64,000 nt of DNA from an uncultured Caryophanales bacterium (GTDB lineage Bacteria; Bacillota_I; Bacilli_A; RFN20; CAG-826): contig CAMJPB010000001.1 in assembly GCA_946407815.1 (NCBI GenBank), positions 558,001-622,000 on the forward strand, in the 5' to 3' direction. The notes beneath the pieces are model-generated. The model saw only the letters and a program-made list of their open reading frames with translations, was not told where the DNA came from and did not search any database. A program made the position numbers and the translations under genes. Numbering within the stretch: position 1 is the first letter of the stretch; each line of letters starts with the position of its first letter. Positions 1 to 64,000 of this stretch are shown here, one piece after another.

Positions 1-194
1 TCGTTTGCGATATCAATAACGAATATTCTCAAAGAATTTGAAAGTTCACTAATTTCTTTGTTATGTTTTTCGTCTTTATGGTTTAAAACAGAATAAAAAA
101 CAATCACTACGACAAGGCCGACTATAGCAAATCCAGCGATGCCTAGCATGATTATTGAGATGATATCAGTTGGAAACGACACGAATAAATACAT
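1..194 (-). CDS. N-terminal part of a membrane-anchored protein, cut by the window edge
   Basis: An open frame runs from an ATG at 194 off the left edge of the window, giving about 64 residues. After a short MYLFVSFPTD start there is one strong hydrophobic segment (about residues 11-35) followed by a charged, Lys/Glu/Asn-rich stretch (HKDEKHNKEISEL), as in a signal-anchor protein with a cytoplasmic coiled or enzymatic domain beyond the edge. A TATAAT -10 box on the minus strand (201-206) lies only six bases upstream of the ATG and no ribosome binding site is visible, so the start looks leaderless. Family cannot be named from this fragment. Confidence 0.5.
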   Translation of the reverse strand, partial: MYLFVSFPTDIISIIMLGIAGFAIVGLVVVIVFYSVLNHKDEKHNKEISELSNSLRIFVIDIAN

Positions 195-343
195 GCTTGT
201 ATTATACTCTATTACGTGTTTTATACAATAAATGTTTGTTTTTATAAGGCAAAAAATCAAAGATTTGGTGTCTTATCTTAGTAACAGACCGATTTATAGA
301 AAATTGTAAAAAAATTAATTTTGTTTATGTTATAATTTCCAGC

Positions 344-434
344 GGAGGAATACCCAAGAGGCTGAAGGGGTTGGTTTCGAAAACCAATAGTAGGTGCAAG
401 CTTAGCAGGGGTTCAAATCCCCTTTCCTCCGCCA
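344..434 (+). tRNA. tRNA-Ser (anticodon CGA)
   Basis: Class II tRNA with acceptor GGAGGAA/TTCCTCC, discriminator G and an encoded CCA. The anticodon loop TTCGAAA gives CGA, reading UCG. A long variable arm follows and the T-loop TTCAAAT is normal. A TATAAT -10 box lies at 331-336. The hairpin at 446-472 serves as its terminator. Confidence 0.95.
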
Positions 435-445
435 TGAAAAGTAAC

Positions 446-478
446 AAAAAACCAGGTCAATTACTCGGCCTGATTTTT
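446..478. terminator. Bidirectional terminator between tRNA-Ser and the vanZ-like gene
   Basis: Stem CCAGG(T)C / CGGCCTG around a short AT loop, flanked by A6 on the left and ATTTTT on the right. On the minus strand the hairpin includes the last codons and the stop codon of the VanZ-like gene. Confidence 0.75.
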
Positions 479-982
479 CATATAATTTAGCCTTTTGAAG
501 ATAGGCGATTTGATAAGCAAAAATATCAAAAACACCAGGAAAACCCCAGAAAAATAGCCTCCGACGTCAATTCCTACATCGGCCCAAGCGCCTGTTCTTC
601 CGTCGACAAAAATCTGGGTAAATTCGCTGATTAAAGCCATCAAAAATCCAAAGCCAGAAGTCATCAATAATTGCCACAAAAAATAACCAATTTTTGTGTC
701 TTTAATGAAAAGATAAAGCGCCCAAGTTGAGAATCCACCAGAAAAGGCAAATAAACCGTAATGACCAACAAGTTTTCTTAAATCAAAAGCGAATTTTGGA
801 AAGTTTTCTGGTGTAATTGTTTCTGGTTTAATTGTATTGATCACATCTGCTGCTGTATGAGCAATTACATTTGACTCTTTTGCAGATGCTTCACCATTTA
901 TAAAAGCATTTATTAAAATAAAAAGGTTTATCGCAACAGCAATTGCAAGGATAAACCATTTTAAAATTTGTTTCTTTTTCAT
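461..982 (-). CDS. VanZ-like family membrane protein
   Basis: 173 residues with an N-terminal hydrophobic segment (about 7-27) and three further segments near 75-95, 102-118 and 138-158. The pattern R-K-x-x-GHYGLFAF, then SEFTQIFVDGRTGAWADVGIDVGG, matches the VanZ-like family (PF04892), whose members have been linked to teicoplanin or lipoglycopeptide tolerance in some species but mostly have no defined role. The start codon overlaps the stop of the upstream yitT-type gene (TAATG), so the two are translationally coupled and form an operon. Function beyond family membership is not supported. Confidence 0.8.
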   Translation of the reverse strand: MKKKQILKWFILAIAVAINLFILINAFINGEASAKESNVIAHTAADVINTIKPETITPENFPKFAFDLRKLVGHYGLFAFSGGFSTWALYLFIKDTKIGYFLWQLLMTSGFGFLMALISEFTQIFVDGRTGAWADVGIDVGGYFSGVFLVFLIFLLIKSPIFKRLNYMKNQAE

Positions 983-1989
983 TATTTAATTGGTCTCATA
1001 TGGAAGTTTCCATAGACACCTTGAACTGTATTTACTACTACGAAACTTTGAGGATCGAGTTCTTTGATGATGTTAACTGAACGTTTGATTTCTGTTGTTG
1101 AAACGACCATGTTGATGACATATCTTTCACTGTCAGTAAAAGCACCTTTTGCAGTCACAACAGAAGCTCCGTGAGGAATATTTGAAATCAAAAGTTTTGG
1201 CAAATCTTTGTTCATTGTTGTGATTTCTATTTTAGCCTTCTTATTACGAATATTGATTACATCAATAACTAACATAACTGTTAATAAATATACGAAGGAG
1301 AATAAAGCTCCACCAAGGGCTGCTGCAAAGTTGTTTCCAGTGATTCCTGAGACAATAGCAAATGAGCCAACGATAATACCATTGATGATCATTCCATACT
1401 TACCTGCTAAGGTTGATTTTTTTGCGGAAATGTAGAACGAGACAATATCAAATCCGCCCGCAGATGAGTCGATACGATACGCGATCGCACTACTTAAACC
1501 AGTACACATACCTGCAAATAGTGCACGTCCAATCATTCCGCCATTATCACCGACATATTCAGCAACACTCGTTAAAAATGAGAAATTTAAAACGTTGGTT
1601 AATAAGAAGACTGATCCAACATTCATTAATGTGAAGAAAGCAAATCTTCTTCCGACACCTTTAAATGCAAGAACAATTAATGGAACATTGATTAATAAAT
1701 ATAAAGACGAAAGAACTATTCTTTCATTTTTAGCGTCAATTTTAGCAAAGCTAAAGATAATTAATTTGATAACCTGAGCAGCACCAGAAGAACCGCCGGA
1801 AACCATTGCTGGACCAGTGACTGCTTCAGCAGCACCAGTGAGTGATGGCTCGAGAAAAACGACCATTCCAAAGACAAAGATAAGTGCACTAAAGAGTGTG
1901 GCGACTACTGAAGTACCATAATCTAAAATGTACTTAAGCCAAATGTGCTGATAAGCAAATGAATTTAACTTTTTCTTAATCGATTTCAT
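982..1989 (-). CDS. YitT family membrane protein (DUF161/DUF2179)
   Basis: 335 residues with five to six predicted membrane segments (residues about 22-260) and a C-terminal soluble domain (about 265-335) of the DUF2179 type, ending GVYGNFHMRPIK. The glycine/serine-rich MVSGGSSGAAQVI and the DSSAGGFDIV segments are characteristic of YitT proteins. Their biochemical role is unknown; a transport or small-ligand-binding role is often assumed. It is the first gene of a two-gene operon with the VanZ-like gene. The promoter has a perfect inverted repeat in its spacer (see 1995-2029), and there is almost no 5' leader or ribosome binding site before the ATG. Confidence 0.85.
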   Translation of the reverse strand: MKSIKKKLNSFAYQHIWLKYILDYGTSVVATLFSALIFVFGMVVFLEPSLTGAAEAVTGPAMVSGGSSGAAQVIKLIIFSFAKIDAKNERIVLSSLYLLINVPLIVLAFKGVGRRFAFFTLMNVGSVFLLTNVLNFSFLTSVAEYVGDNGGMIGRALFAGMCTGLSSAIAYRIDSSAGGFDIVSFYISAKKSTLAGKYGMIINGIIVGSFAIVSGITGNNFAAALGGALFSFVYLLTVMLVIDVINIRNKKAKIEITTMNKDLPKLLISNIPHGASVVTAKGAFTDSERYVINMVVSTTEIKRSVNIIKELDPQSFVVVNTVQGVYGNFHMRPIK

Positions 1990-1994
1990 AGAAA

Positions 1995-2029
1995 CATAAA
2001 TATTCTATACGTTTTTACGTATAAAGCAA
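1995..2029 (-). promoter_or_regulatory. yitT promoter with palindromic operator in the spacer
   Basis: On the minus strand a -35 TTGCTT (2024-2029) and -10 TAGAAT (2002-2007) are 16 bases apart. The perfect inverted repeat TATACGT-TTTT-ACGTATA occupies 2006-2023, filling the spacer, which is a typical place for a repressor site. Transcription would start about six bases before the ATG. The core resembles sites in front of the two XRE-fused enzyme genes. Confidence 0.6.
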
Positions 2030-2078
2030 CTGCTTTTATATAGTGAAATTAGACATTTATGTCTTGCAAAGTTTTTTA

Positions 2079-2107
2079 TTGAGTCTATATTAATATAGTG
2101 CTAAAAT
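2079..2107 (+). promoter_or_regulatory. Promoter of the CxxC membrane protein gene
   Basis: TTGAGT (2079-2084), a 17-base spacer, and TAAAAT (2102-2107). A GGAGG ribosome binding site follows at about 2126-2130, a suitable distance before the ATG at 2140. Confidence 0.55.
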
Positions 2108-2139
2108 ATACAAGCGCTTCGTATCGGAGGTAGAAATTT

Positions 2140-2970
2140 ATGGTAGTTTTATCAGCAATCGGAAGATTCTTTAAAAAGATTTGGGACTGGATTAAACAAA
2201 CAGCTTGGATCCAACCTTTATTAATTGTTGGCATTATTTTTGGTGTTATTTTCTCAATTCCATCAATTGTCAAAGCAGTTAATGCTAGCAAGAAAGAAAA
2301 GAGCACATATGCTGCTTATTATGAAAGTCAATACAGATTATCACTTGAAGTCTCAGCTGTTGGTGCAGGTGACTCAAAAGCCGATAAATTTGCTACTGCT
2401 TTAGCAGATGTTATGAGAAATGGCGATGAAACCAAGATGAAAGCAGAATTTGGTGATTTAGGTGACAAATTTTTTGTCGCATTCGTCGCAAAAGATTGCA
2501 CAAAATGTGAAGAAGCAAAAGAAGGTTTTGCAACATTTGATGAAAAACTTAATGTTAATGCTTCATACATGACAACTGATACAACTGAAAAGTTCAAATT
2601 AGTCACCATCTTTACTGATGATGAAAACAAAGAAACTGAAGAAAACAAAACCGCATTCGTTTCTTACCTCGATAGACACCAAGACCTCTTTGAATTTGCA
2701 GGCGGTGTCGCAGAAACAACTGCATATTATCAACCAAACAAAAAGATTAACGCATCTGATATTGAAGCTCTCTCATCTGCAGATCCAGATAACTTCTTAA
2801 CTCCAACAATCTTCTTAGTTGAATTAAGCGCAAAATCTGGCGGATTAGATGCAGGTGTAACTGAAGTTATGTTTGGTGTTGAAGGCTCAGACAAGAATGA
2901 AAAAGCAAGAACACTTTATGATTGCTGGACACATTCTGGAGACTTCTCCTACAATCCATCAAATAACTAA
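2140..2970 (+). CDS. Membrane-anchored protein with a possible thioredoxin-like CxxC site
   Basis: 276 residues. A cytoplasmic basic start (GRFFKKIWDWIKQ) leads into one membrane segment at about residues 24-46, then a mostly acidic extracytoplasmic domain. Within it, KFFVAFVAKDCTKCEEAKEGF around residues 115-135 reads like the beta strand and CxxC turn of a thioredoxin fold, and a later acidic stretch with DRHQDLFEFAGG follows. The overall resemblance to known thioredoxins is weak, so a redox role is inference. It is a single gene with its own promoter and a convergent terminator shared with coaD. A strong SD (GGAGG) supports the chosen start. Confidence 0.6.
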   Translation: MVVLSAIGRFFKKIWDWIKQTAWIQPLLIVGIIFGVIFSIPSIVKAVNASKKEKSTYAAYYESQYRLSLEVSAVGAGDSKADKFATALADVMRNGDETKMKAEFGDLGDKFFVAFVAKDCTKCEEAKEGFATFDEKLNVNASYMTTDTTEKFKLVTIFTDDENKETEENKTAFVSYLDRHQDLFEFAGGVAETTAYYQPNKKINASDIEALSSADPDNFLTPTIFLVELSAKSGGLDAGVTEVMFGVEGSDKNEKARTLYDCWTHSGDFSYNPSNN

Positions 2971-2984
2971 GTTTTATTGAAAAT

Positions 2985-3014
2985 AAAAGGTAATCGAATT
3001 GATTACCTTTTTTT
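2985..3014. terminator. Bidirectional terminator
   Basis: AAAA-GGTAATC-GAATT-GATTACC-T7: perfect seven-base-pair stem between convergent genes, with runs of A and T on either side. Confidence 0.85.
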
Positions 3015-3473
3015 GTACATTTTTATAACTGAATCTGGAACTAACTTTGATATATCAACATTAGCTTTTTGCATGCTGTCAATTGAACTACTTGAGATGA
3101 ATGAGTAATCTTTGTTAGACATTAAGAATACACTTTCAATTGAAGGATCAATATATTTATTGGCCTCCATAAGAGTGAATTCGTAATCGAAGTCAGTGAC
3201 TGCGCGCAATCCTCTAATAAGGTGTTTAGCACCAACTTTGTTAGCGTACTCCACTGTTAAACCGTGGTAGCTATCTACTGAAGCTCCCTTAATATCTTGG
3301 ATAGCTTCTCTAATCATTTCGACACGTTCTTGAACGGAGAATCTTGATTTCTTCTCTTGGTTATCTGCGACAAGCATAATAACTTCATCGAAGACTTCAA
3401 GTGAACGTTTAAGAATATCGATATGTCCGTTTGTGATTGGATCGAACGAACCTGCGTAAACTGCTTTCTTCAT
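3003..3473 (-). CDS. coaD: Phosphopantetheine adenylyltransferase
   Basis: 156 residues, the usual length. CoaD transfers AMP from ATP to 4'-phosphopantetheine, the fourth step of coenzyme A synthesis in the cytoplasm. The nucleotidyltransferase signature GSFDPITNGHIDIL (residues 8-21, with His17), KHLIRGLRAVTDFDYE, and the C-terminal SFISSSSI motif are all present. It follows rsmD with almost no gap and has an SD (GGAAAT) before the ATG; ylbF-rsmD-coaD is the same order as in Bacillus subtilis, which supports all three assignments. Confidence 0.95.
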   Translation of the reverse strand: MKKAVYAGSFDPITNGHIDILKRSLEVFDEVIMLVADNQEKKSRFSVQERVEMIREAIQDIKGASVDSYHGLTVEYANKVGAKHLIRGLRAVTDFDYEFTLMEANKYIDPSIESVFLMSNKDYSFISSSSIDSMQKANVDISKLVPDSVIKMYKKR

Positions 3474-3475
3474 AT

Positions 3476-4009
3476 TTATTTCCTTAATATATATACTCTT
3501 GCGATTCCGTATTTGTAAAGTCGAACACTTTTGAACTTTGATTTATCAATTTCAAGTTCTCGCTCGCTTTCTAAAACGATTATACCATTACTAGACAAAA
3601 TGTCTTTATCAATAACAGTTTTTACAATCTCTTCATACACCTCTAATTTATAAGGCGGATCAACGAAAATTATGTCAAAATTCCCAGGATTTCCCGATAA
3701 AAATGACAAAACATCCTCAGTTTTGATGCTTATTTTTTCGCATTTTAAATTGATTGAATTTCTGCGAATAACTTTGATTGCATCATAGGAAGAATCGATA
3801 AATGTTGCAAACTTTGCACCTCTTGATAAAGACTCAAATCCATAAGAACCTGAGCCGGCGAATAAATCCAAAACATTTGCATTCTTCACTGCATCACCTA
3901 ATGCTGAAAAGACTCCTTCTCTAACTCTATCCATTGTTGGTTTAGTTAAAGTTGTTTTAGGAGTTTCTAATAATCTCGATCTATTTTCGCCACCAGTAAT
4001 TCGAATCAT
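3476..4009 (-). CDS. rsmD: 16S rRNA (guanine(966)-N(2))-methyltransferase
   Basis: 177 residues. RsmD methylates N2 of G966 in 16S rRNA using S-adenosylmethionine. The SAM-binding VLDLFAGSGSYGFESLSRGA (about residues 44-63) and the catalytic DIIFVDPPY motif are clear. The gene begins one base after the stop of the YlbF gene (TAA-T-ATG) with no SD of its own, implying re-initiation by the upstream ribosomes. The segment before FDIIFVDPPY (FLSGNPGNFD) is encoded by a copy of the GC-rich quasi-palindrome found throughout the window. Confidence 0.93.
   Translation of the reverse strand: MIRITGGENRSRLLETPKTTLTKPTMDRVREGVFSALGDAVKNANVLDLFAGSGSYGFESLSRGAKFATFIDSSYDAIKVIRRNSINLKCEKISIKTEDVLSFLSGNPGNFDIIFVDPPYKLEVYEEIVKTVIDKDILSSNGIIVLESERELEIDKSKFKSVRLYKYGIARVYILRK
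3676..3710 (-). repeat. Quasi-palindromic GC-rich element inside rsmD
   Basis: Plus strand reads AAAATTCCCAGGATTTCCCG then ATAAAAAT. It matches the intergenic terminator-like copies at 12957, 24979 and 35084 but lies in frame in rsmD, coding for SGNPGNFD. Confidence 0.45.
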
Positions 4010-4010
4010 A

Positions 4011-4349
4011 TTAGTTAAAAGGATTAAAAATTTCTTCGTTTATTTTATCATAAATTTTACGAACTTTTTTGTATTGTTCATTATAGGCTTTTATAAGTAC
4101 ATTGTTATCAAACTCAAGCTTTGCTTGATATAAAGCTTTTTGTGCTTCTTCTGCTTCCTTGGAATTCTCGCCAAAGTAACGAACTGCATCTTCATATTTA
4201 GTCGCCGAAACATCTTTTCTATAACAAAGTTTCATGACCTCTTCATCCTCGTTTAAAAGTTTATTCAAACGCTCAAGTTCTTTTACTTCATCAGAGGACT
4301 CAATTTCATCTTTGAGTTTCGATGTTTTTTCGAATAAATTTTGATTCAT
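4011..4349 (-). CDS. ylbF: YlbF/RicF family protein (RNase Y accessory factor)
   Basis: 112 residues from MNQNLFEKTSKL; in-frame ATGs further upstream are not used because they precede the promoter. All-helical, highly charged protein of the YlbF/YmcA family. In Bacillus the RicA (YmcA), RicF (YlbF) and RicT proteins form a complex that steers RNase Y to particular transcripts. Its place before rsmD-coaD matches B. subtilis ylbF. It is shorter than the Bacillus protein (about 149 residues) at the C-terminus and has only one cysteine (LCYRKD), so the iron-sulfur ligation described for the Bacillus complex may not be conserved. The start is leaderless-like: TATCAT ends six bases before ATG. Confidence 0.8.
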   Translation of the reverse strand: MNQNLFEKTSKLKDEIESSDEVKELERLNKLLNEDEEVMKLCYRKDVSATKYEDAVRYFGENSKEAEEAQKALYQAKLEFDNNVLIKAYNEQYKKVRKIYDKINEEIFNPFN

Positions 4350-4395
4350 GCGAATATGATACCAAATTATTATCATATATGATAGAATTTGATTT
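4350..4395. promoter_or_regulatory. Divergent leaderless promoters of ylbF and def
   Basis: Minus strand: TATCAT at 4356-4361, six bases from the ylbF ATG. Plus strand: TAGAAT at 4383-4388, seven bases from the def ATG at 4396. Neither gene has a Shine-Dalgarno sequence. A perfect palindrome ATCATATATGAT lies between them at 4372-4383. Confidence 0.55.
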
Positions 4396-4953
4396 ATGAA
4401 AAAGTATTTCAAAATTGTAAAAGATTCTAACCCTTCACTTAGACAAAAATGTGAAGAGGTAAAGGAAATAACTCCAGAGATTATCGACTTCGTGAATCAA
4501 ATGCACGATTATTTAGTCGCATCTCAAAATGAAGAAATTGCAAAGAAATACAACATTAGAGAAGGCGTTGGTCTTGCCGCACCTCAAGTTGGAAGAAACA
4601 TTAAAGCCTTAGTTGTTTACTTCGAAGAAGAAACAGACGAAGGTGTTAAAATCTATGACCACCGCTTAATTAATCCTCGTATCATCCTTGAATCTGTCAA
4701 AGAAGTTTATCTTTCAGGTGGCGAAGGCTGCTTGTCTGTTGATGATAAGCACGAAGGCTATGTTTATAGACATAACAAGATTCAAGTTAGAGCTTTTAAT
4801 GCTCAAACTCAAAAAGAAGAAATTATTACTGCTCGTGGTTACGAAGCAATTGTTTTACAACACGAGATTGATCATTTAAACGGAATTCTTTATTACGACC
4901 ATATCGATAAGAAGAATCCATTCTTAACAAAAGAAGACGCAATCCGTCTATAG
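4396..4953 (+). CDS. def: Peptide deformylase
   Basis: 185 residues. Removes the formyl group from the N-terminal methionine of new proteins using a bound metal ion. All three family motifs are present: GVGLAAPQVG (57-66), EGCLSV (110-115, metal ligand Cys112) and QHEIDH (155-160, ligands His156 and His160, catalytic Glu157). The long insertion and the C-terminal tail fit type 2 deformylases of Gram-positive bacteria. It is a single gene whose -10 box is seven bases before ATG, so the messenger is probably leaderless. Confidence 0.95.
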   Translation: MKKYFKIVKDSNPSLRQKCEEVKEITPEIIDFVNQMHDYLVASQNEEIAKKYNIREGVGLAAPQVGRNIKALVVYFEEETDEGVKIYDHRLINPRIILESVKEVYLSGGEGCLSVDDKHEGYVYRHNKIQVRAFNAQTQKEEIITARGYEAIVLQHEIDHLNGILYYDHIDKKNPFLTKEDAIRL

Positions 4954-5034
4954 ACTTGATAAAACTAAATTTAGTTTTTATAATATTAATAGTTTTTAAA
5001 AAACGAACATAATTCATTATTTCGGAGGGCAATG

Positions 5035-6702
5035 ATGGCTGTTAGCGAATCCCCAATTTCAATTTATGCCTTAGGTGGTTTATGCGAAGTTGGAAAGAAC
5101 ACTTACTGTATTGAATCAGAAAACTCGCTCACTATTATTGACGCGGGAGTTTTGTTTCCGGGCGCAGATTTACCAGGCGTAGACTACGTTATTCCTGATT
5201 ACTCAAAGCTCAAAAATTCAAGACAAAAAGTTAAAGCTTTATTTATAACTCATGGCCACGAAGACCACATTGGGGCTATTCCTTTCTTAGTCCAAACTTT
5301 ACATATTCCCGTAATTTATGCACCACGTCTTGCCATCCAACTTATCAAACATAAATTAGAAGACATGAGAGTCCGCGAAGAAGTTAAATTCGTCGAATAT
5401 AACGCAGAATCAATTGTAAATGTTGATGATTTTAAAGTTACTTTCTTCCAAGTTACTCACTCCATTCCAGATTCCTATGGAATCGTAGTCGACACTTCTC
5501 AAGGAAGAATCGTCCATACTGGAGACTTCAAAATTGACTTAACTCCTGTTGGACAAAAAATTGAACTTTCAAAGATCGCTCAAATTGGTGACGCTGGAGT
5601 TGATTTACTTTTAAGCGACTCCACCAACGCCGAAATTGAAGGTTATACACCAAGCGAAAAGAACGTTTTACAATCAATTAAAGAAATCTTTAAACAAGCT
5701 CCTGGCCGTTTAATTCTCTCTACATTCTCTAGCAACATTTCTCGTATCCAACAAATCTGTGAGGTTGCTGTTGAGAACAATAGAAAGATCGCCATTATTG
5801 GTCGCTCGATGGAGCACGCAGTTGAATCGGCGAGAGATTTAGGTTATATCAGAATTCCTGATACATCATTTATTCCAATTAATGCTATTAACGAATACAA
5901 ATTAAATGAAGTTTGTGTCCTTTGTACAGGTTCACAGGGTGAACCTATGGCAGCACTTTCTCGTATTGCAAATGGCGAACACAAAGATTTAAGAATTATT
6001 CCTGGAGATACAATTGTTTTCTCATCAAGCGCTATTCCAGGTAACGGCATTTTCATTGAAAGAGTTGTTAATCAACTCGTTAAGAAAGGTGGCAATGTTT
6101 TAGTTAATTCAATTCTTTATTCTGTTCACTCATCTGGACACCCATCAAAACAAGAATTAAGAATTATGCTCCACCTCATTCATCCTAAATATTTCATGCC
6201 AATTCATGGTGAGTATAGAATGCTCAAACTTCATGGTGAAATCGCTGAGTCGTTGGGTGTTCCACATCAAAACGTTTTCATTATGGAAAACGGCGATTCT
6301 TTGATTTTATCAAAGCACAAGATTACTACTGGCCCACATTATGCTGCTGATCCAGTTTATATTGATAGCAAAAATGTCTCTGGAACAAACCAAGCTGTCG
6401 TTAAAGATAGAGAAATCATGAGAGAAGATGGAATGATTACTATTGCGGTTGCAATTAATTCCAAAACTCAAAAGATTATTGTTCCACCAAAGTGTATCAC
6501 TAGAGCGTTTATCGCTGACGATGCAAACATAACACGAAAGATTGAAGATCTTGCTCAAAACGCTCTTTTGGAAGTTATGAAGTCAAAACCGAACTTTGCT
6601 TCAATCAAATCAACACTTAAACATGCAGTCGAAGTTTACGTTGAAAGAAAGACAGAAAGGAAGCCACTTGTTATCCCTGTGGTTATGGACGAAAATAAAT
6701 GA
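5035..6702 (+). CDS. rnjA: Ribonuclease J
   Basis: 555 residues. Metallo-beta-lactamase/beta-CASP ribonuclease with 5'-3' exonuclease and endonuclease activity in mRNA turnover and rRNA maturation. The metal site HGHEDH lies at residues 73-78, DSTNAE and GRSMEH follow in the beta-CASP domain, HSSGHPSKQEL (the third metal motif) and MPIHGEYR near residue 385. The C-terminal domain follows from about 450. The second of two adjacent ATGs is preferred because it is six bases from the strong SD GGAGGG; the first (5032) is only three away. It overlaps maf by four bases. Whether it corresponds to J1 or J2 cannot be told from one copy. Confidence 0.93.
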   Translation: MAVSESPISIYALGGLCEVGKNTYCIESENSLTIIDAGVLFPGADLPGVDYVIPDYSKLKNSRQKVKALFITHGHEDHIGAIPFLVQTLHIPVIYAPRLAIQLIKHKLEDMRVREEVKFVEYNAESIVNVDDFKVTFFQVTHSIPDSYGIVVDTSQGRIVHTGDFKIDLTPVGQKIELSKIAQIGDAGVDLLLSDSTNAEIEGYTPSEKNVLQSIKEIFKQAPGRLILSTFSSNISRIQQICEVAVENNRKIAIIGRSMEHAVESARDLGYIRIPDTSFIPINAINEYKLNEVCVLCTGSQGEPMAALSRIANGEHKDLRIIPGDTIVFSSSAIPGNGIFIERVVNQLVKKGGNVLVNSILYSVHSSGHPSKQELRIMLHLIHPKYFMPIHGEYRMLKLHGEIAESLGVPHQNVFIMENGDSLILSKHKITTGPHYAADPVYIDSKNVSGTNQAVVKDREIMREDGMITIAVAINSKTQKIIVPPKCITRAFIADDANITRKIEDLAQNALLEVMKSKPNFASIKSTLKHAVEVYVERKTERKPLVIPVVMDENK

Positions 6703-7238
6703 TAATTTTAGCGTCAGAATCTCCTCGTAGAAGAGAGCTAATTAAGAAAATTACCCAGGATTTCACGGTAATTCCTGCAAATATTGATGAATCTGTCCTT
6801 CATATTCCAGCATGTGATTTGCCAGGTGAATTATCCAAATTAAAAGCTTATGATGTGTTCGCAAAACACCCTGATGACAAGGTCTTAGCATGTGACACTG
6901 TTGTTATTCTTGATGGCGAAATTATGGGTAAACCTCACACCAAAGAGAAAGCGAGCGAAATGCTCCATAAACTTTCTGGAAAGAAGCACGTCGTTATCTC
7001 TGGATACACTCTCATTTCAAAAGAGAAAGAGATCACAAGAACAGTTAGAACTTACGTTTACTTCAATGAACTTAGTGATGAACTAATTGAACGTTACATC
7101 GCTTCTGGTTCTCCAATGGATAAAGCTGGAGCGTATGGAATTCAAGACAAAGAATTCAATCTAGTTAACCACATTGAAGGAAGTTTAGATAACGTTATTG
7201 GTCTTCCAACTGAAGACTTAAAAGAACACTGGTTCTAA
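6699..7238 (+). CDS. maf: Maf-like nucleotide pyrophosphatase
   Basis: 179 residues. Maf proteins hydrolyse non-canonical or modified nucleoside triphosphates (dTTP/UTP or 7-methyl-GTP types) to monophosphates. The N-terminal LASESPRRRELI, the LACDTVV motif (about residues 65-71), GKPHTKEKA and DKAGAYGIQ are diagnostic. It starts inside the end of the RNase J gene (ATGA overlap), so the two are translationally coupled. A bidirectional terminator follows directly. Confidence 0.93.
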   Translation: MIILASESPRRRELIKKITQDFTVIPANIDESVLHIPACDLPGELSKLKAYDVFAKHPDDKVLACDTVVILDGEIMGKPHTKEKASEMLHKLSGKKHVVISGYTLISKEKEITRTVRTYVYFNELSDELIERYIASGSPMDKAGAYGIQDKEFNLVNHIEGSLDNVIGLPTEDLKEHWF

Positions 7239-7242
7239 AAAA

Positions 7243-7266
7243 TAACCGCCTATTGGCGGTTTTTCT
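7243..7266. terminator. Bidirectional terminator after maf
   Basis: ACCGCC-TATT-GGCGGT stem flanked by A-rich and T-rich runs. On the minus strand it includes the stop codon of the small membrane protein gene. Confidence 0.85.
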
Positions 7267-7399
7267 TTAAGCTTAAGATAAATATCACAATTACAATTAT
7301 TAGTAGTAACGTTGCAAATCCGATTGCAACATAAATACCGTTAGCTTTAAGCCAATTGTTGAATGGATTAGTTACTGGATCTGCTAAAAACTTAAACAT
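7250..7399 (-). CDS. Small single-span membrane protein
   Basis: 49 residues from MFKFLADP; an earlier in-frame ATG would overlap the spx end by 37 bases and is less likely. The protein has a short N-terminal region (DPVTNPFNNWLKANG), one strong membrane helix (about residues 22-44) and a basic end KKNRQ, so its C-terminus is probably cytoplasmic. The ATG follows the spx stop (TAA-A-ATG region), so it depends on spx translation. No family is recognised. Confidence 0.5.
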   Translation of the reverse strand: MFKFLADPVTNPFNNWLKANGIYVAIGFATLLLIIVIVIFILSLKKNRQ

Positions 7400-7400
7400 T

Positions 7401-7805
7401 TTACTTATCACTGTCGTCGCAATCATCACAGACAAATGGTTCTCTTAGTCTACGGGCTTTTGGAATGAATGTAGTCATTTCGTCGGTGTCATATCCAACT
7501 TGAATATGAGAATCGTCTACCATGATTGGGCGTTTCAAAACAGTTGGATTTTGTCTAATAAATTGAATCATTTCGGAGACGGACATATCATCAAGTTTTA
7601 TGTTCTTCTCTTTAATGATTTTACTACGTAAAGAAATGATATCATCGGTACCATTTTCACTCTTTTCGAGCATCTCTCTAAGCTCTTTTTCGCTTAGTCC
7701 TGTACCAGTGATGTTTTTCTCAATATATGGAATTTGTTGCTCGTCAAACCACTTCTTGACTTTGATACAAGAAGAACAAGATGGAGAAACATAAATCTTA
7801 ATCAT
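7401..7805 (-). CDS. spx: Spx/ArsC-family regulator
   Basis: 134 residues, close to the 131 of B. subtilis Spx. Spx binds the RNA polymerase alpha subunit and redirects transcription under thiol stress. The redox switch CxxC is present as SPSCSSCIKV (residues 7-16), then the thioredoxin-like core and the conserved RPIMVDDSHIQVGY. The tail is rich in Asp and Cys (FVCDDCDDSDK), an unusual second pair of cysteines. A clear promoter (TTGACT, 16 bases, TACAAT) puts the transcription start at or next to the ATG, with no SD. Confidence 0.85.
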   Translation of the reverse strand: MIKIYVSPSCSSCIKVKKWFDEQQIPYIEKNITGTGLSEKELREMLEKSENGTDDIISLRSKIIKEKNIKLDDMSVSEMIQFIRQNPTVLKRPIMVDDSHIQVGYDTDEMTTFIPKARRLREPFVCDDCDDSDK

Positions 7806-7840
7806 GCTTTTTATTGTATAGACAAATAGGCATAAGTCAA
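7806..7840 (-). promoter_or_regulatory. Leaderless spx promoter
   Basis: -35 TTGACT at 7835-7840, 16-base spacer, -10 TACAAT at 7813-7818, then seven bases AAAAAGC to the ATG at 7805. This is the clearest leaderless arrangement in the window. Confidence 0.7.
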
Positions 7841-7845
7841 TAAAA

Positions 7846-7875
7846 TTGACAGCGATTATTTAGATAACTTATAAT
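7846..7875 (+). promoter_or_regulatory. trpS promoter
   Basis: Consensus -35 TTGACA (7846-7851), 18-base spacer, -10 TATAAT (7870-7875). An SD (GAGGAAAAG) lies between it and the ATG at 7901. It is divergent from the spx promoter, back to back within about 40 bases. No T-box leader is present. Confidence 0.75.
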
Positions 7876-7900
7876 ATTGCCATTACGTGAGGAAAAGACT

Positions 7901-8884
7901 ATGGATCACATTTTAAGCGGAATTAAACCTACTGGCCAATTAACACTCGGCAATTATATTGGCGCAATTAATAAATTCGTTAAGTTACAAGACTCTGGCG
8001 AATCATTTTTATTTATCGCCGATTTACATGCTTTAACTCTTCCAATTGACCCACAGGTTTTACACGATAACTCAAGAGACCTTGCTGCTTTCTATTTAGC
8101 AGCAGGCTTAGATCCTGAAAAGGCTAATATTTTCCTCCAAAGTGATGTTCCAGCACATTCTGAACTTGCAATCATTCTTCAAAACTACCTCTACATGGGT
8201 GAACTTTCCAGAATGACTCAGTTCAAAGATAAATCCTCAAAAATGAAAGAAGAAGCTATTGGCTTAGGCTTATTCGCCTACCCAGTTTTAATGGCTGCAG
8301 ATATTGTTTTATACGACTCAAAACGTATTCCTGTTGGAGAAGACCAAGTTCAACACGTTGAGCTCGCTAGAGACTTAGTTAAACGTTTCAATAATCGTTA
8401 TGGTGAAGTTCTTGTTATGCCTAAGGCTGAAGTTGCTAAAGTAGGCGCTAGAATTATGTCTTTATCTGACCCAACAAAGAAGATGTCTAAGTCTGATCCA
8501 AAAGGCGATATTTACCTTAAAGATGAACCAGCAGTCATCAGAAAGAAAATCATGTCTGCTGTTACTGATATGGAAGCTCATGTCCACTACGATCCAGAAA
8601 AACAACCTGGTATTTCTAACCTTATGACGATTTTATCGTCACTTAACGGAAAATCTTTTGAAGAAATTGAAAATGAATTTGAAGGTAAAGGCTATGGAGA
8701 CTTCAAACGCGCTGTTGCAGATGCTGTTGTAAATGAGCTTGAACCACTCCAAAAAAGAAAAGAAGAAATTGTTGCCTCTGGCTTAGTTGATAAAGTCCTT
8801 GAAAGAGGCGCTAAACGTGCAAACGAGATTGCTTCAGAAGTCTTAGCAAGAGTTCAAAAAGCAATTGGCTTATACCATAAATAA
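7901..8884 (+). CDS. trpS: Tryptophanyl-tRNA synthetase
   Basis: 327 residues from MDHILSGIKPTGQ; an earlier in-frame ATG (7877) lies at the transcription start and before the SD, so the later start is chosen. Class I synthetase that charges tRNA-Trp. The HIGH-like motif appears as GNYIGA, the KMSKS motif as KKMSKSDP, with AYPVLMAADIVLY and VGEDQVQHVEL between them. Length and order match bacterial TrpRS. The stop overlaps the start of the next gene (TAATG), so the HAD phosphatase is coupled. Confidence 0.95.
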   Translation: MDHILSGIKPTGQLTLGNYIGAINKFVKLQDSGESFLFIADLHALTLPIDPQVLHDNSRDLAAFYLAAGLDPEKANIFLQSDVPAHSELAIILQNYLYMGELSRMTQFKDKSSKMKEEAIGLGLFAYPVLMAADIVLYDSKRIPVGEDQVQHVELARDLVKRFNNRYGEVLVMPKAEVAKVGARIMSLSDPTKKMSKSDPKGDIYLKDEPAVIRKKIMSAVTDMEAHVHYDPEKQPGISNLMTILSSLNGKSFEEIENEFEGKGYGDFKRAVADAVVNELEPLQKRKEEIVASGLVDKVLERGAKRANEIASEVLARVQKAIGLYHK

Positions 8885-9696
8885 TGAATAAAACTTTAGA
8901 ACCGAGAGTTATTGGCTTTGATATGGACGGAACTCTTCTTAATTCAAAGAAGAAGATTTCTTTAAGAACCCGTTTATATCTTCAAAAACTATCAAAACAA
9001 GGACACATTATTGTTCTTGCGTCTGGTCGTCCTTCCAGGGCTCTCTTGTCCTATTATAGACAGCTCAAACTAAGAACTCCGATGATTTGTTATAACGGAG
9101 CTTTTGTCTTTGATCCTTACAATGAAAAGTTCCCGAAAATTGAATTCGAATTTCCAAAGGAAATTATTATTGAAACTCTTGATAAAATAAAATCACATGT
9201 CAAGAACGTAATGTGTGAAACTGACACTGAGATTTGGGTTGATAAAAAAGATGAATATCTTGAGAAGTTTTTCTGGTACAAAGGAATGGATATTCATTAT
9301 GGAGAGCTAGCAGAAACTCTTAATAAGAATCCGATGACTTGTATTGTCCAAACGCCTTACGAATATAGAGAAACTCATGAAATTGATCGTGCTCTAGAAA
9401 AGTATCCTCAATTAGGTGCAAGATTCTGGACAGGTTCACCTTACTTTGAGATTTTCTATAAAGAAACTTCGAAAGGAAATGCCTTAAAACGCATTTGTGA
9501 ATACTACAAAATTCCAACATCAAGACTTATAGTCTTTGGCGATGCTACAAATGATGTTGAAATGTTTGAAGTTGCAGGCACTTCCGTTTTAATGAGCAAC
9601 GCCAAACATGATTTAAAAGAAAAAACCACTATGGTTTCTGTCAAAGACAACGACCACAATGGTATTTATCACACTCTTAAGAAATTACTTCGTTAA
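8884..9696 (+). CDS. Cof-type HAD-superfamily phosphatase
   Basis: 270 residues. The DxDGTLL motif I (IGFDMDGTLLNSKKK, residues 11-25), motif II in VLASGRPSR, motif III Lys in ETSKGNALKRI and motif IV FGDATNDVEMF place it in the Cof/YidA group with a C2 cap. These enzymes act on sugar phosphates, flavin or pyridoxal phosphates; the substrate here is unknown. The gene is coupled to trpS by a TAATG overlap and its 3' end overlaps the convergent pseudouridine synthase gene by 12 bases. Confidence 0.9.
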   Translation: MNKTLEPRVIGFDMDGTLLNSKKKISLRTRLYLQKLSKQGHIIVLASGRPSRALLSYYRQLKLRTPMICYNGAFVFDPYNEKFPKIEFEFPKEIIIETLDKIKSHVKNVMCETDTEIWVDKKDEYLEKFFWYKGMDIHYGELAETLNKNPMTCIVQTPYEYRETHEIDRALEKYPQLGARFWTGSPYFEIFYKETSKGNALKRICEYYKIPTSRLIVFGDATNDVEMFEVAGTSVLMSNAKHDLKEKTTMVSVKDNDHNGIYHTLKKLLR

Positions 9697-10644
9697 TTTA
9701 GATAATAACTTTTCTTCTTCACTAGGAAGTTTTACTTCGAATGATTTGCCACTTAGATAAGATAGGTGGCCTTTTATTTTCTTAAATGAGAGTTTATAAG
9801 CTGTTAAGAATTGATTCTCAAATTTATACTTCTCTTTAACTTCTTTATTAACCTTAAAATCACCGTATTTTGAGTCCCCAACGACTGGATAACCAATCGA
9901 TGCTAAGTGAACTCTAATTTGATGGGTTCTACCTGTTAAAATCTGGACGTTTAAAAGTGAAAAATTCCCGTAATTTCCCAGGGATTTTGCGATTGTTTCG
10001 GCATTTTTCCCATTTTTCGAAATTCTAACTAAACCGGTTTTTTCATCCTTTAAAAGTGGGGCAGAAATGTGCTTTTCTCCAGTGAAATTTCCCACCACCA
10101 ACGCTTTATATTCTTTGACAATATCTTCCTTTTCTTTAAAGAGATTTTCAAGCTCTTGAAGTGAAACTAAATTCTTTCCGAATACAACTAAACCAGATGT
10201 GTTTCTGTCTAGTCTATGAGCAGGACCGGGAATGAAGCCGTGATCGTTTTTAGGATCATACTCACCTTTGAAATATAAATAGTTAATAACTTCATTTGAT
10301 AAAGTTACTTTCTTTTCTTCACTATCACCGTGAACTAATATGCCTCTAGGTTTATTAACGATGAGAATATTCTCATCTTCATAAACAATCTCATGGTTTA
10401 AGGCAGCCTTTTCTATTTCTTTTGGTTTATTAAATTCTTCAATCTGAGCATCAGTTACAAAGATGGTTAATTCTTCGCCTTCTTGAAGAATATAATTCTC
10501 CTTAACCCAGTGGCCATTTATCTTGACATCTTTCTTTCTAAAAAGTTTGTAAATAAAAGATAAAGGAGCTTCGTTAAGATACTTCTTAACATATTTATCC
10601 ACTCTTTGATTTGCTTCTTTAGAAGAAATGACAATCTTTTTCAT
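9685..10644 (-). CDS. RluC/RluD-family pseudouridine synthase
   Basis: 319 residues. N-terminal S4 RNA-binding domain (about 1-70, RVDKYVKKYLNEAPLSFIYKLFRKKDVKING), then the synthase domain with motif II HRLDRNTSGLVVFGK, whose Asp is the nucleophile, and the motif GRTHQIRVHLASIGYPVVGD. It isomerises uridines in 23S rRNA; which position is not clear (RluC- or RluD-like). Around 9961-9995 the coding sequence (KSLGNYGNF) holds a copy of the quasi-palindromic element. A TATAAT box seven bases before the ATG and the lack of an SD make it leaderless. Confidence 0.92.
   Translation of the reverse strand: MKKIVISSKEANQRVDKYVKKYLNEAPLSFIYKLFRKKDVKINGHWVKENYILQEGEELTIFVTDAQIEEFNKPKEIEKAALNHEIVYEDENILIVNKPRGILVHGDSEEKKVTLSNEVINYLYFKGEYDPKNDHGFIPGPAHRLDRNTSGLVVFGKNLVSLQELENLFKEKEDIVKEYKALVVGNFTGEKHISAPLLKDEKTGLVRISKNGKNAETIAKSLGNYGNFSLLNVQILTGRTHQIRVHLASIGYPVVGDSKYGDFKVNKEVKEKYKFENQFLTAYKLSFKKIKGHLSYLSGKSFEVKLPSEEEKLLSKLTK
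9960..9996 (-). repeat. Quasi-palindromic element inside the RluD-like gene
   Basis: Plus strand AAAATTCCCGTAATTTCCC then AGGGATTTTGCG, related to the dispersed element; codes for KSLGNYGNF with the rare codons CTG and GGG. Confidence 0.4.
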
Positions 10645-10657
10645 AATTTAGATTATA
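10645..10657 (-). promoter_or_regulatory. Leaderless promoter -10 box of the RluD-like gene
   Basis: TATAAT at 10652-10657 on the minus strand, then CTAAATT, then ATG. No SD. The -35 region is weak. Confidence 0.5.
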
Positions 10658-10695
10658 CTTTTTTAATTTAGTAATGTATAATACTTCTCGCATCC

Positions 10696-10786
10696 GGAGA
10701 ATTACCCAAGCGGCTGAAGGGGCGGGCTTGGAAAGCTCGTAGGCTTCGAAAGGGGCGCTGGAGTTCGAATCTCCAATTCTCCGCCA
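10696..10786 (+). tRNA. tRNA-Ser (anticodon GGA)
   Basis: Class II tRNA with acceptor GGAGAAT/ATTCTCC, discriminator G and an encoded CCA. The anticodon loop TTGGAAA gives GGA, reading UCC/UCU. It has a long variable arm and a normal T-loop. A TATAAT box lies at 10677-10682. Confidence 0.95.
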
Positions 10787-10795
10787 TTAACAAAT

Positions 10796-10823
10796 AAAGT
10801 TCCATTAATATGGAACTTTTTTT
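10796..10823. terminator. Bidirectional terminator after tRNA-Ser
   Basis: AAAGTTCCAT / ATGGAACTTTTTTT hairpin between the tRNA and the convergent response regulator gene. Confidence 0.85.
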
Positions 10824-10831
10824 ATAAAAAT

Positions 10832-11593
10832 CTAGAAATCTGCTTCGAATTGAGCCCAGGAATATTGGTTCATATATTCACCGCGGTATAGTCTAATTGC
10901 GAGTGGGTTTTCTTTTTTATATTCATAGGCGTCACAATCAACTTTAGAAGGATCTATTCCGTATCCGTTATAAGTCTTCACAAATATGTCTTCACAATCA
11001 ATATTTTTTAAGGTTTGTTGGATGTCTGCGATGAGGTTTCTTAAATAAGATTTATGATCTTCTTCCCACATCACGGCATTGATTTCATTAATAGTTATTA
11101 ATGCACCTTCTCTATCTACAAGATATGCAAAAACTTCTTTTGATTTTTGATATGAGAATTTTACAGGGTCACCTTTATAGAAAATTTCAAAATTACCAAA
11201 GCATTTAATTTGCAATTTCTTCGTTGGTTTTAGCCTAATAATTTGATTAAGCTGATCGACCTCTTCTTCAATTTTACTTTCATTAACAGGCTTTGTTATA
11301 TAACCAGAAGCATGAATCTTATAAGCCTCTAATGCATAGTTATCATACGCAGTTACAAAGATGATTTTAATTAATGGATTTACACTTTTTAACTTTTTAG
11401 CGAGCTGAATTCCATTAAAAACAGGCATTTCAATATCAAGAAATGCAAGATCAATATCATTTTCCTTATTCTCTTCGAAAGCCTTCTTTGAATTTGAGTA
11501 AGACAAAAAAGTTGCATTTTTAAGAACGTTTTTACAAGCCTTCTCCAGTCTTAATAACTGAAGTTCTTCATCATCTACCAACAAAACCTTCAT
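10832..11593 (-). CDS. Response regulator with a SARP/OmpR-like DNA-binding domain
   Basis: 253 residues. A receiver domain (1-115) has the acidic pair Asp8-Asp9, phosphoacceptor Asp53 (FLDIEMP), Thr81 and Lys101 (TKPV). After residue 130 there is a winged-helix domain of the trans_reg_C/SARP kind (IKCFGNFEIFYKG, SKEVFAYLVDREGALITINEI, YLRNLIADIQQTL) ending in a short tail. Cytoplasmic transcription factor, presumably phosphorylated by the kinase encoded seven bases upstream. LytS-type kinases usually pair with LytTR or AraC regulators, so this effector is less common. The adjacent lipoprotein genes are plausible targets. Confidence 0.88.
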   Translation of the reverse strand: MKVLLVDDEELQLLRLEKACKNVLKNATFLSYSNSKKAFEENKENDIDLAFLDIEMPVFNGIQLAKKLKSVNPLIKIIFVTAYDNYALEAYKIHASGYITKPVNESKIEEEVDQLNQIIRLKPTKKLQIKCFGNFEIFYKGDPVKFSYQKSKEVFAYLVDREGALITINEINAVMWEEDHKSYLRNLIADIQQTLKNIDCEDIFVKTYNGYGIDPSKVDCDAYEYKKENPLAIRLYRGEYMNQYSWAQFEADF

Positions 11594-11599
11594 TATTAA

Positions 11600-12865
11600 T
11601 TATTTTTTATAAAATGTAATTGTTGCTTTTGCACCTTTGCCTGGCGCTGATTTAATCTCAAGACTACCGCAGTGCATATTTTTCAAACGAGTTTTAATGT
11701 TATTGATACCAAAGTGTTCGTTTTCGGTGAAATCAACTTTGCTTAAATCGAAGCCGACACCATCATCTCTAACTTCAACAACATATGAGTCATATGTTTC
11801 GTAAACTTTAATTAATATGAATCCACCTTCAATTCTCTTTAATACACCGTGTTTAACAGCATTTTCAACCAAAGGTTGAATACTTAAAGGCGGGACATTA
11901 AAGTTCTTGGTTTTAATATCATATTCAACTTGAATACGATCGTTAAATCTTAATTTCTCAAGAGATAAATAAATTTGAATATGTTTAAGTTCCGCTTCAA
12001 AAGGAATTAATCTTGTTTCAGTCAAGCTGGAAATGTTATGTCTAAGATATTCGGTAAAATCATCAAGAGCGCTTTGTGCTTTGATTGGATCCATTGTAAT
12101 TAATGTTGATATAGAAGATAAGGAATTATAAACAAAGTGAGGTTGAATTTGACTCATCATGACCCTAATTTGGGCATCCTTATTCTTTTCTTGTTCTTCA
12201 AGAAGTTGGATGTTCTTTTTGACGTTTAGGAAGAAGAACAGAATTTCAATTGCAATGATGATTGAAAGATATCCAATTGCGTAGCCTTTAAAGATTGTTT
12301 GAAGGACAATAGCAAAGTAAGGAAGAATACAATAAAGAGCAAATGAAATTTTCTCACCTTTTCCTAAGAATTGGTTGAATGCTGTTACAAAGATAACAAT
12401 GCTGAAAATGATGAACTCATAACCTTGGGCTAAAATCATTAAATTACTTCTTAAGTAAATTCCATCAGAAGCAGTGAAGAAAATGCCTGTGAAGATATTG
12501 ATAAAATCTAACAACACGAAGGCTGAGAAAAAAATAATATTTACAACGGATAAAACTTTTCTGTTTTTGTCCTTAAATGAAACGTAGCTAAGCATGTAAA
12601 GGAAAAGCAAAAACACTTCAATGTTATTGAAAATATAGAATGTCGTGTAGAATGCAATTATAAATGGATTACTTGTATAAATTAATTTTATAAAAGTGAA
12701 TGATAAATAAACCAAAAAATGGAATGCAGTAAACACTAAGAAGATTAGTAGACGATTCTCATCTTTTCTTCTATCTCTTTTAATCAACAAATTAACAATG
12801 TGAATCAAAAGAATCGAAATTCCAATGGTACATACTGTTGCGTTGAAGATAGCATTTCCTTCCAT
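11600..12865 (-). CDS. LytS/YesM-type sensor histidine kinase
   Basis: 421 residues. About six to seven hydrophobic segments (residues 8-28, 38-60, 65-97, 105-130, 145-165, 172-192, 196-215) form a membrane sensor with no large external domain. A short coiled coil (219-235) leads to the His_kinase (PF06580) motif SQIQPHFVYNSLSSI with His243, then the ATPase domain with PLVENAVKHG and DDGVGFD. It would sense a membrane or hydrophobic signal and phosphorylate the response regulator. GATAAT lies six bases before the ATG and no SD is seen, so the transcript looks leaderless. Confidence 0.9.
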   Translation of the reverse strand: MEGNAIFNATVCTIGISILLIHIVNLLIKRDRRKDENRLLIFLVFTAFHFLVYLSFTFIKLIYTSNPFIIAFYTTFYIFNNIEVFLLFLYMLSYVSFKDKNRKVLSVVNIIFFSAFVLLDFINIFTGIFFTASDGIYLRSNLMILAQGYEFIIFSIVIFVTAFNQFLGKGEKISFALYCILPYFAIVLQTIFKGYAIGYLSIIIAIEILFFFLNVKKNIQLLEEQEKNKDAQIRVMMSQIQPHFVYNSLSSISTLITMDPIKAQSALDDFTEYLRHNISSLTETRLIPFEAELKHIQIYLSLEKLRFNDRIQVEYDIKTKNFNVPPLSIQPLVENAVKHGVLKRIEGGFILIKVYETYDSYVVEVRDDGVGFDLSKVDFTENEHFGINNIKTRLKNMHCGSLEIKSAPGKGAKATITFYKK

Positions 12866-12877
12866 GCTTATATTATC
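12866..12877 (-). promoter_or_regulatory. Leaderless -10 box of the histidine kinase gene
   Basis: GATAAT at 12872-12877 on the minus strand, six bases from the ATG at 12865; no SD. Confidence 0.45.
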
Positions 12878-12899
12878 TACTAAAATTATTTATAAATAA

Positions 12900-12995
12900 A
12901 TACCCATTAGTAAATTTTTCGTAGTTTTTTAGTAGTTTTTATTTGAGGCAAAAACATCAAAAAAACCGGGGATTTCCCGGGGATTTTGGTAATAT
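12900..12995. repeat. Composite intergenic element, copy 1 (TAGTAG repeats plus palindrome)
   Basis: Plus strand: TTCGTAG-TTTTTTAGTAG-TTTTT, a short spacer, then a CCGGGG-ATTTC-CCGGGG palindrome and ATTTTGG. The same order recurs at 24930-25015 and 35045-35120, each time just after the 3' end of a minus-strand gene. Confidence 0.5.
12957..12982 (-). terminator. Terminator of the lipoprotein operon
   Basis: Minus strand CCGGG-GAAATC-CCCGG followed by TTTTTTT, 22 bases after the stop of the M6-type protease gene. It is one copy of the dispersed quasi-palindrome. Confidence 0.75.
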
Positions 12996-13003
12996 TTTGA
13001 TTT

Positions 13004-14563
13004 TTAAATATCAATTTTCTTTAACGAAATGTTAGCGGTTTCTCCAATAGATGTAACGGAGAATGTCCACATAAAGTCTTTTCCACTATTTAGCTTACCA
13101 CTTTGTTTGAATTGATTTTTCAATCTTCTAGCACTAAATGAATCACCGCTTTTGAAAAGTGAATATTTATCTATTGAAGATGACGGTCTATAAGTTTCAA
13201 GCTCATCATTACGGATAAGTTGCAAAATATTGTAATCTGCGTAACTACTTCCTAAACGAGAAATATAAGACGTTGATTGAGCTGAATAATAGGAGTTGGA
13301 CATCATTTCTAAAACCTTACAACCACTAATATCTGGTTTGCTTGTGACATTACTAGCGCTAAAGGAACTGCCCTCTGCATAAATAAGTCTTGCATCAACA
13401 TGCCATAAGCGAATTCCTGATGCACTTGGTGCAGTTGGGTATTCTCCTAAATAAGCGTTTTTCGCATCTAACTCATTAAGTCCAGTTGGAGAATAAAATT
13501 CTAATAAGAAATATTCATCAAATGGTGAATTGTCTTCATTGATATGATTGGTGAGTAAAATTACCTCGTTTGATGTTTGGAAATTTTTAAGCTCAATATC
13601 CATTGATTCAGTAGGAATATAAGGATCCGTCCAACCTAAAGCCATTGTTGAAAATGGATCATGACCACCGACGTTATAATCTTGCATTGAAAATCCACCG
13701 GCAGGTTTATATTTATATAAAGAATAATCATAATAATCTTGAAGTCCAAACATATGACCGACTTCATGAATATAACGATGTGTATCTAAAGATACGAATC
13801 TTGTGTCGCCAGAACCAAATGCATATGCATTTCCAAACTTACTACTTGCATCTTCTTTTGAGTAGATGAAGTCATAAGACGCCCACATATAATTACAAAC
13901 AGTTGGAGAGGAAACATCACCATTATTATTTGTACAGTTTGTGTACGCCCAAAGATTTTCTTTATTTAAGGAATCCTCAAAGTTCATATAATCTGGAGCA
14001 ATGTAAATAAGAATAACGCCATCAAGATAGCCGTTATTATCTAGATCGAAGCGTGATTTAGTGTCACTTGTTGTAGAAAAATAATTCTCGGCAGCGCTCA
14101 TGACAAGTTGCTCGGTCTTTAATTTGGTGTTTACCGATTCTTGCCCGTAGTTCAAATATGAATCTGATACAAAGTAAGTTTCAGCTACTACACCACTTAA
14201 AACGCATTTCCCACGAGATTCTACTTCATAAAAACTTTTAACGGAGTGCCAACCAGTTTCGCTTGCTGTGCCAAAAAAGGCCTTATTTAAATCGTTACGA
14301 ACAATATTTAATTTATCTATAGGGACAAAGTCCGCTGAATCAGAAAAATAAACAGGAAGTACGAGTAAATTAGGATTTCCAATTGATGGGATGCAGCTCT
14401 TTTTAGAATAATAATTAGCAACTACATCAGAGTATTTATAAGAAAAAACAGTCTTCTCTAATCCCTTTTCTTCGATGATAGGTTCTTCACTTTTCTTTTC
14501 GCATGAGGCGAGGGAAAGCGAAAACAAAGGCACAAATAAAAAGGAGAGAAACTGTTTTTTCAT
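13004..14563 (-). CDS. Lipoprotein M6-type metallopeptidase
   Basis: 519 residues. The signal peptide ends in the lipobox SLASC with Cys21, so the protein is anchored to the outer face of the membrane. The zinc motif HEVGHMFGLQD (residues 266-276, HExxHxxGxxD) is that of the M6 immune-inhibitor-A group, preceded by a calcium-loop-like DLDNNGYLDG (173-182). GGFSMQDYNVGGHDPFSTMALGW after it fits the Met-turn region. It probably cleaves surface or host proteins; the substrate is unknown. It is the last gene of a four-gene lipoprotein operon with gaps of 0-15 bases. Confidence 0.82.
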   Translation of the reverse strand: MKKQFLSFLFVPLFSLSLASCEKKSEEPIIEEKGLEKTVFSYKYSDVVANYYSKKSCIPSIGNPNLLVLPVYFSDSADFVPIDKLNIVRNDLNKAFFGTASETGWHSVKSFYEVESRGKCVLSGVVAETYFVSDSYLNYGQESVNTKLKTEQLVMSAAENYFSTTSDTKSRFDLDNNGYLDGVILIYIAPDYMNFEDSLNKENLWAYTNCTNNNGDVSSPTVCNYMWASYDFIYSKEDASSKFGNAYAFGSGDTRFVSLDTHRYIHEVGHMFGLQDYYDYSLYKYKPAGGFSMQDYNVGGHDPFSTMALGWTDPYIPTESMDIELKNFQTSNEVILLTNHINEDNSPFDEYFLLEFYSPTGLNELDAKNAYLGEYPTAPSASGIRLWHVDARLIYAEGSSFSASNVTSKPDISGCKVLEMMSNSYYSAQSTSYISRLGSSYADYNILQLIRNDELETYRPSSSIDKYSLFKSGDSFSARRLKNQFKQSGKLNSGKDFMWTFSVTSIGETANISLKKIDI

Positions 14564-14566
14564 ATT

Positions 14567-16006
14567 TTAATTTGTAGCAGATTTCTTGTTATTTAAAGTC
14601 TCATATAAAGAATCTACATGAGCTTTATTAGCAGAGCCAAACCACATGAGAGGTAGAATTACATCATAGGTTTCTCCATCGCCAGCATATTTCATTAAAT
14701 AATGGAATACAACGTTTTTGTCTTTATCTAAGTCATGACTTAAATCAAGTTCCATTGAAACTGCTAAAGGAGTGCAGTCAGTAAATTGTGAGGTAAGAGA
14801 GAAATTGTCTCCGAAATCTTTTACTAAAGATTCATCGGTAAAATAATATTTTGCAACGTTCTGGTTGCCTTCAAAAACGTATTCACTTCCTCTAAGTTCA
14901 CCTTCTTTAACGTATTGAAGGTTGCTTAATAATTTAAGAAAACTTGGATAATGCATGCATTTTTTAATATCTGGAGTTGTGTTAATTGCGTTTGGAGAAT
15001 ATTGCCAGACGTATTCGTTACCATCTTTAACAATGTTAAACATATAAATTCCAGACATATTAACGTCGATAGTTTCATCTGGCTCATGTTCAACTTCCAT
15101 ATAAACATAGCCTGCATTAGTGTCACTATTGCCGCTTGTCATGAAATAATGAGGAGTAAAGAATTCATAACCAATGTATGAACCTTCGCCATCGCTAATT
15201 GAGTAAATTTGATGAATGAAATTATCTAATTTAATTAAGCGTCTCATTTCTTGAAGATCTTGGATAGGAGTAAAGACTTTAGACTCACTCTTCATGAAAG
15301 TCTTTAAATGTTCTGAAGTTGTAGTGCCAACATCAGCAAGACTAACTGTGTAAGTTACTGTTTGAGAAAGAGTAATTACTAAAGTAAAACTAGTAACGCC
15401 ATTTTCAAATTTTGCTTTTAATGAATCAATACTTGAGAAGGCTGTTGAGCCAAAACCTAATGTTTTAACAAAACCAATAATGTAGTTTTTATCGGTAATT
15501 GTTATGTTGGAAATTGATGGAGAGACATTTTTCTTAATGTATTGACCACCAACGCCATACATTGTGGAAATAACACTATTGTCCCATAAAGATCTAGCTC
15601 TAGTTCCATCTTCTTTTTCTAAATATTCGGAAGTAACAAAATCTTCTTCGTAGGAAACACTATAAATACCATTTCCGTCGTTTACGGTGCCATTAAAGTC
15701 AAATAGAGTATCGCCATCATATCCGACATATTCATCTCTAAACTTTAATTGAGATATCTTTGCAGCAGAAGTTCCTTCCTTTTTAGAAATATTTAAGGTG
15801 TAGTTCTTTGTTTGGTACAAAGCCACCATTCCTTCATAAAGATTATGAATTTCAACAGGCGTAAGAACTTCTTCTTCACTTGGACTTGGTGTTGGTTCAG
15901 GTGAAGGTTCTGGTTCTTCATTTTTCTTGTTGAAAAAATCACAGGAAGATAAAGTGAGAATTCCACTAAAAGCTACGATAAATTTCAACAATTTATTTGC
16001 TTTCAT
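14567..16006 (-). CDS. Lipoprotein of unknown function
   Basis: 479 residues. The signal peptide ends LSSC with Cys22, followed by a Pro/Glu/Ser linker (about 31-46) and a large beta-rich, polar domain without recognisable catalytic motifs. The composition (many Thr, Ser, Asn, Tyr and Asp) is typical of extracytoplasmic lipoproteins of gut Firmicutes. It lies between the M6-type protease (three bases) and the Big2 lipoprotein (no gap), so all are translated from one message. It could be a partner or substrate-binding subunit; nothing in the sequence decides this. Confidence 0.75.
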   Translation of the reverse strand: MKANKLLKFIVAFSGILTLSSCDFFNKKNEEPEPSPEPTPSPSEEEVLTPVEIHNLYEGMVALYQTKNYTLNISKKEGTSAAKISQLKFRDEYVGYDGDTLFDFNGTVNDGNGIYSVSYEEDFVTSEYLEKEDGTRARSLWDNSVISTMYGVGGQYIKKNVSPSISNITITDKNYIIGFVKTLGFGSTAFSSIDSLKAKFENGVTSFTLVITLSQTVTYTVSLADVGTTTSEHLKTFMKSESKVFTPIQDLQEMRRLIKLDNFIHQIYSISDGEGSYIGYEFFTPHYFMTSGNSDTNAGYVYMEVEHEPDETIDVNMSGIYMFNIVKDGNEYVWQYSPNAINTTPDIKKCMHYPSFLKLLSNLQYVKEGELRGSEYVFEGNQNVAKYYFTDESLVKDFGDNFSLTSQFTDCTPLAVSMELDLSHDLDKDKNVVFHYLMKYAGDGETYDVILPLMWFGSANKAHVDSLYETLNNKKSATN

Positions 16007-19000
16007 TTAACTAACCACCTTGCTAAATCCATCAAGATTTTCGATATAAATGTAGCCTTCATCATCTTCTAATGTTTGACCGAAAATGTCATTAACATAT
16101 CCATTACTATCTGTGAAGTAAAGGGCAACACCAACAACATTTGATGCTGGGAAGTATTCGAAGTAGACAACATAACTTGTTGCAGTTGTTGGAAGTCCAC
16201 TTTCACCAACACTAACGCTTGTAATAACGGATTCGATTTTTCCGGAATTTAATTCATTGTATGAGAAGTTGAAGATATTTGTGGCTCTTAAGGTAGTGCC
16301 GTCAGTGTTGTAAAGACGTTCAGTAATTGTACCTAAACCGCCATCTTTAAATTCAACAGTTGCGCGTTCATAAATTGCGTCTGAATTTGACCAAGTATAA
16401 ACAGCTTCCCAAGTTGTATTAACAATTGGATCTGAAGCTGGATTTACAACAATACTTAAAGTAGATGGGCCCCATCCTGGTGTGTAGAAATCAGAAACTA
16501 AGTAAGCTTTAATTGTAACTGGGGATGTTAAAGCATTACTCTTATTGGTATTGAAGTTCATTGTTAAGGCGTGGCCTGTTACTTTGTAACAATCTGAATG
16601 TAAACCAAGATCATTATCATCAACGTGAATAATTTCACAATTTTCAACACTGAAGTAATCAGATTTGCCACTGTTCATAATTTGTCCTAATGAATTCTTT
16701 GATTCAAAGACGAAATAATATGAAACTGGAGCACCAGTGTTACTTGATGCATCGATGTAATAAGTCATGGTTTTGCCAGCATAACCAACGATTGTATCGG
16801 CACGTTCATTATTATAAGAATCATAACCAGGTTTAGTGCAATTAACGAAAAGACCATGATAATTACCTGAAGCATGAACTTCGATAGAAATTGTCTTTGT
16901 GTATGCACTATGAGAAGTACCGTTAGTGAAGGACATTGTTGTTGTACCAACACCAATAGCGGCTAAACGGTTATATTCGTTAAGACCAATAATGTGCTTG
17001 TTTTCAGCTGCATCAAATTGACATTGCCATAAGTCTAAAGCGGTGTCAGGTGTATAAAGTACTTCTTTAACAACTGGGTAATATTTACCTTCGTTTAAGT
17101 ATTTAACAATACCAAGTTCATCACCATAAGCAACGTGAGATTTCTCGCTTGTTTCGCTTACAGCGGTATTGTCGTTATAGAACTTGAGGTAATTAATTTG
17201 TGAAATGAAGTAATCATTAACATCAAAATCACCTAAGGTTGCAGCATTTTCATTAACTTTGTTGTATGAATTTGTAATTTTGATTGTTGTAGTAACTGAA
17301 GTTCCAGCTGGTTGGTGATTTGTGAAATCCCAGTTATTCTTTTCATAGAATTCAGCTTTGTAATCCATTGAATAAAGATCGCCATTTGTTAAGAATCTGA
17401 ATTCATTTGAATAAATGGTTGCGAATTGTTGTGTGACATCTGCGGTAGAACCACTTTCAACGTGATTGTATTCAAGTTGAGATGAAACAACAGTTCTAAA
17501 TCCGCCTGCCATAGGTGTTGAAGTAACTGTGATGTGACTTCCTTCTGGATTTGCAGCATTAATGACGGCAGTTCCATCGAAATCGCCACGATGTGATTCA
17601 TAAATTTCATATTCTAGGACTGAACCAACGTGAGCAGCAGCATTAATGTTTGCTTTTGCTTCTCTACTTGTGATTTCAGTTCTTGAAGTGTTGTTATAGA
17701 AGCCATCTGGAACGATGTCTAATTTGGCAGAGAAAGGTTTATAGTAGTCGCCTTCTTTTCCTCCATAAGGATTTAAGCTCCATACACGGTCATCTTCTTC
17801 GTTATTGCCTTCAATGTGAGAGCCATTAACGACACGTTTTGTGTATGTATTAACGACACTATAGATGTTTGTAGCTTCATCGATGTCTTTATAGACATAA
17901 GAAACTTTTGAATTTAAATTGTCAGTTGCTTTAGCAAATGAACGAGTCTCGCTGATCTTTTTGTAATCATAAGTGACGTTCATTCTGGTTAAGCCAGCTT
18001 CTGAATTGGTTGCATCAGTAACCTTTTCGTAGTGAATGCCAGTTAAACCTTGTGGGTGAATTGTGCTTTGAGATCTCATTCTACCTTCAAATAAGGCATA
18101 GATTCCTGCACCATTGCTTGGTAAAACATCAACTGATTTTCTAACGATGTAGCAATTGAAATCATTGACGTTGGTGTCATAGTAGAAGTCATATGTACAA
18201 CCGCCAGCGATTGAGAGTTTATTTAAACTTGAACCAGTGTTGAAAGTAACGTTAGCGTCGCATCTTGTTTCATCTAATTGAGTTGAATCAAGTCTAGTAA
18301 GTCCGCCTTCATTATCTTTAACAGCATAGCTGAATCCGTATCTAGTTTGATCACTTGGAACGACAACGTTCTCAGCAACATAGATTCCGTCTCCATCATC
18401 ATCCTTAAGGATGGCTCCAAAGTCGCCTGTAACAATAACATCTCCGCTTAAGGAAATCTTAATATTAATCCAGACGTCTTCATTTGGCATTGTAAATCCG
18501 AAGACGTTCTCGGAAATTTTGCCAATAGTAACTTGAGCTGATGTTGGGTTTCCATCTAAAGAAACGCCATCATCAAGGCTAACAGTTAAAGTAATTGTTT
18601 CGCCTGCTTCAGCTTCTGATTTTGAAAGGACAGCTGAAACACCGTTAACTGTATTGACTTTAATTTTGTGTGTTGTATCTACTGGTGGAGGTGGGATGAT
18701 TGATTGATCAACCCATTGAGCATATAAAGTGGTGTCTTCAAGAATTGTCATTTTGCCTTTTGCAGCATAATTTGTGCCACTACCATCTGCTTTTGTATTC
18801 CAAACAGTAAAGATTTGGCCTGCTGGAGGTGTAAATGTACATTCTTCAAGAGTGACTTTGTTACCTGCAACATAATCATTATCATCGATGATTGAGCCAG
18901 TTCCACCATTTGGGTCGTAAGTTAAATGTAAATATGTAACTTGAGGTGCTTGGCCAGTAACTGTTACTGCGCATTGAAGTAAAGTATCACCAATAACAGC

Positions 19001-19309
19001 CTTAATTGTTGCACTTCCGGCTTTATTAGCAGTTACAGTGCCGTCATTAACAGAAACAACTTCAGCATTTGTTGAACTCCATGTAACAACGTCACTAGCA
19101 GAAATGCCTTCGACAATTAAAACATCACTTTGACCAACTTCTAATGAAAGACTTGTTTTATTTAATGAGTATGAAGTTTGAACATTTTCTCCTCCATTGT
19201 TATTGTTACCTCCATTAAATATCGACATAATGTCACAAGAAGTAAGTGAAATAGCGCCTGTGAGAAAAACTCCAGATAACGCTAAGATTTTAAGGAAATT
19301 TTTACGCAT
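16007..19309 (-). CDS. Large lipoprotein with Big2 and Listeria-Bacteroides repeat domains
   Basis: 1100 residues. Lipobox LTSC with Cys25, then a short Asn/Gly linker. Residues about 46-117 form a bacterial Ig-like Big2 domain (LSLEVGQSDVL, VTWSSTNAEVVSV, GTVTANKAGSATIKAVIG). About 126-200 is an InlB-type B repeat (LTYDPNGGTGSI through TTLYAQWVD). A further beta domain follows (IKVNTVNGVSAVLSKSEAEAGETITLTV), then several hundred residues of unassigned beta-rich sequence and two possible Ig-like regions near 730-950. Such modules mediate adhesion or glycan binding at the surface. A strong AGGAGG SD precedes the ATG. It has no catalytic motif. Confidence 0.85.
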   Translation of the reverse strand: MRKNFLKILALSGVFLTGAISLTSCDIMSIFNGGNNNNGGENVQTSYSLNKTSLSLEVGQSDVLIVEGISASDVVTWSSTNAEVVSVNDGTVTANKAGSATIKAVIGDTLLQCAVTVTGQAPQVTYLHLTYDPNGGTGSIIDDNDYVAGNKVTLEECTFTPPAGQIFTVWNTKADGSGTNYAAKGKMTILEDTTLYAQWVDQSIIPPPPVDTTHKIKVNTVNGVSAVLSKSEAEAGETITLTVSLDDGVSLDGNPTSAQVTIGKISENVFGFTMPNEDVWINIKISLSGDVIVTGDFGAILKDDDGDGIYVAENVVVPSDQTRYGFSYAVKDNEGGLTRLDSTQLDETRCDANVTFNTGSSLNKLSIAGGCTYDFYYDTNVNDFNCYIVRKSVDVLPSNGAGIYALFEGRMRSQSTIHPQGLTGIHYEKVTDATNSEAGLTRMNVTYDYKKISETRSFAKATDNLNSKVSYVYKDIDEATNIYSVVNTYTKRVVNGSHIEGNNEEDDRVWSLNPYGGKEGDYYKPFSAKLDIVPDGFYNNTSRTEITSREAKANINAAAHVGSVLEYEIYESHRGDFDGTAVINAANPEGSHITVTSTPMAGGFRTVVSSQLEYNHVESGSTADVTQQFATIYSNEFRFLTNGDLYSMDYKAEFYEKNNWDFTNHQPAGTSVTTTIKITNSYNKVNENAATLGDFDVNDYFISQINYLKFYNDNTAVSETSEKSHVAYGDELGIVKYLNEGKYYPVVKEVLYTPDTALDLWQCQFDAAENKHIIGLNEYNRLAAIGVGTTTMSFTNGTSHSAYTKTISIEVHASGNYHGLFVNCTKPGYDSYNNERADTIVGYAGKTMTYYIDASSNTGAPVSYYFVFESKNSLGQIMNSGKSDYFSVENCEIIHVDDNDLGLHSDCYKVTGHALTMNFNTNKSNALTSPVTIKAYLVSDFYTPGWGPSTLSIVVNPASDPIVNTTWEAVYTWSNSDAIYERATVEFKDGGLGTITERLYNTDGTTLRATNIFNFSYNELNSGKIESVITSVSVGESGLPTTATSYVVYFEYFPASNVVGVALYFTDSNGYVNDIFGQTLEDDEGYIYIENLDGFSKVVS

Positions 19310-19324
19310 AAATTTCTCCTCCTT

Positions 19325-20194
19325 TTATTTAAATAAAAACATGTCATAAAGACCGTCATTATAATAAATCATGATAATATCAAGAGTTACTGAAACATAC
19401 ATTCCAGTAAATGTTCTTGCGGTTGCGCTTGTCTCTTGGTTAAGCTCCATATCGTAGAAGTAATAATTAAAATTATCATCAAACATGGCTGTTTTTTTAC
19501 AATTTTTACATTCAAATTCGATATAAGTGTTTTCAAAATCATCATCTGATGTAGAAACACCAATTAGTGGATCTTTAGATGTGAACGATAAAGTGCATCC
19601 ATAGTAAAGACCGCTAAATTTTGGAGTGCTAAATAACTTTTTAGCACAGGCTTCTGGTGATTTAGCATTTCTAACTTTTATTAAGGTTCTAAGTACGAGC
19701 ATTTCGTTTGAATCGTATGCTGTAATGATTGCGTCACCTTGTAAAATTGTTTTGATAATAAATCCAGTAGAACCTGCTTCTCTTTGGATTTGAGCAACGG
19801 TTATATCATCACTATAAACAGTGTAATTTGTGTCTAAAGTTGTGCTTGGTTTGAAAGCAAAAACATAACTTGAGTTTGCTTCGAGGGCACGGCCAATTTG
19901 TGTTTCGACAAATGCACCACCGACGCTTCCATGAACAATGACGTCACAAGTTTTATGTGTGAAGTCATCTTCTTCCTCTTCTTCTTCAATCTCAACGTCG
20001 TTTATATCGATAACAGTTGTTGGGTCAACAAATGTGTCTGGAGTAGTAGGGGTTGGGCTTGGAGTTGGAGCAGGAGTAGGATTATTTTGTTGTTCACGAT
20101 TAAAAATACTGAGAATATTTTTGAAATCGAAATTACATCCTGAAAGAACCATCATCATCGCAATTAATGAACTAAACAAACAAGACTTTTTCAT
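19325..20194 (-). CDS. Lipoprotein of unknown function with acidic linker
   Basis: 289 residues. The signal peptide ends LSGC with Cys20. A Pro/Thr linker (PTPAPTPSPTPTTPDT, about 38-54) and a very acidic stretch with six consecutive Glu (about 66-77) separate the anchor from a roughly 200-residue beta-rich domain. The domain contains SYVFAFKPS, a CxxC (CKNCKKT) and TSATARTFTGMYVSVTLD near the end, but no family is recognised. It is the first gene of the four-gene operon, with an AGGAGG SD and its own promoter (20226-20261). Confidence 0.75.
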   Translation of the reverse strand: MKKSCLFSSLIAMMMVLSGCNFDFKNILSIFNREQQNNPTPAPTPSPTPTTPDTFVDPTTVIDINDVEIEEEEEEDDFTHKTCDVIVHGSVGGAFVETQIGRALEANSSYVFAFKPSTTLDTNYTVYSDDITVAQIQREAGSTGFIIKTILQGDAIITAYDSNEMLVLRTLIKVRNAKSPEACAKKLFSTPKFSGLYYGCTLSFTSKDPLIGVSTSDDDFENTYIEFECKNCKKTAMFDDNFNYYFYDMELNQETSATARTFTGMYVSVTLDIIMIYYNDGLYDMFLFK

Positions 20195-20225
20195 AACTCC
20201 TCCTAAATACTATTAGTATTAATAG

Positions 20226-20288
20226 CGAGCAAATAATAACATTATTTATTTACTATTGCAAACAATACTGAACTAGGCTATGCGTATG
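20226..20288 (-). promoter_or_regulatory. Promoter of the lipoprotein operon with a candidate activator site
   Basis: Minus strand -35 TTGCAA (20256-20261), 17-base spacer, -10 TATTAT (20233-20238). About 17 bases upstream of the -35 box is CATACGCATAG (20278-20288). The same 11 bases occur, in the other orientation, in front of the large collagen-like lipoprotein gene. Confidence 0.6.
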
Positions 20289-20329
20289 TATGTTAAATTT
20301 TCATTCTCTTTTTTGGAGAAAATTCCATC

Positions 20330-20372
20330 AAAAAACCAGGCCGCTTTTTGATTACGACCTGGCCTTTTTTTA
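20330..20372. terminator. Bidirectional terminator after the collagen-like lipoprotein gene
   Basis: Stem CCAGG-CCG / CG-A-CCTGG with a 10-base loop, A6 on the left and T7 on the right. It separates the 24784 transcript from the next operon promoter. Confidence 0.85.
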
Positions 20373-20407
20373 CTCAGCTAAATTTTGAGTTTTAATATAA
20401 ATATTAA

Positions 20408-23400
20408 CTATTCAGCATTTGCAACTGAGACAATGCTCATTGTATTAGCTGTAAAGTCAAGATTAACTGTGTAAACTTTGCCGCCTTTTGTAACTGTAAC
20501 AATCCAGTTGTTGGAATCGCCTTGATTGTTAACAATTGTAACACTGCCATCATAAGAAGCGCCGGTGTTAACAGCGAACATTAAGTCTTTACCAGAAATG
20601 CTAACGGTGTCACGGAATCCTTGGTAATGATTACAAAGGAATACAGTGCCATCTTCAGCAATTGTACAGAGCATTTTGCCACCAGTAGTTGTTAATACGC
20701 CATCGCTATAACCGGTAATTGTTTTACCGCTTGCTTTGGAGTCTTCACCAACTAATGATTCATTAAATGATGCTCTATATGAACTGTTAGTAATGTCAGA
20801 TCCGGTTTTAACTTTTCCGAGTGTGGAACTCATCATGTTGTAACCAACATATTTGCCAACAAAGACTGTAGCGTCAAGGTATTTAATGTAGACTTCTGTG
20901 TCTGCTGAGATACCGTTTGAAAGATCAACAGGATTTTCAAATGTGCTTTCAGCAAAGTAACCTTGAATGATATATCCATCTTTATTAAAAGATGACATAT
21001 CTGGAGCAGTATTTGGTTTGAGAGCCATGACAACTGTGTCGTTATCAGCGTGAACTGTAAGATTTACAGCTGCGACCCACTTAGCATAAAGTGTAAGACC
21101 TTCTGAGGTCATAACTGTACTTGGATCAAATGGTGTGTCACAAGTTGCTTCTAAATACCAACCATCAAAAGCGAATCCATCTCGTGCTGCAGGATCTGCT
21201 GGGTCAATAACATAACCGACACCAACCTGGTGAACGACTGCGGTTCCGCCTTCGTAGTTAGGATCTAAAGTTAAATTAGCACTTGCTGGAGCAGCAATAC
21301 TTAAGTTGTAGACGAAGCCACAATCTGGTTCGTAATAAGTACTATCTTGTGTAAATGCAAACTTCAATGTATCGCCAGCTGCAACAATGACTGTAGCAGG
21401 TGCATGATATGGAGTAGCATTTGGATTTCCATATGAAGATGAGGCTTTGCCTTTACCATCAATGATGAGATTACCATTTTTGTAAATTCTTAAGTAATCA
21501 TATCCAGATTCACCAGCTGTGAACCAATCGAATGAAACGACTGCGTCTGCTTTGAATTTAACGCTGATTGTGGAAGCTGTATTGGAGTGGTAGTTACCAG
21601 ATTTCATACCTGTATAAGTAACACCATCAATTTCTAATGTGTCCATCTTCCAGGCATAAACTCCGCCTTCCCAAGTAATTTCATCAATGAATTCTTCATT
21701 TGGATCGAATGAATCGAACCAGTTTGCTGCAGAGTTGGCATATTTGCCTTTTAACCATTTAGCGTAAATTTCAACGCTTTCAACGTTTGCTTCTGCAACG
21801 TATGGAGTTTCACATGATGGATCAGTGAACCAACCTAAGAATTCAGCACCTTCAAGTGTAACTTCTGGAGGTGTCATGATTTCATCAGCGTGGAAAATAA
21901 TTGTTTCAGTTGTATCTTGTTCAGTTAAATTCTTGTGAACAATTAACTTATAGATGTTGACAATCTTTGCGTAAACATCGCCGTCAGTGGTCATTTGAGC
22001 AACTGGTTCACCATCAAATTGAGGATTGGTATACCATCCTTCAAATTGTTGATTTGCAGGAACTTCTGGTGTTGGTAAGACAACTGCATTACCAACACGA
22101 AGGGTTGTAGATGTAGCTTCATCACCGATGTGTGCTGTAACGGTGAATGTTGGTCTAGAAACTTCAAATGAATCACCAACTAATGTAACGAATGCATTAC
22201 CTGCAACCTTATCTTCGCCAAAGACGAATACGTTATTTTCTCTTCTCCAAACGATATCTGGATCAGTGTAAGAAGTGTCTGTATAAACGTGACTTGAACC
22301 ACTGTAATCATCGTGGACCCAGCATCCTTTATCTGCATCATAATTCATGGTATACCATGAGCTTGAAGCTCTATAGGATGTGACTGTCTTTCTTTCTGAA
22401 TATTCAACAAATGAATAGACGCCAGAACTATCTTTTGTAGCTGTGATTATTTCACCATCGAGACTGATTGTTGAATTATCACCATAGACCTTTAAGACAT
22501 GTGATTCACTATCGGTGTAAACACCATAATCATCTGCAACGCTTAAGCGTTTGATTTGTGTTGTGATAACATTACCGAATTCGTCTTTAACACAAATGTC
22601 TTTTCCATATGTATCAGCTGCAGTACCAATGACAAAGTCATTGTCTAATGATGAAACTGAAACATTTTTGTAGAATGTATCACCGAAAATACAGTAATTT
22701 GTAACTACGCCATCACGGTCGATAGAGAAGATTCTACCTTTATTATTTGCGACTGCGCCTGTATTAGAAATAGCTGTATTGAAGATGAATTTATTTTCAC
22801 TTGATGAAGGTTGTTTTCCTTTGACAAAGGCATAGAAGTCATCATCAAGACCCATTGCTGAAACACCAATAATCATGTCATCAATGACATATAATTTATC
22901 GTTTGTGCCAGTAACAATTAAGCAACCGTCATCATCAATTCCTGAAACAGTACCATTGTAAGTACCACTCATAACTCCGCTTGGAGTAATAGTTAATGAT
23001 GCTGCGCGGTTTTCGCCGAAGTTATAACCATAAATATTTGAACCGCCATAGCTTCCGCAATAGGTAGGTGCGTCTGTCCACTTACAATAAATAATTGTGT
23101 CTCTCTTAATTGGAGTTGTGATGTCAAATTCGAATCCTGCTGCGCATGAAGGAGCGACAAAGAAACCACCAAATAATTTTTCATCATCGACTGGTGTTTC
23201 GATATCTAATGTACCGTTATGAGCAACACTGATGATTATATCATCAGCACCTGGAGACATATCAACGATTGTAACTTTGTGAGCAACTACCCATTTTGCG
23301 AATAATGTGCAGCTTGCATCAAAGGTTGCAGGTGCAGGAACTGTACATGCTGCATCGCTGAACCAACCATCGAATATATAACCAGCTCTTGTTGGGGTTG

Positions 23401-24784
23401 GTAATGTAACGCCTGTTCCACTCCAAATTGTTTGTTGTGTATCGGCATCACCATTACATGAATCAAAATTGACAACTACAACACTTGGCATATGATCGTT
23501 ATCAACTACATCAAGTGGTACGTTCATCTTTAATTCTGTAACGGTAGCTTGGTCTTCGCCGGCTTGTCCAGAACTATCTTTTGTGAAGCTTAATGAACCT
23601 TCGGAATTTGCTTCATCGAATGTAAATTCTCCATCACGGTCTTGACCAGAAGGTGTTCCGAGTCTAGTTCCGTTAATGTTACATGAAGCACCAATAGTTG
23701 TTGCGGTACTGAAGTAGTCATATAAGGTACTAGAACCTTCACCAGATGCGTGAACGTGGAATGAAACTGTTGCGCCAGCAATTAAAGACTTAATCTTTAA
23801 TGTTGAGCTACTGCTATGAACACCCTTGTTTCCTGATTTCCATGTGCCAGTGGCAGCATCGTAGGTCCAAGGATATGTTGCGTCATTAATAATTTCATAG
23901 AATCCATCAACGCTTGTTTCTCCGATTTCGAAAGAAACGAAACCTGGTAATGTAGCATCTTTGTTTTCATGTGCTCCACATTCACTACAAATACGTTCAA
24001 TCTTACCTGTTTCTGAATTATAGGTCCAATCGCCACTGTGTCCGGCTTTTGGCATATTTGCTGCTAATGTTCCATCAGCAACGCCCTTAATCCAGTCAGC
24101 TTCTGTGCCTGAATAATGTGGGTAATATTCCATGAAAATTTCAAATGCAGATTTACCTTCTGCACCATTCTCACCTGGATCACCTTGAGCACCCGGTGTG
24201 CCTGGGGCTCCGTCAGAACCAACGGCTGAGACGCCTGTTGAAACTCCGTTAATCCACCAGCAATTATCAATACCAATTTCAATTGTTGGGGTTTGTCCTG
24301 GAGCACCCGGGGCTCCATCAGAACCTTTTGCGGAAACATTAGTTACAGTTCCGTTAATTACCCAATAACCATCATCGTTAATGCTAATTGAAGGGGTCTC
24401 TCCTGGATTACCGTCTTTACCATCTTTGCCTTGAGCAGAAATTGATGTTACGACTCCATTAATAACCCAGAAACCATCATCATTGATACTGACTGTTGGG
24501 GTTTCGCCTGGATTACCGTCTTTACCATCTTTGCCTTGTGCAGAGATATTGGTTGCGGTTCCATTAATGACCCAATAGCCATCTTCATTGATGCTAATAG
24601 TTGGTGCTGCACCATCTTCGCCCCTAGGGCCTTGTGCTGCAATACCTGTGTCTGTACCAGCTACCACCCAGTTTCCATTTTCACCAATTGATGGTGATAT
24701 AGCACTTGTCAATTCAGAACAACCAGACATGCCTAAAACAGACAACATAGCAATGATTGGTACAGCAAAACTTTTCTTTGCCAT
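20408..24784 (-). CDS. Giant lipoprotein with collagen-like and Listeria-Bacteroides repeats
   Basis: 1458 residues. Lipobox GMSGC with Cys22. Residues about 37-210 hold four to five tandem repeats of roughly 33 residues, each a Gly-x-y collagen-like piece (GKDGKDGNPGETP) followed by ISINDDGYWVINGxxT. Then comes GKSAFEIFMEYYPHYSGTEADWI, a segment often seen after such repeats. Five or six InlB-type B repeats (marked by FDGWF, FGGFF, FEGWY, FLGWF and FDGWY, each ending YAKW-like) lie at about 430-570, 890-1040 and 1200-1320, separated by beta-rich domains. This is a surface adhesin-like fibre, not an enzyme by any visible motif. It has its own promoter region and an AGGAGG SD. Confidence 0.87.
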   Translation of the reverse strand: MAKKSFAVPIIAMLSVLGMSGCSELTSAISPSIGENGNWVVAGTDTGIAAQGPRGEDGAAPTISINEDGYWVINGTATNISAQGKDGKDGNPGETPTVSINDDGFWVINGVVTSISAQGKDGKDGNPGETPSISINDDGYWVINGTVTNVSAKGSDGAPGAPGQTPTIEIGIDNCWWINGVSTGVSAVGSDGAPGTPGAQGDPGENGAEGKSAFEIFMEYYPHYSGTEADWIKGVADGTLAANMPKAGHSGDWTYNSETGKIERICSECGAHENKDATLPGFVSFEIGETSVDGFYEIINDATYPWTYDAATGTWKSGNKGVHSSSSTLKIKSLIAGATVSFHVHASGEGSSTLYDYFSTATTIGASCNINGTRLGTPSGQDRDGEFTFDEANSEGSLSFTKDSSGQAGEDQATVTELKMNVPLDVVDNDHMPSVVVVNFDSCNGDADTQQTIWSGTGVTLPTPTRAGYIFDGWFSDAACTVPAPATFDASCTLFAKWVVAHKVTIVDMSPGADDIIISVAHNGTLDIETPVDDEKLFGGFFVAPSCAAGFEFDITTPIKRDTIIYCKWTDAPTYCGSYGGSNIYGYNFGENRAASLTITPSGVMSGTYNGTVSGIDDDGCLIVTGTNDKLYVIDDMIIGVSAMGLDDDFYAFVKGKQPSSSENKFIFNTAISNTGAVANNKGRIFSIDRDGVVTNYCIFGDTFYKNVSVSSLDNDFVIGTAADTYGKDICVKDEFGNVITTQIKRLSVADDYGVYTDSESHVLKVYGDNSTISLDGEIITATKDSSGVYSFVEYSERKTVTSYRASSSWYTMNYDADKGCWVHDDYSGSSHVYTDTSYTDPDIVWRRENNVFVFGEDKVAGNAFVTLVGDSFEVSRPTFTVTAHIGDEATSTTLRVGNAVVLPTPEVPANQQFEGWYTNPQFDGEPVAQMTTDGDVYAKIVNIYKLIVHKNLTEQDTTETIIFHADEIMTPPEVTLEGAEFLGWFTDPSCETPYVAEANVESVEIYAKWLKGKYANSAANWFDSFDPNEEFIDEITWEGGVYAWKMDTLEIDGVTYTGMKSGNYHSNTASTISVKFKADAVVSFDWFTAGESGYDYLRIYKNGNLIIDGKGKASSSYGNPNATPYHAPATVIVAAGDTLKFAFTQDSTYYEPDCGFVYNLSIAAPASANLTLDPNYEGGTAVVHQVGVGYVIDPADPAARDGFAFDGWYLEATCDTPFDPSTVMTSEGLTLYAKWVAAVNLTVHADNDTVVMALKPNTAPDMSSFNKDGYIIQGYFAESTFENPVDLSNGISADTEVYIKYLDATVFVGKYVGYNMMSSTLGKVKTGSDITNSSYRASFNESLVGEDSKASGKTITGYSDGVLTTTGGKMLCTIAEDGTVFLCNHYQGFRDTVSISGKDLMFAVNTGASYDGSVTIVNNQGDSNNWIVTVTKGGKVYTVNLDFTANTMSIVSVANAE
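24225..24655 (-). repeat. Tandem 99-base repeats coding the collagen-like region
   Basis: Near-identical units with a 99-base period, each with GGATTACCGTCTTTACCATC (plus strand), code for the 33-residue units. The two central copies are the most alike, as expected of recent duplication or unequal exchange. Confidence 0.75.
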
Positions 24785-24809
24785 AAATGCAATCCTCCTA
24801 TTTGTATGT

Positions 24810-24866
24810 CAAGCCTATCACGATAGGTCAACATTATTCAGTTCCATACGCATAGGAACTAAAATT
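24810..24866 (-). promoter_or_regulatory. Regulatory region of the giant lipoprotein gene
   Basis: Holds two inverted repeats: CCTATC-AC-GATAGG (24815-24828) and AGTTCC-ATACGCATA-GGAACT (about 24840-24860). The second contains CATACGCATAG, shared with the lipoprotein operon promoter. A TTGACC box overlaps the first repeat. The exact promoter is uncertain. Confidence 0.5.
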
Positions 24867-24929
24867 TATACAATTTTATATAAAGACAGGTGCAAAAGTA
24901 AAGAAAAAAATGCTAAAAAACTGCTTACA

Positions 24930-25018
24930 AGTAGTTAATTAGTAGATTTTTAGTAGTTTTATTTTGACTAATTTGTAGAAAAAAACCCTGGAATTCCCGG
25001 GGATTTTCGTTATTTTTG
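24930..25018. repeat. Composite intergenic element, copy 2
   Basis: AAGTAG-TTAATTAGTAG-ATTTTTAGTAG-TTTT on the plus strand, then AAAACCCTGGAATTCCCGG and GGATTTTCG. Same layout as the elements at 12900 and 35045. Confidence 0.5.
24979..25006 (-). terminator. Terminator of the glycan locus (after the Nudix gene)
   Basis: Minus strand CCC-CG-GGAATTCC-A-GGG followed by TTTTTTT directly after the Nudix gene. It is a copy of the dispersed quasi-palindrome. Confidence 0.7.
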
Positions 25019-25453
25019 TAAGTCTTTCACAATCTCTAGATTTCTTTTTGACATCTTTGTGGGTAGAGAACCTAGATTATAGAACTTTAGATTTTTGACC
25101 TCTTCGAGTTGAGGTTTTATTGCACCTGAATACTTTTTACAAAGATAAACAAGATCAACTCCATAAATCTCATCACCATTGAAATATTTATAATAAGTAA
25201 CTTCACCTGTATAGACTTTGAAGAACTCAAGGTCTTCTGCTATTAAACCTGTTTCTTCAAATAGTTCTCTCTTAGCAGCGTCTTCGCCGCTTTCTTTTAA
25301 ATCTATTCCACCACCAGGAAAGTCAAAATAACCATCATCAGCTCTTTCTTCTAAAAGAACTTCGCCTTTATCATTAAAAACGACTACTACTGAATGCGCT
25401 AAAAGAAGCGGCATGTGATTAGTTCTTTTGCGAAGCTCTTTTACGTAATCCAT
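25010..25453 (-). CDS. Nudix hydrolase
   Basis: 147 residues. The Nudix box is intact: GGGIDLKESGEDAAKRELFEETG (about residues 46-68), fitting GX5EX7REUXEEXGU. Such enzymes hydrolyse nucleoside diphosphates linked to another group, such as nucleotide sugars or damaged nucleotides. The gene begins one base after the stop of the epimerase gene (TAA-T-ATG) without an SD, so it is co-translated with the XRE-epimerase. A role in trimming a UDP-sugar pool is therefore possible but is inference. Confidence 0.88.
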   Translation of the reverse strand: MDYVKELRKRTNHMPLLLAHSVVVVFNDKGEVLLEERADDGYFDFPGGGIDLKESGEDAAKRELFEETGLIAEDLEFFKVYTGEVTYYKYFNGDEIYGVDLVYLCKKYSGAIKPQLEEVKNLKFYNLGSLPTKMSKRNLEIVKDLQK

Positions 25454-25454
25454 A

Positions 25455-26783
25455 TTAGTTGTCTTTTCTCCAAACCATTTTGTTGACTACACCAACATAG
25501 GATTGAATAAGTTTAATAACTTTATCAGATACATTAGTATCTACATAATTATCAACTGGTTTACATCCTTCTTTATTGTTAACGGCAACTTCAACAGCTT
25601 GAAGCAAATTCTTTTCATCAATTCCTGCTAAAACAAAGCATGCTGAATCTAAAGCTTCTGGTCTTTCAGTTGATGTACGAATGCAAACTGCTGCAATTGG
25701 TTTATTAATAGATGCATAGAAGCTTGATTCTTCTGGCAAAGTGCCTGAGTCAGAAACGACACAGAAAGAATTCATTTGTAAGTTGTTATAATCATGGAAA
25801 CCAAGAGGCTCATGCATAACAACTCTTTCATCTAATTTGAAACCAGAAGAAACAAGTTTCTTTCTACTTCTTGGATGGCAGGAATAAAGGATTGGCATAT
25901 CATATTTTTCAGCCATCTTATTAATTGCATTAAACAAGGACGTAAAGTTCTTGTCGGTATCAATGTTTTCTTCTCTATGAGCAGAAAGTAGAATGTATTT
26001 TCCTATTTCTAAATGAAGTCTATCTAAGATATCACTAGATTCAATTTCTTTTAAATTTGCTGTTAAAACCTCCGCCATTGGTGAGCCTGTAACATAAGTT
26101 CTTTCCTTTGGAAGTCCGCAATCAGCTAAATATCTTCTAGCATGCTCGCTATAAGCGAGGTTCACATCAGAAATAATGTCAACAATGCGTCTATTTGTTT
26201 CTTCAGGCAAACATTCATCTTTACATCTATTGCCAGCTTCCATATGGAAAATTGGAATGTGAAGACGTTTTGCGCCAATTACTGATAAACAAGAATTTGT
26301 ATCGCCTAAAACTAAAACTGCATCTGGTTTAATCTCCACCATTAATTCATAAGATCTAGCAATGATATTACCCATTGTTTGACCTAAATCTGCTCCAACG
26401 GCATTCAAATAGACATCAGGATCAGCAATGCCTAAATCTTTAAAAAAGACACCATTAAGGTTGTAATCATAGTTTTGGCCAGTGTGGCAAAGAACAGTGT
26501 CAAAATACTGTCTAGATTTATTAATTACCGCTGCTAAACGGATAATTTCAGGACGTGTTCCAACAATAATCAATAACTTAATTTTGCCGTTATTCTTAAA
26601 ACCTTTGAAATCTTCTGTCGTGAATTTGACACATTCATTCTTTTTTAGGTTTTCGACAATTTTATCATTCACTAAATTATCATTTTCATATCTCTGATAT
26701 GTTCTTAAAGAAACTCCTAATTTATTAGCAGCTTCTTGTTGGGTTAACCCAAGTTTTTTTCTTAATTCGTGCAAATTTTCCAT
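25455..26783 (-). CDS. XRE helix-turn-helix fused to a CapG/FnlC-type UDP-N-acetylglucosamine-like 2-epimerase
   Basis: 442 residues. Residues 1-57 form an XRE DNA-binding domain (LRKKLGLTQQEAANKLGVSL, then RTYQRYEND). From about 68 a full WecB/CapG-family epimerase follows: IVGTRPEIIRLA (73-84), GDTNSCLS, HMEAGNRCKDECLPEETNR and SDSGTLPEESSF. The GNR variant of the usual EAGLR motif is that of CapG/FnlC, which converts UDP-2-acetamido-2,6-dideoxy-talose to UDP-L-FucNAc. CapE and CapF homologues are encoded nearby, supporting this pathway. Without the head the length (about 375) equals CapG. The head may make the enzyme a self-regulating DNA-binding protein; this is inference. The promoter appears leaderless. 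Confidence 0.88.
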   Translation of the reverse strand: MENLHELRKKLGLTQQEAANKLGVSLRTYQRYENDNLVNDKIVENLKKNECVKFTTEDFKGFKNNGKIKLLIIVGTRPEIIRLAAVINKSRQYFDTVLCHTGQNYDYNLNGVFFKDLGIADPDVYLNAVGADLGQTMGNIIARSYELMVEIKPDAVLVLGDTNSCLSVIGAKRLHIPIFHMEAGNRCKDECLPEETNRRIVDIISDVNLAYSEHARRYLADCGLPKERTYVTGSPMAEVLTANLKEIESSDILDRLHLEIGKYILLSAHREENIDTDKNFTSLFNAINKMAEKYDMPILYSCHPRSRKKLVSSGFKLDERVVMHEPLGFHDYNNLQMNSFCVVSDSGTLPEESSFYASINKPIAAVCIRTSTERPEALDSACFVLAGIDEKNLLQAVEVAVNNKEGCKPVDNYVDTNVSDKVIKLIQSYVGVVNKMVWRKDN

Positions 26784-26818
26784 GTCTTAAGTTTATGACA
26801 TTTATACGTAAAAGACAA
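26784..26818 (-). promoter_or_regulatory. Promoter of the XRE-epimerase gene with TACGTA operator candidate
   Basis: -35 TTGTCT (26813-26818), 17-base spacer, -10 TAAACT (26790-26795), six bases to ATG. The spacer holds TTTACGTATAAA (26801-26812), one mismatch from the TATACGTATA core found before the CapE fusion gene. Confidence 0.55.
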
Positions 26819-26823
26819 GATTT

Positions 26824-26850
26824 AAAAAAAGCACCAGTACAACTGATGCC
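26824..26850 (-). terminator. Terminator of the flippase-GT4 gene
   Basis: Minus strand GGCATCAGT-TGT-ACTGGTGCT followed by TTTTTT, beginning at the stop codon of the gene. Confidence 0.8.
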
Positions 26851-29099
26851 TAATTTTCTGGATGTTTAGATTCTGAAATATATCTATCAATAACTCTTCT
26901 AGCAATTTCACTCCAAGGGATTGGAATTGTCTTAGAAGCTTGCTCTCCAACTTCATCCATTTTATTGGAATCATATATTTCATTTATCTTCTCACACATT
27001 GAATCAACATTATTCTCTGCTAAGTATCCATTTTCATTATCTACAATGATTTCAGCAGCTGTTGATCCTCTTACGAGCAATGCCGGAAGTTTGGCTAATG
27101 CTGCCTCCCTAACAACAAGTGGAGCATTGTCGTAAAGTGATGGGAAGAAGAAGATATCGCATAGTTCATATAAACCAAATAGTGCTTTTCTGCTCTTAAT
27201 TTTTCCAACGAAAGAAACTTTATCGTTTATACCGATTTCAGAAGCATATTTTTTAATTGCTTCTTCATCATAGCCGGTTCCAACAATAATTGTATGATAT
27301 TTATCGTCCTTTTCACATAGAGCTTTTGTGGTGTCTAAAACGAGTTTTAAGTTCTTATGCCATATTTGTTGACCAACAAATAATAGAAGGCGCTTATTAG
27401 AAGGAATATTGCAGTGACTCATCGCCTCTTTTTTAAAATCTTCAACGTTTCCTTCAGGCATATTTTCAACACCGTTTTCCATTACACCAATAGGCCCGTT
27501 AAAGCCGTATGATTTTAATGTTTCACCAGTAGATGCACTACAAGCCCAAACTCTATCAACCCTACGATAGAAATAGCAAATGTATTTGACCATTATGGAT
27601 GCCAAAATCTTGCTGTGTGTTAAATGTAAAGTATCATCATAGTATTTACTATGGAATGTTGTAAAAACAGGGATTTTACGTCTTCTGAAATATTTCTGCA
27701 TCATTTGTCCCAGAATCATTGGAGAATGAATATGAACAACATCAAAATGCTTAGAAGCTATATATTTCTTTGCTTTTCTACCTAAGAAAGGCTTAACGGA
27801 ATCAAACGGGATTCCTGGAACTTTGAATTTAGGTAATCTATATACTTCGTAAGGTAAATTAGAATCATCAGCACCATCTAAATCTGGAACGATTACAACT
27901 GGGTGATGACCCATTTTAACGAATTCTCTAGCATATTGATCAACCGTTCGAACAACTCCATCTATAACCGGGAAGAAGTTATCACACACAAGCGCAATAT
28001 TTAAAGGCCTATCCGCAGGAACTTCTTTTCTGTGCATGTAAGAGTTTTTAACTGAACTTCTAAGAACAACTACCAAACCAATAATGATCCATGAATAGTA
28101 AACTAAAGCTCTCCAATAAAGCATTGCCCAGAATAAGGCACCTGCAGGAAGAGCTCCAAAGACTAAGAAGAATGATGTCTCGGCAGCACCAGAATTTCCT
28201 GGGGTTGGAATAATTGTGATTGCGAGATAAATATAAACAGTAATAACAAAGTTAGTCCACCAATCAACGCTTCCACCGAATGCCTTAATTGCAAAATATG
28301 GAATTGATAAAATAGCGAATTGATATACAAAAGACCAGAACATTGTTGGAATCAAAAATGTTGGTCTTCTAATAGCTTGTTTAATTAAGTCAACGTATTC
28401 TTTAATACCATTTAAAGTTCTGTCATGAGCCTTTTCATAGTCTTTGACTATTCGCATCTTTTTCCCAAGTTTCAAAAAGCCAATAATTAAAGCGTTAATT
28501 GGTTTTGGGAACAGGGCAAAGGCAATAACTAGCAATGGAAAGAATGAGTAAAAGCCTAAACCGATATAGGCCATAACCTTAACAGCAGTAACTGCTGAAG
28601 GAATCTCGACTGTTGATGGTGAAATGATTAAAACTAAAACAGCAATTACGATAAAGGCGATTTGTTGTGACAAGAAACCGCTCATCGTAATACTAGTAGA
28701 GGCTCCGCCTGTGTATCCTCTTTTGTGTAAGAAGTGAATTTGGAAAGGCTGACCGCCTGCACCTAAAGGTGTGATATTATCGGCGTACTTACCGTAAGTA
28801 GCGACCTGGAATGACCCTCGTCTATCAAGACGACCGCATCCTGAAAGAATAAGGTTACGATATTTCATGTATTCAGCAAATAAAGCTGCGCCAAAAACAA
28901 CTATACCAAGTAGAGTAAAGATTGGATTTAAACTAGAAATCTCTAATTTTGATGGCTCACCTTTATTGTTTGTTAATTCTCTAATTACAATAAAGGCGAC
29001 AATGCCTAAATTTAACAAAATAACTAAAAGAAGAGTTATTAATCGACTCTTTTTCTTCTTTTTAGTATCTATTTCTTGAACCTTGTTATCGACTTTCAT
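26850..29099 (-). CDS. Fusion of a flippase-like (LPG-synthase TM) domain with a GT4 glycosyltransferase
   Basis: 749 residues. Residues about 18-350 have eight or more membrane segments of the lysylphosphatidylglycerol-synthase transmembrane/UPF0104 family, with the conserved TPLGAGGQPFQ (110-120) and PTPGNSGAAE (298-307). From 364 a GT4 glycosyltransferase begins (LNIALVCDNFFPVIDGVVRT), with FTTFHSKY, LLFVGQQIWHKNL and FFFPSLYDNAPLVVREAAL; the first acidic residue of the EX7E motif is Asp. The family includes glycolipid synthases of Mollicutes and Firmicutes. A cytoplasmic transferase tied to a polytopic membrane domain could build a glycolipid and help move it. The acceptor is unknown. No SD is seen. 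Confidence 0.88.
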   Translation of the reverse strand: MKVDNKVQEIDTKKKKKSRLITLLLVILLNLGIVAFIVIRELTNNKGEPSKLEISSLNPIFTLLGIVVFGAALFAEYMKYRNLILSGCGRLDRRGSFQVATYGKYADNITPLGAGGQPFQIHFLHKRGYTGGASTSITMSGFLSQQIAFIVIAVLVLIISPSTVEIPSAVTAVKVMAYIGLGFYSFFPLLVIAFALFPKPINALIIGFLKLGKKMRIVKDYEKAHDRTLNGIKEYVDLIKQAIRRPTFLIPTMFWSFVYQFAILSIPYFAIKAFGGSVDWWTNFVITVYIYLAITIIPTPGNSGAAETSFFLVFGALPAGALFWAMLYWRALVYYSWIIIGLVVVLRSSVKNSYMHRKEVPADRPLNIALVCDNFFPVIDGVVRTVDQYAREFVKMGHHPVVIVPDLDGADDSNLPYEVYRLPKFKVPGIPFDSVKPFLGRKAKKYIASKHFDVVHIHSPMILGQMMQKYFRRRKIPVFTTFHSKYYDDTLHLTHSKILASIMVKYICYFYRRVDRVWACSASTGETLKSYGFNGPIGVMENGVENMPEGNVEDFKKEAMSHCNIPSNKRLLLFVGQQIWHKNLKLVLDTTKALCEKDDKYHTIIVGTGYDEEAIKKYASEIGINDKVSFVGKIKSRKALFGLYELCDIFFFPSLYDNAPLVVREAALAKLPALLVRGSTAAEIIVDNENGYLAENNVDSMCEKINEIYDSNKMDEVGEQASKTIPIPWSEIARRVIDRYISESKHPEN

Positions 29100-29166
29100 T
29101 CAATATACGCTTATAAAAGCGATATTATTTTAAAACATTATAGGTGTTAATGCAAAGTATTATACT

Positions 29167-30270
29167 TTATTGCACATCTACAGGCTCTCTAAATGTATCT
29201 GGAGTGTCATCTGAGTAAACCTCTGAGATCCACATTAGAGTTTTAGAGTTTTTAGTGCCTATATTTTTTATGTCATGAGTATGATAAGGAGTGATATTGA
29301 CATTAACAGACTTGTCTCCGTCTTGCTTGTATTCAACAATTTCAGTTGATCCAATCTTTCTTAATCTTGTAACACAGTTACCTTCTACTGTCATGAAGAT
29401 TTCATTTTTGTAAGTGTGGTAATGACCGCCTTTTAAGATGCCTGGATAAGCAAAATTCACGGAAATTTGCCCATATTTTTTGTTTTTATAGATCTCTTCG
29501 AAGTATCCTCTTTGGTCTTCCGCGTAATTATATGAATAGGAATCATCCTTTAAATAATCAAGGAATGAAATAAAGAGCTTAACTTCAAATGGGCTATGTA
29601 AAGTTGGAAGATGTTCATCACTTTCAACCGAAGCTTTAAATCCTTTTAATAAGGAAGCAAGGTTCCCTAATGAACAATCATGAATTGGTGAGACAGAAAG
29701 AATTTCTTTTGAAGGAGAAATATTTCCTTTTATACATTCCACGAATGTATTTACAATATCATCAACGTAGTTATAGTGGACAACATAATTTGGATCTCTA
29801 ATTTCAATTGGAAGATCATGAGCTATATTGTACATAAATGTTGCGGCTGCACTGTTGTAGTTTGGTCTACACCACTTGCCAAAAACGTTAGCAAGTCTAA
29901 ATACATAAACTGGAAGGCCAGAATTGAGTAAATAATCTTCACCCATTTTCTTGGATTTTCCATAGTCGTTATCTAGTGCTGCTTGAGTTGAACTGGACAT
30001 GATTATTGGGGTATTTTTACCGAAAATCCCCAGGAAATCCACCACTTTTTTTGTAAAATTGGTATTTCCGTCGTAAAATTCTTCAATTGTTAAAGGTCTA
30101 TTGATTCCAGCTAAATGAACAATGAAGTCAGCTTCCTGAATGTAAGCTTTTAAGTCTTCTTCTGTTTTATCTAAATCGTATGCTAAAACTTCATAACCAG
30201 CTTTTGCTAAAGCCTTAGTCATGTGTTTCCCGATAAAACCGTTTGCGCCTGATACAAGGATTTTATTCAT
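29167..30270 (-). CDS. CapF/FnlB-type bifunctional reductase (UDP-L-FucNAc pathway)
   Basis: 367 residues from MNKILVSGANGFIG, equal to CapF. N-terminal SDR domain with the NAD(P) motif GANGFIGKH (8-16), the reductase step; C-terminal cupin domain with GGHYHTYKNEIF and PYHTHDIKNIG metal ligands, the 3-epimerase step. CapF turns the CapE product into UDP-2-acetamido-2,6-dideoxy-L-talose. The start overlaps the end of the CapE-type gene (ATGAATAA), so they are coupled; a longer frame begins inside that gene and is not used. Around 30011-30056 (DFLGIFGKN) lies a quasi-palindrome copy. Confidence 0.92.
   Translation of the reverse strand: MNKILVSGANGFIGKHMTKALAKAGYEVLAYDLDKTEEDLKAYIQEADFIVHLAGINRPLTIEEFYDGNTNFTKKVVDFLGIFGKNTPIIMSSSTQAALDNDYGKSKKMGEDYLLNSGLPVYVFRLANVFGKWCRPNYNSAAATFMYNIAHDLPIEIRDPNYVVHYNYVDDIVNTFVECIKGNISPSKEILSVSPIHDCSLGNLASLLKGFKASVESDEHLPTLHSPFEVKLFISFLDYLKDDSYSYNYAEDQRGYFEEIYKNKKYGQISVNFAYPGILKGGHYHTYKNEIFMTVEGNCVTRLRKIGSTEIVEYKQDGDKSVNVNITPYHTHDIKNIGTKNSKTLMWISEVYSDDTPDTFREPVDVQ
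30012..30056 (-). repeat. Quasi-palindromic element inside the CapF-type gene
   Basis: Plus strand ACCGAAAATCCCCAGGAAAT then CCACCACTTTTTTTG; codes VVDFLGIFGK. It is a weaker match to the dispersed element. Confidence 0.35.
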
Positions 30271-31456
30271 GTTGTCTAACTGGTCCACCAAATAATTCAA
30301 GTTTCTTTAATAATTTTTCCATACCAGCGACATCAAGTCTACCAGTGTTGTGAGAAGTATAAGATTCACCGATGTTGAGTTTCTTATTACCTTTTGTGAA
30401 ATATTTATCATAGTTTAAGTTTCTGTTATCAGCGGCAACTCTAAAGAAATTACCCATGTCTTCTGCACGAATCATTTCTTCTTGAGTAACTAATGTTTCA
30501 TAAAGCTTTTCACCGTGTCTAGTTCCTATATAGGAAATTCCTGTCTTTGAACCTGTCAAGTTAATAACTGCTTTTGCTAAAACATCAATTGTTGCAGCTG
30601 GTGCTTTTTGGACGAATAAATCGCCTTGTTCACCATGTTCAAATGCATAAAGAACTAAGTCAACAGCATCATCAAGAGTCATCATGAATCTTGTCATTTC
30701 TGGATTTGTGATTGTGATTGGTTTTCCTTCATGGATTTGTTGTAAGAATAAAGGAATAACAGAACCACGTGACGCCATAACGTTTCCGTAACGGGTTAAG
30801 CAAAGAATTGTGTCATCTTTTAAAAGTTGTCTTGAACGAGCGATAACGTTCTTTTCCATTAAAGCTTTTGAAATACCCATAGCGTTAATTGGATAGGCTG
30901 CTTTATCTGTAGATAAGAAAATAGCTTTTTTAACATGATTTTGAACACATGCTGTAATTACGTTATCAGAACCAATTACATTAGTTCTAACAGCTTCCAT
31001 TGGATAGAATTCACAGGACGGAACTTGTTTTAATGCTGCGGCTGAGAAAACATAATCAACGCCTTTGAATGCATCGACAATACTTGAGAGATTTCTAACA
31101 TCACCAATGTAAAATTTAAGTTTCTCATTGTTGTATGCCTTTCTCATGTCGTCTTGTTTCTTTTCGTCACGAGAAAGAATTCTGATTTCTTTAATTTCTG
31201 TATTTAAGAATCTATCAACAACCGCGTGACCAAATGAACCAGTACCACCAGTGATTAATAAAACCTTATCTTTTAAGATTGATGTGTCTTTTGCGGCCCA
31301 CTCTCTTAAAATTTCAATCATTCTTGTGAGCTTTAAATGATCAGCCTTTTCTTCGTCGTTTTCATAAGAAACGTATGTTCTTAAAGATGTCCCAACAATT
31401 TTAGCGGCTTCTTCTTGTGTTAATTTGCAATTTTTGCGAGTTTCTTTTAATGTCAT
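30263..31456 (-). CDS. XRE helix-turn-helix fused to a CapE/FnlA-type UDP-GlcNAc 4,6-dehydratase/5-epimerase
   Basis: 397 residues from MTLKETRKN; this start is set by GAGG eight bases upstream. Residues 1-52 are an XRE domain (LTQEEAAKIVGTSLRTY, VSYENDEE) closely resembling the head of the epimerase fusion. From about 63 an extended SDR follows: ITGGTGSFGHAVV (68-80), the CapE-type catalytic MGISK (Met193, Lys197, in place of YxxxK), TRYGNVMASRGSVIP and RHGEKLYE. CapE makes the first intermediate towards UDP-L-FucNAc. The enzyme part has the normal length (about 335). It is first in a two-gene operon with CapF. A palindrome GTATACGTATAC lies between its -10 box and SD, suggesting control by a DNA-binding protein, perhaps itself. 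Confidence 0.9.
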   Translation of the reverse strand: MTLKETRKNCKLTQEEAAKIVGTSLRTYVSYENDEEKADHLKLTRMIEILREWAAKDTSILKDKVLLITGGTGSFGHAVVDRFLNTEIKEIRILSRDEKKQDDMRKAYNNEKLKFYIGDVRNLSSIVDAFKGVDYVFSAAALKQVPSCEFYPMEAVRTNVIGSDNVITACVQNHVKKAIFLSTDKAAYPINAMGISKALMEKNVIARSRQLLKDDTILCLTRYGNVMASRGSVIPLFLQQIHEGKPITITNPEMTRFMMTLDDAVDLVLYAFEHGEQGDLFVQKAPAATIDVLAKAVINLTGSKTGISYIGTRHGEKLYETLVTQEEMIRAEDMGNFFRVAADNRNLNYDKYFTKGNKKLNIGESYTSHNTGRLDVAGMEKLLKKLELFGGPVRQHE

Positions 31457-31490
31457 ATTTGCACCTCGTATACGTATACATAGTATATCT
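31457..31490 (-). promoter_or_regulatory. Promoter/operator of the XRE-CapE gene
   Basis: Minus strand -10 TATACT (31482-31487), then the perfect palindrome GTATACGTATAC (31468-31479) over the start region, then GAGG (31464-31467) and ATG at 31456. Placement suits a repressor. The -35 box is weak. Confidence 0.6.
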
Positions 31491-31549
31491 TTATATAAAA
31501 AAGTAAAGTAAAAGTGCAAAATTTGCATATTTTTAGATTTTGATGAAAG

Positions 31550-31579
31550 CAAAAGAAAATGTGCCGTCTGGCACATTCT
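31550..31579 (-). terminator. Terminator after the 120-residue membrane protein gene
   Basis: GAATGTGCC-AGAC-GGCACATTTTCTTTT on the minus strand. A second inverted repeat, ATAATTAC-TTC-GTAATTAT (31583-31601), overlaps the stop codon. Confidence 0.75.
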
Positions 31580-31597
31580 CACATAATTACTTCGTAA

Positions 31598-31960
31598 TTA
31601 TTTAGTAGGTTCTGCTGCAGGAGCTTCTTCGACCACTTGAACAGCTTGTTTAACTTCGATAGTTTTGCTGTTTTGTGCTGCAATTCTTTGCTCTCTACGA
31701 ACCTTCTTTTCAACTTCTCTGTCGGCTCTCTTAGCATTGAAGAGTAAGACAATGATTGATAAGACAACGGAAGCACCTAATAAGATTAATCCGAGGTATC
31801 TTAATTCAAAATGAATTGCTTCTTCAAATTCTTCAATGAAGTTGCCGTCACCAGCCATGTGATAACCGATGATTCCAAAGATAATACAAACAAGTCCAAG
31901 GAATGCGATGAAACCACAAACTAGGTACCAAATAAATTCTTTTGTTGTAACTTTTTTCAT
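31598..31960 (-). CDS. Two-span membrane protein of unknown function
   Basis: 120 residues. Two membrane segments (about 9-31 and 54-74) with a short acidic external loop (GDGNFIEEFEEAIHFELR) and a basic, then Ala/Glu-rich cytoplasmic tail (NAKRADREVEKKVRREQR). A good SD (AGGAG) precedes the ATG. It follows the 286-residue unknown gene by 18 bases and is probably co-transcribed with it. No family recognised. Confidence 0.65.
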   Translation of the reverse strand: MKKVTTKEFIWYLVCGFIAFLGLVCIIFGIIGYHMAGDGNFIEEFEEAIHFELRYLGLILLGASVVLSIIVLLFNAKRADREVEKKVRREQRIAAQNSKTIEVKQAVQVVEEAPAAEPTK

Positions 31961-31978
31961 AGGATTCTCCTAAGCTAA

Positions 31979-32839
31979 TTAAGCTTGTGCACCGCCTTGA
32001 TTTTGTTGCATTTTTTGAACTTCTTCAGTGAAGTGTTTCATAAATGCTTCATAGACAGGTTTCCATTCACCTTCCCATTTTGCAGTGTGTTCTCTAGCAA
32101 TCTTCTTAACTGAGATAAACATATCTCCGAAGTTCTTGCCTGCTGGAAGATCTCTACGACCACCAGTCATCTCGATTAATGCAAAGAGTGGGTCAATTAC
32201 TTCGTAATATTCTGCACTTCTTGCGACTGCATTTTCTCTAACGAAATGGAATTGTTTAACTAAACGATTAATATCGTTTTGGATGAAGTTGGATTGGGCT
32301 GTGATAGCACCTTTTGCTTCTTGTCTTGCTTTGTTGTATTCAGCAAATTGATGATCAAGTTCTTCTAACATTAACATATTAACAAGTCCACGATAGAAGT
32401 ATTCTTCCTTATTAAGAACATCTGGGAATGTTGGTTCATCATACTTGTTATCTTTTTGTGCTGCTGCAACATGAGCGGCAATAATCTTACGAACTTCTTC
32501 ATGGATTGGAAGAACAAGTTCAAAGATTTTGATTGCTTGAGAATAGTCGACTCTTAATTCAACACCATCTTGAGAAAGTTTAACGATTGTTGATTCTTCA
32601 GAATAAACATCATTTAAGAGCTCATTGATTTTATCAAGTAAGTTTTTACCTGCTTCTCCAGAGTTCTCTAAACAGTTCTTAAGTGGAGTGTTTTGAGTGA
32701 TTTCTGTTTTAATAATTTCTTTTCTTGCTTTATATGCTTCGACTTCATATTTGTCTTTTTTCATTGCATATTCAAGTGTGTTGAATGTGACAACGTCGAA
32801 TCTAATGAAGCTTGCAATTGCGGCTGTATAATTATTCAT
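31979..32839 (-). CDS. Helical cytoplasmic protein of unknown function
   Basis: 286 residues from MNNYTAAIASFIRFD; the frame is open upstream but only this ATG has an SD (AAAGGATAT). No signal peptide or membrane segment. The sequence is predicted to be almost all helix, charged, with long amphipathic stretches (NKEEYFYRGLVNMLMLEELDH; QSNFIQNDINRLVKQFHFVRE) and a Gln/Gly tail. The number of Asp and Glu residues in helices (including EELDH and RENA) would allow a metal- or partner-binding helical bundle, but no known motif is complete. It pairs with the small membrane protein gene downstream. Confidence 0.65.
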   Translation of the reverse strand: MNNYTAAIASFIRFDVVTFNTLEYAMKKDKYEVEAYKARKEIIKTEITQNTPLKNCLENSGEAGKNLLDKINELLNDVYSEESTIVKLSQDGVELRVDYSQAIKIFELVLPIHEEVRKIIAAHVAAAQKDNKYDEPTFPDVLNKEEYFYRGLVNMLMLEELDHQFAEYNKARQEAKGAITAQSNFIQNDINRLVKQFHFVRENAVARSAEYYEVIDPLFALIEMTGGRRDLPAGKNFGDMFISVKKIAREHTAKWEGEWKPVYEAFMKHFTEEVQKMQQNQGGAQA

Positions 32840-32933
32840 AATTATATCCTTTCTAACTACTATTTGAATCTCAGCTACGATATTAAAATCGCACGACATT
32901 ATCTTATGATAAATGTCAACTATTTACAAGCAA

Positions 32934-32964
32934 AAGAAAAGAGAGGATTAAATCCCCTCTTTAA
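32934..32964 (-). terminator. Terminator of hpf
   Basis: AGAGGGGAT-TTA-ATCCTCTCT hairpin followed by TTTCTTTT on the minus strand, downstream of the hpf stop. Confidence 0.7.
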
Positions 32965-32980
32965 GATTTTAGACAATTTC

Positions 32981-33535
32981 TTATTTGAGTTCGTTCTCTG
33001 CTTGGAAGATTCCATAACCACCATCTTCACGTTTGTAGACAACGGAGATTTTGTCATCTTCTTCATCTAAATAGAGGAAGAATGGGTGATCGATTGCTTC
33101 CATTCTAGCGACAGCTTCTTCAACTGTCATTGGCTCTAAATACTTTGTCTTGATACGGACAATTTCATCTTCTTCATCGGATGTTTGTTCCATATCTTCG
33201 AGATAATCTAAGGCTAATGCCTTGCCTAATGACATTTTGCCATTAGAACGATCCATTCTTGTTTTTAGTTTTCTCATTTGACCTTCAAGCTTATCGATTG
33301 CAAGGTCAACAGCTGCATAAAGGTCGTCATTAGAAACCTCAGCTCTTAAATCCATGTATTGGGTAAAGATTGTAATCTCAACCTTTGCTCCAACGTGGTA
33401 GGATCTGACGACTACGCGGCAAGAAACATCTTCATTAATAACGAAATACTTTTCGAGTCGGGAAAGCTTTTTCTCAACTGCGGTTTTAATTGCTTCCGTT
33501 ACTGTTATGTTCTTACCAATAATTTGGTACTTCAT
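32981..33535 (-). CDS. hpf: Ribosome hibernation-promoting factor, long form
   Basis: 184 residues from MKYQIIGKNITV, chosen for the SD AAAGGAG; an ATG six codons upstream overlaps that SD. The N-terminal ribosome-binding domain (about 1-100: VEKKLSRLEKYF, YHVGAKVEITI, DDLYAAVDLAIDKLEGQMRK) and the C-terminal dimerisation domain (about 125-184: RIKTKYLEPMTVEEAVARMEAIDHPFFLYL) are both present. Long HPF joins two 70S ribosomes into inactive 100S dimers in slow growth. Single gene with its own terminator. Confidence 0.95.
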   Translation of the reverse strand: MKYQIIGKNITVTEAIKTAVEKKLSRLEKYFVINEDVSCRVVVRSYHVGAKVEITIFTQYMDLRAEVSNDDLYAAVDLAIDKLEGQMRKLKTRMDRSNGKMSLGKALALDYLEDMEQTSDEEDEIVRIKTKYLEPMTVEEAVARMEAIDHPFFLYLDEEDDKISVVYKREDGGYGIFQAENELK

Positions 33536-33621
33536 AACAAGTTCTCCTTTCAAAATTAGTTATGTGTAGCTAATTACAATTATATTATCGCAAATTATTA
33601 AAAATAATTAAAGAGGAAAGC

Positions 33622-33650
33622 AAAAAGAAAGAGAGAAGAAATTCTCTCTT
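33622..33650 (-). terminator. Terminator of metK
   Basis: AAGAGAGAA-TTTC-TTCTCTCTT followed by TCTTTTT on the minus strand, starting at the metK stop. Confidence 0.8.
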
Positions 33651-34812
33651 ACTTAATTAATTTTTTGATTTCATCAACTTTATCGAGCTTTTCCCAAGGA
33701 ATATCTAGATCTGGTCGACCAAAATGGCCATAATTTGTCAATTTGTGATACTCAAATGTAGGTTTTGTGAGTGAGAAATTTTTAATAATCATTCCAGGTC
33801 TTAAATCAAAGACTTTGTAAATGACATCAACAACCTTTTCTTCATCAACTTTTGAAGTGCCAAATGAGTCAACATAAACGGAAACTGGTTCACTTCTTCC
33901 GATTGCATAGGCAATTTGGATTTCACATCTTTCCATCACGCCTGCTGCCACAAGGTTTTTAGCGATGTAACGTGCCATGTAGGAGGCTGAACGGTCGACT
34001 TTTGTTGGATCTTTTCCTGAGAAAGCGCCACCACCATGATGACCTGCTCCCCCATAAGTATCGACAATAATTTTTCTACCAGTAACACCAGTGTCTCCAG
34101 CTGGACCACCAATAACGAATTTGCCGGTTGGATTAATCAAAACTTCAAAGTCAGAATTTAATCCGAATGATGCAACAACTGGAACCATAATACTGTTTTT
34201 AACAAATTCTTTGAATTTGTCCATATCAATATCTGGGTCGTGTTGAATTGACATTAAAACAGTCTGAACAACAGGATTTTTACGGTCAGTATAATCGACT
34301 GTAACTTGAGATTTCATGTCTGGTCTTGCGTGTTTAAACTCGCCAGATTTTCTCATGTTTGTTGCGACACGAACAAGCTTATGAGCGATGACAATTGGAA
34401 GTGGCATATAACCTTCATTTTCATCAGTTGCATAGCCAAACATAATTCCTTGGTCTCCTGCACCAACTTCTTCAGGTTTTTTGGCGTCAACACCCATTGC
34501 AATATCAGCAGATTGTTCTTTTACCTTTACATCAATTTTTACTGTATCAGCATTAAATCCATACTCATCCTTGGTATAACCAATATCTCTAATAACATCA
34601 CGAGCAATCTTGTCATAATTTGGACGGGCTTTTGATGTAATTTCACCACCGATTAAAACGTAATCAGTTGTAACGAAAACTTCGCAAGCTACTCTTGAAC
34701 TAGGATCAACTTTTAGACATTCATCCAAAATTGTATCTGCGATTTGGTCGCAAACCTTATCAGGATGTCCTTCTGAGACAGATTCTGAAGTAAACAAATT
34801 TCTTTTTTCCAT
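33649..34812 (-). CDS. metK: S-adenosylmethionine synthetase
   Basis: 387 residues from MEKRNLFTSESVSEGHPDKVCDQ; a start 13 codons earlier would lie within the riboswitch terminator. MetK makes SAM from methionine and ATP. The signatures GAGDQGIMFGYA (about 120-131), GGGAFSGKDPTKVDRSASY and the N-terminal SEGHPDK are intact. An SD (AAGGAAAA) precedes the ATG. Expression is controlled by a SAM-I riboswitch directly upstream, so high SAM stops transcription. The enzyme supplies RsmD, MiaB and other SAM users in this window. Confidence 0.97.
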   Translation of the reverse strand: MEKRNLFTSESVSEGHPDKVCDQIADTILDECLKVDPSSRVACEVFVTTDYVLIGGEITSKARPNYDKIARDVIRDIGYTKDEYGFNADTVKIDVKVKEQSADIAMGVDAKKPEEVGAGDQGIMFGYATDENEGYMPLPIVIAHKLVRVATNMRKSGEFKHARPDMKSQVTVDYTDRKNPVVQTVLMSIQHDPDIDMDKFKEFVKNSIMVPVVASFGLNSDFEVLINPTGKFVIGGPAGDTGVTGRKIIVDTYGGAGHHGGGAFSGKDPTKVDRSASYMARYIAKNLVAAGVMERCEIQIAYAIGRSEPVSVYVDSFGTSKVDEEKVVDVIYKVFDLRPGMIIKNFSLTKPTFEYHKLTNYGHFGRPDLDIPWEKLDKVDEIKKLIK

Positions 34813-34832
34813 ACGCGTTTTCCTTAAATATA

Positions 34833-34870
34833 AATAAAAGTGACTTCCCACCTAAGGAAAGTCACTATCT
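34833..34870 (-). terminator. Intrinsic terminator of the metK riboswitch
   Basis: AGTGACTTTCC-TTAGGT-GGGAAGTCACT followed by TTTATTT. The left arm can instead pair with GGAAACCACTA just upstream (about 34870-34885), which gives the antiterminator. Confidence 0.85.
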
Positions 34871-34995
34871 TGTCTAGTGGTTTCCATCTTATCGCTCAGA
34901 GGGTGGGCCTCTGCTAAGGAAGAGCACTTACTCATTTTTGAGAGTTGCTACCACGTTCTTGCATTCCTTATTACGTGGTTCTTGATAAGAAAGTA
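34870..34995 (-). promoter_or_regulatory. SAM-I (S-box) riboswitch
   Basis: The minus-strand leader shows the S-box order: P1 CTTATC...GATAAG, a P2 helix CCACG/CGTGG, GCAAC, a P3 hairpin CTC/GAG, the conserved AAGTGCT-CTTCC strand, and P4 AGCAGAGG/CCTCTG followed by AGCGATAAGA. The P4-P1 portion closely follows B. subtilis yitJ-type leaders, while the P2 kink-turn region is divergent. A terminator and antiterminator pair follow. It lies directly before metK, the expected target. Confidence 0.88.
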
Positions 34996-35000
34996 ACGAT

Positions 35001-35029
35001 ATACTACACACAAATAACAATATGTTCAA
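35001..35029 (-). promoter_or_regulatory. metK riboswitch promoter
   Basis: -35 TTGAAC (35024-35029), 17-base spacer, -10 TAGTAT (35001-35006), placing the start just before the aptamer. Confidence 0.7.
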
Positions 35030-35039
35030 TATTAAGTTT

Positions 35040-35125
35040 TTTCTCAAAAGTAGAAAATTAGTAGTTTTTTAGTAGAAAAATTTTAAAAAATCCCCGGGAT
35101 TTCCCGAGAATTTTCGTAAATTTTA
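35040..35125. repeat. Composite intergenic element, copy 3
   Basis: AAAGTAG-AAAATTAGTAG-TTTTTTAGTAG-AAAAA on the plus strand, then TCCCCGGGATTTCCCGAG and AATTTTCG. Same layout as copies at 12900 and 24930, between metK leader and pduL. Together with the riboswitch it accounts for the 330-base gene-free stretch. Confidence 0.5.
35084..35110 (-). terminator. Terminator of pduL
   Basis: Minus strand CTCGGG-AAAT-CCCGGGG followed by ATTTTTTAAAA, 35 bases after the pduL stop. It is a copy of the quasi-palindrome. Confidence 0.65.
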
Positions 35126-35144
35126 GCAAATTACCTTTATCTTT

Positions 35145-35717
35145 TTATTTAATGATTTCGCCTTCGCATTTCATACCACACATTGCAGCATTTGATTCAT
35201 CTGTATCGATATGCATGGCAAGAGCAAAGTCATCTCTAACTCTAATAACAACATCATCAAATACAACCTTACGACCTTCACCGCCTGTTGCGACTTTAAC
35301 GATTTGTCCGTTTTCAACACCGAATTCTTTTGCATCTGCTGGTGTCATGTGAATGTGACGTTTTGCAACCATTAAACCTTCTGCGAGTTCAACTTCACCA
35401 CAAGGTCCGACAATTTTAACGCCTGGTGTACCTGCGATGTCGCCAGACTCTCTGACAACGCCTGGTAAACCAAGTGTTCTTGCATCAGTTGCAGAAACTT
35501 CAACTTGGTTAGCTTTTCTGCATGGGCCAAGAATTGAAACACCGTTAATTGTATTTTTTGGACCAACGATGCTTAATTTTGTTGTAGAACAGAATTGTCC
35601 TGGTTGTGAAAGCACTGCTTTAACTTCTAATTGAGCGCCTTTACCACATAATTTTTCAAGGGTTTCTTGAGTAACGTGAATGTGTCTTGCGCTTGTTTCT
35701 ACTAATATTTTCTTCAT
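35145..35717 (-). CDS. pduL: PduL-type phosphate acyltransferase
   Basis: 190 residues, the usual length of a PduL without targeting extension. PduL converts acyl-CoA and phosphate to acyl-phosphate and CoA, and replaces Pta in many Firmicutes. The paired His motifs SARHIHVTQETLE (8-20) and AKRHIHMTPADAKEFG, which bind zinc, are present, as is the first PduL domain repeat. There is no encapsulation peptide and no microcompartment gene nearby, so a housekeeping phosphotransacetylase role (acetyl-CoA to acetyl-phosphate, ATP gain) is the likely one. SD AAAGGATAT; divergent from mgtE. Confidence 0.9.
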   Translation of the reverse strand: MKKILVETSARHIHVTQETLEKLCGKGAQLEVKAVLSQPGQFCSTTKLSIVGPKNTINGVSILGPCRKANQVEVSATDARTLGLPGVVRESGDIAGTPGVKIVGPCGEVELAEGLMVAKRHIHMTPADAKEFGVENGQIVKVATGGEGRKVVFDDVVIRVRDDFALAMHIDTDESNAAMCGMKCEGEIIK

Positions 35718-35822
35718 ATATTCATATATCCTTTGCGAAAGTATTGTATCACTATTAAAAAGTTTTTGCTTGCCTTTCTTTATATAAAGAATGTAAACTT
35801 AACACGAAAGGTAGCTTCAAAA

Positions 35823-37247
35823 ATGGAAAACGAGTTAATTTCAACGCAACAAATTGAACGATTAATCGATACCAAAAATGTCAAAGAACTTCGACATGTT
35901 TTTGAAGTGATTCCTGAAATCGATATCGCCGAAGCATGTGCTGATATGGAGGATGTAAAAAAGATTGTTTTCATTTTGAAAACTGTAAACTCCAAATATA
36001 CAGCTGAATTCTTCACCGATCTTCCTGCTGATATCAAGGAAGAAATCATCAAATTACTTTCTGATGATCAACTTGCAGAGATTCTTGAATCTCAATTCAC
36101 CGATGACATCGTCGATGATCTTGAAGAGTTGCCTGCTAACGTTGTTACCAGAGTTTTAAAGAACGTTCCGAAAGAAAAACGTGCAAACATTAACCGTCTT
36201 TTAAATTATAAAGACGCGACCGCTGGTTCAATCATGACCACCGAGTTTGTCGTTTTACTTGATGATGTTACTTGTGATGAAGCTATTAAATTAATTAGAA
36301 AAACAGGTAAAAATAAAGAAACTATTTATACCGTTTTCGTTATGGACAGACAACGCACCTTAGTTGGTACTGTCGACTTAGATGATTTAATCTTTGCTGA
36401 TGGCGAGAAAAAGATTAACGAAATCATGAACAAAGACTTTAACACAGTCAATGTTAATGATGACCAAGAATTAGTTGCAAACGTTGTTAAACGTTATGAC
36501 TTAAACGCTGTTGCCGTTTTAAATAACGATGGACGCCTCGTTGGTATTGTCACCGTAGACGATGTCATGGACGTTATCGAAGAAGAACAAACGGAAGATA
36601 TTTCCAAGTTACAAATGGTTACGCCACTAGAAGATTCATATCTTCAAACTTCAACTTTTTCAATGGTCAAAAAATGTGTTCCTTGGATCGTTGTTTTACT
36701 CATTTTAGGAACATTTTCCTCACTTGTTTTATCAAGATTTGAAGCTAGATTAGATGCTCTTCCAATCCTTGCTGCATTCATTCCAGTTATCATGGATACC
36801 GGAGGTAACGCAGGAGGTCAAACAATCGCTCTTATGATTCGTGGTCTTGCTTTGCAAGAATTTAGTCCAAAAGAGTTCTGGAAGATCATTAGAAAAGAAG
36901 CTCTTTCAGCATTAATTATTGCCTTATGCATCGGTGTTTTTGGTTTCATTTGGTTCTCACTTGAACAATACACTGGAATTGTTAGTAGAGGCGATGCTTC
37001 TATCTGGGCTGGTAACTGTTGGACTGCTGAATTTGCTACTGCTACATTTAAAACATCAGGCTTGGTTGCTGGTACTTTAGCTATTGCTATTTTCATCTCA
37101 AAAATGGTTGCTGTTATGCTTCCAATGGGCGCCGCTGCAATTAAGAAAGACCCAGCCATTGTTTCACAACCTTTATTAACAACAATCGTTGATGTTTCTA
37201 GCTTAGTTATTTATTTCTCAATAGCTGCTTTATTGTTCTCAATCTAA
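35823..37247 (+). CDS. mgtE: MgtE magnesium transporter
   Basis: 474 residues from MENELISTQQ, chosen for the SD GAAAGG. The N-terminal MgtE domain (about 10-135), two CBS domains (about 140-260; TVNVNDDQELVANVVKRYDLNAVAVLNNDGRLVGIVTVDDVMD) and five membrane helices (about 290-474) follow in order. The pore motif is present as PVIMDTGGNAGGQ. Channel-like Mg2+ uptake gated by cytoplasmic Mg2+ through the N and CBS domains. The upstream region is about 105 bases and holds no M-box riboswitch. Single gene followed by tRNA-Leu. Confidence 0.95.
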   Translation: MENELISTQQIERLIDTKNVKELRHVFEVIPEIDIAEACADMEDVKKIVFILKTVNSKYTAEFFTDLPADIKEEIIKLLSDDQLAEILESQFTDDIVDDLEELPANVVTRVLKNVPKEKRANINRLLNYKDATAGSIMTTEFVVLLDDVTCDEAIKLIRKTGKNKETIYTVFVMDRQRTLVGTVDLDDLIFADGEKKINEIMNKDFNTVNVNDDQELVANVVKRYDLNAVAVLNNDGRLVGIVTVDDVMDVIEEEQTEDISKLQMVTPLEDSYLQTSTFSMVKKCVPWIVVLLILGTFSSLVLSRFEARLDALPILAAFIPVIMDTGGNAGGQTIALMIRGLALQEFSPKEFWKIIRKEALSALIIALCIGVFGFIWFSLEQYTGIVSRGDASIWAGNCWTAEFATATFKTSGLVAGTLAIAIFISKMVAVMLPMGAAAIKKDPAIVSQPLLTTIVDVSSLVIYFSIAALLFSI

Positions 37248-37294
37248 TTTTTCACTTGTTAGAAACAAAGTTTAAGAGTATATTATTTATCGCT

Positions 37295-37379
37295 GCAGTG
37301 ATGGCGGAACTGGTAGACGCGTACGTTTGAGGGGCGTATAGGGTGACCTGTGTGAGTTCGATTCTCATTCACTGCACCA
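37295..37379 (+). tRNA. tRNA-Leu (anticodon GAG)
   Basis: Acceptor GCAGTGA/TCACTGC, discriminator A, encoded CCA. The anticodon loop TTGAGGG gives GAG, reading CUC/CUU. It has a long variable arm and a normal T-loop TTCGATT. Confidence 0.93.
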
Positions 37380-37391
37380 TTCGCAAAAGAA

Positions 37392-37417
37392 CAGAGAGGC
37401 TATGCCTCTCTTTTTTC
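37392..37417 (+). terminator. Terminator of tRNA-Leu
   Basis: GAGAGGC-TAT-GCCTCTC followed by TTTTTT. Confidence 0.88.
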
Positions 37418-37518
37418 ATACAAATACACATAACGTAATTGGCAAATAGAATTATGCCAATTGCTCAAAATTGACTTTATATTTAACATTTGATAATGTT
37501 ATACGCGAGGTAACCAAT

Positions 37519-38382
37519 ATGAATAAAACCGAAAAGCCAATTATTGCACTTATGTATGACTTTGATAAAACGTTATCCAAAAGTGACATGCAAGACTATG
37601 GTTTCATCCCTGCTTTAGGTATGACACCAAGTGAATTCTGGGGCGAAACAGGAAAATTCCAAGCTGCTACCGGAGTTGAAAGAATTCTTTCATACATGTA
37701 CACAATGGTTAAGTTATGCAAAGACAAAGGCATTAAACTCACAAGAGAAACCCTTAATGAAATGGGTAGAAAAATTGAGTACTTCAGTGGCGTTACCACT
37801 TGGTTCGATCGTATCAATGCATACGGAAAAGAACTTGGAGTCGAAATTGAGCACTACATTATTTCCTCTGGAACAAAGGAAATTTTAGAGGGTTGTTCAA
37901 TTGCTAAAAACTTCAAATATATGTTCGGATGTGAATTCTATTTCGATCCGGAAACAAAAGAACCTGTGTGGCCAAAATTAGCCATTAACTACACCATGAA
38001 AACTCAATTTATTTATCGTATTAGAAAAGGTTCATTTGACTTAACAGATGACACCACAATTAATACGAAAGTAGAGAATATCAGAATCCCATACACCAAC
38101 ATGATTTATCTTGGTGATGGAATGACAGACATTCCTTGTATGCAACTTGTCCAAAACAATAACGGACATTCAATCGCTATTTATAGCGATAAAGATGAAA
38201 AAGCTCTTAGAAAGCTCCTTGCAGAAAAGAGAACAAACGTCTGTGTTAAGGCTGATTATTCAAAGGGCAGCGACCTTGAAAAAGTTATTCAATCAATCAT
38301 CCAAACAGTAGCTGCTGAATCATCACTAAAAGCTCAATCTAAAGACTTAGCAGAGAAATTAGGAATCGAATGGAAAAACTAG
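37519..38382 (+). CDS. HAD-superfamily hydrolase
   Basis: 287 residues from MNKTEKPIIALMYDFDKTLS, with the SD GCGAGGTAA before the ATG; earlier in-frame codons overlap the likely promoter (TTGACT at 37471). Motif I is DFDKTLSKSD (15-24), motif II IISSGTKEILEG, motif IV YLGDGMTDIPCM. The DxD-TL form with Lys resembles the phosphoserine-phosphatase-like branch, and a cap domain lies between motifs I and II. The substrate is unknown. Its 3' end overlaps ispD by 13 bases, so it leads a HAD-ispD-S1-pgi operon. Confidence 0.85.
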   Translation: MNKTEKPIIALMYDFDKTLSKSDMQDYGFIPALGMTPSEFWGETGKFQAATGVERILSYMYTMVKLCKDKGIKLTRETLNEMGRKIEYFSGVTTWFDRINAYGKELGVEIEHYIISSGTKEILEGCSIAKNFKYMFGCEFYFDPETKEPVWPKLAINYTMKTQFIYRIRKGSFDLTDDTTINTKVENIRIPYTNMIYLGDGMTDIPCMQLVQNNNGHSIAIYSDKDEKALRKLLAEKRTNVCVKADYSKGSDLEKVIQSIIQTVAAESSLKAQSKDLAEKLGIEWKN

Positions 38383-39038
38383 TTGCGGTTGTTTTGATGG
38401 CTGGTCTATCCACTCGTTTTGGTGGGCCTAAAAATAAACAGTTATGCCTTTTAAATGGCAAACCAGTTTTTACTTACGCCATCGATGCATTCGCAAAACA
38501 TAAAGCCGTTAACGAACTTATTATTGCAGTCAATAACGACAACAAATCCGAAATTGAAAAGTACGTTAAAGAAAATCTTTACAACGCTAAAATTATCATG
38601 GGCGGAGCAACTAGACAGGAGTCTGTTGATAACGCCTTAAAGGCCCTTTCTTTAGCGGAAAACGACATTGTCATCATCCATGATGGAGCACGTCCACTTG
38701 TCGACGAAAGAATTATTGATGATGTTGCTAAGGCAGCATCAGAATGTGGCGCGTCCACCGCTTATTTAGAAGCAATTGACACAATTGCAGTTAAAAATGA
38801 AAAGGATGAAGTTGTTGAATTCGTTGATAGAAAAACTCTTGCTCAAATCCAAACTCCTCAAGGATTCAAATGTGGTCTTCTTAAGAAGGCTCATGAAGTT
38901 GAAGAAAAAGACGCAACTGATGATTGCTCATTAATTCTTAAACTTGGTAACAAAGTTAAGCTCGTTAAAGGTGATAAGAAATTCCATAAGATTACTACTA
39001 TTGAAGATATAATATATCTTGAAGGATTATTAAAGTAA
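38370..39038 (+). CDS. ispD: 2-C-methyl-D-erythritol 4-phosphate cytidylyltransferase
   Basis: 222 residues. Third step of the MEP isoprenoid pathway: joins CTP and methylerythritol phosphate. Nucleotide-binding AVVLMAGLSTRFGGPKNKQ (6-24) is a slightly altered form of the usual A-A-G-x-G-x-R-M glycine-rich motif, with L and S in place of two glycine-region residues. VIIHDGARPLVDERII, AIDTIAVK and TPQGFKCGLLKKAHE support IspD. IspF is encoded at 48249. It starts inside the end of the HAD gene and its stop overlaps the S1-domain gene (TAATG). Confidence 0.9.
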   Translation: MEKLVAVVLMAGLSTRFGGPKNKQLCLLNGKPVFTYAIDAFAKHKAVNELIIAVNNDNKSEIEKYVKENLYNAKIIMGGATRQESVDNALKALSLAENDIVIIHDGARPLVDERIIDDVAKAASECGASTAYLEAIDTIAVKNEKDEVVEFVDRKTLAQIQTPQGFKCGLLKKAHEVEEKDATDDCSLILKLGNKVKLVKGDKKFHKITTIEDIIYLEGLLK

Positions 39039-39406
39039 TGAAAGAGTATCAAATCGGAGAAATCATTGAAGGCACGATTATTAATATTCGTGATTTTGGT
39101 GCAATCATGATTTTTAGTGATGGCAAAAAGGGTCTCTTACATATTTCGGAAGTTGCTAATGTATTCATTAGAAACATACATAAATATCTTCGTATTGGAA
39201 AAACCTATCAAGTTAAAGTTATTGGAATTGAAGGTGACGGCTTTTTAAAACTTTCAATGTCCAAGATTACCGAAGAAGAAAAAGAAGAATACCACAAGAA
39301 CGGTGTTAAAAAAGTGAAAATTGATCCTGAATTTATTGACTACACCGCTCTTAAAGAAAAACTTAGTGATTGGATCGCTAATGAGAAAGGTGAAAAACAT
39401 GATTAA
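39038..39406 (+). CDS. S1-domain RNA-binding protein
   Basis: 122 residues. One S1 (OB-fold) domain at about 1-75: QIGEIIEGTIINIRDFGAIMIFSDGKKGLLHISEV, then GKTYQVKVIGIEGDGFLKLSMSK. The tail is charged. It resembles B. subtilis YugI/GSP13 and YabR, general stress proteins that bind RNA or ribosomes. In B. subtilis yugI lies near pgi, which agrees with the order here. It overlaps both ispD (TAATG) and pgi (8 bases), so all are coupled. Confidence 0.85.
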   Translation: MKEYQIGEIIEGTIINIRDFGAIMIFSDGKKGLLHISEVANVFIRNIHKYLRIGKTYQVKVIGIEGDGFLKLSMSKITEEEKEEYHKNGVKKVKIDPEFIDYTALKEKLSDWIANEKGEKHD

Positions 39407-40679
39407 AGTTAATGATGAACATTTAGGAAGAAAAATTGATTATGCTTCCTATGAAAAACAAGTTGCTGAAATCAACAAAATGATTGAGGAGAAAACCGGA
39501 CCTGGTAATGACTATTTAGGTTGGTTAAATTATCCTACAAGCATTAAAGATTCAGATTTAGATGAAATCCAAAATTATGCGGAAATTGTCAGGAAAAACT
39601 ATGATATTTTGCTTGTTTGCGGCATCGGTGGATCCTATTTAGGAGCACGTGCAGCAATCGAAGCAATCAATGGTTTACACTCAGACAAAAAGCCTGAAAT
39701 TATTTTCGTTGGTCAATCTTTCTCATCAGATTATTTACATGAAGTCATTGAACATCTTGAAGGTAAGAAATTTGCTATCAATGTTATCTCCAAAAGTGGC
39801 ACCACCACTGAAACTTCAATTGCTTTCAGGATTCTAAAGAATCTTTTAGAGCAAAAAGTAGGTAAAAAAGAAGCTGCAAAGGCAATTTTTGCTACAACCG
39901 ATAAAGAAAAAGGCGCCTTACTTAAACTTTCACAACAAGAAGGCTATGTTAGATTCGTTTTGCCGTCAGATATTGGTGGCCGTTTCTCCGTTTTCTCAGC
40001 TGTTGGTTTATTCCCAATTGCCTGTGCTGGCATCGATATTAAGGAGTTAATTGAAGGTGCTAGAGAAGCTGAAAAATCTTTAAAATCCCCAGGAATTTCC
40101 GAGAATTCTGCTTATAAGTACGCTGTAATTCGTGATGCTTTATATCGTGAAAAATATGCTGATGAATTATTCGTTACTTATGAACCAAGACTCGTTTCTA
40201 TTGGTGAATGGTTCAAACAATTATTCGGCGAATCAGAAGGTAAAGAACATAATGGGTTATTCCCATGTTCAGCAACTTTCTCCACCGATTTACATTCATT
40301 AGGACAATTCATTCAAGATGGATCACCAGTGTTATTTGAAACTATTTTAGATATCAAACATCCAAATCACGAAATTGCTATTCCAAAAGCAGATGAAGAT
40401 TTAGATGAACTTAATTACCTTGCTGGTAAAAATATGTCTTTTGTTTCTGAACAAGCATTCAAAGGAACCCTTGAAGCACATGCAGTTACAGCAAAAGTTC
40501 CAAATGTTGTTTTAGATATTGAAAAGTTACAAGAAAAAGAACTCGGTTTCCTTTTCTACTTCTTCATGAAGACATGTGCAATGTCAGCGTATTTACTAAA
40601 AGTAAATCCATTTAACCAACCAGGAGTCGAAATCTATAAAAAGAATATGTTCCATCTCCTTGGTAAAAAAGGTTATTAA
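39399..40679 (+). CDS. pgi: Glucose-6-phosphate isomerase
   Basis: 426 residues from MIKVNDEHLGRK; a longer frame begins inside the S1 gene but only this ATG has an SD (AAAGG). Interconverts glucose-6-phosphate and fructose-6-phosphate. VCGIGGSYLGARA, VISKSGTTTETSIAFR, the PGI signature near DIGGRFSVFSAVGLFP, and the catalytic Lys near the C-terminus (NPFNQPGVEIYKKN) are clear. Length fits the short Gram-positive form. At 40080-40109 the codons for KSPGISENS coincide with a quasi-palindrome copy. Confidence 0.96.
   Translation: MIKVNDEHLGRKIDYASYEKQVAEINKMIEEKTGPGNDYLGWLNYPTSIKDSDLDEIQNYAEIVRKNYDILLVCGIGGSYLGARAAIEAINGLHSDKKPEIIFVGQSFSSDYLHEVIEHLEGKKFAINVISKSGTTTETSIAFRILKNLLEQKVGKKEAAKAIFATTDKEKGALLKLSQQEGYVRFVLPSDIGGRFSVFSAVGLFPIACAGIDIKELIEGAREAEKSLKSPGISENSAYKYAVIRDALYREKYADELFVTYEPRLVSIGEWFKQLFGESEGKEHNGLFPCSATFSTDLHSLGQFIQDGSPVLFETILDIKHPNHEIAIPKADEDLDELNYLAGKNMSFVSEQAFKGTLEAHAVTAKVPNVVLDIEKLQEKELGFLFYFFMKTCAMSAYLLKVNPFNQPGVEIYKKNMFHLLGKKGY
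40080..40112 (+). repeat. Quasi-palindromic element inside pgi
   Basis: Plus strand AAAATCCCCAGGAATTTCCG then AGAATTCT, closely like the intergenic copy at 35084 and the in-gene copy at 54556; codes KSPGISENS. It is the only in-gene copy in a plus-strand gene. Confidence 0.45.
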
Positions 40680-40741
40680 TTTTATTTGACTAACTTATAT
40701 CATAATGATATATTTTATAAGCACGTTTTAAGTGTAAACGT

Positions 40742-40817
40742 GGATGTTTAGCTCAGTTGGGAGAGCATCGCCTTTACACGGCGGGGGTCAGGAGTTCGAG
40801 CCTCTTAACATCCACCA
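40742..40817 (+). tRNA. tRNA-Val (anticodon TAC)
   Basis: Acceptor GGATGTT/AACATCC, encoded CCA, anticodon loop TTTACAC (TAC), T-loop TTCGAGC. First of a six-tRNA cluster. Confidence 0.95.
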
Positions 40818-40832
40818 GATAAACGTGAATGT

Positions 40833-40916
40833 GGGTGAGTAGCGAAGTGGCCAAACGCGGTTGACTGTAAATCAATTCCTGAGGGTTCGGCAGTTCAAAT
40901 CTGTCCTCACCCACCA
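40833..40916 (+). tRNA. tRNA-Tyr (anticodon GTA)
   Basis: Class II tRNA with acceptor GGGTGAG/CTCACCC, encoded CCA, anticodon loop CTGTAAA (GTA), long variable arm and T-loop TTCAAAT. Confidence 0.95.
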
Positions 40917-40922
40917 CTTTCT

Positions 40923-40997
40923 TGGGGTGTAGCCAAGTGGTAAGGCACAAGACTTTGACTCTTGCATTCGCTGGTCCGATCCCAGCCACCCCAACCA
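40923..40997 (+). tRNA. tRNA-Gln (anticodon TTG)
   Basis: Acceptor TGGGGTG/CACCCCA, encoded CCA, anticodon loop CTTTGAC (TTG). The T-loop reads TCCGATC, so the near-universal T55 is C; the neighbouring tRNA-Gln(CTG) has the normal TTCGATC. Confidence 0.92.
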
Positions 40998-41002
40998 AGA
41001 AA

Positions 41003-41027
41003 AAGCACCAAATCGGTGTCTTTTTTT
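41003..41027 (+). terminator. Terminator after tRNA-Gln(TTG)
   Basis: GCACC-AAAT-CGGTG followed by TCTTTTTTT. It splits the tRNA cluster into two transcription units. Confidence 0.75.
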
Positions 41028-41118
41028 ATATCTATCAGCACTTTTTTGTAAAAAGTATTTGCCTATATATTCTCACGTGTATATAATAGAAAAGCATTTT
41101 GTAAAAAAGATGCATCAT

Positions 41119-41195
41119 CTCCCGTTAGCTCAGTTGGCTAGAGCACTCGACTTTTAATCAAGGGGTCGGACGTTCGAATCGTCTACGGGAGACCA
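41119..41195 (+). tRNA. tRNA-Lys (anticodon TTT)
   Basis: Acceptor CTCCCGT/ACGGGAG, encoded CCA, anticodon loop CTTTTAA (TTT). The anticodon stem CTCGA/TCAAG has a C29-A41 mismatch. Other arms pair normally. Confidence 0.92.
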
Positions 41196-41201
41196 TTGTA
41201 T

Positions 41202-41289
41202 GCCCAGGTGGCGAAATTGGTAGACGCAAGGGACTTAAAATCCCTCGAGTGAATAACTCATACCGGTTCAAGTCCGGTCCCGGGCACCA
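41202..41289 (+). tRNA. tRNA-Leu (anticodon TAA)
   Basis: Encoded CCA, anticodon loop CTTAAAA (TAA), long variable arm, T-loop TTCAAGT. The acceptor GCCCAGG/CCCGGGC has an A5-C68 mismatch. Confidence 0.93.
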
Positions 41290-41323
41290 ATTTACGCCGC
41301 CTTTTAATTTAAATACCAAAAAT

Positions 41324-41399
41324 TGAGGCGTAGCCAAGCGGTAAGGCAGCGGGCTCTGAACTCGCCACTTCACAGGTTCGATCCCTGTCGCCTCAACCA
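41324..41399 (+). tRNA. tRNA-Gln (anticodon CTG)
   Basis: Acceptor TGAGGCG/CGCCTCA, encoded CCA, anticodon loop CTCTGAA (CTG), T-loop TTCGATC. The next gene begins 28 bases downstream with no terminator between. Confidence 0.94.
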
Positions 41400-41426
41400 A
41401 ACTTACTAGTAAAAGGAGATAAGAAA

Positions 41427-41996
41427 ATGAAATTTGTTGGAAAAGCTCTTGCATTTATGAAAGAAAATAAAATCATTGTATTTGCTTTAGCAATCGTTCT
41501 TTTATCATTTGTGTTCCTCGCACTTCCAGGACAATTTGCCCATTATGGTTATTTATCACCAAAATTAGGTTATACATATAAACTTAATGGTTACCAATGG
41601 ATGTTTGGAACTGTGAAGAATCCATATCTTGATACTTATATTGGTTCTGCATCAGCACAAGGAATTGCTATCTTTGTTATGTTAATCCTTTGTGTTCCAG
41701 GACTTCTCTTCTCAAAGAAATCTTCATTTGTATCACTTCTTACATCCTTAGCATTAATTACTATTTCAATCTTATTCTTCACAATTTCTGCAGCAGGATT
41801 AAAAGCTTATCCTGCATTCTTACCTGCAAAGAACGGTGAATACTCTTTAATGTTCTGGGTTCCTTATCTTCTTGGTGCATTCATTGTTATTGCTGGCTTA
41901 CTTATGGGTTATAGAACCTTCAAAGTCATGAAGGATGAAGTTAAACATCCTACAGCATCTAGCAAAGGACCAAAATACAATTACTTACATAAGTAA
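41427..41996 (+). CDS. Four-span membrane protein of unknown function
   Basis: 189 residues with hydrophobic segments at about 14-33, 73-92, 97-121 and 146-165. A short external region (YGYLSPKLGYTYKLNGYQWMFG) lies between the first two. The C-terminus is basic and cytoplasmic. A very good SD (AAAGGAG) precedes the ATG. It sits 27 bases after tRNA-Gln without an evident promoter and may be read through from the tRNA unit. No family recognised. Confidence 0.7.
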   Translation: MKFVGKALAFMKENKIIVFALAIVLLSFVFLALPGQFAHYGYLSPKLGYTYKLNGYQWMFGTVKNPYLDTYIGSASAQGIAIFVMLILCVPGLLFSKKSSFVSLLTSLALITISILFFTISAAGLKAYPAFLPAKNGEYSLMFWVPYLLGAFIVIAGLLMGYRTFKVMKDEVKHPTASSKGPKYNYLHK

Positions 41997-42009
41997 TTAA
42001 AATTGAATT

Positions 42010-42045
42010 AAAAAGTCTTCGTTAATCGCGAAGACTTTTATTTTA
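42010..42045. terminator. Bidirectional terminator
   Basis: AAAGTCTTCG / CGAAGACTTTT hairpin between convergent genes, with A-rich and T-rich flanks. Confidence 0.85.
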
Positions 42046-42433
42046 TTTCAACAATTTGAGCCTTTCTATGTGGCTCTTTTTTGGTGTACTGAGTTTTATG
42101 TTTTCTTTCAAAGTTATAAACTTCAATCTCACCCTTTTCAGTTAATCTTAGATACATATCATCTGAGACTTTATCGTAAATATAAGACAAGTAACCTCTT
42201 CTTACCATATTTAGAATATAAGAACATAAACGTCTACCTGGGTAAGAAAGCAATGTGCCAAATGTTTTTAAATCAATGTATTTACGAGTTTCTGGATCAA
42301 GTTTTCCTTGCAAGATGTTATTAACACCTTTCGCTGTTGGATACTTTTTTACTTTGTTAAGTTCATTAACAGTTTGAAGTATTTTATAATGCGAAACAGT
42401 TAATCTAAACTCGCTTATCTTTTTCTTTCTCAT
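42038..42433 (-). CDS. Small basic protein with a probable winged-helix fold
   Basis: 131 residues, strongly basic. The pattern of helices (SHYKILQTVNELNKV, TFGTLLSYPGRRLCSYILNMVRRG) followed by a beta hairpin (YLSYIYDKVSDDMYLRLTEKGEIEV) resembles a winged-helix nucleic-acid-binding domain, with LTEKG being common in MarR/PadR-like wings. The assignment is by pattern only. A TATAAT box lies eight bases before the ATG and there is no SD, so it is probably leaderless. It is a single gene, convergent with the membrane protein gene. Confidence 0.55.
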   Translation of the reverse strand: MRKKKISEFRLTVSHYKILQTVNELNKVKKYPTAKGVNNILQGKLDPETRKYIDLKTFGTLLSYPGRRLCSYILNMVRRGYLSYIYDKVSDDMYLRLTEKGEIEVYNFERKHKTQYTKKEPHRKAQIVEIK

Positions 42434-42485
42434 ACACGCCTATTATACATTTATTGATTTAATAAATGAAATATATATAATATAA

Positions 42486-42740
42486 ATGCTTATGGAAGAC
42501 ACCATTAAATTAATTCAAGAAACATTAGACAAAATTCGTCCATTTATCAACCGAGATGGTGGGGACGTTGAATTTGTCGATTTTATCGATGGAATTGTCT
42601 ACATCAACATGAAGGGTGCTTGCCAAGACTGTATCATGATTGACACCACCATTTCTGACGGAATTGAAATTATATTACAAGAAGAAGTTCCCGGCGTTAT
42701 CGGAGTTAAGCTCGCAAGTGAAATGCCTGAGAAAAAATAA
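42486..42740 (+). CDS. NifU C-terminal-domain iron-sulfur protein
   Basis: 84 residues (82 if the second ATG at 42492 is used). NifU-like/NfuA-type Fe-S domain: RPFINRDGGDVEFVDFIDGIVYINMKGACQDCIM, where the CQDC (CxxC) ligates a [4Fe-4S] cluster shared between two subunits. It carries clusters to apoproteins; MiaB in this window would be one client. TATAAT at 42476-42481 is four or ten bases from the two ATGs and no SD is visible. Flanked by terminators, so a single gene. Confidence 0.85.
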   Translation: MLMEDTIKLIQETLDKIRPFINRDGGDVEFVDFIDGIVYINMKGACQDCIMIDTTISDGIEIILQEEVPGVIGVKLASEMPEKK

Positions 42741-42778
42741 AAAGGATCTCAACAATTACTGAGATCCTTTTAATTTTT
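42741..42778. terminator. Bidirectional terminator
   Basis: AAAGGATCTCA-ACAATTAC-TGAGATCCTTTTAATTTTT: eight-base-pair stem between convergent genes. Confidence 0.87.
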
Positions 42779-42780
42779 AA

Positions 42781-44370
42781 TTAAAGAGCGCGGAAGTGAT
42801 AATCACCTTTTTCGTAATCAGCATTCTTAATGCTCTTAAGTTTATAGACCTTGTGGGCGATTTCGTCTCTAAGAATTCCACCAGTTCTAATAAGATCGCT
42901 ATCTTCAAGAACCTTTAATCCTCCGAAGTCATCTGTTGTGGCAAGATAATCTGTAGTGACACAATAATATGTTTCTTCTGGAGTTAAGTCGGTCTTTTCT
43001 TTGAAAGTTCTATAAATACCGTACTGTTCAACATTCGAAATTCTATTTCTGAGTTCTTGTCCTTTAATTGCAAAGAGAACAAGCTCATTATCAAATGGGA
43101 ATGAACGGTAGACATCACCATAGGTGATTGTTCCTTTTTGAATGTTGTCTCTAATTCCACCTTTATGGTTTTGGAATGCTGCAACAATCTTTGTTGGATC
43201 AATGTTATATGATGCGTTCTTTGTGGCGAACTCAACAGCATTTTCATACATTGTTAAAGTACAAAGATTCTTTAATGCTTTATCATATTTTAATTCGTTA
43301 TCGCATGTACCTAATTTAATTTCTTTAATTTGGTTAATAGCAGGTGCGTATTGATCCATAATGTTTTTAATACCTGCATCATCACTTAATGATGCGGCAA
43401 CTATAGACATTGAAGTAATATCGTTAGGTTTATATAAAGATAAAGCCTTTGTATTTCTATCAAATTTTAAGGCGATATGGGCAACTGATTGTCCATAGTT
43501 TTTAGTTGCTAACGTTGGGACTGATTGGGCTGTTGATGAAGTTTGAGCGTCAACGTGAGCGTGACCAGCGAAAACGGCATCAACGCCTGTAACACTTTCA
43601 ATACTTGTGGTTCTATCATGACAAAGTAAGACAACCGCATCACAACCTTGGCTTGCTTTTAAGGTGGCGGCAAGGTTGCTCACTAAATCAGCATATGCAA
43701 CGAACTCATAGCCCGCAATTGCGCTCTTTAGAATAGAATATTCTAGATCAGCACCCATTGTGCCGATAACGCCAATTTTGTATTCACCACGATTAACAAC
43801 TGTGTACTCTTGAATAAATGAAGGTCTCGCACCATTCTTCATAATGTTTGCGCCTAAAAATGGCATTGATGAGGTGTTATATTTAAGCTCAGCATTCTTT
43901 TGTAACCATTCATCAGTCCAGTCAAATTCGTGGTTGCCAACTGCCATAGCATCAAATCCCATATATTGCATGCAGTAGTTAACCATATAACCACGAGTTA
44001 AGTTAGATTCAGCAGAACCTTGGAACATATCTCCAGAGGAGAGTAAGACAGTTCCGCCTGGGTTTTCGCTTCTCTTGCCTTCAAAATATGAGGCAAGTTT
44101 TGGTAAACCAATGTAATCTCCGTTTGAGTGCTGCTCATAATTAACCGCACCATGGAAATCTGATAATTCGTATAAATCGATTACGTCGTAATCGCCATCA
44201 GCTTTAATCGCGCCAACATTTCTTGTTGGAAGGTTTGGCAAATTAATTTGAAGTGCTTCAACATCAACGTTAGGAATAACGAGTTCTTTTCTAAATAAAC
44301 CAAAGAAATCGAAATCACAACCTGTTAATGCTAAGGCTGGAATAACAAGTAAAAGTTTTTTAAATTTCAT
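42781..44370 (-). CDS. Lipoprotein 5'-nucleotidase/metallophosphoesterase
   Basis: 529 residues from MKFKKLLLVIPALALTGC (Cys18 lipobox); a longer frame upstream lacks an SD, while GAGGATAAAT precedes this ATG. The metallophosphoesterase domain holds LSDFHGAVN, GDMFQGSAES, VGNHEFDW and GHAHVDAQ; the C-terminal 5'-nucleotidase domain follows (GGIRDNIQKGTITYGDVYRSFPFDNELV). It is on the outer face of the membrane and probably releases phosphate from nucleotides or related esters for salvage. It follows cysQ by 16 bases, so it is likely the last gene of that operon. Confidence 0.92.
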   Translation of the reverse strand: MKFKKLLLVIPALALTGCDFDFFGLFRKELVIPNVDVEALQINLPNLPTRNVGAIKADGDYDVIDLYELSDFHGAVNYEQHSNGDYIGLPKLASYFEGKRSENPGGTVLLSSGDMFQGSAESNLTRGYMVNYCMQYMGFDAMAVGNHEFDWTDEWLQKNAELKYNTSSMPFLGANIMKNGARPSFIQEYTVVNRGEYKIGVIGTMGADLEYSILKSAIAGYEFVAYADLVSNLAATLKASQGCDAVVLLCHDRTTSIESVTGVDAVFAGHAHVDAQTSSTAQSVPTLATKNYGQSVAHIALKFDRNTKALSLYKPNDITSMSIVAASLSDDAGIKNIMDQYAPAINQIKEIKLGTCDNELKYDKALKNLCTLTMYENAVEFATKNASYNIDPTKIVAAFQNHKGGIRDNIQKGTITYGDVYRSFPFDNELVLFAIKGQELRNRISNVEQYGIYRTFKEKTDLTPEETYYCVTTDYLATTDDFGGLKVLEDSDLIRTGGILRDEIAHKVYKLKSIKNADYEKGDYHFRAL

Positions 44371-44386
44371 AAATTTATCCTCATAT

Positions 44387-45172
44387 TTATAATAAGAAAT
44401 TTTCTTTTCGATTACAAATAATATAGCCATCTTTGTTATAAACGTCTTCGCGGTTATAGCGAATCGGAGTCCCATCAAATTTAAGTAAGAGACCACCGGC
44501 TTCTTCTACGATAATTTGCATGGCGCATGTGTCCCACTCTTTCGTATTAGAGGAAAAGCGGTATGACATTTCCGCTTCGCCCTTAGCGATAACACAACCC
44601 TTAAGGGTTGCACCTAACTTTCTTTGGTGTTTTATAACGTCAGAATGTTTTGCAATCATATCCATTTCAGTTTGATTGCTATGGAAATTTGACACTAAAG
44701 TTGTGACATCTGTTGTCTTATCATTACAGTGAATTTTCACGGGCTCAGCATCTTTATTTTTAAGATAGTATGAGCCAGCGCCTTTAGTAGCATAATAAAT
44801 CTCACCTGTTACAGGCACTAAGATGACACCTAAGACTGCTTCGTGCTTATAGGAAAGCCCAATATTCACAGTAAATTCACCATTTTTCGCGACAAAATCT
44901 TTTGTCCCATCAATTGGGTCAACAATCCAAACATAGTCGTTATTTAATCTAGACTTGTCATCTACAGATTCTTCTGTAAGAAGGGCATATAAAGGAAAAG
45001 CCTCAGACAAGATCTCGCGGATCTTTATGTCTGCGGCTTTATCTGCCTTTGTTACAGGCGAATTATCTTCCTTAATTTCAATTCCAAAATCAGAGGAATT
45101 GTAGATTTCTAAAATTAAATCACGAACTGAATTTACTGCTTTTAATGCAACACTTAACTCACGTTCGTACAT
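44387..45172 (-). CDS. cysQ: CysQ-type 3'(2'),5'-bisphosphate nucleotidase
   Basis: 261 residues, Li+-sensitive inositol-phosphatase fold. NSPVTKADKAAD, LTEESVDDKSRL, the metal motif WIVDPIDGTKDF and EWDTCAMQIIVEEAGG are diagnostic. CysQ dephosphorylates 3'-phosphoadenosine 5'-phosphate (pAp), a by-product of sulfate assimilation and of acyl-carrier-protein synthesis. No sulfate-assimilation gene is visible here. It lies four bases after nrnA, whose product can degrade the same compound. Inositol-monophosphatase activity cannot be excluded. Confidence 0.85.
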   Translation of the reverse strand: MYERELSVALKAVNSVRDLILEIYNSSDFGIEIKEDNSPVTKADKAADIKIREILSEAFPLYALLTEESVDDKSRLNNDYVWIVDPIDGTKDFVAKNGEFTVNIGLSYKHEAVLGVILVPVTGEIYYATKGAGSYYLKNKDAEPVKIHCNDKTTDVTTLVSNFHSNQTEMDMIAKHSDVIKHQRKLGATLKGCVIAKGEAEMSYRFSSNTKEWDTCAMQIIVEEAGGLLLKFDGTPIRYNREDVYNKDGYIICNRKENFLL

Positions 45173-45176
45173 AATC

Positions 45177-46142
45177 TTATTTTCCTTGTTGTGCTACTAC
45201 GGCATCGTCTAAATCTTTTACGATTTGCTCGCACAAAGTGAAATCACTTTGATTCTCTAAACGTGCACCAGCTGCATGAAGGTGACCACCGCCACCATAT
45301 TTTTGGGCAACTTGTTGTACATTGACTTTGTGAGATCTAAATTCAACACGAATGAAGTTCTCTGGTGAACGTGTGAATAATACCCAAATTGGACAACCTC
45401 TAATGTTTCCAATAACGTTAACGTTTTTTGAAATTTGATCAAACTTAAGTCCGAATTGGCCATAATCGTTTACATCAGCAAAGCAGTACACGACATTGTG
45501 CTCACTACGTTTAAATTTAGAAACAAGCAAAGCTTGATATTTAACGTAGGCTTCATCTGAAAGATATAAAATCTTAAATATTGAATCAGTCTCAACACCT
45601 AAGTCTAACAGCTTAGCTATTATTCTATGTGTTTTTGAGTTAGTTGGAGCATATCTAAATCTACCTGAGTCAGTACAAATACCTAAGTACAAAAGCTCTG
45701 CGATGAGCTTGTTCATTTTTAGTTTATAAGCGAATGCCATTTCAGCAATTTGCTGACAGCAGGCGATTGCTCCCTCGTCGACCCACTTAATTCCATAGAA
45801 TGGTTTAGATTCGATGTGGTGATCAATTTTAATGATTTGCTTCGCAAGAGTGACTCTTTGATCAGAAACTCTTTCGGTTTCAGAAACATCCACTAAAATA
45901 GCCAAACTATTTTTAATAATCTCATCATCTTCGACAACATCTTGCTTTGCAAGTCTTTGTTCAAGTTGTGGTAATGTACCTGCAAGAGAAAAGACTTTCT
46001 TCTTTGGAAAGTTAAGTCTAAGCAACTCACGTAAGGCTAAACTTGAACCATAACAGTCACCATCAGGATTGATGTGACCAAAAATTGTGATGGTATCGTA
46101 TTTCTTAATGAGTTTAAAGATATCTTTAAAATCTTTCTTCAT
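45177..46142 (-). CDS. nrnA: NrnA-type oligoribonuclease/pAp phosphatase (DHH family)
   Basis: 321 residues. DHH/DHHA1 phosphoesterase: HINPDGDCYGSSLALREL (about 23-40), LVDVSETERV, KIDHHIES, and GGGGHLHAAGAR in DHHA1. NrnA degrades 2-5-nucleotide RNA fragments and also removes the phosphate from pAp, finishing RNA decay begun by RNases J and Y. Its start overlaps the stop of rpoE (TAATG). Length matches B. subtilis NrnA (313). Confidence 0.92.
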   Translation of the reverse strand: MKKDFKDIFKLIKKYDTITIFGHINPDGDCYGSSLALRELLRLNFPKKKVFSLAGTLPQLEQRLAKQDVVEDDEIIKNSLAILVDVSETERVSDQRVTLAKQIIKIDHHIESKPFYGIKWVDEGAIACCQQIAEMAFAYKLKMNKLIAELLYLGICTDSGRFRYAPTNSKTHRIIAKLLDLGVETDSIFKILYLSDEAYVKYQALLVSKFKRSEHNVVYCFADVNDYGQFGLKFDQISKNVNVIGNIRGCPIWVLFTRSPENFIRVEFRSHKVNVQQVAQKYGGGGHLHAAGARLENQSDFTLCEQIVKDLDDAVVAQQGK

Positions 46143-46552
46143 TAGAAATCATCACCCTCATCATCTGCATCTTGAACTGGTTTATCAAAGTCGAGATCAT
46201 CGCTTTCTTCATCTGGTTCTTCGATTTGTTCACCAAGTTCTTCACGGAGTAATTTCTCTTCTTCCTCGTCTGTTTCTTCTTCTTCATCAGAATATGCATC
46301 AATCATATCGAGGTGAACTTTTTCAAAAACATGACGTGAACGTAAATCCCAATAGTTATCAGTTAAAGTGATAAAACGTCCATCAAGTGAAAGTTGGGTG
46401 TAGAATTTTGACATTCTAGCTTTTAATTCATTATCTGAAAGTTGTAATCCACTAAGTTCAAGAGATTTATTGAATAAATCAATAAACTTAATAGGATCTT
46501 TTGATGCTGATAAAACATCAAAGCCATAATCTAGTAAAGATTTGTCGTTCAT
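46142..46552 (-). CDS. rpoE: DNA-directed RNA polymerase delta subunit
   Basis: 136 residues. Folded N-terminal domain (about 1-85: KDPIKFIDLFNKSLE, ARMSKFYTQLSLDGRFITLTDNYWDLRSRH) followed by a long acidic, probably disordered tail of Asp and Glu, as in Firmicutes delta. It increases RNA polymerase recycling and promoter selectivity. SD AAGAAGG. It lies 17 bases after argS and overlaps nrnA. Confidence 0.9.
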   Translation of the reverse strand: MNDKSLLDYGFDVLSASKDPIKFIDLFNKSLELSGLQLSDNELKARMSKFYTQLSLDGRFITLTDNYWDLRSRHVFEKVHLDMIDAYSDEEEETDEEEEKLLREELGEQIEEPDEESDDLDFDKPVQDADDEGDDF

Positions 46553-46569
46553 ATATGTACCTTCTTTCT

Positions 46570-48195
46570 TTACATTTTATTTGGAGCGCTAACTCCAAGA
46601 ACGCCTAGTGCGTTTTTAATAACAATTTTGGCAGCTTTTGCTAAAGCTAAACGGGATGAAGTAACCTCTAAATTTGCGCGGTCAATCATCTTACAATTTG
46701 TGTAGAATGAGTGAACCAAGGTCGCTAATTCTTGAATGTAAGTTGCGACCATGTGAGGCGCTCTTTTAGAAGCTGAAACTTCAATAATATGCGGGAATTC
46801 CATGAGTTTTTTGAGTAATTCGCCTTCAGACTCTTCTTTTAAATTGGCTGCAGTTTCATCAATTTTGATGTCGCTTGCGGACTCTAAAACTGAGCTAAGA
46901 CGAGCATGTGCATATTGAGCATAATAAACTGGGTTTGAGGAACTTTGTTCTAATGCTAAATCAAGATCAAAGTCTAAGTGACTTGATGCTGCACGAGCGG
47001 CGAAGAAGTATCTAACTGAATCAACACCAACTTCTTCACATAATTCTCTTAAAGTAACACCAGCACCAGTACGTTTACTCATCTTGACTTCTTTTCCATC
47101 TTTAATGAGTCTAACGACTTGAACAAGTTCAACTTCAAGAGTTTCTTTGGAATAACCTTGCATCATTAAGGCAGATTTCATACGGTTAATATAACCGTGG
47201 TGATCTGCGCCAAGAACATCAATAAGATTATCGTAACCTCTTGATAACTTGATTAAGTGATAGGCAATGTCTGGCATCAAATAAGTGTATGAACCATCTG
47301 ATTTAACAACTGCTCTATCTTTGTCATCTAAGAAGTCTGTTGTTCTTAAGAAAGTGGCACTATCTTGCTGATAGGTGTACTTGCTATATTTGTTCTCTAA
47401 AACATCTTGGACGTGGTTATTAGCACGAACATCTGTTTCAAAGGAATAAATATCAAATTTAACTCTGAATAATTCAAGATCTCTTTTGATCTTTTCAAGC
47501 TCTTCATCCATTCCGAATTTTTGGAGCTTTTTGAATGATTCTTCATCGCCAACTTTATACTCATTATTATGTTTCTCTAAGTATAACTTAGCAATGTCTA
47601 TAATATCGCTCGCGTGATAGGAGTCTTCTGGTAGTTCGATTTTCTCTCCAAGTTGTTGTCTAACACGGACATCAAGTGATAAACCAAGTGTGTGAATTTG
47701 GTTACCAGCATTGTTAACGTAGAACTCACGAGTAACTTCATAACCTGCAAATTCATAGAGTCTACAAATTGAATCACCGACAGCAGCGCAACGAGCATGA
47801 CCTAAGTGAAGATCACCAGTTGGGTTTGCTGAAACGAATTCAACATTAATCTTTTTGCCTTTATTTTTGCCTCTACCGAAGTTATCACCAGCTGCAATTA
47901 CTTGGGCTACAACTGAATTAATAGCGTTCTTTTTAATAAAGAAGTTAACAAATCCAGGACCTGCGATTTCAACTTTTTCAACAATCTCTTTATCAATGTT
48001 ATTTGCGATCCTTTCTGCTAAAGCTCTTGGAGCCATTCCAAAACGACCTGCAAATTTTAAAGCAACATTTGAGGCATAATCACCGTGTTCAGGAGTTTTA
48101 GAACTTTCAATAATGATATCTTTTGTATCTAAAAGGATTCCTTCACTTACAAGTGAATCTTGTATTTTAATCTTTAGTGTTTCTTCAATATTCAT
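46570..48195 (-). CDS. argS: Arginyl-tRNA synthetase
   Basis: 541 residues. Class I synthetase with the N-terminal additional domain (1-115), VNVEFVSANPTGDLHLGHARCAAVGDS-type HIGH motif (HLGH near residue 130), a canonical-looking KMSKRTG (VKMSKRTGAGVTL) and a C-terminal DALR anticodon-binding domain. ArgS next to rpoE is a known Firmicutes arrangement. The promoter (48205-48240) gives a short leader of about ten bases with no SD. No T-box precedes it. Confidence 0.95.
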   Translation of the reverse strand: MNIEETLKIKIQDSLVSEGILLDTKDIIIESSKTPEHGDYASNVALKFAGRFGMAPRALAERIANNIDKEIVEKVEIAGPGFVNFFIKKNAINSVVAQVIAAGDNFGRGKNKGKKINVEFVSANPTGDLHLGHARCAAVGDSICRLYEFAGYEVTREFYVNNAGNQIHTLGLSLDVRVRQQLGEKIELPEDSYHASDIIDIAKLYLEKHNNEYKVGDEESFKKLQKFGMDEELEKIKRDLELFRVKFDIYSFETDVRANNHVQDVLENKYSKYTYQQDSATFLRTTDFLDDKDRAVVKSDGSYTYLMPDIAYHLIKLSRGYDNLIDVLGADHHGYINRMKSALMMQGYSKETLEVELVQVVRLIKDGKEVKMSKRTGAGVTLRELCEEVGVDSVRYFFAARAASSHLDFDLDLALEQSSSNPVYYAQYAHARLSSVLESASDIKIDETAANLKEESEGELLKKLMEFPHIIEVSASKRAPHMVATYIQELATLVHSFYTNCKMIDRANLEVTSSRLALAKAAKIVIKNALGVLGVSAPNKM

Positions 48196-48204
48196 AATTT
48201 TTTA

Positions 48205-48240
48205 AGGTTTTATTATATAAACAAGTTTTTGCTGATACAA
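48205..48240 (-). promoter_or_regulatory. argS promoter with a short leader lacking an SD
   Basis: -35 TTGTAT (48235-48240), 17-base spacer, -10 TATAAT (48212-48217); transcription start near 48205, about ten bases before ATG. No Shine-Dalgarno in between. Confidence 0.65.
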
Positions 48241-48248
48241 GGAGAAAT

Positions 48249-48722
48249 TTATTTCTCAAGTAAAACGTATGAGGAGGCTTTGATTGCTTCATCGTTTCCA
48301 ATAGGACCAACTCCATTGTAAGAACAAGCTTTGATAGAGACATTAACTACTTTTGTATTTAAGTGCTTTGCAAGAGACTCTCTCATTGGAAGGATTTTGT
48401 CTGCTAATTTTGGAGAATGACATGCAACTTGAACATCAATATTTGAGACTTTGTAACCTTCGTTTTTCATCATCTTAACGACCTCATCAAGCAAAAATAA
48501 TGAGGAAATCCCGGCAAATTTTGGATCATTGTCAGGAAAATGCTTTCCTAAATCACCTAAAGCTAAGGCTCCTAAAATAGACTCTGCAACAGCGTGACAA
48601 ACAACGTCTGCATCGCTGTGACCAAGTAAGCCTACTTCACCCGGAAATTCAATACCTGCTAAAACAAGTTTTCTTCCTTCTACTTTTTTGTGAATGTCTT
48701 CAGAAAATCCTACTCTAAACAT
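48249..48722 (-). CDS. ispF: 2-C-methyl-D-erythritol 2,4-cyclodiphosphate synthase
   Basis: 157 residues, the family size. Fifth step of the MEP pathway. The metal-binding GFSEDIHKKVEGRKLVLAGIE (with Asp and His ligands near 9-11), GLLGHSDADVVCHAVAESILGALALGDLGKHFPDND and the C-terminal KASSYVLLEK fit; the first motif usually reads DxH, here seen as SEDIH (Asp-x-His). An SD (AAGGAG) is present. It follows ychF by nine bases. Confidence 0.92.
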   Translation of the reverse strand: MFRVGFSEDIHKKVEGRKLVLAGIEFPGEVGLLGHSDADVVCHAVAESILGALALGDLGKHFPDNDPKFAGISSLFLLDEVVKMMKNEGYKVSNIDVQVACHSPKLADKILPMRESLAKHLNTKVVNVSIKACSYNGVGPIGNDEAIKASSYVLLEK

Positions 48723-48731
48723 AGTTTCTCC

Positions 48732-49838
48732 TTACACGTTAAATTTAAAGAATACGCAATCACCATCTTGCATAACGTAATTCTTGCCTTCAATTCTTAA
48801 TTTACCAGCCTCTTTTAAAGCGACTTCTGACTTATATTCATGAATGTCTTCAAAACTATAAATTTCAGCCTTGATAAATCCTCTTTCAAAATCACTGTGG
48901 ATGATTCCAGCGCATTGAGGCGCTAACATTCCATTCGTGAATGTCCAGGCTCTACATTCATCTTCTCCGCATGTAAAGAAGGTCGATAAATTTAATAATT
49001 TATAAACTGCTTTGATTACTTTATCAAGACCAGACTCAGTCGCTCCTAGAGTCGCTAAGAACTCTTTTCTTTCTTCGACTGGTAAAGATGAGAGTTCATA
49101 TTCAATCTCGCATGAAAAAGGAATAACTTGAGCCTTTTCTGCTTCAGCGATTTCTTCCACTACCTTAAGGTAATGGCAGTTACTTAAGTCTTGATAATCA
49201 GAATCAGAGACGTTTGCGACGTAGATAATTGGTTTGAGTGTTAACAAATGATATTGTTTAAACGCAAACTCATAATCTTCAGGTTTCAAAGAAACCTTTC
49301 TCGCAGGTTCACCTTGAGAAAGCATTTCTTGTAGAGGTGTCAAAATAGACATCTCGTACACTGATTCTTTATCTTTTTGAACTCTTGCTTTATTCCCGAT
49401 TGACGCAATACGTTTTTCAACGGTTGCCAAATCGGCCATAGCAAGCTCAAGATTAATTGTTTCGATGTCACGTTTTGGATCAACAGACTCTTCAACGTGA
49501 ATAATCTCGTTTGAGTCAAAACAACGAACGACTTCTACAATTGCGTCGCACTCACGAATATGACCAAGGAATTGGTTTCCTAGCCCTTCTCCTTTGGAGG
49601 CTCCACGAACAAGACCTGCAATATCATAAAATTCAAATGATGCAGGAATTCTTTTTCTAGGTTTAAAAAGGTCGGTTAAAAAGTCTAATCTTTCATCAGG
49701 AACGTTAACGACACCAGTGTTTGGAGAAATAGTTGCAAATGGGTAGTTTGCAGCCTCAACATGTGAGTTTGTAATCGCATTAAAAAGTGTTGATTTTCCA
49801 ACGTTTGGTAATCCGACAATTCCTGCTTTAAGTGACAT
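48732..49838 (-). CDS. ychF: YchF/Ola1-family ATPase
   Basis: 368 residues. OBG-family P-loop protein that prefers ATP. G1 GLPNVGKSTLFNAI (8-21), switch II region DIAGLVRGASKGEGLGNQFL, the modified G4 NVSD (YVANVSDSD), and a C-terminal TGS domain ending QDGDCVFFKFNV are all present. It binds ribosomes and affects translation and oxidative stress. SD GGAGG. YchF is often next to DUF951 in Firmicutes; here that gene is at 55177. Confidence 0.95.
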   Translation of the reverse strand: MSLKAGIVGLPNVGKSTLFNAITNSHVEAANYPFATISPNTGVVNVPDERLDFLTDLFKPRKRIPASFEFYDIAGLVRGASKGEGLGNQFLGHIRECDAIVEVVRCFDSNEIIHVEESVDPKRDIETINLELAMADLATVEKRIASIGNKARVQKDKESVYEMSILTPLQEMLSQGEPARKVSLKPEDYEFAFKQYHLLTLKPIIYVANVSDSDYQDLSNCHYLKVVEEIAEAEKAQVIPFSCEIEYELSSLPVEERKEFLATLGATESGLDKVIKAVYKLLNLSTFFTCGEDECRAWTFTNGMLAPQCAGIIHSDFERGFIKAEIYSFEDIHEYKSEVALKEAGKLRIEGKNYVMQDGDCVFFKFNV

Positions 49839-49887
49839 TTTACTACCTCCGTAGGTTAATATTATATATTAGGGAAAAAATTAGTAA

Positions 49888-49912
49888 AGAAAAAAGCCAT
49901 CAAATGGCTTGA
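49888..49912 (-). terminator. Terminator of the cold-shock gene
   Basis: AAGCCAT-TTG-ATGGCTTTTTTC on the minus strand, between csp and the ychF promoter. Confidence 0.8.
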
Positions 49913-49935
49913 CATAATTATATAACGACAGCTAA

Positions 49936-50136
49936 TTAGCCAATTTTTTTGACGTTTGAGGCTCTTAAACCCTTTGAGGTTTCTTCAACATCGAATTCGA
50001 CTTCGGAATCTACTGCGATATCCTTAAAACCTTCCATAACGAGCGAAGAATAGTGGAAAAATACATCTTTATCGTCTGATGACTTAATAAATCCGAACCC
50101 CTTCTTCTTGTTGAATCTAATGACTTTACCCTTCAT
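49936..50136 (-). CDS. csp: Cold-shock domain protein
   Basis: 66 residues from MKGKVIRFNKKKGFGFI; a longer upstream frame is not used because AAAGGAAT, a good SD, sits directly before this ATG. RNP1 (KGFGFI) and RNP2 (VFFHYS) motifs bind single-stranded RNA or DNA; the protein acts as an RNA chaperone. It ends SNVKKIG. Single gene with its own promoter and terminator. Confidence 0.95.
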   Translation of the reverse strand: MKGKVIRFNKKKGFGFIKSSDDKDVFFHYSSLVMEGFKDIAVDSEVEFDVEETSKGLRASNVKKIG

Positions 50137-50219
50137 AAGATTCCTTTCAGATAAGTAGATAAGTATTAGCGATATCATATCATATTTTTTTAAATATAAA
50201 ATACTTTTCGTGTTGTTCC

Positions 50220-53027
50220 TCATTTGCGCTTAATCAAATGTCTTCTGTTTAGTATCAAAAGCAAGATGTTAGAAACGACTAGCGGCACGAATAATGCACC
50301 CCCTAAAATGACTAAGATTGGTTTGCTATTAAATGAGAAATTAAAGCCAATACCCAGTGTGTTGCCAAGCATGTAAGACATGACGAAATCTACAATTATT
50401 AGTTCAAAAGAACTAACAAGGAACGAAAGTAAGCCTTGTACCAAAGATTCTACAACAAAACATGAATTAATATCGCGACGTTTTATTCCGAGTAAACTGA
50501 ACAACCTAATGTCATTCTTGCTTTCAATAATATTTAGCATCATCGTTGTCCCAAGAAGCAAAATTGAGATTACGCCCGCTAAAATAGAAAATGCTTTCAA
50601 AATTGTGTTTGCGTACTCAAGTGTCGTATCAATATTCGTTTTCAACTCTTCAATTGGTGACTCAATTTTGTAACCTGAAATAATCTTTTTAAGATCCTCC
50701 ATCGCCGTTTTAGCCACACCTTGAGTTTTGAATTCCATAACAATTGCTTTCGGAATTAAATAAAAACTTGAAACCCCTAGCTTGTCCCTAAAGAATTCAA
50801 TTGTCCAATCGGCATTTTGATAAAGATAATTCTTCTCTTCATCCACCACTCCAACAACCAGCGCTTTAGCCCTTCCATAAGTCTTTTGAATGTGGCCATC
50901 AGAATCGTAGAATTCTTCAATTTCCCCGGAAAATTCCAGGTATTTTCCTAAATTTTGGCCTTTTGAATCTAACTGATTTGCGAGCCCTCTTGAGATAGCA
51001 ATTTCGTTAATATTTGAAGGCGCTCTTCCAGCGATCAACTTGGATGCGTCGGTCGAAAATCTAATTCCATCACTTAAAGTTAAAAGATAATTTCCTTGGA
51101 TAACTCCATCCGGGAGATTAAGTGCAACACCATTATCTTCAGTCAAGTTTGTGTCTGCATCGCTCGCCTCATCAACTAAATTTGGATCATACGAAACAAA
51201 TAGATTCTTTGAAAAACCCGAGAATAGATTTGAAGCGTAGGAGGCGTATCCATAATCAGATGTAAAATAGTAGTTTTTAAATCCTTGGTTTACACTCTGA
51301 TAATCTTTGATTATTGAACCAAGAATTCCAATTTTGTCTACTGAATAAACATATAGTCTTTTCTCGTTACAAACATCAAGGGACTTGCACAATTCAGGAT
51401 TGTATTGATAATTAGCCCTTTCAAATACGTAATCAAACAAATAATCGTCATAAATTGAAGAGTTTAAAAATACAGATGGGTCTTCTTTTGTTTTTAAATA
51501 ATATATTTTATATATTTCCCAAGGGTATTCGTGAGTTTCATCGTCATCTGAAGGAAGTCTCATCATTTCTTCAAAAACAATTTCGTTCCAAAGTAAGTTC
51601 GTGTGATAAATACAGCTTGAACTTGATTCACAAACAGCAGCTATTGAGAAAATTTGTTCGTCATCGTACTGCCAGTAATCATTCGCAACATTCAGAGTTA
51701 GAGTTAAATCTTTTTCATAAATGAAGTGGCCTAATGAACTGAAATTTCTTTGGATTTGAAGCTTATAACAAAGATTTACCATGTCCTCATAACTTAAACC
51801 CAAGACAACTTGGTCGTCATCTAGCAAATCATAGGCATAAGGATAGAAAATTTTTGGTTCATCTTCTTCTAACCATCTAAAGTCGTTAATGCTTCTTGTA
51901 GATAAACTTTCTAAAGGTATTTTCTTGTTTGAAGACTCAACATAAAATTCATTTTTGTCTTTAAAGAAGTCTTCAAAATTCACCAAATAATTAACTCCAA
52001 CACCATCTAGCAAATAACGATACTTGTCGTGTATTTTTAAAACATTAGAAAGAGATGTTGAATAAGTTGTAGTGAATGAATTTTCGTTCTCGTTTTTATT
52101 GCTGATAATAACGTAATTCCTGTTTAAGATCGCATTGAATGCACTCTCCACCTTTGAAGAAACTGACTCAGTTATTATCAAAGTTAATCCCACTCCTGTT
52201 AACGCTAAAGATAGCATCAAATTTGTGATTAAACTTCTAAACTTTTTCGCCTTCAATTTTTGAAATCCAAAACGAATTTTAAAACTAAGCGGAACGCGTG
52301 GTTTGAACTTTTCTTTGCCTTTACCAATAAGTTGATTTGTCGCTCCTTTTTCCTCAACTTTCTGTGGATTTGTTATTATTACTTTCCCATCTTTGATTTC
52401 TAAAATTGAATCAGCGATTTCTTTAATTGAATCAACATCGTGAGTTGCAACAATAACCAGCGTGCTCTTAGAAAGTTTCTTTAAAAGTTTAAATATAATG
52501 TCTGCGTTCTTTTCATCTAAGGCTCCAGTTGGTTCATCACAAAGAATTACCTTTGGATCATTTATTAAAGCTCTCGCGATTGCGACTCTTTGTTTCTCTC
52601 CACCAGAGAGTTTGTTCACTCTCGTTTTAGCGAGCTCTTTAACTCCAACTGTCTGTAAAGCATCATTAACTCTTTTGTGCTGAATAAACCTTTTTGACTT
52701 ATAACATGTTTCTAAAGGCAAAAGCACATTATTAAAAACTGTATCGAGGTTCAATAAACTGAAGTTTTGAAATACGTAACCAATATTCTTTAATCTAAAA
52801 TCAGCGATTGCTTGTCCAGATAGTTTTTGGATTTCTTTTCCATCAACTTTTATAGTTCCTTTGTAGTCATTATCAACACCCGAAATCATATTTAATAAAG
52901 TGGATTTTCCGGAGCCTGAAGACCCTATCAAAGCAATAAAGCCCTTGCTTGGAAAAGAATGTGAAAAATTCGAAAATATGGCTCTTTTCCCAAAGATTTT
53001 TGTCAATTTATCAATTTTGATCATCAT
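50220..53027 (-). CDS. MacB-like ABC transporter, ATPase-permease fusion (larger)
   Basis: 935 residues. The ATPase is N-terminal (1-225): Walker A GSSGSGKSTLLNM (36-48), Q-loop, signature LSGGEKQRVAIARAL, Walker B VILCDEPTGALD. A membrane helix near 265-285 is followed by a large external domain (about 290-790) and three C-terminal helices of the FtsX permease (about 805-925; LAGVISILLLGTTMMLN). MacB-type exporters use the energy of ATP to act on the cell surface, for example on peptides or lipoproteins. It overlaps the partner gene by four bases (ATGA), so the two proteins probably form one heterodimer. The substrate is unknown. A weak quasi-palindrome copy is at 50922-50956. Confidence 0.9.
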   Translation of the reverse strand: MMIKIDKLTKIFGKRAIFSNFSHSFPSKGFIALIGSSGSGKSTLLNMISGVDNDYKGTIKVDGKEIQKLSGQAIADFRLKNIGYVFQNFSLLNLDTVFNNVLLPLETCYKSKRFIQHKRVNDALQTVGVKELAKTRVNKLSGGEKQRVAIARALINDPKVILCDEPTGALDEKNADIIFKLLKKLSKSTLVIVATHDVDSIKEIADSILEIKDGKVIITNPQKVEEKGATNQLIGKGKEKFKPRVPLSFKIRFGFQKLKAKKFRSLITNLMLSLALTGVGLTLIITESVSSKVESAFNAILNRNYVIISNKNENENSFTTTYSTSLSNVLKIHDKYRYLLDGVGVNYLVNFEDFFKDKNEFYVESSNKKIPLESLSTRSINDFRWLEEDEPKIFYPYAYDLLDDDQVVLGLSYEDMVNLCYKLQIQRNFSSLGHFIYEKDLTLTLNVANDYWQYDDEQIFSIAAVCESSSSCIYHTNLLWNEIVFEEMMRLPSDDDETHEYPWEIYKIYYLKTKEDPSVFLNSSIYDDYLFDYVFERANYQYNPELCKSLDVCNEKRLYVYSVDKIGILGSIIKDYQSVNQGFKNYYFTSDYGYASYASNLFSGFSKNLFVSYDPNLVDEASDADTNLTEDNGVALNLPDGVIQGNYLLTLSDGIRFSTDASKLIAGRAPSNINEIAISRGLANQLDSKGQNLGKYLEFSGEIEEFYDSDGHIQKTYGRAKALVVGVVDEEKNYLYQNADWTIEFFRDKLGVSSFYLIPKAIVMEFKTQGVAKTAMEDLKKIISGYKIESPIEELKTNIDTTLEYANTILKAFSILAGVISILLLGTTMMLNIIESKNDIRLFSLLGIKRRDINSCFVVESLVQGLLSFLVSSFELIIVDFVMSYMLGNTLGIGFNFSFNSKPILVILGGALFVPLVVSNILLLILNRRHLIKRK
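50922..50957 (-). repeat. Quasi-palindromic element inside the larger ABC gene
   Basis: Plus strand AATTTCCCCGGAAAATTCCA then GGTATTTTCC; codes GKYLEFSGEI. Diverged copy. Confidence 0.35.
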
Positions 53028-55111
53028 TCATCCCTCAATTCTTCAGTCAAAAATCCATGCCTATAAAATGTCATAGGGACAATGGTAAAAATAGTCGAAC
53101 AAATTACGACTACCATAGTGAAAAGAATGATCAAGCCAAACGGCACTCCAAAGAAACTCTCAAATGGTATTTTTATAAGACCCGACAATGCAAACTTTTC
53201 TGAAATATACGGGTTGAGTAGTTTTTGAGAGAAATAAGAAAGAATAAGTGATGACCAAAATGAGAGCGCGATGATTACAAAGTTCTCAAACAAATGGATT
53301 TGATAGATTGAAGAGTTTCTTGCTCCTAAACAAGTCATGATTGCTGCATTTTTTCTATTCTCTAAAAACGAAGAAAGTGAAATCATCCCGAGAATAAAAT
53401 TAATTCCAATAAACGCAATAATAGAAAATAAAAACAAAGTTTTTGAGAAAGAGGAAATAAATGTCACATACGTTTCTTTAATCTCGGCCGCTGTTGATGT
53501 AACTTCGATAGTTTCATTGTTTAGATTTTTAATCATTTCGAAGAAACTCGTGCTCTCTGATAGGTCACCAAGAAATATTAACGACGAATACGAAGTTACT
53601 GGGTCGTCATTATTAGCATCTCGTAAGTAATCATAAAACGAATACGTGTAACCGAGATAATAGGAAAGGTTTTCCATAAACTGATTCTTTAGGAAAGTCT
53701 TAGCGCCTTTATACGAATAATAAATCTTAGGGCTGTTAAGAAAAGGAAACTCTTTAACTACACCAACTACCTTCAATGGTTTTTCGATTATTAATTGATC
53801 TTTAATAAAAGGATTGTCATCATCGAACGTCTTATAGTTTGTGGTTGCTGTATTTTTAAGAACAAAGTTCTTATTTAAAACGTTCCCGACAAGTTCAACA
53901 AATTCTTCATTCACAATTACTTCTTCAAAATTGTCATTTCCAGCATGACCATTCACTAATAAATCTGAACCGTAGCTTATTAAAGATAAATCAAATAATG
54001 GAACCATTTGAAAATTCGTGTAACTCTCGCCGTTAAACAAGCAAGTTGCGTTGCTGCTTATAAAATAAGAAAGGTTTTCTTCTACACGTAGCGTTGTGAA
54101 TTCTTCAAACTCTTTATCAATTTCATAAATATCGGGTCTTACGGTTTTTTGATAAGTCAAAGATGAATTAGTTATCTCAACAGCTTCTATCTTAGAAACT
54201 GATGCGGTTCCAATTGATAAGTTTCTCGCCATAGCTTCCTCATAAGACCGTTCTGATCCAACTAAAAAACCCACACATAAAAACACAGAAGCAAACCCTA
54301 TAGAACATGCAAAAATCGAGAACAAATTCTTTCCGAAATTTTTCTTTAAATTCGTGGACAAAAACTTATTCGACCAACCCGATTTATATTTAAGTTTTCG
54401 CGTCTCTTTATTAGGTTCTTTTACTATAGTTTGTGAACTATCATTTCCAGCTATTTGACCGTCTTTGATTTGTATAATTTTATCCGAAAATTCCTCAACC
54501 AATTCCTTATTATGAGAAACCATAACGATCAGTATTTGTTTCGATAAATTCTTCAAAATCCCCAGGATTTCACGAGAATTTTTAGTATCTAGTGCTCCAG
54601 TTGGCTCATCACAAAGAATAACTTCTGGAGTCGTGACAATTGCCCTAATAATTGCGATTCTTTGCTTCTCTCCACCAGATAAATTTACAACCTTTCTTTT
54701 CTCTAAATCTTCTATTCCGAGTTTAATAAATTCTTGGTGCGCTAATCGCTTAGCTTTGGATGCAGAATAACCCTTCATTTTTAATGGGATCATCACGTTA
54801 TCAATTGCTGTTAAATTATCAAACAAATTGTAGTGCTGAAAAATTGTTGAAACGCCACATAAATGAAACTTAGAAAATTGCCGATCATTAAATTTAGCAA
54901 TGTTCCTCCCTTTAAATAACACTTTCCCTTTTGTTGGTTTTTCAATTCCCATCAAAATATTAAGTAGTGTTGATTTTCCAGATCCTGATTTACCAACGAT
55001 TGAAACAAGTCCTTTGTCCGGAAAGGTTAAATTAATATCGTTTAAAACAACGTGCTCATTTTTGTTCACGTTGAATACTTTTCTAATGCCCTCCAAAACA
55101 AAAACTGACAT
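53024..55111 (-). CDS. MacB-like ABC transporter, ATPase-permease fusion (smaller)
   Basis: 695 residues. Same layout as the next gene: ATPase at 1-225 (Walker A GKSGSGKSTLLNI, signature NLSGGEKQRIAIIRAI, Walker B VILCDEPTGALD), one helix at about 270-290, an external domain of about 280 residues and three FtsX helices (about 565-690). It forms a pair with the gene downstream. The ATG has an SD within AGGGGGAA, and its ~50-base leader is nearly the same as that of recA. The codons for NSREILGILK (54556-54588) coincide with a quasi-palindrome copy. Confidence 0.9.
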   Translation of the reverse strand: MSVFVLEGIRKVFNVNKNEHVVLNDINLTFPDKGLVSIVGKSGSGKSTLLNILMGIEKPTKGKVLFKGRNIAKFNDRQFSKFHLCGVSTIFQHYNLFDNLTAIDNVMIPLKMKGYSASKAKRLAHQEFIKLGIEDLEKRKVVNLSGGEKQRIAIIRAIVTTPEVILCDEPTGALDTKNSREILGILKNLSKQILIVMVSHNKELVEEFSDKIIQIKDGQIAGNDSSQTIVKEPNKETRKLKYKSGWSNKFLSTNLKKNFGKNLFSIFACSIGFASVFLCVGFLVGSERSYEEAMARNLSIGTASVSKIEAVEITNSSLTYQKTVRPDIYEIDKEFEEFTTLRVEENLSYFISSNATCLFNGESYTNFQMVPLFDLSLISYGSDLLVNGHAGNDNFEEVIVNEEFVELVGNVLNKNFVLKNTATTNYKTFDDDNPFIKDQLIIEKPLKVVGVVKEFPFLNSPKIYYSYKGAKTFLKNQFMENLSYYLGYTYSFYDYLRDANNDDPVTSYSSLIFLGDLSESTSFFEMIKNLNNETIEVTSTAAEIKETYVTFISSFSKTLFLFSIIAFIGINFILGMISLSSFLENRKNAAIMTCLGARNSSIYQIHLFENFVIIALSFWSSLILSYFSQKLLNPYISEKFALSGLIKIPFESFFGVPFGLIILFTMVVVICSTIFTIVPMTFYRHGFLTEELRDE
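54556..54588 (-). repeat. Quasi-palindromic element inside the smaller ABC gene
   Basis: Plus strand AAAATCCCCAGGATTTCACG then AGAATTTTTAG; codes NSREILGILK just after Walker B. Confidence 0.45.
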
Positions 55112-55170
55112 TGTTCCCCCTATTACCTAATACGGGTTAAAAGTCAGTTTTGGCTAAAAATTTTTAAATT
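55112..55170 (-). promoter_or_regulatory. Conserved 5' leader of the ABC exporter operon (shared with recA)
   Basis: Minus strand: AAATTTTTAGC, 14 bases, AACCCG, T, ATTAGGTAATAGGGGGAA, then CA and ATG. The CCCG can pair with GGGG over the SD. The recA leader at 63940-63993 has the same blocks at the same spacing. Confidence 0.55.
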
Positions 55171-55176
55171 TGTTAT

Positions 55177-55374
55177 TTAGTTATCTTTGATAACTCTTTT
55201 TAAACTTTTGTTAAAGGAGTCTCTAGAAATAAGTAAAACGTTACCGCAGCCAAGACATTCAATCTTTAAATCTGCACCAACTCTAACAATCTTGAATTTA
55301 GTGCATCTAGTTGAACACGGATGTGGCTTTTTCAATTCAACGATATCGCCTAACTTATAATCTAAGTCTTTCAT
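55177..55374 (-). CDS. DUF951 family zinc-ribbon-like protein
   Basis: 65 residues. Starts DLDYKLGDIVELKKPHPC, the family hallmark; two Cys pairs (CSTRC and CLGCG) suit a metal site. B. subtilis YyzM is the same family. Role unknown; the small beta fold suggests nucleic-acid or ribosome association. It overlaps the stop of fhs (TAATG), so it is translated with it. Confidence 0.88.
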   Translation of the reverse strand: MKDLDYKLGDIVELKKPHPCSTRCTKFKIVRVGADLKIECLGCGNVLLISRDSFNKSLKRVIKDN

Positions 55375-56981
55375 TATTCATCTTCCATTTTGACGGCGGC
55401 TGGTACCTTAGGTAAACCAGGCATTGTCATAACTTTGCCAGTTAATGCAACGATAAAGTTTGCACCTGCTGATAATTTAACTTCACGAATGTTAATTGTG
55501 CATCCGATGGGAGCACCAAATACTTTTGGATCATCCGTAATTGAAAGCGGAGTTTTTGCCATACAAACGGCGGTCTTATCATAACCAAGTTTTTCAAAAC
55601 GATCAATTTGCTCAAGAGCAAGATCGCTAAACTTGACTTCACCTGCTCTATAAATTTCTCTACAAACTGTCTCAATCTTTTCTTTAACAGGAAGATTGTA
55701 GTCATAAAGTTTGTGATATTTTGAAGGCTTAGTTGCAAGCATTTCATTAACTTTATTAGCTAAATCGATTGAACCTTCACCACCTTTGGCAAAGCCATCA
55801 ACAAAGCTAACTGAGTAATTGTTTTCTTTACACCACTTAGTGAGCCAATCAATTTCTTCTTGAGAATCATCGGCAAAGTGGTTGATTGCAACAACAACTG
55901 GTAATCCGTATTTTTGAATGTTCTCAAGGTGAAGTTTTAAGTTTCCAACGCCAGCTTTTAATGCTTCAACATTTGGAATCCTCAAATCTTCAAATGGCAC
56001 ACCGCCATGCTCCTTAAGAGCACGAATTGTAGCAACCATGACAACTCCATCAGGTGTAAAGCCACCAGTTGGACAACAAATATCTAAGAATTTCTCTGCA
56101 CCTAAGTCAGCACCGAAGCCAGCCTCTGTAACGACAACATCGCCAAGTTTTAATGCTAGCTTCATTGCGATAACAGAGTTACAACCATGAGCAATATTTG
56201 CGAATGGACCACCATGAACAAGTGTTGGATTGTTTTCTTCTGTTTGGACAAGGTTTGGTTTAAGAGCTTCACGCATTAATTTCATAATCGCGTTAGAAAT
56301 ACGAAGTTCTCTTAAGTAAACTGGCTTGTCATCAAATGTATAAGCAACAATTATGTTGTTGACTCTATTTCTAAAGTCATCTGGGTCTTTTGCAAGACAC
56401 ATAATTGCCATCATTTCTGATGCAACTGTAATAACAAATCCATCGTGTCTTGGTTGACCCTTCTTTTCATCTTGCATGACAGTAACACTACGAAGCGCTC
56501 TATCATTCATGTCTAAAGCACGAGTCCAAACGATCTTTGATGGATCGATATTTAATTCATTTCCTTGGAAAATATGGTTATCAATAACAGCGGCAATTAA
56601 ATTAATTGACGAGGTTAAAGCATGCATATCGCCAGTAAAGTGGAGATTGATGTCATCTTTTGGTTGAATTGATGCAAGTCCGCCACCTGTTGCACCGCCT
56701 TTAAGACCAAAAACAGGGCCAAGAGAAGGCTCTCTTAATGCGAGCATACATTTGGTGCCAACTTTAGCAAAACCTTCGGTTAAAGCGATAGACATTGTGG
56801 TCTTGCCTTCACCAGTTTTTGTTGGAGTAATGGCTGTAACTAAAACAAGTTTTCCATCTTTCTTGTCTTTAAGTTCATCCATGATTGATAAATCAATCTT
56901 TGCTTTATATTTACCATACATATCGACATACTTTTCATCGATGTTAGCGGTTTTTGCAATCTCAGTAATAACTTTCATCAT
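55374..56981 (-). CDS. fhs: Formate-tetrahydrofolate ligase
   Basis: 535 residues, slightly shorter than the usual 555. Makes 10-formyl-tetrahydrofolate from formate, THF and ATP, feeding purine and formyl-Met synthesis. The P-loop TPTKTGEGKTTMSIAL (about 53-68), LREPSLGPVFGLKGGATGGG and FTGDMHALTSSINLIAAVIDN are strongly conserved. SD CGAGG before two adjacent ATGs. A promoter with TATAAT lies in the 31-base gap to tcdA, so it can be expressed on its own. Confidence 0.96.
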   Translation of the reverse strand: MMKVITEIAKTANIDEKYVDMYGKYKAKIDLSIMDELKDKKDGKLVLVTAITPTKTGEGKTTMSIALTEGFAKVGTKCMLALREPSLGPVFGLKGGATGGGLASIQPKDDINLHFTGDMHALTSSINLIAAVIDNHIFQGNELNIDPSKIVWTRALDMNDRALRSVTVMQDEKKGQPRHDGFVITVASEMMAIMCLAKDPDDFRNRVNNIIVAYTFDDKPVYLRELRISNAIMKLMREALKPNLVQTEENNPTLVHGGPFANIAHGCNSVIAMKLALKLGDVVVTEAGFGADLGAEKFLDICCPTGGFTPDGVVMVATIRALKEHGGVPFEDLRIPNVEALKAGVGNLKLHLENIQKYGLPVVVAINHFADDSQEEIDWLTKWCKENNYSVSFVDGFAKGGEGSIDLANKVNEMLATKPSKYHKLYDYNLPVKEKIETVCREIYRAGEVKFSDLALEQIDRFEKLGYDKTAVCMAKTPLSITDDPKVFGAPIGCTINIREVKLSAGANFIVALTGKVMTMPGLPKVPAAVKMEDE

Positions 56982-57012
56982 AATTCTTTACCTCGTTAAT
57001 ATAATTATATCA

Positions 57013-57693
57013 CTATAAAATAGTGTTTAAAACATATTTCGCAATTAAAAGTCCAGCTGTTGAAGGAACCATAATCATTGAAGCTGGTTTTGGAGATTTT
57101 ATCAAAGGCTCTTCCTTTGAAAACACAACAGGAATATCTTTTAGACTCAAACCTCTAGTTCTTGCTTCATAACGTAGTTTCTTTGCTAAAGGATCGTTTT
57201 CAGTTTTGTTCAAATTTGTAATTGTGACTTTTTCAGGATCAATTCTATTGCCCATTCCTAAAGAACTAATGAACGGAATGTGATGTTCCAAAGCAAATTT
57301 GTAAATTGATAATTTACCTTCAACAAAATCAATTGCATCTACAATAAAATCAACATCACCAATTCCAAGTTCCTCTAAAGCTTGTTCTCCGATTCTTGCC
57401 TGGATTGTTTTTACTTCAAAATCTTTATTGATTTTAAGAAGTCTATCTTTTGCAGCAAAGACTTTGTCTTTTCCAACATCTTCGCTTGTAAATAAAATCT
57501 GTCTGTTCAAATTAGAAATATCAACCTTGTCGAAGTCGATTAAAACAAACTTCTTAAAACCAGATCTTGCTAAAGCTTCAAGTGCGGTTCCGCCAACTCC
57601 ACCAACGCCGATAACTAAAATTGCTTTATCTTCTAAAGCCTTGATTTTTTCCTCTCCTAAGAGTTGTTTTGATCTTGCTAAATAATCGCTCAT
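57013..57693 (-). CDS. tcdA: tRNA threonylcarbamoyladenosine dehydratase-like E1 protein
   Basis: 226 residues. ThiF/MoeB/E1-like fold: GVGGVGGTALEALARSGF (about 29-46) with the ATP site, DFDKVDISNLNRQIL, then DAIDFVEGKLSIYKFA and GMGNRIDPEKV. TcdA (CsdL) cyclises t6A to ct6A at position 37 of ANN-decoding tRNAs. The start overlaps the end of miaA (ATGA). The next gene upstream also acts on A37, which supports TcdA over a MoeB role; no molybdopterin gene is near. Confidence 0.88.
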   Translation of the reverse strand: MSDYLARSKQLLGEEKIKALEDKAILVIGVGGVGGTALEALARSGFKKFVLIDFDKVDISNLNRQILFTSEDVGKDKVFAAKDRLLKINKDFEVKTIQARIGEQALEELGIGDVDFIVDAIDFVEGKLSIYKFALEHHIPFISSLGMGNRIDPEKVTITNLNKTENDPLAKKLRYEARTRGLSLKDIPVVFSKEEPLIKSPKPASMIMVPSTAGLLIAKYVLNTIL

Positions 57694-58559
57694 TTTTTCA
57701 AAATCTCCAGTAAATCCCGGGTATTTTTGTAAAATATCACAGGAAATTGATGCTTAATATATGTGACTTGGCGCTTAGCGTAGTTTCTTGAATTTTTCTT
57801 AATTTGCTCAATACCTTCGTCTAATGAAATCTCGTTTTTTAAGACTGGAATTAACTCTTTATAACCAATCGCTTGGAGTGATTGGCAGTCTTCTCCATAC
57901 TTTTCAACGAGTGATTTAACTTCATCTAAAAGTCCGGCTTCAACCATCTTATCGACGCGTTGATTTATAGCGTTATAGAGAAAATCTCTATCCATATCTC
58001 TAACAAAGAATTTTGCATCATAAACGAGTTTATGCTGTTGTTCTTCAATAACTTCAGTCTTTGTTTTACCTTGAGAAAGATAGATTTCAATTGCTCTAAG
58101 AACACGCTTTCTATTATTCATATGAATAATTACAGCTTGTTTAGGATCAATCTTCTTAAGTTCTTCAAATAACTCTTCGCTACTCATTGCCTCGTACTTA
58201 CTCATATCAACCTTTGGAAGTTCTGCAAATTCGTAATCATAAAGTGAAGAACGAATGTATAAACCAGACCCACCAACAATGACAACATTTTTACCACGAG
58301 ATATTATCTCGTCTACAGTTTTTCTTAAGTCTTTTTGGTAGTCTGCAATTGAATATTCTTGGTCAACATCAACAAATGAAAATAAGTGATGCTGCACAAC
58401 AGAAAAGTATTCTTTTGGAGGTTTAGCTACTCCAATTTCCATCTCTTTATAAACTTGAAAAGCATCACCATTAACGATTTCAGCATTAAAAAGTTTCGCA
58501 ACTTCTAATGCGGTCTCAGACTTGCCCATACATGTGGGTCCTGTAATGACAATAATCAT
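57690..58559 (-). CDS. miaA: tRNA dimethylallyltransferase
   Basis: 289 residues. Adds the dimethylallyl group to A37 of UNN-decoding tRNAs. P-loop GPTCMGKSETALEVA (7-21), NGDAFQVYKEMEIGVAKP (the usual SxQ motif read as D-A-F-Q), IVGGSGLYIRS, and the C-terminal YAKRQVTYIKHQF are present. No SD is visible; TAAAAT lies seven bases before the ATG. The last codons and the tcdA start lie in a quasi-palindrome copy (57698-57740). Second in the chain ymcA-miaA-tcdA. Confidence 0.93.
   Translation of the reverse strand: MIIVITGPTCMGKSETALEVAKLFNAEIVNGDAFQVYKEMEIGVAKPPKEYFSVVQHHLFSFVDVDQEYSIADYQKDLRKTVDEIISRGKNVVIVGGSGLYIRSSLYDYEFAELPKVDMSKYEAMSSEELFEELKKIDPKQAVIIHMNNRKRVLRAIEIYLSQGKTKTEVIEEQQHKLVYDAKFFVRDMDRDFLYNAINQRVDKMVEAGLLDEVKSLVEKYGEDCQSLQAIGYKELIPVLKNEISLDEGIEQIKKNSRNYAKRQVTYIKHQFPVIFYKNTRDLLEILKK
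57698..57740 (-). repeat. Quasi-palindromic element at the miaA 3' end
   Basis: Plus strand AAAATCTCCAGTAAATCCCG then GGTATTTTTGTAAAA; it covers the last codons (NTRDLLEILKK). Confidence 0.38.
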
Positions 58560-58569
58560 AAAGATTATT

Positions 58570-58881
58570 TTAGCTTAGGATATGTTTAATATCTACTAAA
58601 AGTGAAAATACTTCGTCTTTTGCGATTTGATAATTTATCAAAATAGGATTGTTGTCTAATTGACTTTTTAAATCCTCATAAATTGCTTTTTCTTTGAAAT
58701 AAATCTCGTTGTTGTCTTTGTTTTTGCACATCTCTTTTTGATGGAATCTAACTTGCTCATCAAGTTCTTTTAAAGAGACATCTTTTTCAACGAGATTTTT
58801 ATAGTAAAAATACTCTTTAACACAATCTTCGTTAAAAAGTTCATCTTTCAATGAACTAATAAGTTCATCAATGTTATTCAT
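58570..58881 (-). CDS. ymcA: YmcA/RicA-family RNase Y accessory protein
   Basis: 103 residues, all helical, Glu/Lys/Asn-rich. YlbF/YmcA family; position right after miaB is that of B. subtilis ymcA (ricA). It would join YlbF (4011-4349) and RicT to direct RNase Y. It is shorter than the B. subtilis protein (about 143). Two cysteines (NEDCVKEY, KEMCKNK). Its start overlaps the end of miaB (ATGAATAA). Assignment is by context and composition more than by motif. Confidence 0.75.
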   Translation of the reverse strand: MNNIDELISSLKDELFNEDCVKEYFYYKNLVEKDVSLKELDEQVRFHQKEMCKNKDNNEIYFKEKAIYEDLKSQLDNNPILINYQIAKDEVFSLLVDIKHILS

Positions 58882-60316
58882 TAACTAATTCTCCAATCAT
58901 GGAGTAAGTGTGTGATTCAAGAATTTTAACTTTAACAATCTCACCTACAAGGCTAATTGGGCCCTTGAAGTGGACGAGTTTATTCTTCTCTGTATAACCT
59001 GAAAGCATGTCGGGATTTTTTTCTGAGATTCCTTCAACAAGAACATCATAAGTTTTTCCAACCATGTCTTCAGAATATTTCATAATGTCTTCTTCGAGAG
59101 CTTTCACCAATTCTTTGAAACGTTTGCTCTTTTCGCTAGCAGGAACGTTGTCCTTAATCTTAGCTGCAGGAGTATTGTTTCTTGGTGAATAAATAAACGT
59201 AAAAGCAGAATCATAATGGACTTCTCTGCAGAGCGAAACGGTATCTAAGAATTGCTCATATGATTCATTTGGGAAACCAACAATAATATCGGTTGTTAAA
59301 GCAACATTTGGAATCTTTGTTTTTATCTCTTTAGCTAAGGCTAAATATTGTTCTCTTGTGTATCTTCTACCCATTAAACGGAGGATCTCATCTGATCCAG
59401 ATTGAACAGGTAAATGAATGTATTTCATGATGTTGTCGTACTTGCCAATAACATCAATAATGTCTGATGTGAAATCCCAAGGATGTGAGGTTAAAAATCT
59501 AACTCTTGGAATACCGATTTTTGCGACTTCTTCAAGAAGCTTCGCAAATGTGGTCCCGTCGTTAAAATCTTTACCATAAGCATTAACGTTTTGACCTAAC
59601 AATGTGACTTCTTTATAGTGATTATCTTTAAGTTCTTGAACTTCGTTCAAAATATCTTCCATCTTTCTTGAACGCTCCTTGCCACGAGTGTAAGGAACGA
59701 TACAATAAGTACAGAATTTATCGCAACCATAAGAGATGTTAACGAATGCTTTAAATTTAGATTCTCTAACGCTTGGAAGATTTTCTACAATATCACCTGG
59801 AATTGATTTTACATCAACTAAACGAATATGCTTTGTAATCACTTCGTTAAGCATGTCTAAAAGTGATGTTAAATTATGGGTGCCAAAAATCAAATCAACG
59901 TGTTTGAATTTGTCGACTAAAAACTCGATAATGTGCTTTTGTTGAACCATGCAGCCACAGACCGCAATGAGCAAATCTTCTTTACGTCTTTTTAAGTGAA
60001 CTAGGTCACCAATTTTGCCATAAACTTTTTGCTCGGCGTTTTCTCTAACAGCACATGTATTTAGGATGATTAAATCGGCCTCATTTTCTGAAAATACCTG
60101 GGAAAAACCGGCTTTTTCGAGTAAACCAGCCATAACTTCCTCATCTCTATGATTGGCTTGGCAACCATAAGTATAGATGTAGAATTTTCTTCCTTTTGCG
60201 TACTCCGCTAAATGCTTTGGTACATCAAAATTTTCATACATAAAATCAAACGAGAGGTTTCTTCTTCTCTCGAGATTTGAATCTGGTAATGAGTTATAAA
60301 CACACTTCTTTGCCAT
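58874..60316 (-). CDS. miaB: tRNA-2-methylthio-N6-dimethylallyladenosine synthase
   Basis: 480 residues. Radical-SAM methylthiotransferase acting on i6A37 made by MiaA. N-terminal UPF0004 domain with cluster cysteines (YTYGCQANHRDEE; NTCAVRENAE; CGCMVQQ), radical-SAM CxxxCxxC (GCDKFCTYCIVPYTRG), then a TRAM domain ending in MIGELVNE. The N-terminal extension of about 45 residues fits the Firmicutes form (YmcB). Overlaps ymdB (TAATG) and ymcA. A weak quasi-palindrome copy at 60088-60119 codes AGFSQVFSEN without a length change. Confidence 0.95.
   Translation of the reverse strand: MAKKCVYNSLPDSNLERRRNLSFDFMYENFDVPKHLAEYAKGRKFYIYTYGCQANHRDEEVMAGLLEKAGFSQVFSENEADLIILNTCAVRENAEQKVYGKIGDLVHLKRRKEDLLIAVCGCMVQQKHIIEFLVDKFKHVDLIFGTHNLTSLLDMLNEVITKHIRLVDVKSIPGDIVENLPSVRESKFKAFVNISYGCDKFCTYCIVPYTRGKERSRKMEDILNEVQELKDNHYKEVTLLGQNVNAYGKDFNDGTTFAKLLEEVAKIGIPRVRFLTSHPWDFTSDIIDVIGKYDNIMKYIHLPVQSGSDEILRLMGRRYTREQYLALAKEIKTKIPNVALTTDIIVGFPNESYEQFLDTVSLCREVHYDSAFTFIYSPRNNTPAAKIKDNVPASEKSKRFKELVKALEEDIMKYSEDMVGKTYDVLVEGISEKNPDMLSGYTEKNKLVHFKGPISLVGEIVKVKILESHTYSMIGELVNE
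60088..60119 (-). repeat. Quasi-palindromic element inside miaB
   Basis: Plus strand GAAAATACCTGGGAAAAACC then GGCTTTTTCGAG; codes KAGFSQVFSEN. Diverged copy. Confidence 0.3.
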
Positions 60317-61104
60317 TATTTTTCTTCCAATACTTTAACAGTGATGATTTCACGTGCTTTATGTGTTAAATCGTCGAAATCTATGACCACGCCATTAAGT
60401 AGTCCTTGATCTTCATCATCGAAACCAAAACGGCCTTTTTCGCCAAACATAGTTACTCTCATGACGGAATCTTTTTCAAAACCTAAAACTCCGTTTGCAG
60501 CACCACACATCCCAACATCAGAAATAAATGCTGTGCCGTTCTTAAGAATTTTTGCATCGTTAGTTTGAACATGTGTGTGAGTTCCTAAAACTGCGCTCAC
60601 AAGCCCATCAAAGGCATAACCAAAACACATCTTCTCACCTGTCGCTTCTGCGTGGTAATCAACAATGTGAATTGAGTCTTCTGATTCTAAAGAATCAATT
60701 AATGATTTTAATGAGTAATATGGTGAAGAAACTTCTTCCTTCATAAAGGCTGTGCCTAAGATGTTTGTGACACGAATCTTAATGCCGTTTACTTCAAATA
60801 AACGTGATCCTTCTCCACCAATTCTTTGAGAAAGATTTAAAGGTCTAATTAAAGCATCTGCGTCTTCAATATAGGTAAGAAGAGAATCTTTAGACAAATA
60901 GTGATTACCTAAAGTAATGCAGTCAACTCCCATATCGAGAAGCTCATAGTAATGCTTTTCAATTAGACCTTTTCCATGTGTTGTGTTTTCGCCATTGGCA
61001 ATAATAAAATCAACTTGGTATTTTTTTACAAGCTTTTCTAAATTGTTTTTAACAGTGCGTCGGCCAACTTTACCGACAATATCTCCTAAAAATAAAACTT
61101 TCAT
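60316..61104 (-). CDS. ymdB: YmdB-family 2',3'-cyclic nucleotide phosphodiesterase
   Basis: 262 residues, the family length. Calcineurin-like fold with a two-metal site: FLGDIVGKVGRRTV (5-18), NGENTTHGKGL, LGNHYLSKD, DYHAEATGEK and GTHTHVQTND. YmdB hydrolyses 2',3'-cAMP and affects biofilm and motility choice in Bacillus. Directly downstream of rny as in B. subtilis. SD AAAGAG is moderate. Confidence 0.93.
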   Translation of the reverse strand: MKVLFLGDIVGKVGRRTVKNNLEKLVKKYQVDFIIANGENTTHGKGLIEKHYYELLDMGVDCITLGNHYLSKDSLLTYIEDADALIRPLNLSQRIGGEGSRLFEVNGIKIRVTNILGTAFMKEEVSSPYYSLKSLIDSLESEDSIHIVDYHAEATGEKMCFGYAFDGLVSAVLGTHTHVQTNDAKILKNGTAFISDVGMCGAANGVLGFEKDSVMRVTMFGEKGRFGFDDEDQGLLNGVVIDFDDLTHKAREIITVKVLEEK

Positions 61105-61111
61105 AGAGACT

Positions 61112-61148
61112 CTTTCTATCCGGAAATCTCCGGGAAATCGCGATTATT
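61112..61148 (-). repeat. Quasi-palindromic element between rny and ymdB
   Basis: Plus strand ATCCGGAAATCTCCGGGAAA then TCGCGATTATTTT; it includes the rny stop and lies just before the ymdB SD. GC-rich for this intergenic position. Confidence 0.4.
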
Positions 61149-62703
61149 TTGCTGTTTCAACAGCTCTATATTCACGAATAACAGATACCTTGATTTGACC
61201 AGGATAGGTCATCTCATTTTCAATCTTTTCACGAATGTCACGTGCCATCTTAAATGCGGCAAGATCATCAACTTTATCAGGGATTACCATGACACGAACT
61301 TCACGGCCTGATTGCATTGCGTAGCATTGATAAACACCATCGAATCCTTTACAAATGGTTTCGAGTTGTTCGATACGTTTGATGTAGTTTTCAAGTGTTT
61401 CACTACGTGCACCTGGTCTAGCAGCAGATAAAGTATCGGCAGCTTGAACAAGATATGCAATTAAACAGTTTTGTGGAACATCACCATGGTGAGATTCAAT
61501 TGAATTGATAACAACATCTGGTTCGCCAAACTTCTTAGCAAGTCTTGCGCCAAGTTCAACGTGGCTTCCGTCTTGTTCAAAGTCAACAGCTTTACCAATG
61601 TCGTGCAATAAACCTGCACGTTTAGCAAGATTTTGATCTAAGCCAAGCTCAGCGGCCATAATGCCTGCTAAGTAGGCCGTTTCAATTGAGTGATCAAGTG
61701 CGTTTTGTCCGTATGATGTACGATATTTCAATTTACCGATATAGGTAATAAGTTCCTTATTGATCTTTGGAAGACCAAGTTTAAAGGCAGCTTCTTCACC
61801 AGCTTTTTGAATATCAGCATCAACTTCTTCTTGAACCTTAGCAACAATTTCTTCAATTCTACCTGGTTGGATACGTCCATCTTTAATTAATAAGTCCAAA
61901 GACTTAGTAGCAACGTATCTTCTAATAGGATTGAAGCAGCTAACAGTGATAACTTCTGGTGTATCATCAATAATTAAGTCGACACCTAAAAGTTGTTCCA
62001 TTGTACGAATATTACGTCCTTCACGGCCAATAATTCTTCCTTTCATTTCATCTGATGGAAGAGGTACAACTGAAACGGCTCTTTCTTGAATTTCTTCTTG
62101 AGCGTATCTAGAAATAGCGATACCAAGCATTTCTTTTGCTTTTGATTCGGCTTCGCTTTTTGCTTCTTCTTCTTTGTTTTTCATGTAAGAAGCAATTTCT
62201 TTAGACATCTTGCTTTCGACTCTTTCAAAGATTTGGTCCCTAGCTTCCTTAACTGAAAGTTGACCAACTTTTTCAAGTTCAACTATGATTGAGTCAATTT
62301 TTTCTTGAAGAAGTTTTTCCTTCTTGTCACATTCTTGCAAACGTCTATTTAATTGATCGTTCTTTTGTTCAAGAGCATTTTCCTTTGTAAGTAAGTTTGC
62401 ATCTCTACGATCAATGTTTTGTTCACGTTGATTAAGTTTGTTTTCAAGATTTGCATATTCCTGTTTTCTTTCACGAATATCTTTTTCAGCTTCTTGTTTC
62501 ATTTCAATGACAGTTTGTTTGCCATCGATTTGTGCGTTTTTCTTAATTTGCTCTGCTCTAATTTCAGCATCGCGAATAATTTTTTCTGCTTTCTTGCTTG
62601 CCTCTTTGGCTTTCATGATTGGCAAAAACTTGAGTAAGAAAAAGCCAATAGCGAAACCCACGATTAAAGCAATAACAGCTATTAAAACGTCGATTACAGT
62701 CAT
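61144..62703 (-). CDS. rny: Ribonuclease Y
   Basis: 519 residues. N-terminal membrane helix (5-28), long coiled coil (about 35-205, Glu/Lys/Gln-rich), KH domain (VPLPSDEMKGRIIGREGRNIRTME, about 208-231) and HD domain with HD metal pair (GLLHDIGKAVD). It starts bulk mRNA decay at the membrane. Same length as B. subtilis RNase Y (520). The SD AGGAG is good. The 234-base upstream gap holds a palindrome and AT-rich promoter-like sequence. First gene of the chain ending at tcdA. Confidence 0.97.
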   Translation of the reverse strand: MTVIDVLIAVIALIVGFAIGFFLLKFLPIMKAKEASKKAEKIIRDAEIRAEQIKKNAQIDGKQTVIEMKQEAEKDIRERKQEYANLENKLNQREQNIDRRDANLLTKENALEQKNDQLNRRLQECDKKEKLLQEKIDSIIVELEKVGQLSVKEARDQIFERVESKMSKEIASYMKNKEEEAKSEAESKAKEMLGIAISRYAQEEIQERAVSVVPLPSDEMKGRIIGREGRNIRTMEQLLGVDLIIDDTPEVITVSCFNPIRRYVATKSLDLLIKDGRIQPGRIEEIVAKVQEEVDADIQKAGEEAAFKLGLPKINKELITYIGKLKYRTSYGQNALDHSIETAYLAGIMAAELGLDQNLAKRAGLLHDIGKAVDFEQDGSHVELGARLAKKFGEPDVVINSIESHHGDVPQNCLIAYLVQAADTLSAARPGARSETLENYIKRIEQLETICKGFDGVYQCYAMQSGREVRVMVIPDKVDDLAAFKMARDIREKIENEMTYPGQIKVSVIREYRAVETAK

Positions 62704-62813
62704 TTTTTGTTAACTCCTAACTATATAAATAAGGCCAATCTATATCTAAAGATATAATCAACCGATAAATGAGATTATTACCTAAAACTACGCTGGGGTA
62801 GATTAATTATATA

Positions 62814-62837
62814 TTTTCACGGTCAATGACCGAAAAT
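62814..62837. promoter_or_regulatory. Palindrome in the rny upstream region
   Basis: TTTTCACGGTCA-A-TGACCGAAAA on the plus strand, with arms CGGTCA/TGACCG, beside a TATAAT-like stretch of the minus strand. Could be an operator or a hairpin in the rny leader; nothing decides. Confidence 0.4.
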
Positions 62838-62937
62838 GTATTAATGGTAATAAGTACTTTGTCTAAAAAGTACAACATCATTATATAGAAGTTGCTTTAT
62901 AAATAAAACTGAAAATTTATTTTTAGGATTTAAGGAA

Positions 62938-63939
62938 CTATTCTTCGTTTTGGGCACTTAAACGATCGAGTATTTTCTTTTCAAGTTCATCAGAAATCTC
63001 TGGATGACCTTCCAAATAGGCCTTAGCATTTTCTTTGCCGTTGGCAATACGATTTCCATCATATTCATACCAGTTGCCACTCTTTTTAACAAGTTCAAAC
63101 TGGACGCCTAAATCAATAAGCTCGCCATATTTAGAAATGCCTTTTCCATAGATAATGTCCACCATGCACTGTTTATAAGGTGGAGCGACTTTGTTTTTAA
63201 CAATTTTGATTTTGACAGTGTTACCTTGGATGTTTGTTCCAGTTCCAATTGCTTCAGAACGTCTAATATCAATTCTGATTGATGCATAAAACTTTAATGC
63301 TTTGCCACCAGTAGTTGTTTCTGGATTTCCATACATAACACCGACTTTGTCTCTTAATTGATTAATGAAGATAACTGTACAGCTATGTGTGTTTAGAATA
63401 CCTGCGAGTTTTCTCATAGCCTTAGACATAAGTCTAGCTTGTAATCCAACAGTTGAATCAATCATTTCGCCTTCAAGCTCAGCTTGAGGAACTAATGCTG
63501 CAACTGAGTCAACGACGATTAAATCAAATGCTCCAGAGAAGGCAAGTTTCTCAACAATTTCAAGAGCTTGTTCGCCACAGTCTGGTTGCGAAAGAATTAA
63601 ATCGTCAATATTTACGCCCAAGTTTCTAGCATAAATTGGATCGATGGAGTGCTCTGCGTCAACAAACGCTGCTCTTCCACCTTTCTTTTGTGCTTCCGCG
63701 ATTGCGTGGAGTGCGAGAGTGGTCTTTCCACTGCTCTCAGGACCGTAAATTTCGATAATACGGCCGCGTGGGTAGCCACCTATACCAAGTGCCTGGTTAA
63801 GTAATAGGCTACCGGATGGGATAACATCTTCATTCACTTGAGGACGTTGTCCCAACTTCATGATGGAGCCTTTGCCAAAACTTTTCTCAATTTCAGATAA
63901 AACTTCATCAAGTTCGTTAGTGTTAGAATTTTTTTTCAT
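62938..63939 (-). CDS. recA: Recombinase A
   Basis: 333 residues. Walker [10 protein letters not shown] (66-74), [20 protein letters not shown] and the loop with [23 protein letters not shown] are all intact; RecA forms filaments on single-stranded DNA for recombination and repair. The C-terminus is shorter than in Bacillus. It precedes rny as in B. subtilis. Its leader has the unusual motif described at 63940-63993; no clear LexA/DinR box (CGAAC-N4-GTTCG) is seen in the 60 bases available. Confidence 0.97.
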
Positions 63940-63993
63940 AACTTTTCCCCCTATTACCTAATCCGGGTTTTTTGGCCAAATGTGCTAAAATTT
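63940..63993 (-). promoter_or_regulatory. Conserved 5' leader of recA (shared with the ABC exporter)
   Basis: Minus strand: AAATTTTAGC, 14 bases holding TTTGGCCAAA, AACCCG, G, ATTAGGTAATAGGGGGAA, then AAGTT and ATG. GGGGG is the SD; CCCG upstream can pair with it. Confidence 0.55.
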
Positions 63994-64000
63994 TTTAATT

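Follow-up and report, generated by a model that had tools for sequence, protein, structure and literature searches.

The 64,000-nucleotide stretch of DNA analysed here (the window) encodes, on its minus strand at positions 26850 to 29099, a protein of 749 amino acids in which an MprF/PplT-type flippase-like domain is joined to a GT4 glycosyltransferase. We consider it fairly likely that this protein is an MprF-like synthase-translocase, with the GT4 enzyme replacing the aminoacyl synthase, that makes and exports a membrane glycolipid.

A membrane domain and a glycosyltransferase in one reading frame

The assignment of the two halves draws on the open reading frame, Pfam, NCBIfam, structure models and fold matches. 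The ORF list of the window contains the fusion as one intact frame. Pfam profile PF03706 (LPG_synthase_TM) matched residues 28-341 (28077-29018, minus strand) with 107 bits against a cut-off of 33.4, and the C-terminal part matched PF13439 (residues 379-545) and PF00534 (residues 561-717), both exceeding their gathering cut-offs and together spanning positions 26949 to 27965 of the same strand. The motif PTPGNSGAAE, which contains the invariant E307 of our alignments, lies at residues 298-307 (28179-28208, minus strand). About eight hydrophobic segments were detected by a hydrophobicity scan within residues 1-360 and none beyond. Pfam gave no match in the fusion to the aminoacyl-PG synthase domain (PF09924), and the GT4 domain stands in its place. 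Since eight homologues retain the identical fusion without a stop codon, the architecture cannot be explained as an error of assembly or frame. The fusion is thus confirmed as real, and the preliminary description was right to read the frame as a polytopic PF03706 domain, with its PTPGNSGAAE motif, joined to a complete GT4 enzyme. A model of the full-length protein reached a pTM of 0.54, too low to place the halves relative to each other.

Predicted folds and nearest families of the two halves

Compared with NCBIfam, the flippase half matched TIGR00374 with 55.3 bits (cut-off 43.2), followed by the GlcN-PG flippase model (GpgF) with 52.4 bits, under its equivalog cut-off of 320. This half was then modelled alone from a 19-row alignment (mean pLDDT 77, pTM 0.75). 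Fold search with the predicted model retrieved six MprF structures at Z scores of 16.9 to 20.6, the next chain, which is not an MprF, scoring 6.1; the top match, 9j8s, had a Z score of 20.6 and an rmsd of 3.2 over 238 aligned residues. Foldseek ranks 1 to 6 were likewise all MprF (E 3.5e-4 to 2.6e-3). The likeness to MprF was seen only by fold search; when the flippase alignment was compared with the sequences of solved structures, no useful match came up (best E 0.17). Both E307 and R330 are conserved without exception in the 19 rows, in fused and split copies alike, with a spacing of 23. This is close to the spacing of the gate pairs described for MprF of R. tropici (E280/R304) and S. aureus (D254/R279) in PMC8131360, a correspondence drawn from spacing only. 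An MprF flippase fold is therefore predicted for the N-terminal half, and judging from the models the membrane domain probably moves lipids across the membrane.

The predicted model of the glycosyltransferase half has a GT-B fold, with Z scores of 36.9 to MshA, 35-36 to BshA and 31.6 to PimA. Of the four NCBIfam models closest to it, three are lipid glycosyltransferases (IagA/BgsA, 77.8 bits; GlcNAc-PG synthase, 76.6; MGlcDAG synthase, 63.8), the fourth being BshA (66.2), and polysaccharide-type models came close behind (HpsP, 62.0; TuaC, 60.0). The scores of the named equivalogs are far under their cut-offs (77.8 versus 460 for IagA/BgsA, 76.6 versus 480 for GpgS). GlcNAc-PG synthase was also the best model for the glycosyltransferase halves of G479, G620 and G226 (123, 102 and 94 bits; cut-off 480). 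The window's enzyme carries D657-X7-E665, the usual GT4 form being E-X7-E. We know of no activity for any close homologue; as far as profile matches can tell, this half probably glycosylates a lipid.

Distribution of the fusion and its lipid-gene context

As proposed in the preliminary description, we searched for the same architecture in other genomes. A search of 224 genomes of the family gave 67 with a match at E <= 1e-20, and nine of the 224 encode the uninterrupted fusion: the window's own genome (G000), G341, G446, G479, G481, G212, G480, G367 and G486. Identity to the window's protein is 78% for G341, 73% for G446 and 31-36% for the remaining six. A sample of 392 genomes of the phylum held at least four fusions, all from the same family among the matches listed. 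Most homologues came from the genome search; a contig search with a two-row fusion alignment gave four loci only, one of them that of G212. In six congeners (G226, G338, G340, G342, G345 and G356) the flippase gene is followed by the GT4 gene as its neighbour, the two overlapping by 8 nucleotides in G226, G340, G342 and G356, and in G403, G404 and G405 the pair occurs in reverse order. The matches listed from other families included GT4 proteins of 670 amino acids and alignments that cover both halves but contain a single in-frame stop; further distant, low-scoring fusions may lie beyond those listed. Where ORF maps were drawn, for G082 and G097, the halves proved to be separate adjacent genes. 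The fusion is therefore not unique, and gene pairs and fusions occur side by side.

When the nine fused rows were constrained to a single clade, p-AU was 0.040 in the glycosyltransferase tree and 0.065 in the flippase tree. Well-supported branches forced at least two label changes in the former and at least one in the latter, and each tree had branches flagged as long. On these trees the fusion may have arisen in one event or in several. Two genomes that read TGA as an amino acid (L128 and L131) encode relatives of the GT4 half; both were used in the glycosyltransferase tree, where they group with four fused proteins.

A gene for a PlsC-like acyltransferase directly follows the fusion in five of the nine genomes (G479, G481, G212, G480 and G367). 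It was identified by Pfam PF01553 in G479, the other four being 35-61% identical to the G479 copy, and a PlsC-like gene also follows the unfused GT4 gene of G330. None adjoins the fusion in the window, G341, G446 or G486, so that this part of the lipid context comes from other members. To judge from their sequences, the PlsC-like neighbours point to lipid metabolism. We also searched for PF00884, which we take to be the family of LTA synthases (sulfatase/LTA-synthase superfamily). A match above cut-off was obtained in one of eight genomes (G212) and none in G000, so that a role in making an LTA anchor is hinted at in G212 and not in the window's genome. In G212 (L083, 14964-18381), one of two PF00884 matches lies together with a second, separate GT4 gene 3.6 kb from the fusion. 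In G446, from another genus (L080, 9101-19201), the fusion lies directly before genes for a phosphopantetheinyl transferase and a nonribosomal peptide synthetase of 2407 amino acids with a terminal reductase-like domain.

Gene arrangement around the fusion

In the window the fusion is placed between a CapF-like UDP-sugar reductase gene (29167-30300) and a CapG/WecB-like 2-epimerase gene (25455-26783). Upstream lies the gene for a CapE-like UDP-GlcNAc 4,6-dehydratase (30263-31456) and downstream, one nucleotide past capG, that of a Nudix hydrolase (25010-25453; ORF and Pfam); all are on the minus strand. The likely start of the CapE-like frame is the ATG at 31456, which gives 397 amino acids as in relatives, the ORF list having a longer version from a GTG at 31582. 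The preliminary description had called these flanking genes UDP-L-FucNAc genes. Pfam and NCBIfam, and for CapF the genome search, indeed identified CapE-, CapF- and CapG-like genes, but of the equivalog cut-offs only that of WecB was passed (224 bits for the CapG-like protein, cut-off 210). FnlA, the best model for the CapE-like protein, scored 530 bits (cut-off 730), and the WbcJ-type reductase, the best for the CapF-like protein, 326 bits (cut-off 500). UDP-L-FucNAc is thus the putative product of these enzymes rather than a certain one.

A terminator-like hairpin of 10 pairs is found at the stop codon of the fusion (26829-26851, minus strand). The region 24900-32000 contains 8 terminator-like sites, against a mean of 3.7 (sd 2.1) in shuffles, while promoter-like sites are no commoner than in shuffles. 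The segment upstream of the fusion (29100-29166, minus strand), which has promoter-like hexamers, resembles that of the G341 fusion: the local alignment score is 48, and none of 500 single-base shuffles reached it (best 35). Because the fusion follows capF in the window and capG in G341, the likeness of these regions at two positions suggests that the fusion gene has kept its own upstream region. By eye, the capF-capG spacer is short in G341 and G343, and a hairpin with a T-run is present after capF. The hairpin after the fusion was considered as the old capF terminator, an idea that was dropped since it aligned with the G341 capF-capG spacer only as well as shuffled sequence does (218 of 500 shuffles scored as high).

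Both sugar-nucleotide enzymes next to the fusion carry N-terminal helix-turn-helix domains. Pfam detected HTH_3 (XRE-type) on the CapE-like dehydratase. Its N-terminal stretch is common to all 10 relatives with a complete N-terminus (nine of the same genus, one of the genus of G446) and to G341, with HTH_3 above cut-off in four of six such proteins scanned and just below in two; the stretch is missing from G212, G479 and G481. The XRE-type domain of the CapG-like epimerase is also found in G341, G343 and G345, and is missing from G344, G349, G350, G352, G353, G354, G338, G226 and G446. The helix-turn-helix on the CapE-like protein makes autoregulation by a sugar-nucleotide enzyme possible. BzdR is reportedly an enzyme-derived regulator. 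Further along the window (13004-24784, minus strand), five consecutive genes encode proteins of 289-1458 amino acids with lipoprotein-like N-termini, the one of 1458 amino acids having collagen-like stretches.

Proposed mechanism, donor sugar and alternatives

The preliminary description had also proposed that a single polypeptide couples glycolipid synthesis to a membrane step. This idea gains from the predicted MprF and GT4 folds, the adjacent genes of congeners and the PlsC-like neighbours. In such a synthase-translocase the C-terminal GT4 domain, presumably on the cytosolic face, would use a nucleotide sugar to glycosylate a membrane lipid, which may be diacylglycerol, phosphatidylglycerol or some simple glycolipid. 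Once made, the product would be carried to the outer leaflet by the N-terminal MprF-type (PplT) domain. Being fused would hold synthase and translocase together, congeners having the pair as two adjacent genes. UDP-L-FucNAc would be one candidate donor in this species, UDP-GlcNAc or UDP-Glc being at least as likely.

That the fusion uses UDP-L-FucNAc, making and exporting a lipid that contains FucNAc, is suggested by its position, inside the capE-capF-capG cluster in the window and after capG in G341. It is further suggested by the glycosyltransferase content of the window, in which a profile search of the genome found no other GT4 (PF00534), GT2 (PF00535) or PF02397 gene; no Wzx/Wzy gene was seen there, as judged from ORF lengths and hydrophobicity only. 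The statement that no other glycosyltransferase is present holds for the window but not for the assembly, which has one further GT4 that is not starch/glycogen-synthase-like. Its three PF00534 matches are the fusion, a GT4 of 643 amino acids and a starch/glycogen-synthase-like protein, and that only a single other GT4 accompanies the last of these also speaks for the proposal; PF03706 matched once, and PF00535 and PF02397 gave no match. These absences are weak because the assembly (736,588 bases) is 45.5% complete, which counts against arguing from them to FucNAc. Three GT4 genes form a cluster that is seen repeatedly among congeners (G341:C58, G343:C22, G352:C10 and G349:C8) and was not found in the incomplete G000. 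The wider comparison argues against the fusion as a user of FucNAc. Homologues away from capE/F/G in nearly all genomes had been expected to weaken the link, and seven of the nine fused homologues are so placed, the two exceptions, the window and G341, being of the same genus. In those seven, capF is on another contig or, in G481, about 167 kb off. A capF-like match was obtained at E 1.9e-71 or better in all 23 genomes tested, fused or not, none above the curated cut-off; as the capF control was positive in 11 of 14 well-known genomes, such weak matches mean little. In G343 (97% complete, 7% contamination) the cassette stands at the same metK/hpf site, its CapE, CapF and CapG being 97%, 80% and 93% identical to the window's, but the fusion is lacking; a ZIP transporter gene follows capG. 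That genome has no GT2 or PF02397 match, and five PF00534 matches, four besides the one of glycogen-synthase size. Two genomes, G367 and G349, have a PF02397 phosphoglycosyltransferase gene no more than about 2 kb from capF; in G349 a separate GT4 gene sits between the two. In addition, pduL-metK-hpf is near the fusion in six of seven other cases and near the cap cassette in G341, G343 and G350 (not in the stretches examined of G344, G349, G352, G354, G338, G345 and G226), so that proximity in the window may reflect a shared neighbourhood. Literature searches on a FucNAc-diacylglycerol lipid and on HTH-fused sugar enzymes gave nothing that we carried forward. As a general statement the proposal is not supported, the FucNAc link appears weak from gene positions, and we regard use of this sugar by the fusion as unlikely. 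The retained upstream region and the staying in the cluster in both species are compatible with a FucNAc role but do not require one. It is more doubtful still that the fusion was recruited in this genus as a dedicated FucNAc-lipid synthase-translocase, with the HTH domains of the cluster able to adjust expression to sugar-nucleotide supply; if true, the genus would make a FucNAc glycolipid by a self-regulated route through a single protein.

FucNAc is a usual sugar of capsules and O-antigens, which would fit a GT4 domain working on an undecaprenyl-linked glycan intermediate that the membrane domain flips in a Wzx-like or AglD-like manner. The description of archaeal AglD in PMC5898192, in which PF03706-type (UPF0104) domains are joined to glycosyltransferases, also favours such a role. 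We nevertheless hold it to be improbable: the incomplete own genome has no PF02397 phosphoglycosyltransferase, the locus has no other glycosyltransferase, and the PlsC-like neighbours and MprF fold point to glycerolipids. The membrane domain could alternatively be a mere anchor or regulator that holds the GT4 enzyme at the membrane, the movement of the lipid falling to some other protein. In C. difficile, HexF is described as not essential for HNHDRG production (PMC10128005), and the activity of GpgF in P. aeruginosa is given as unproven (PMC12713373). Both the MprF-type fold predicted for the window's domain and the acidic/arginine pair kept in fused and split copies speak against a mere anchor, to which we give little chance.

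Comparison with known systems

The fusion is best compared with systems in which a transport domain of this kind accompanies a synthase. AglD of Haloferax, which acts in archaeal N-glycosylation and has a GT2 glycosyltransferase, differs in carrying the glycosyltransferase N-terminally and the membrane domain C-terminally. It resembles the fusion in uniting a glycosyltransferase and a UPF0104/PF03706-type domain in one protein (PMC5898192). With MprF, a lysyl/alanyl-phosphatidylglycerol synthase and flippase (PMC8131360), the fusion shares the predicted translocase fold and probably the logic of making the lipid inside and moving it out by one polypeptide; unlike MprF, it has a GT4 enzyme instead of the aminoacyl synthase, and its roughly eight hydrophobic segments leave it without a second transmembrane domain. 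According to PMC11980842, citing the PplT preprint of Hauser et al. (2022), glycosyltransferases are frequent fusion partners of MprF transport domains; the general architecture is thus already in print.

The operons GpgSDF of P. aeruginosa (GlcN-PG) and HexSDF of Clostridioides difficile (HNHDRG) likewise combine a glycolipid glycosyltransferase with an MprF-like flippase (PMC12713373, PMC10128005). GpgSDF, which comprises a GT4 enzyme, a deacetylase and a predicted flippase, is itself likened to MprF (Khan et al. 2025, PMC12713373), and in NCBIfam the models for GpgS and GpgF rank with those closest to the fusion. These systems differ in having three separate genes with a deacetylase, whereas here the two functions are fused, no deacetylase gene is adjacent, and scores are far below the equivalog cut-offs. 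The deacetylase family PF01522 was found in one of eight genomes, was absent from G000 (45.5% complete) and did not occur among the scanned neighbours of the fusion; GpgD belongs to COG3233 (PMC12713373). The fusion and the adjacent gene pairs of its relatives support the idea, unproven for GpgF and HexF, that flippases of this type serve the neighbouring glycosyltransferase, and a synthase-translocase encoded by one gene would lend itself well to testing whether MprF-type domains move glycolipids.
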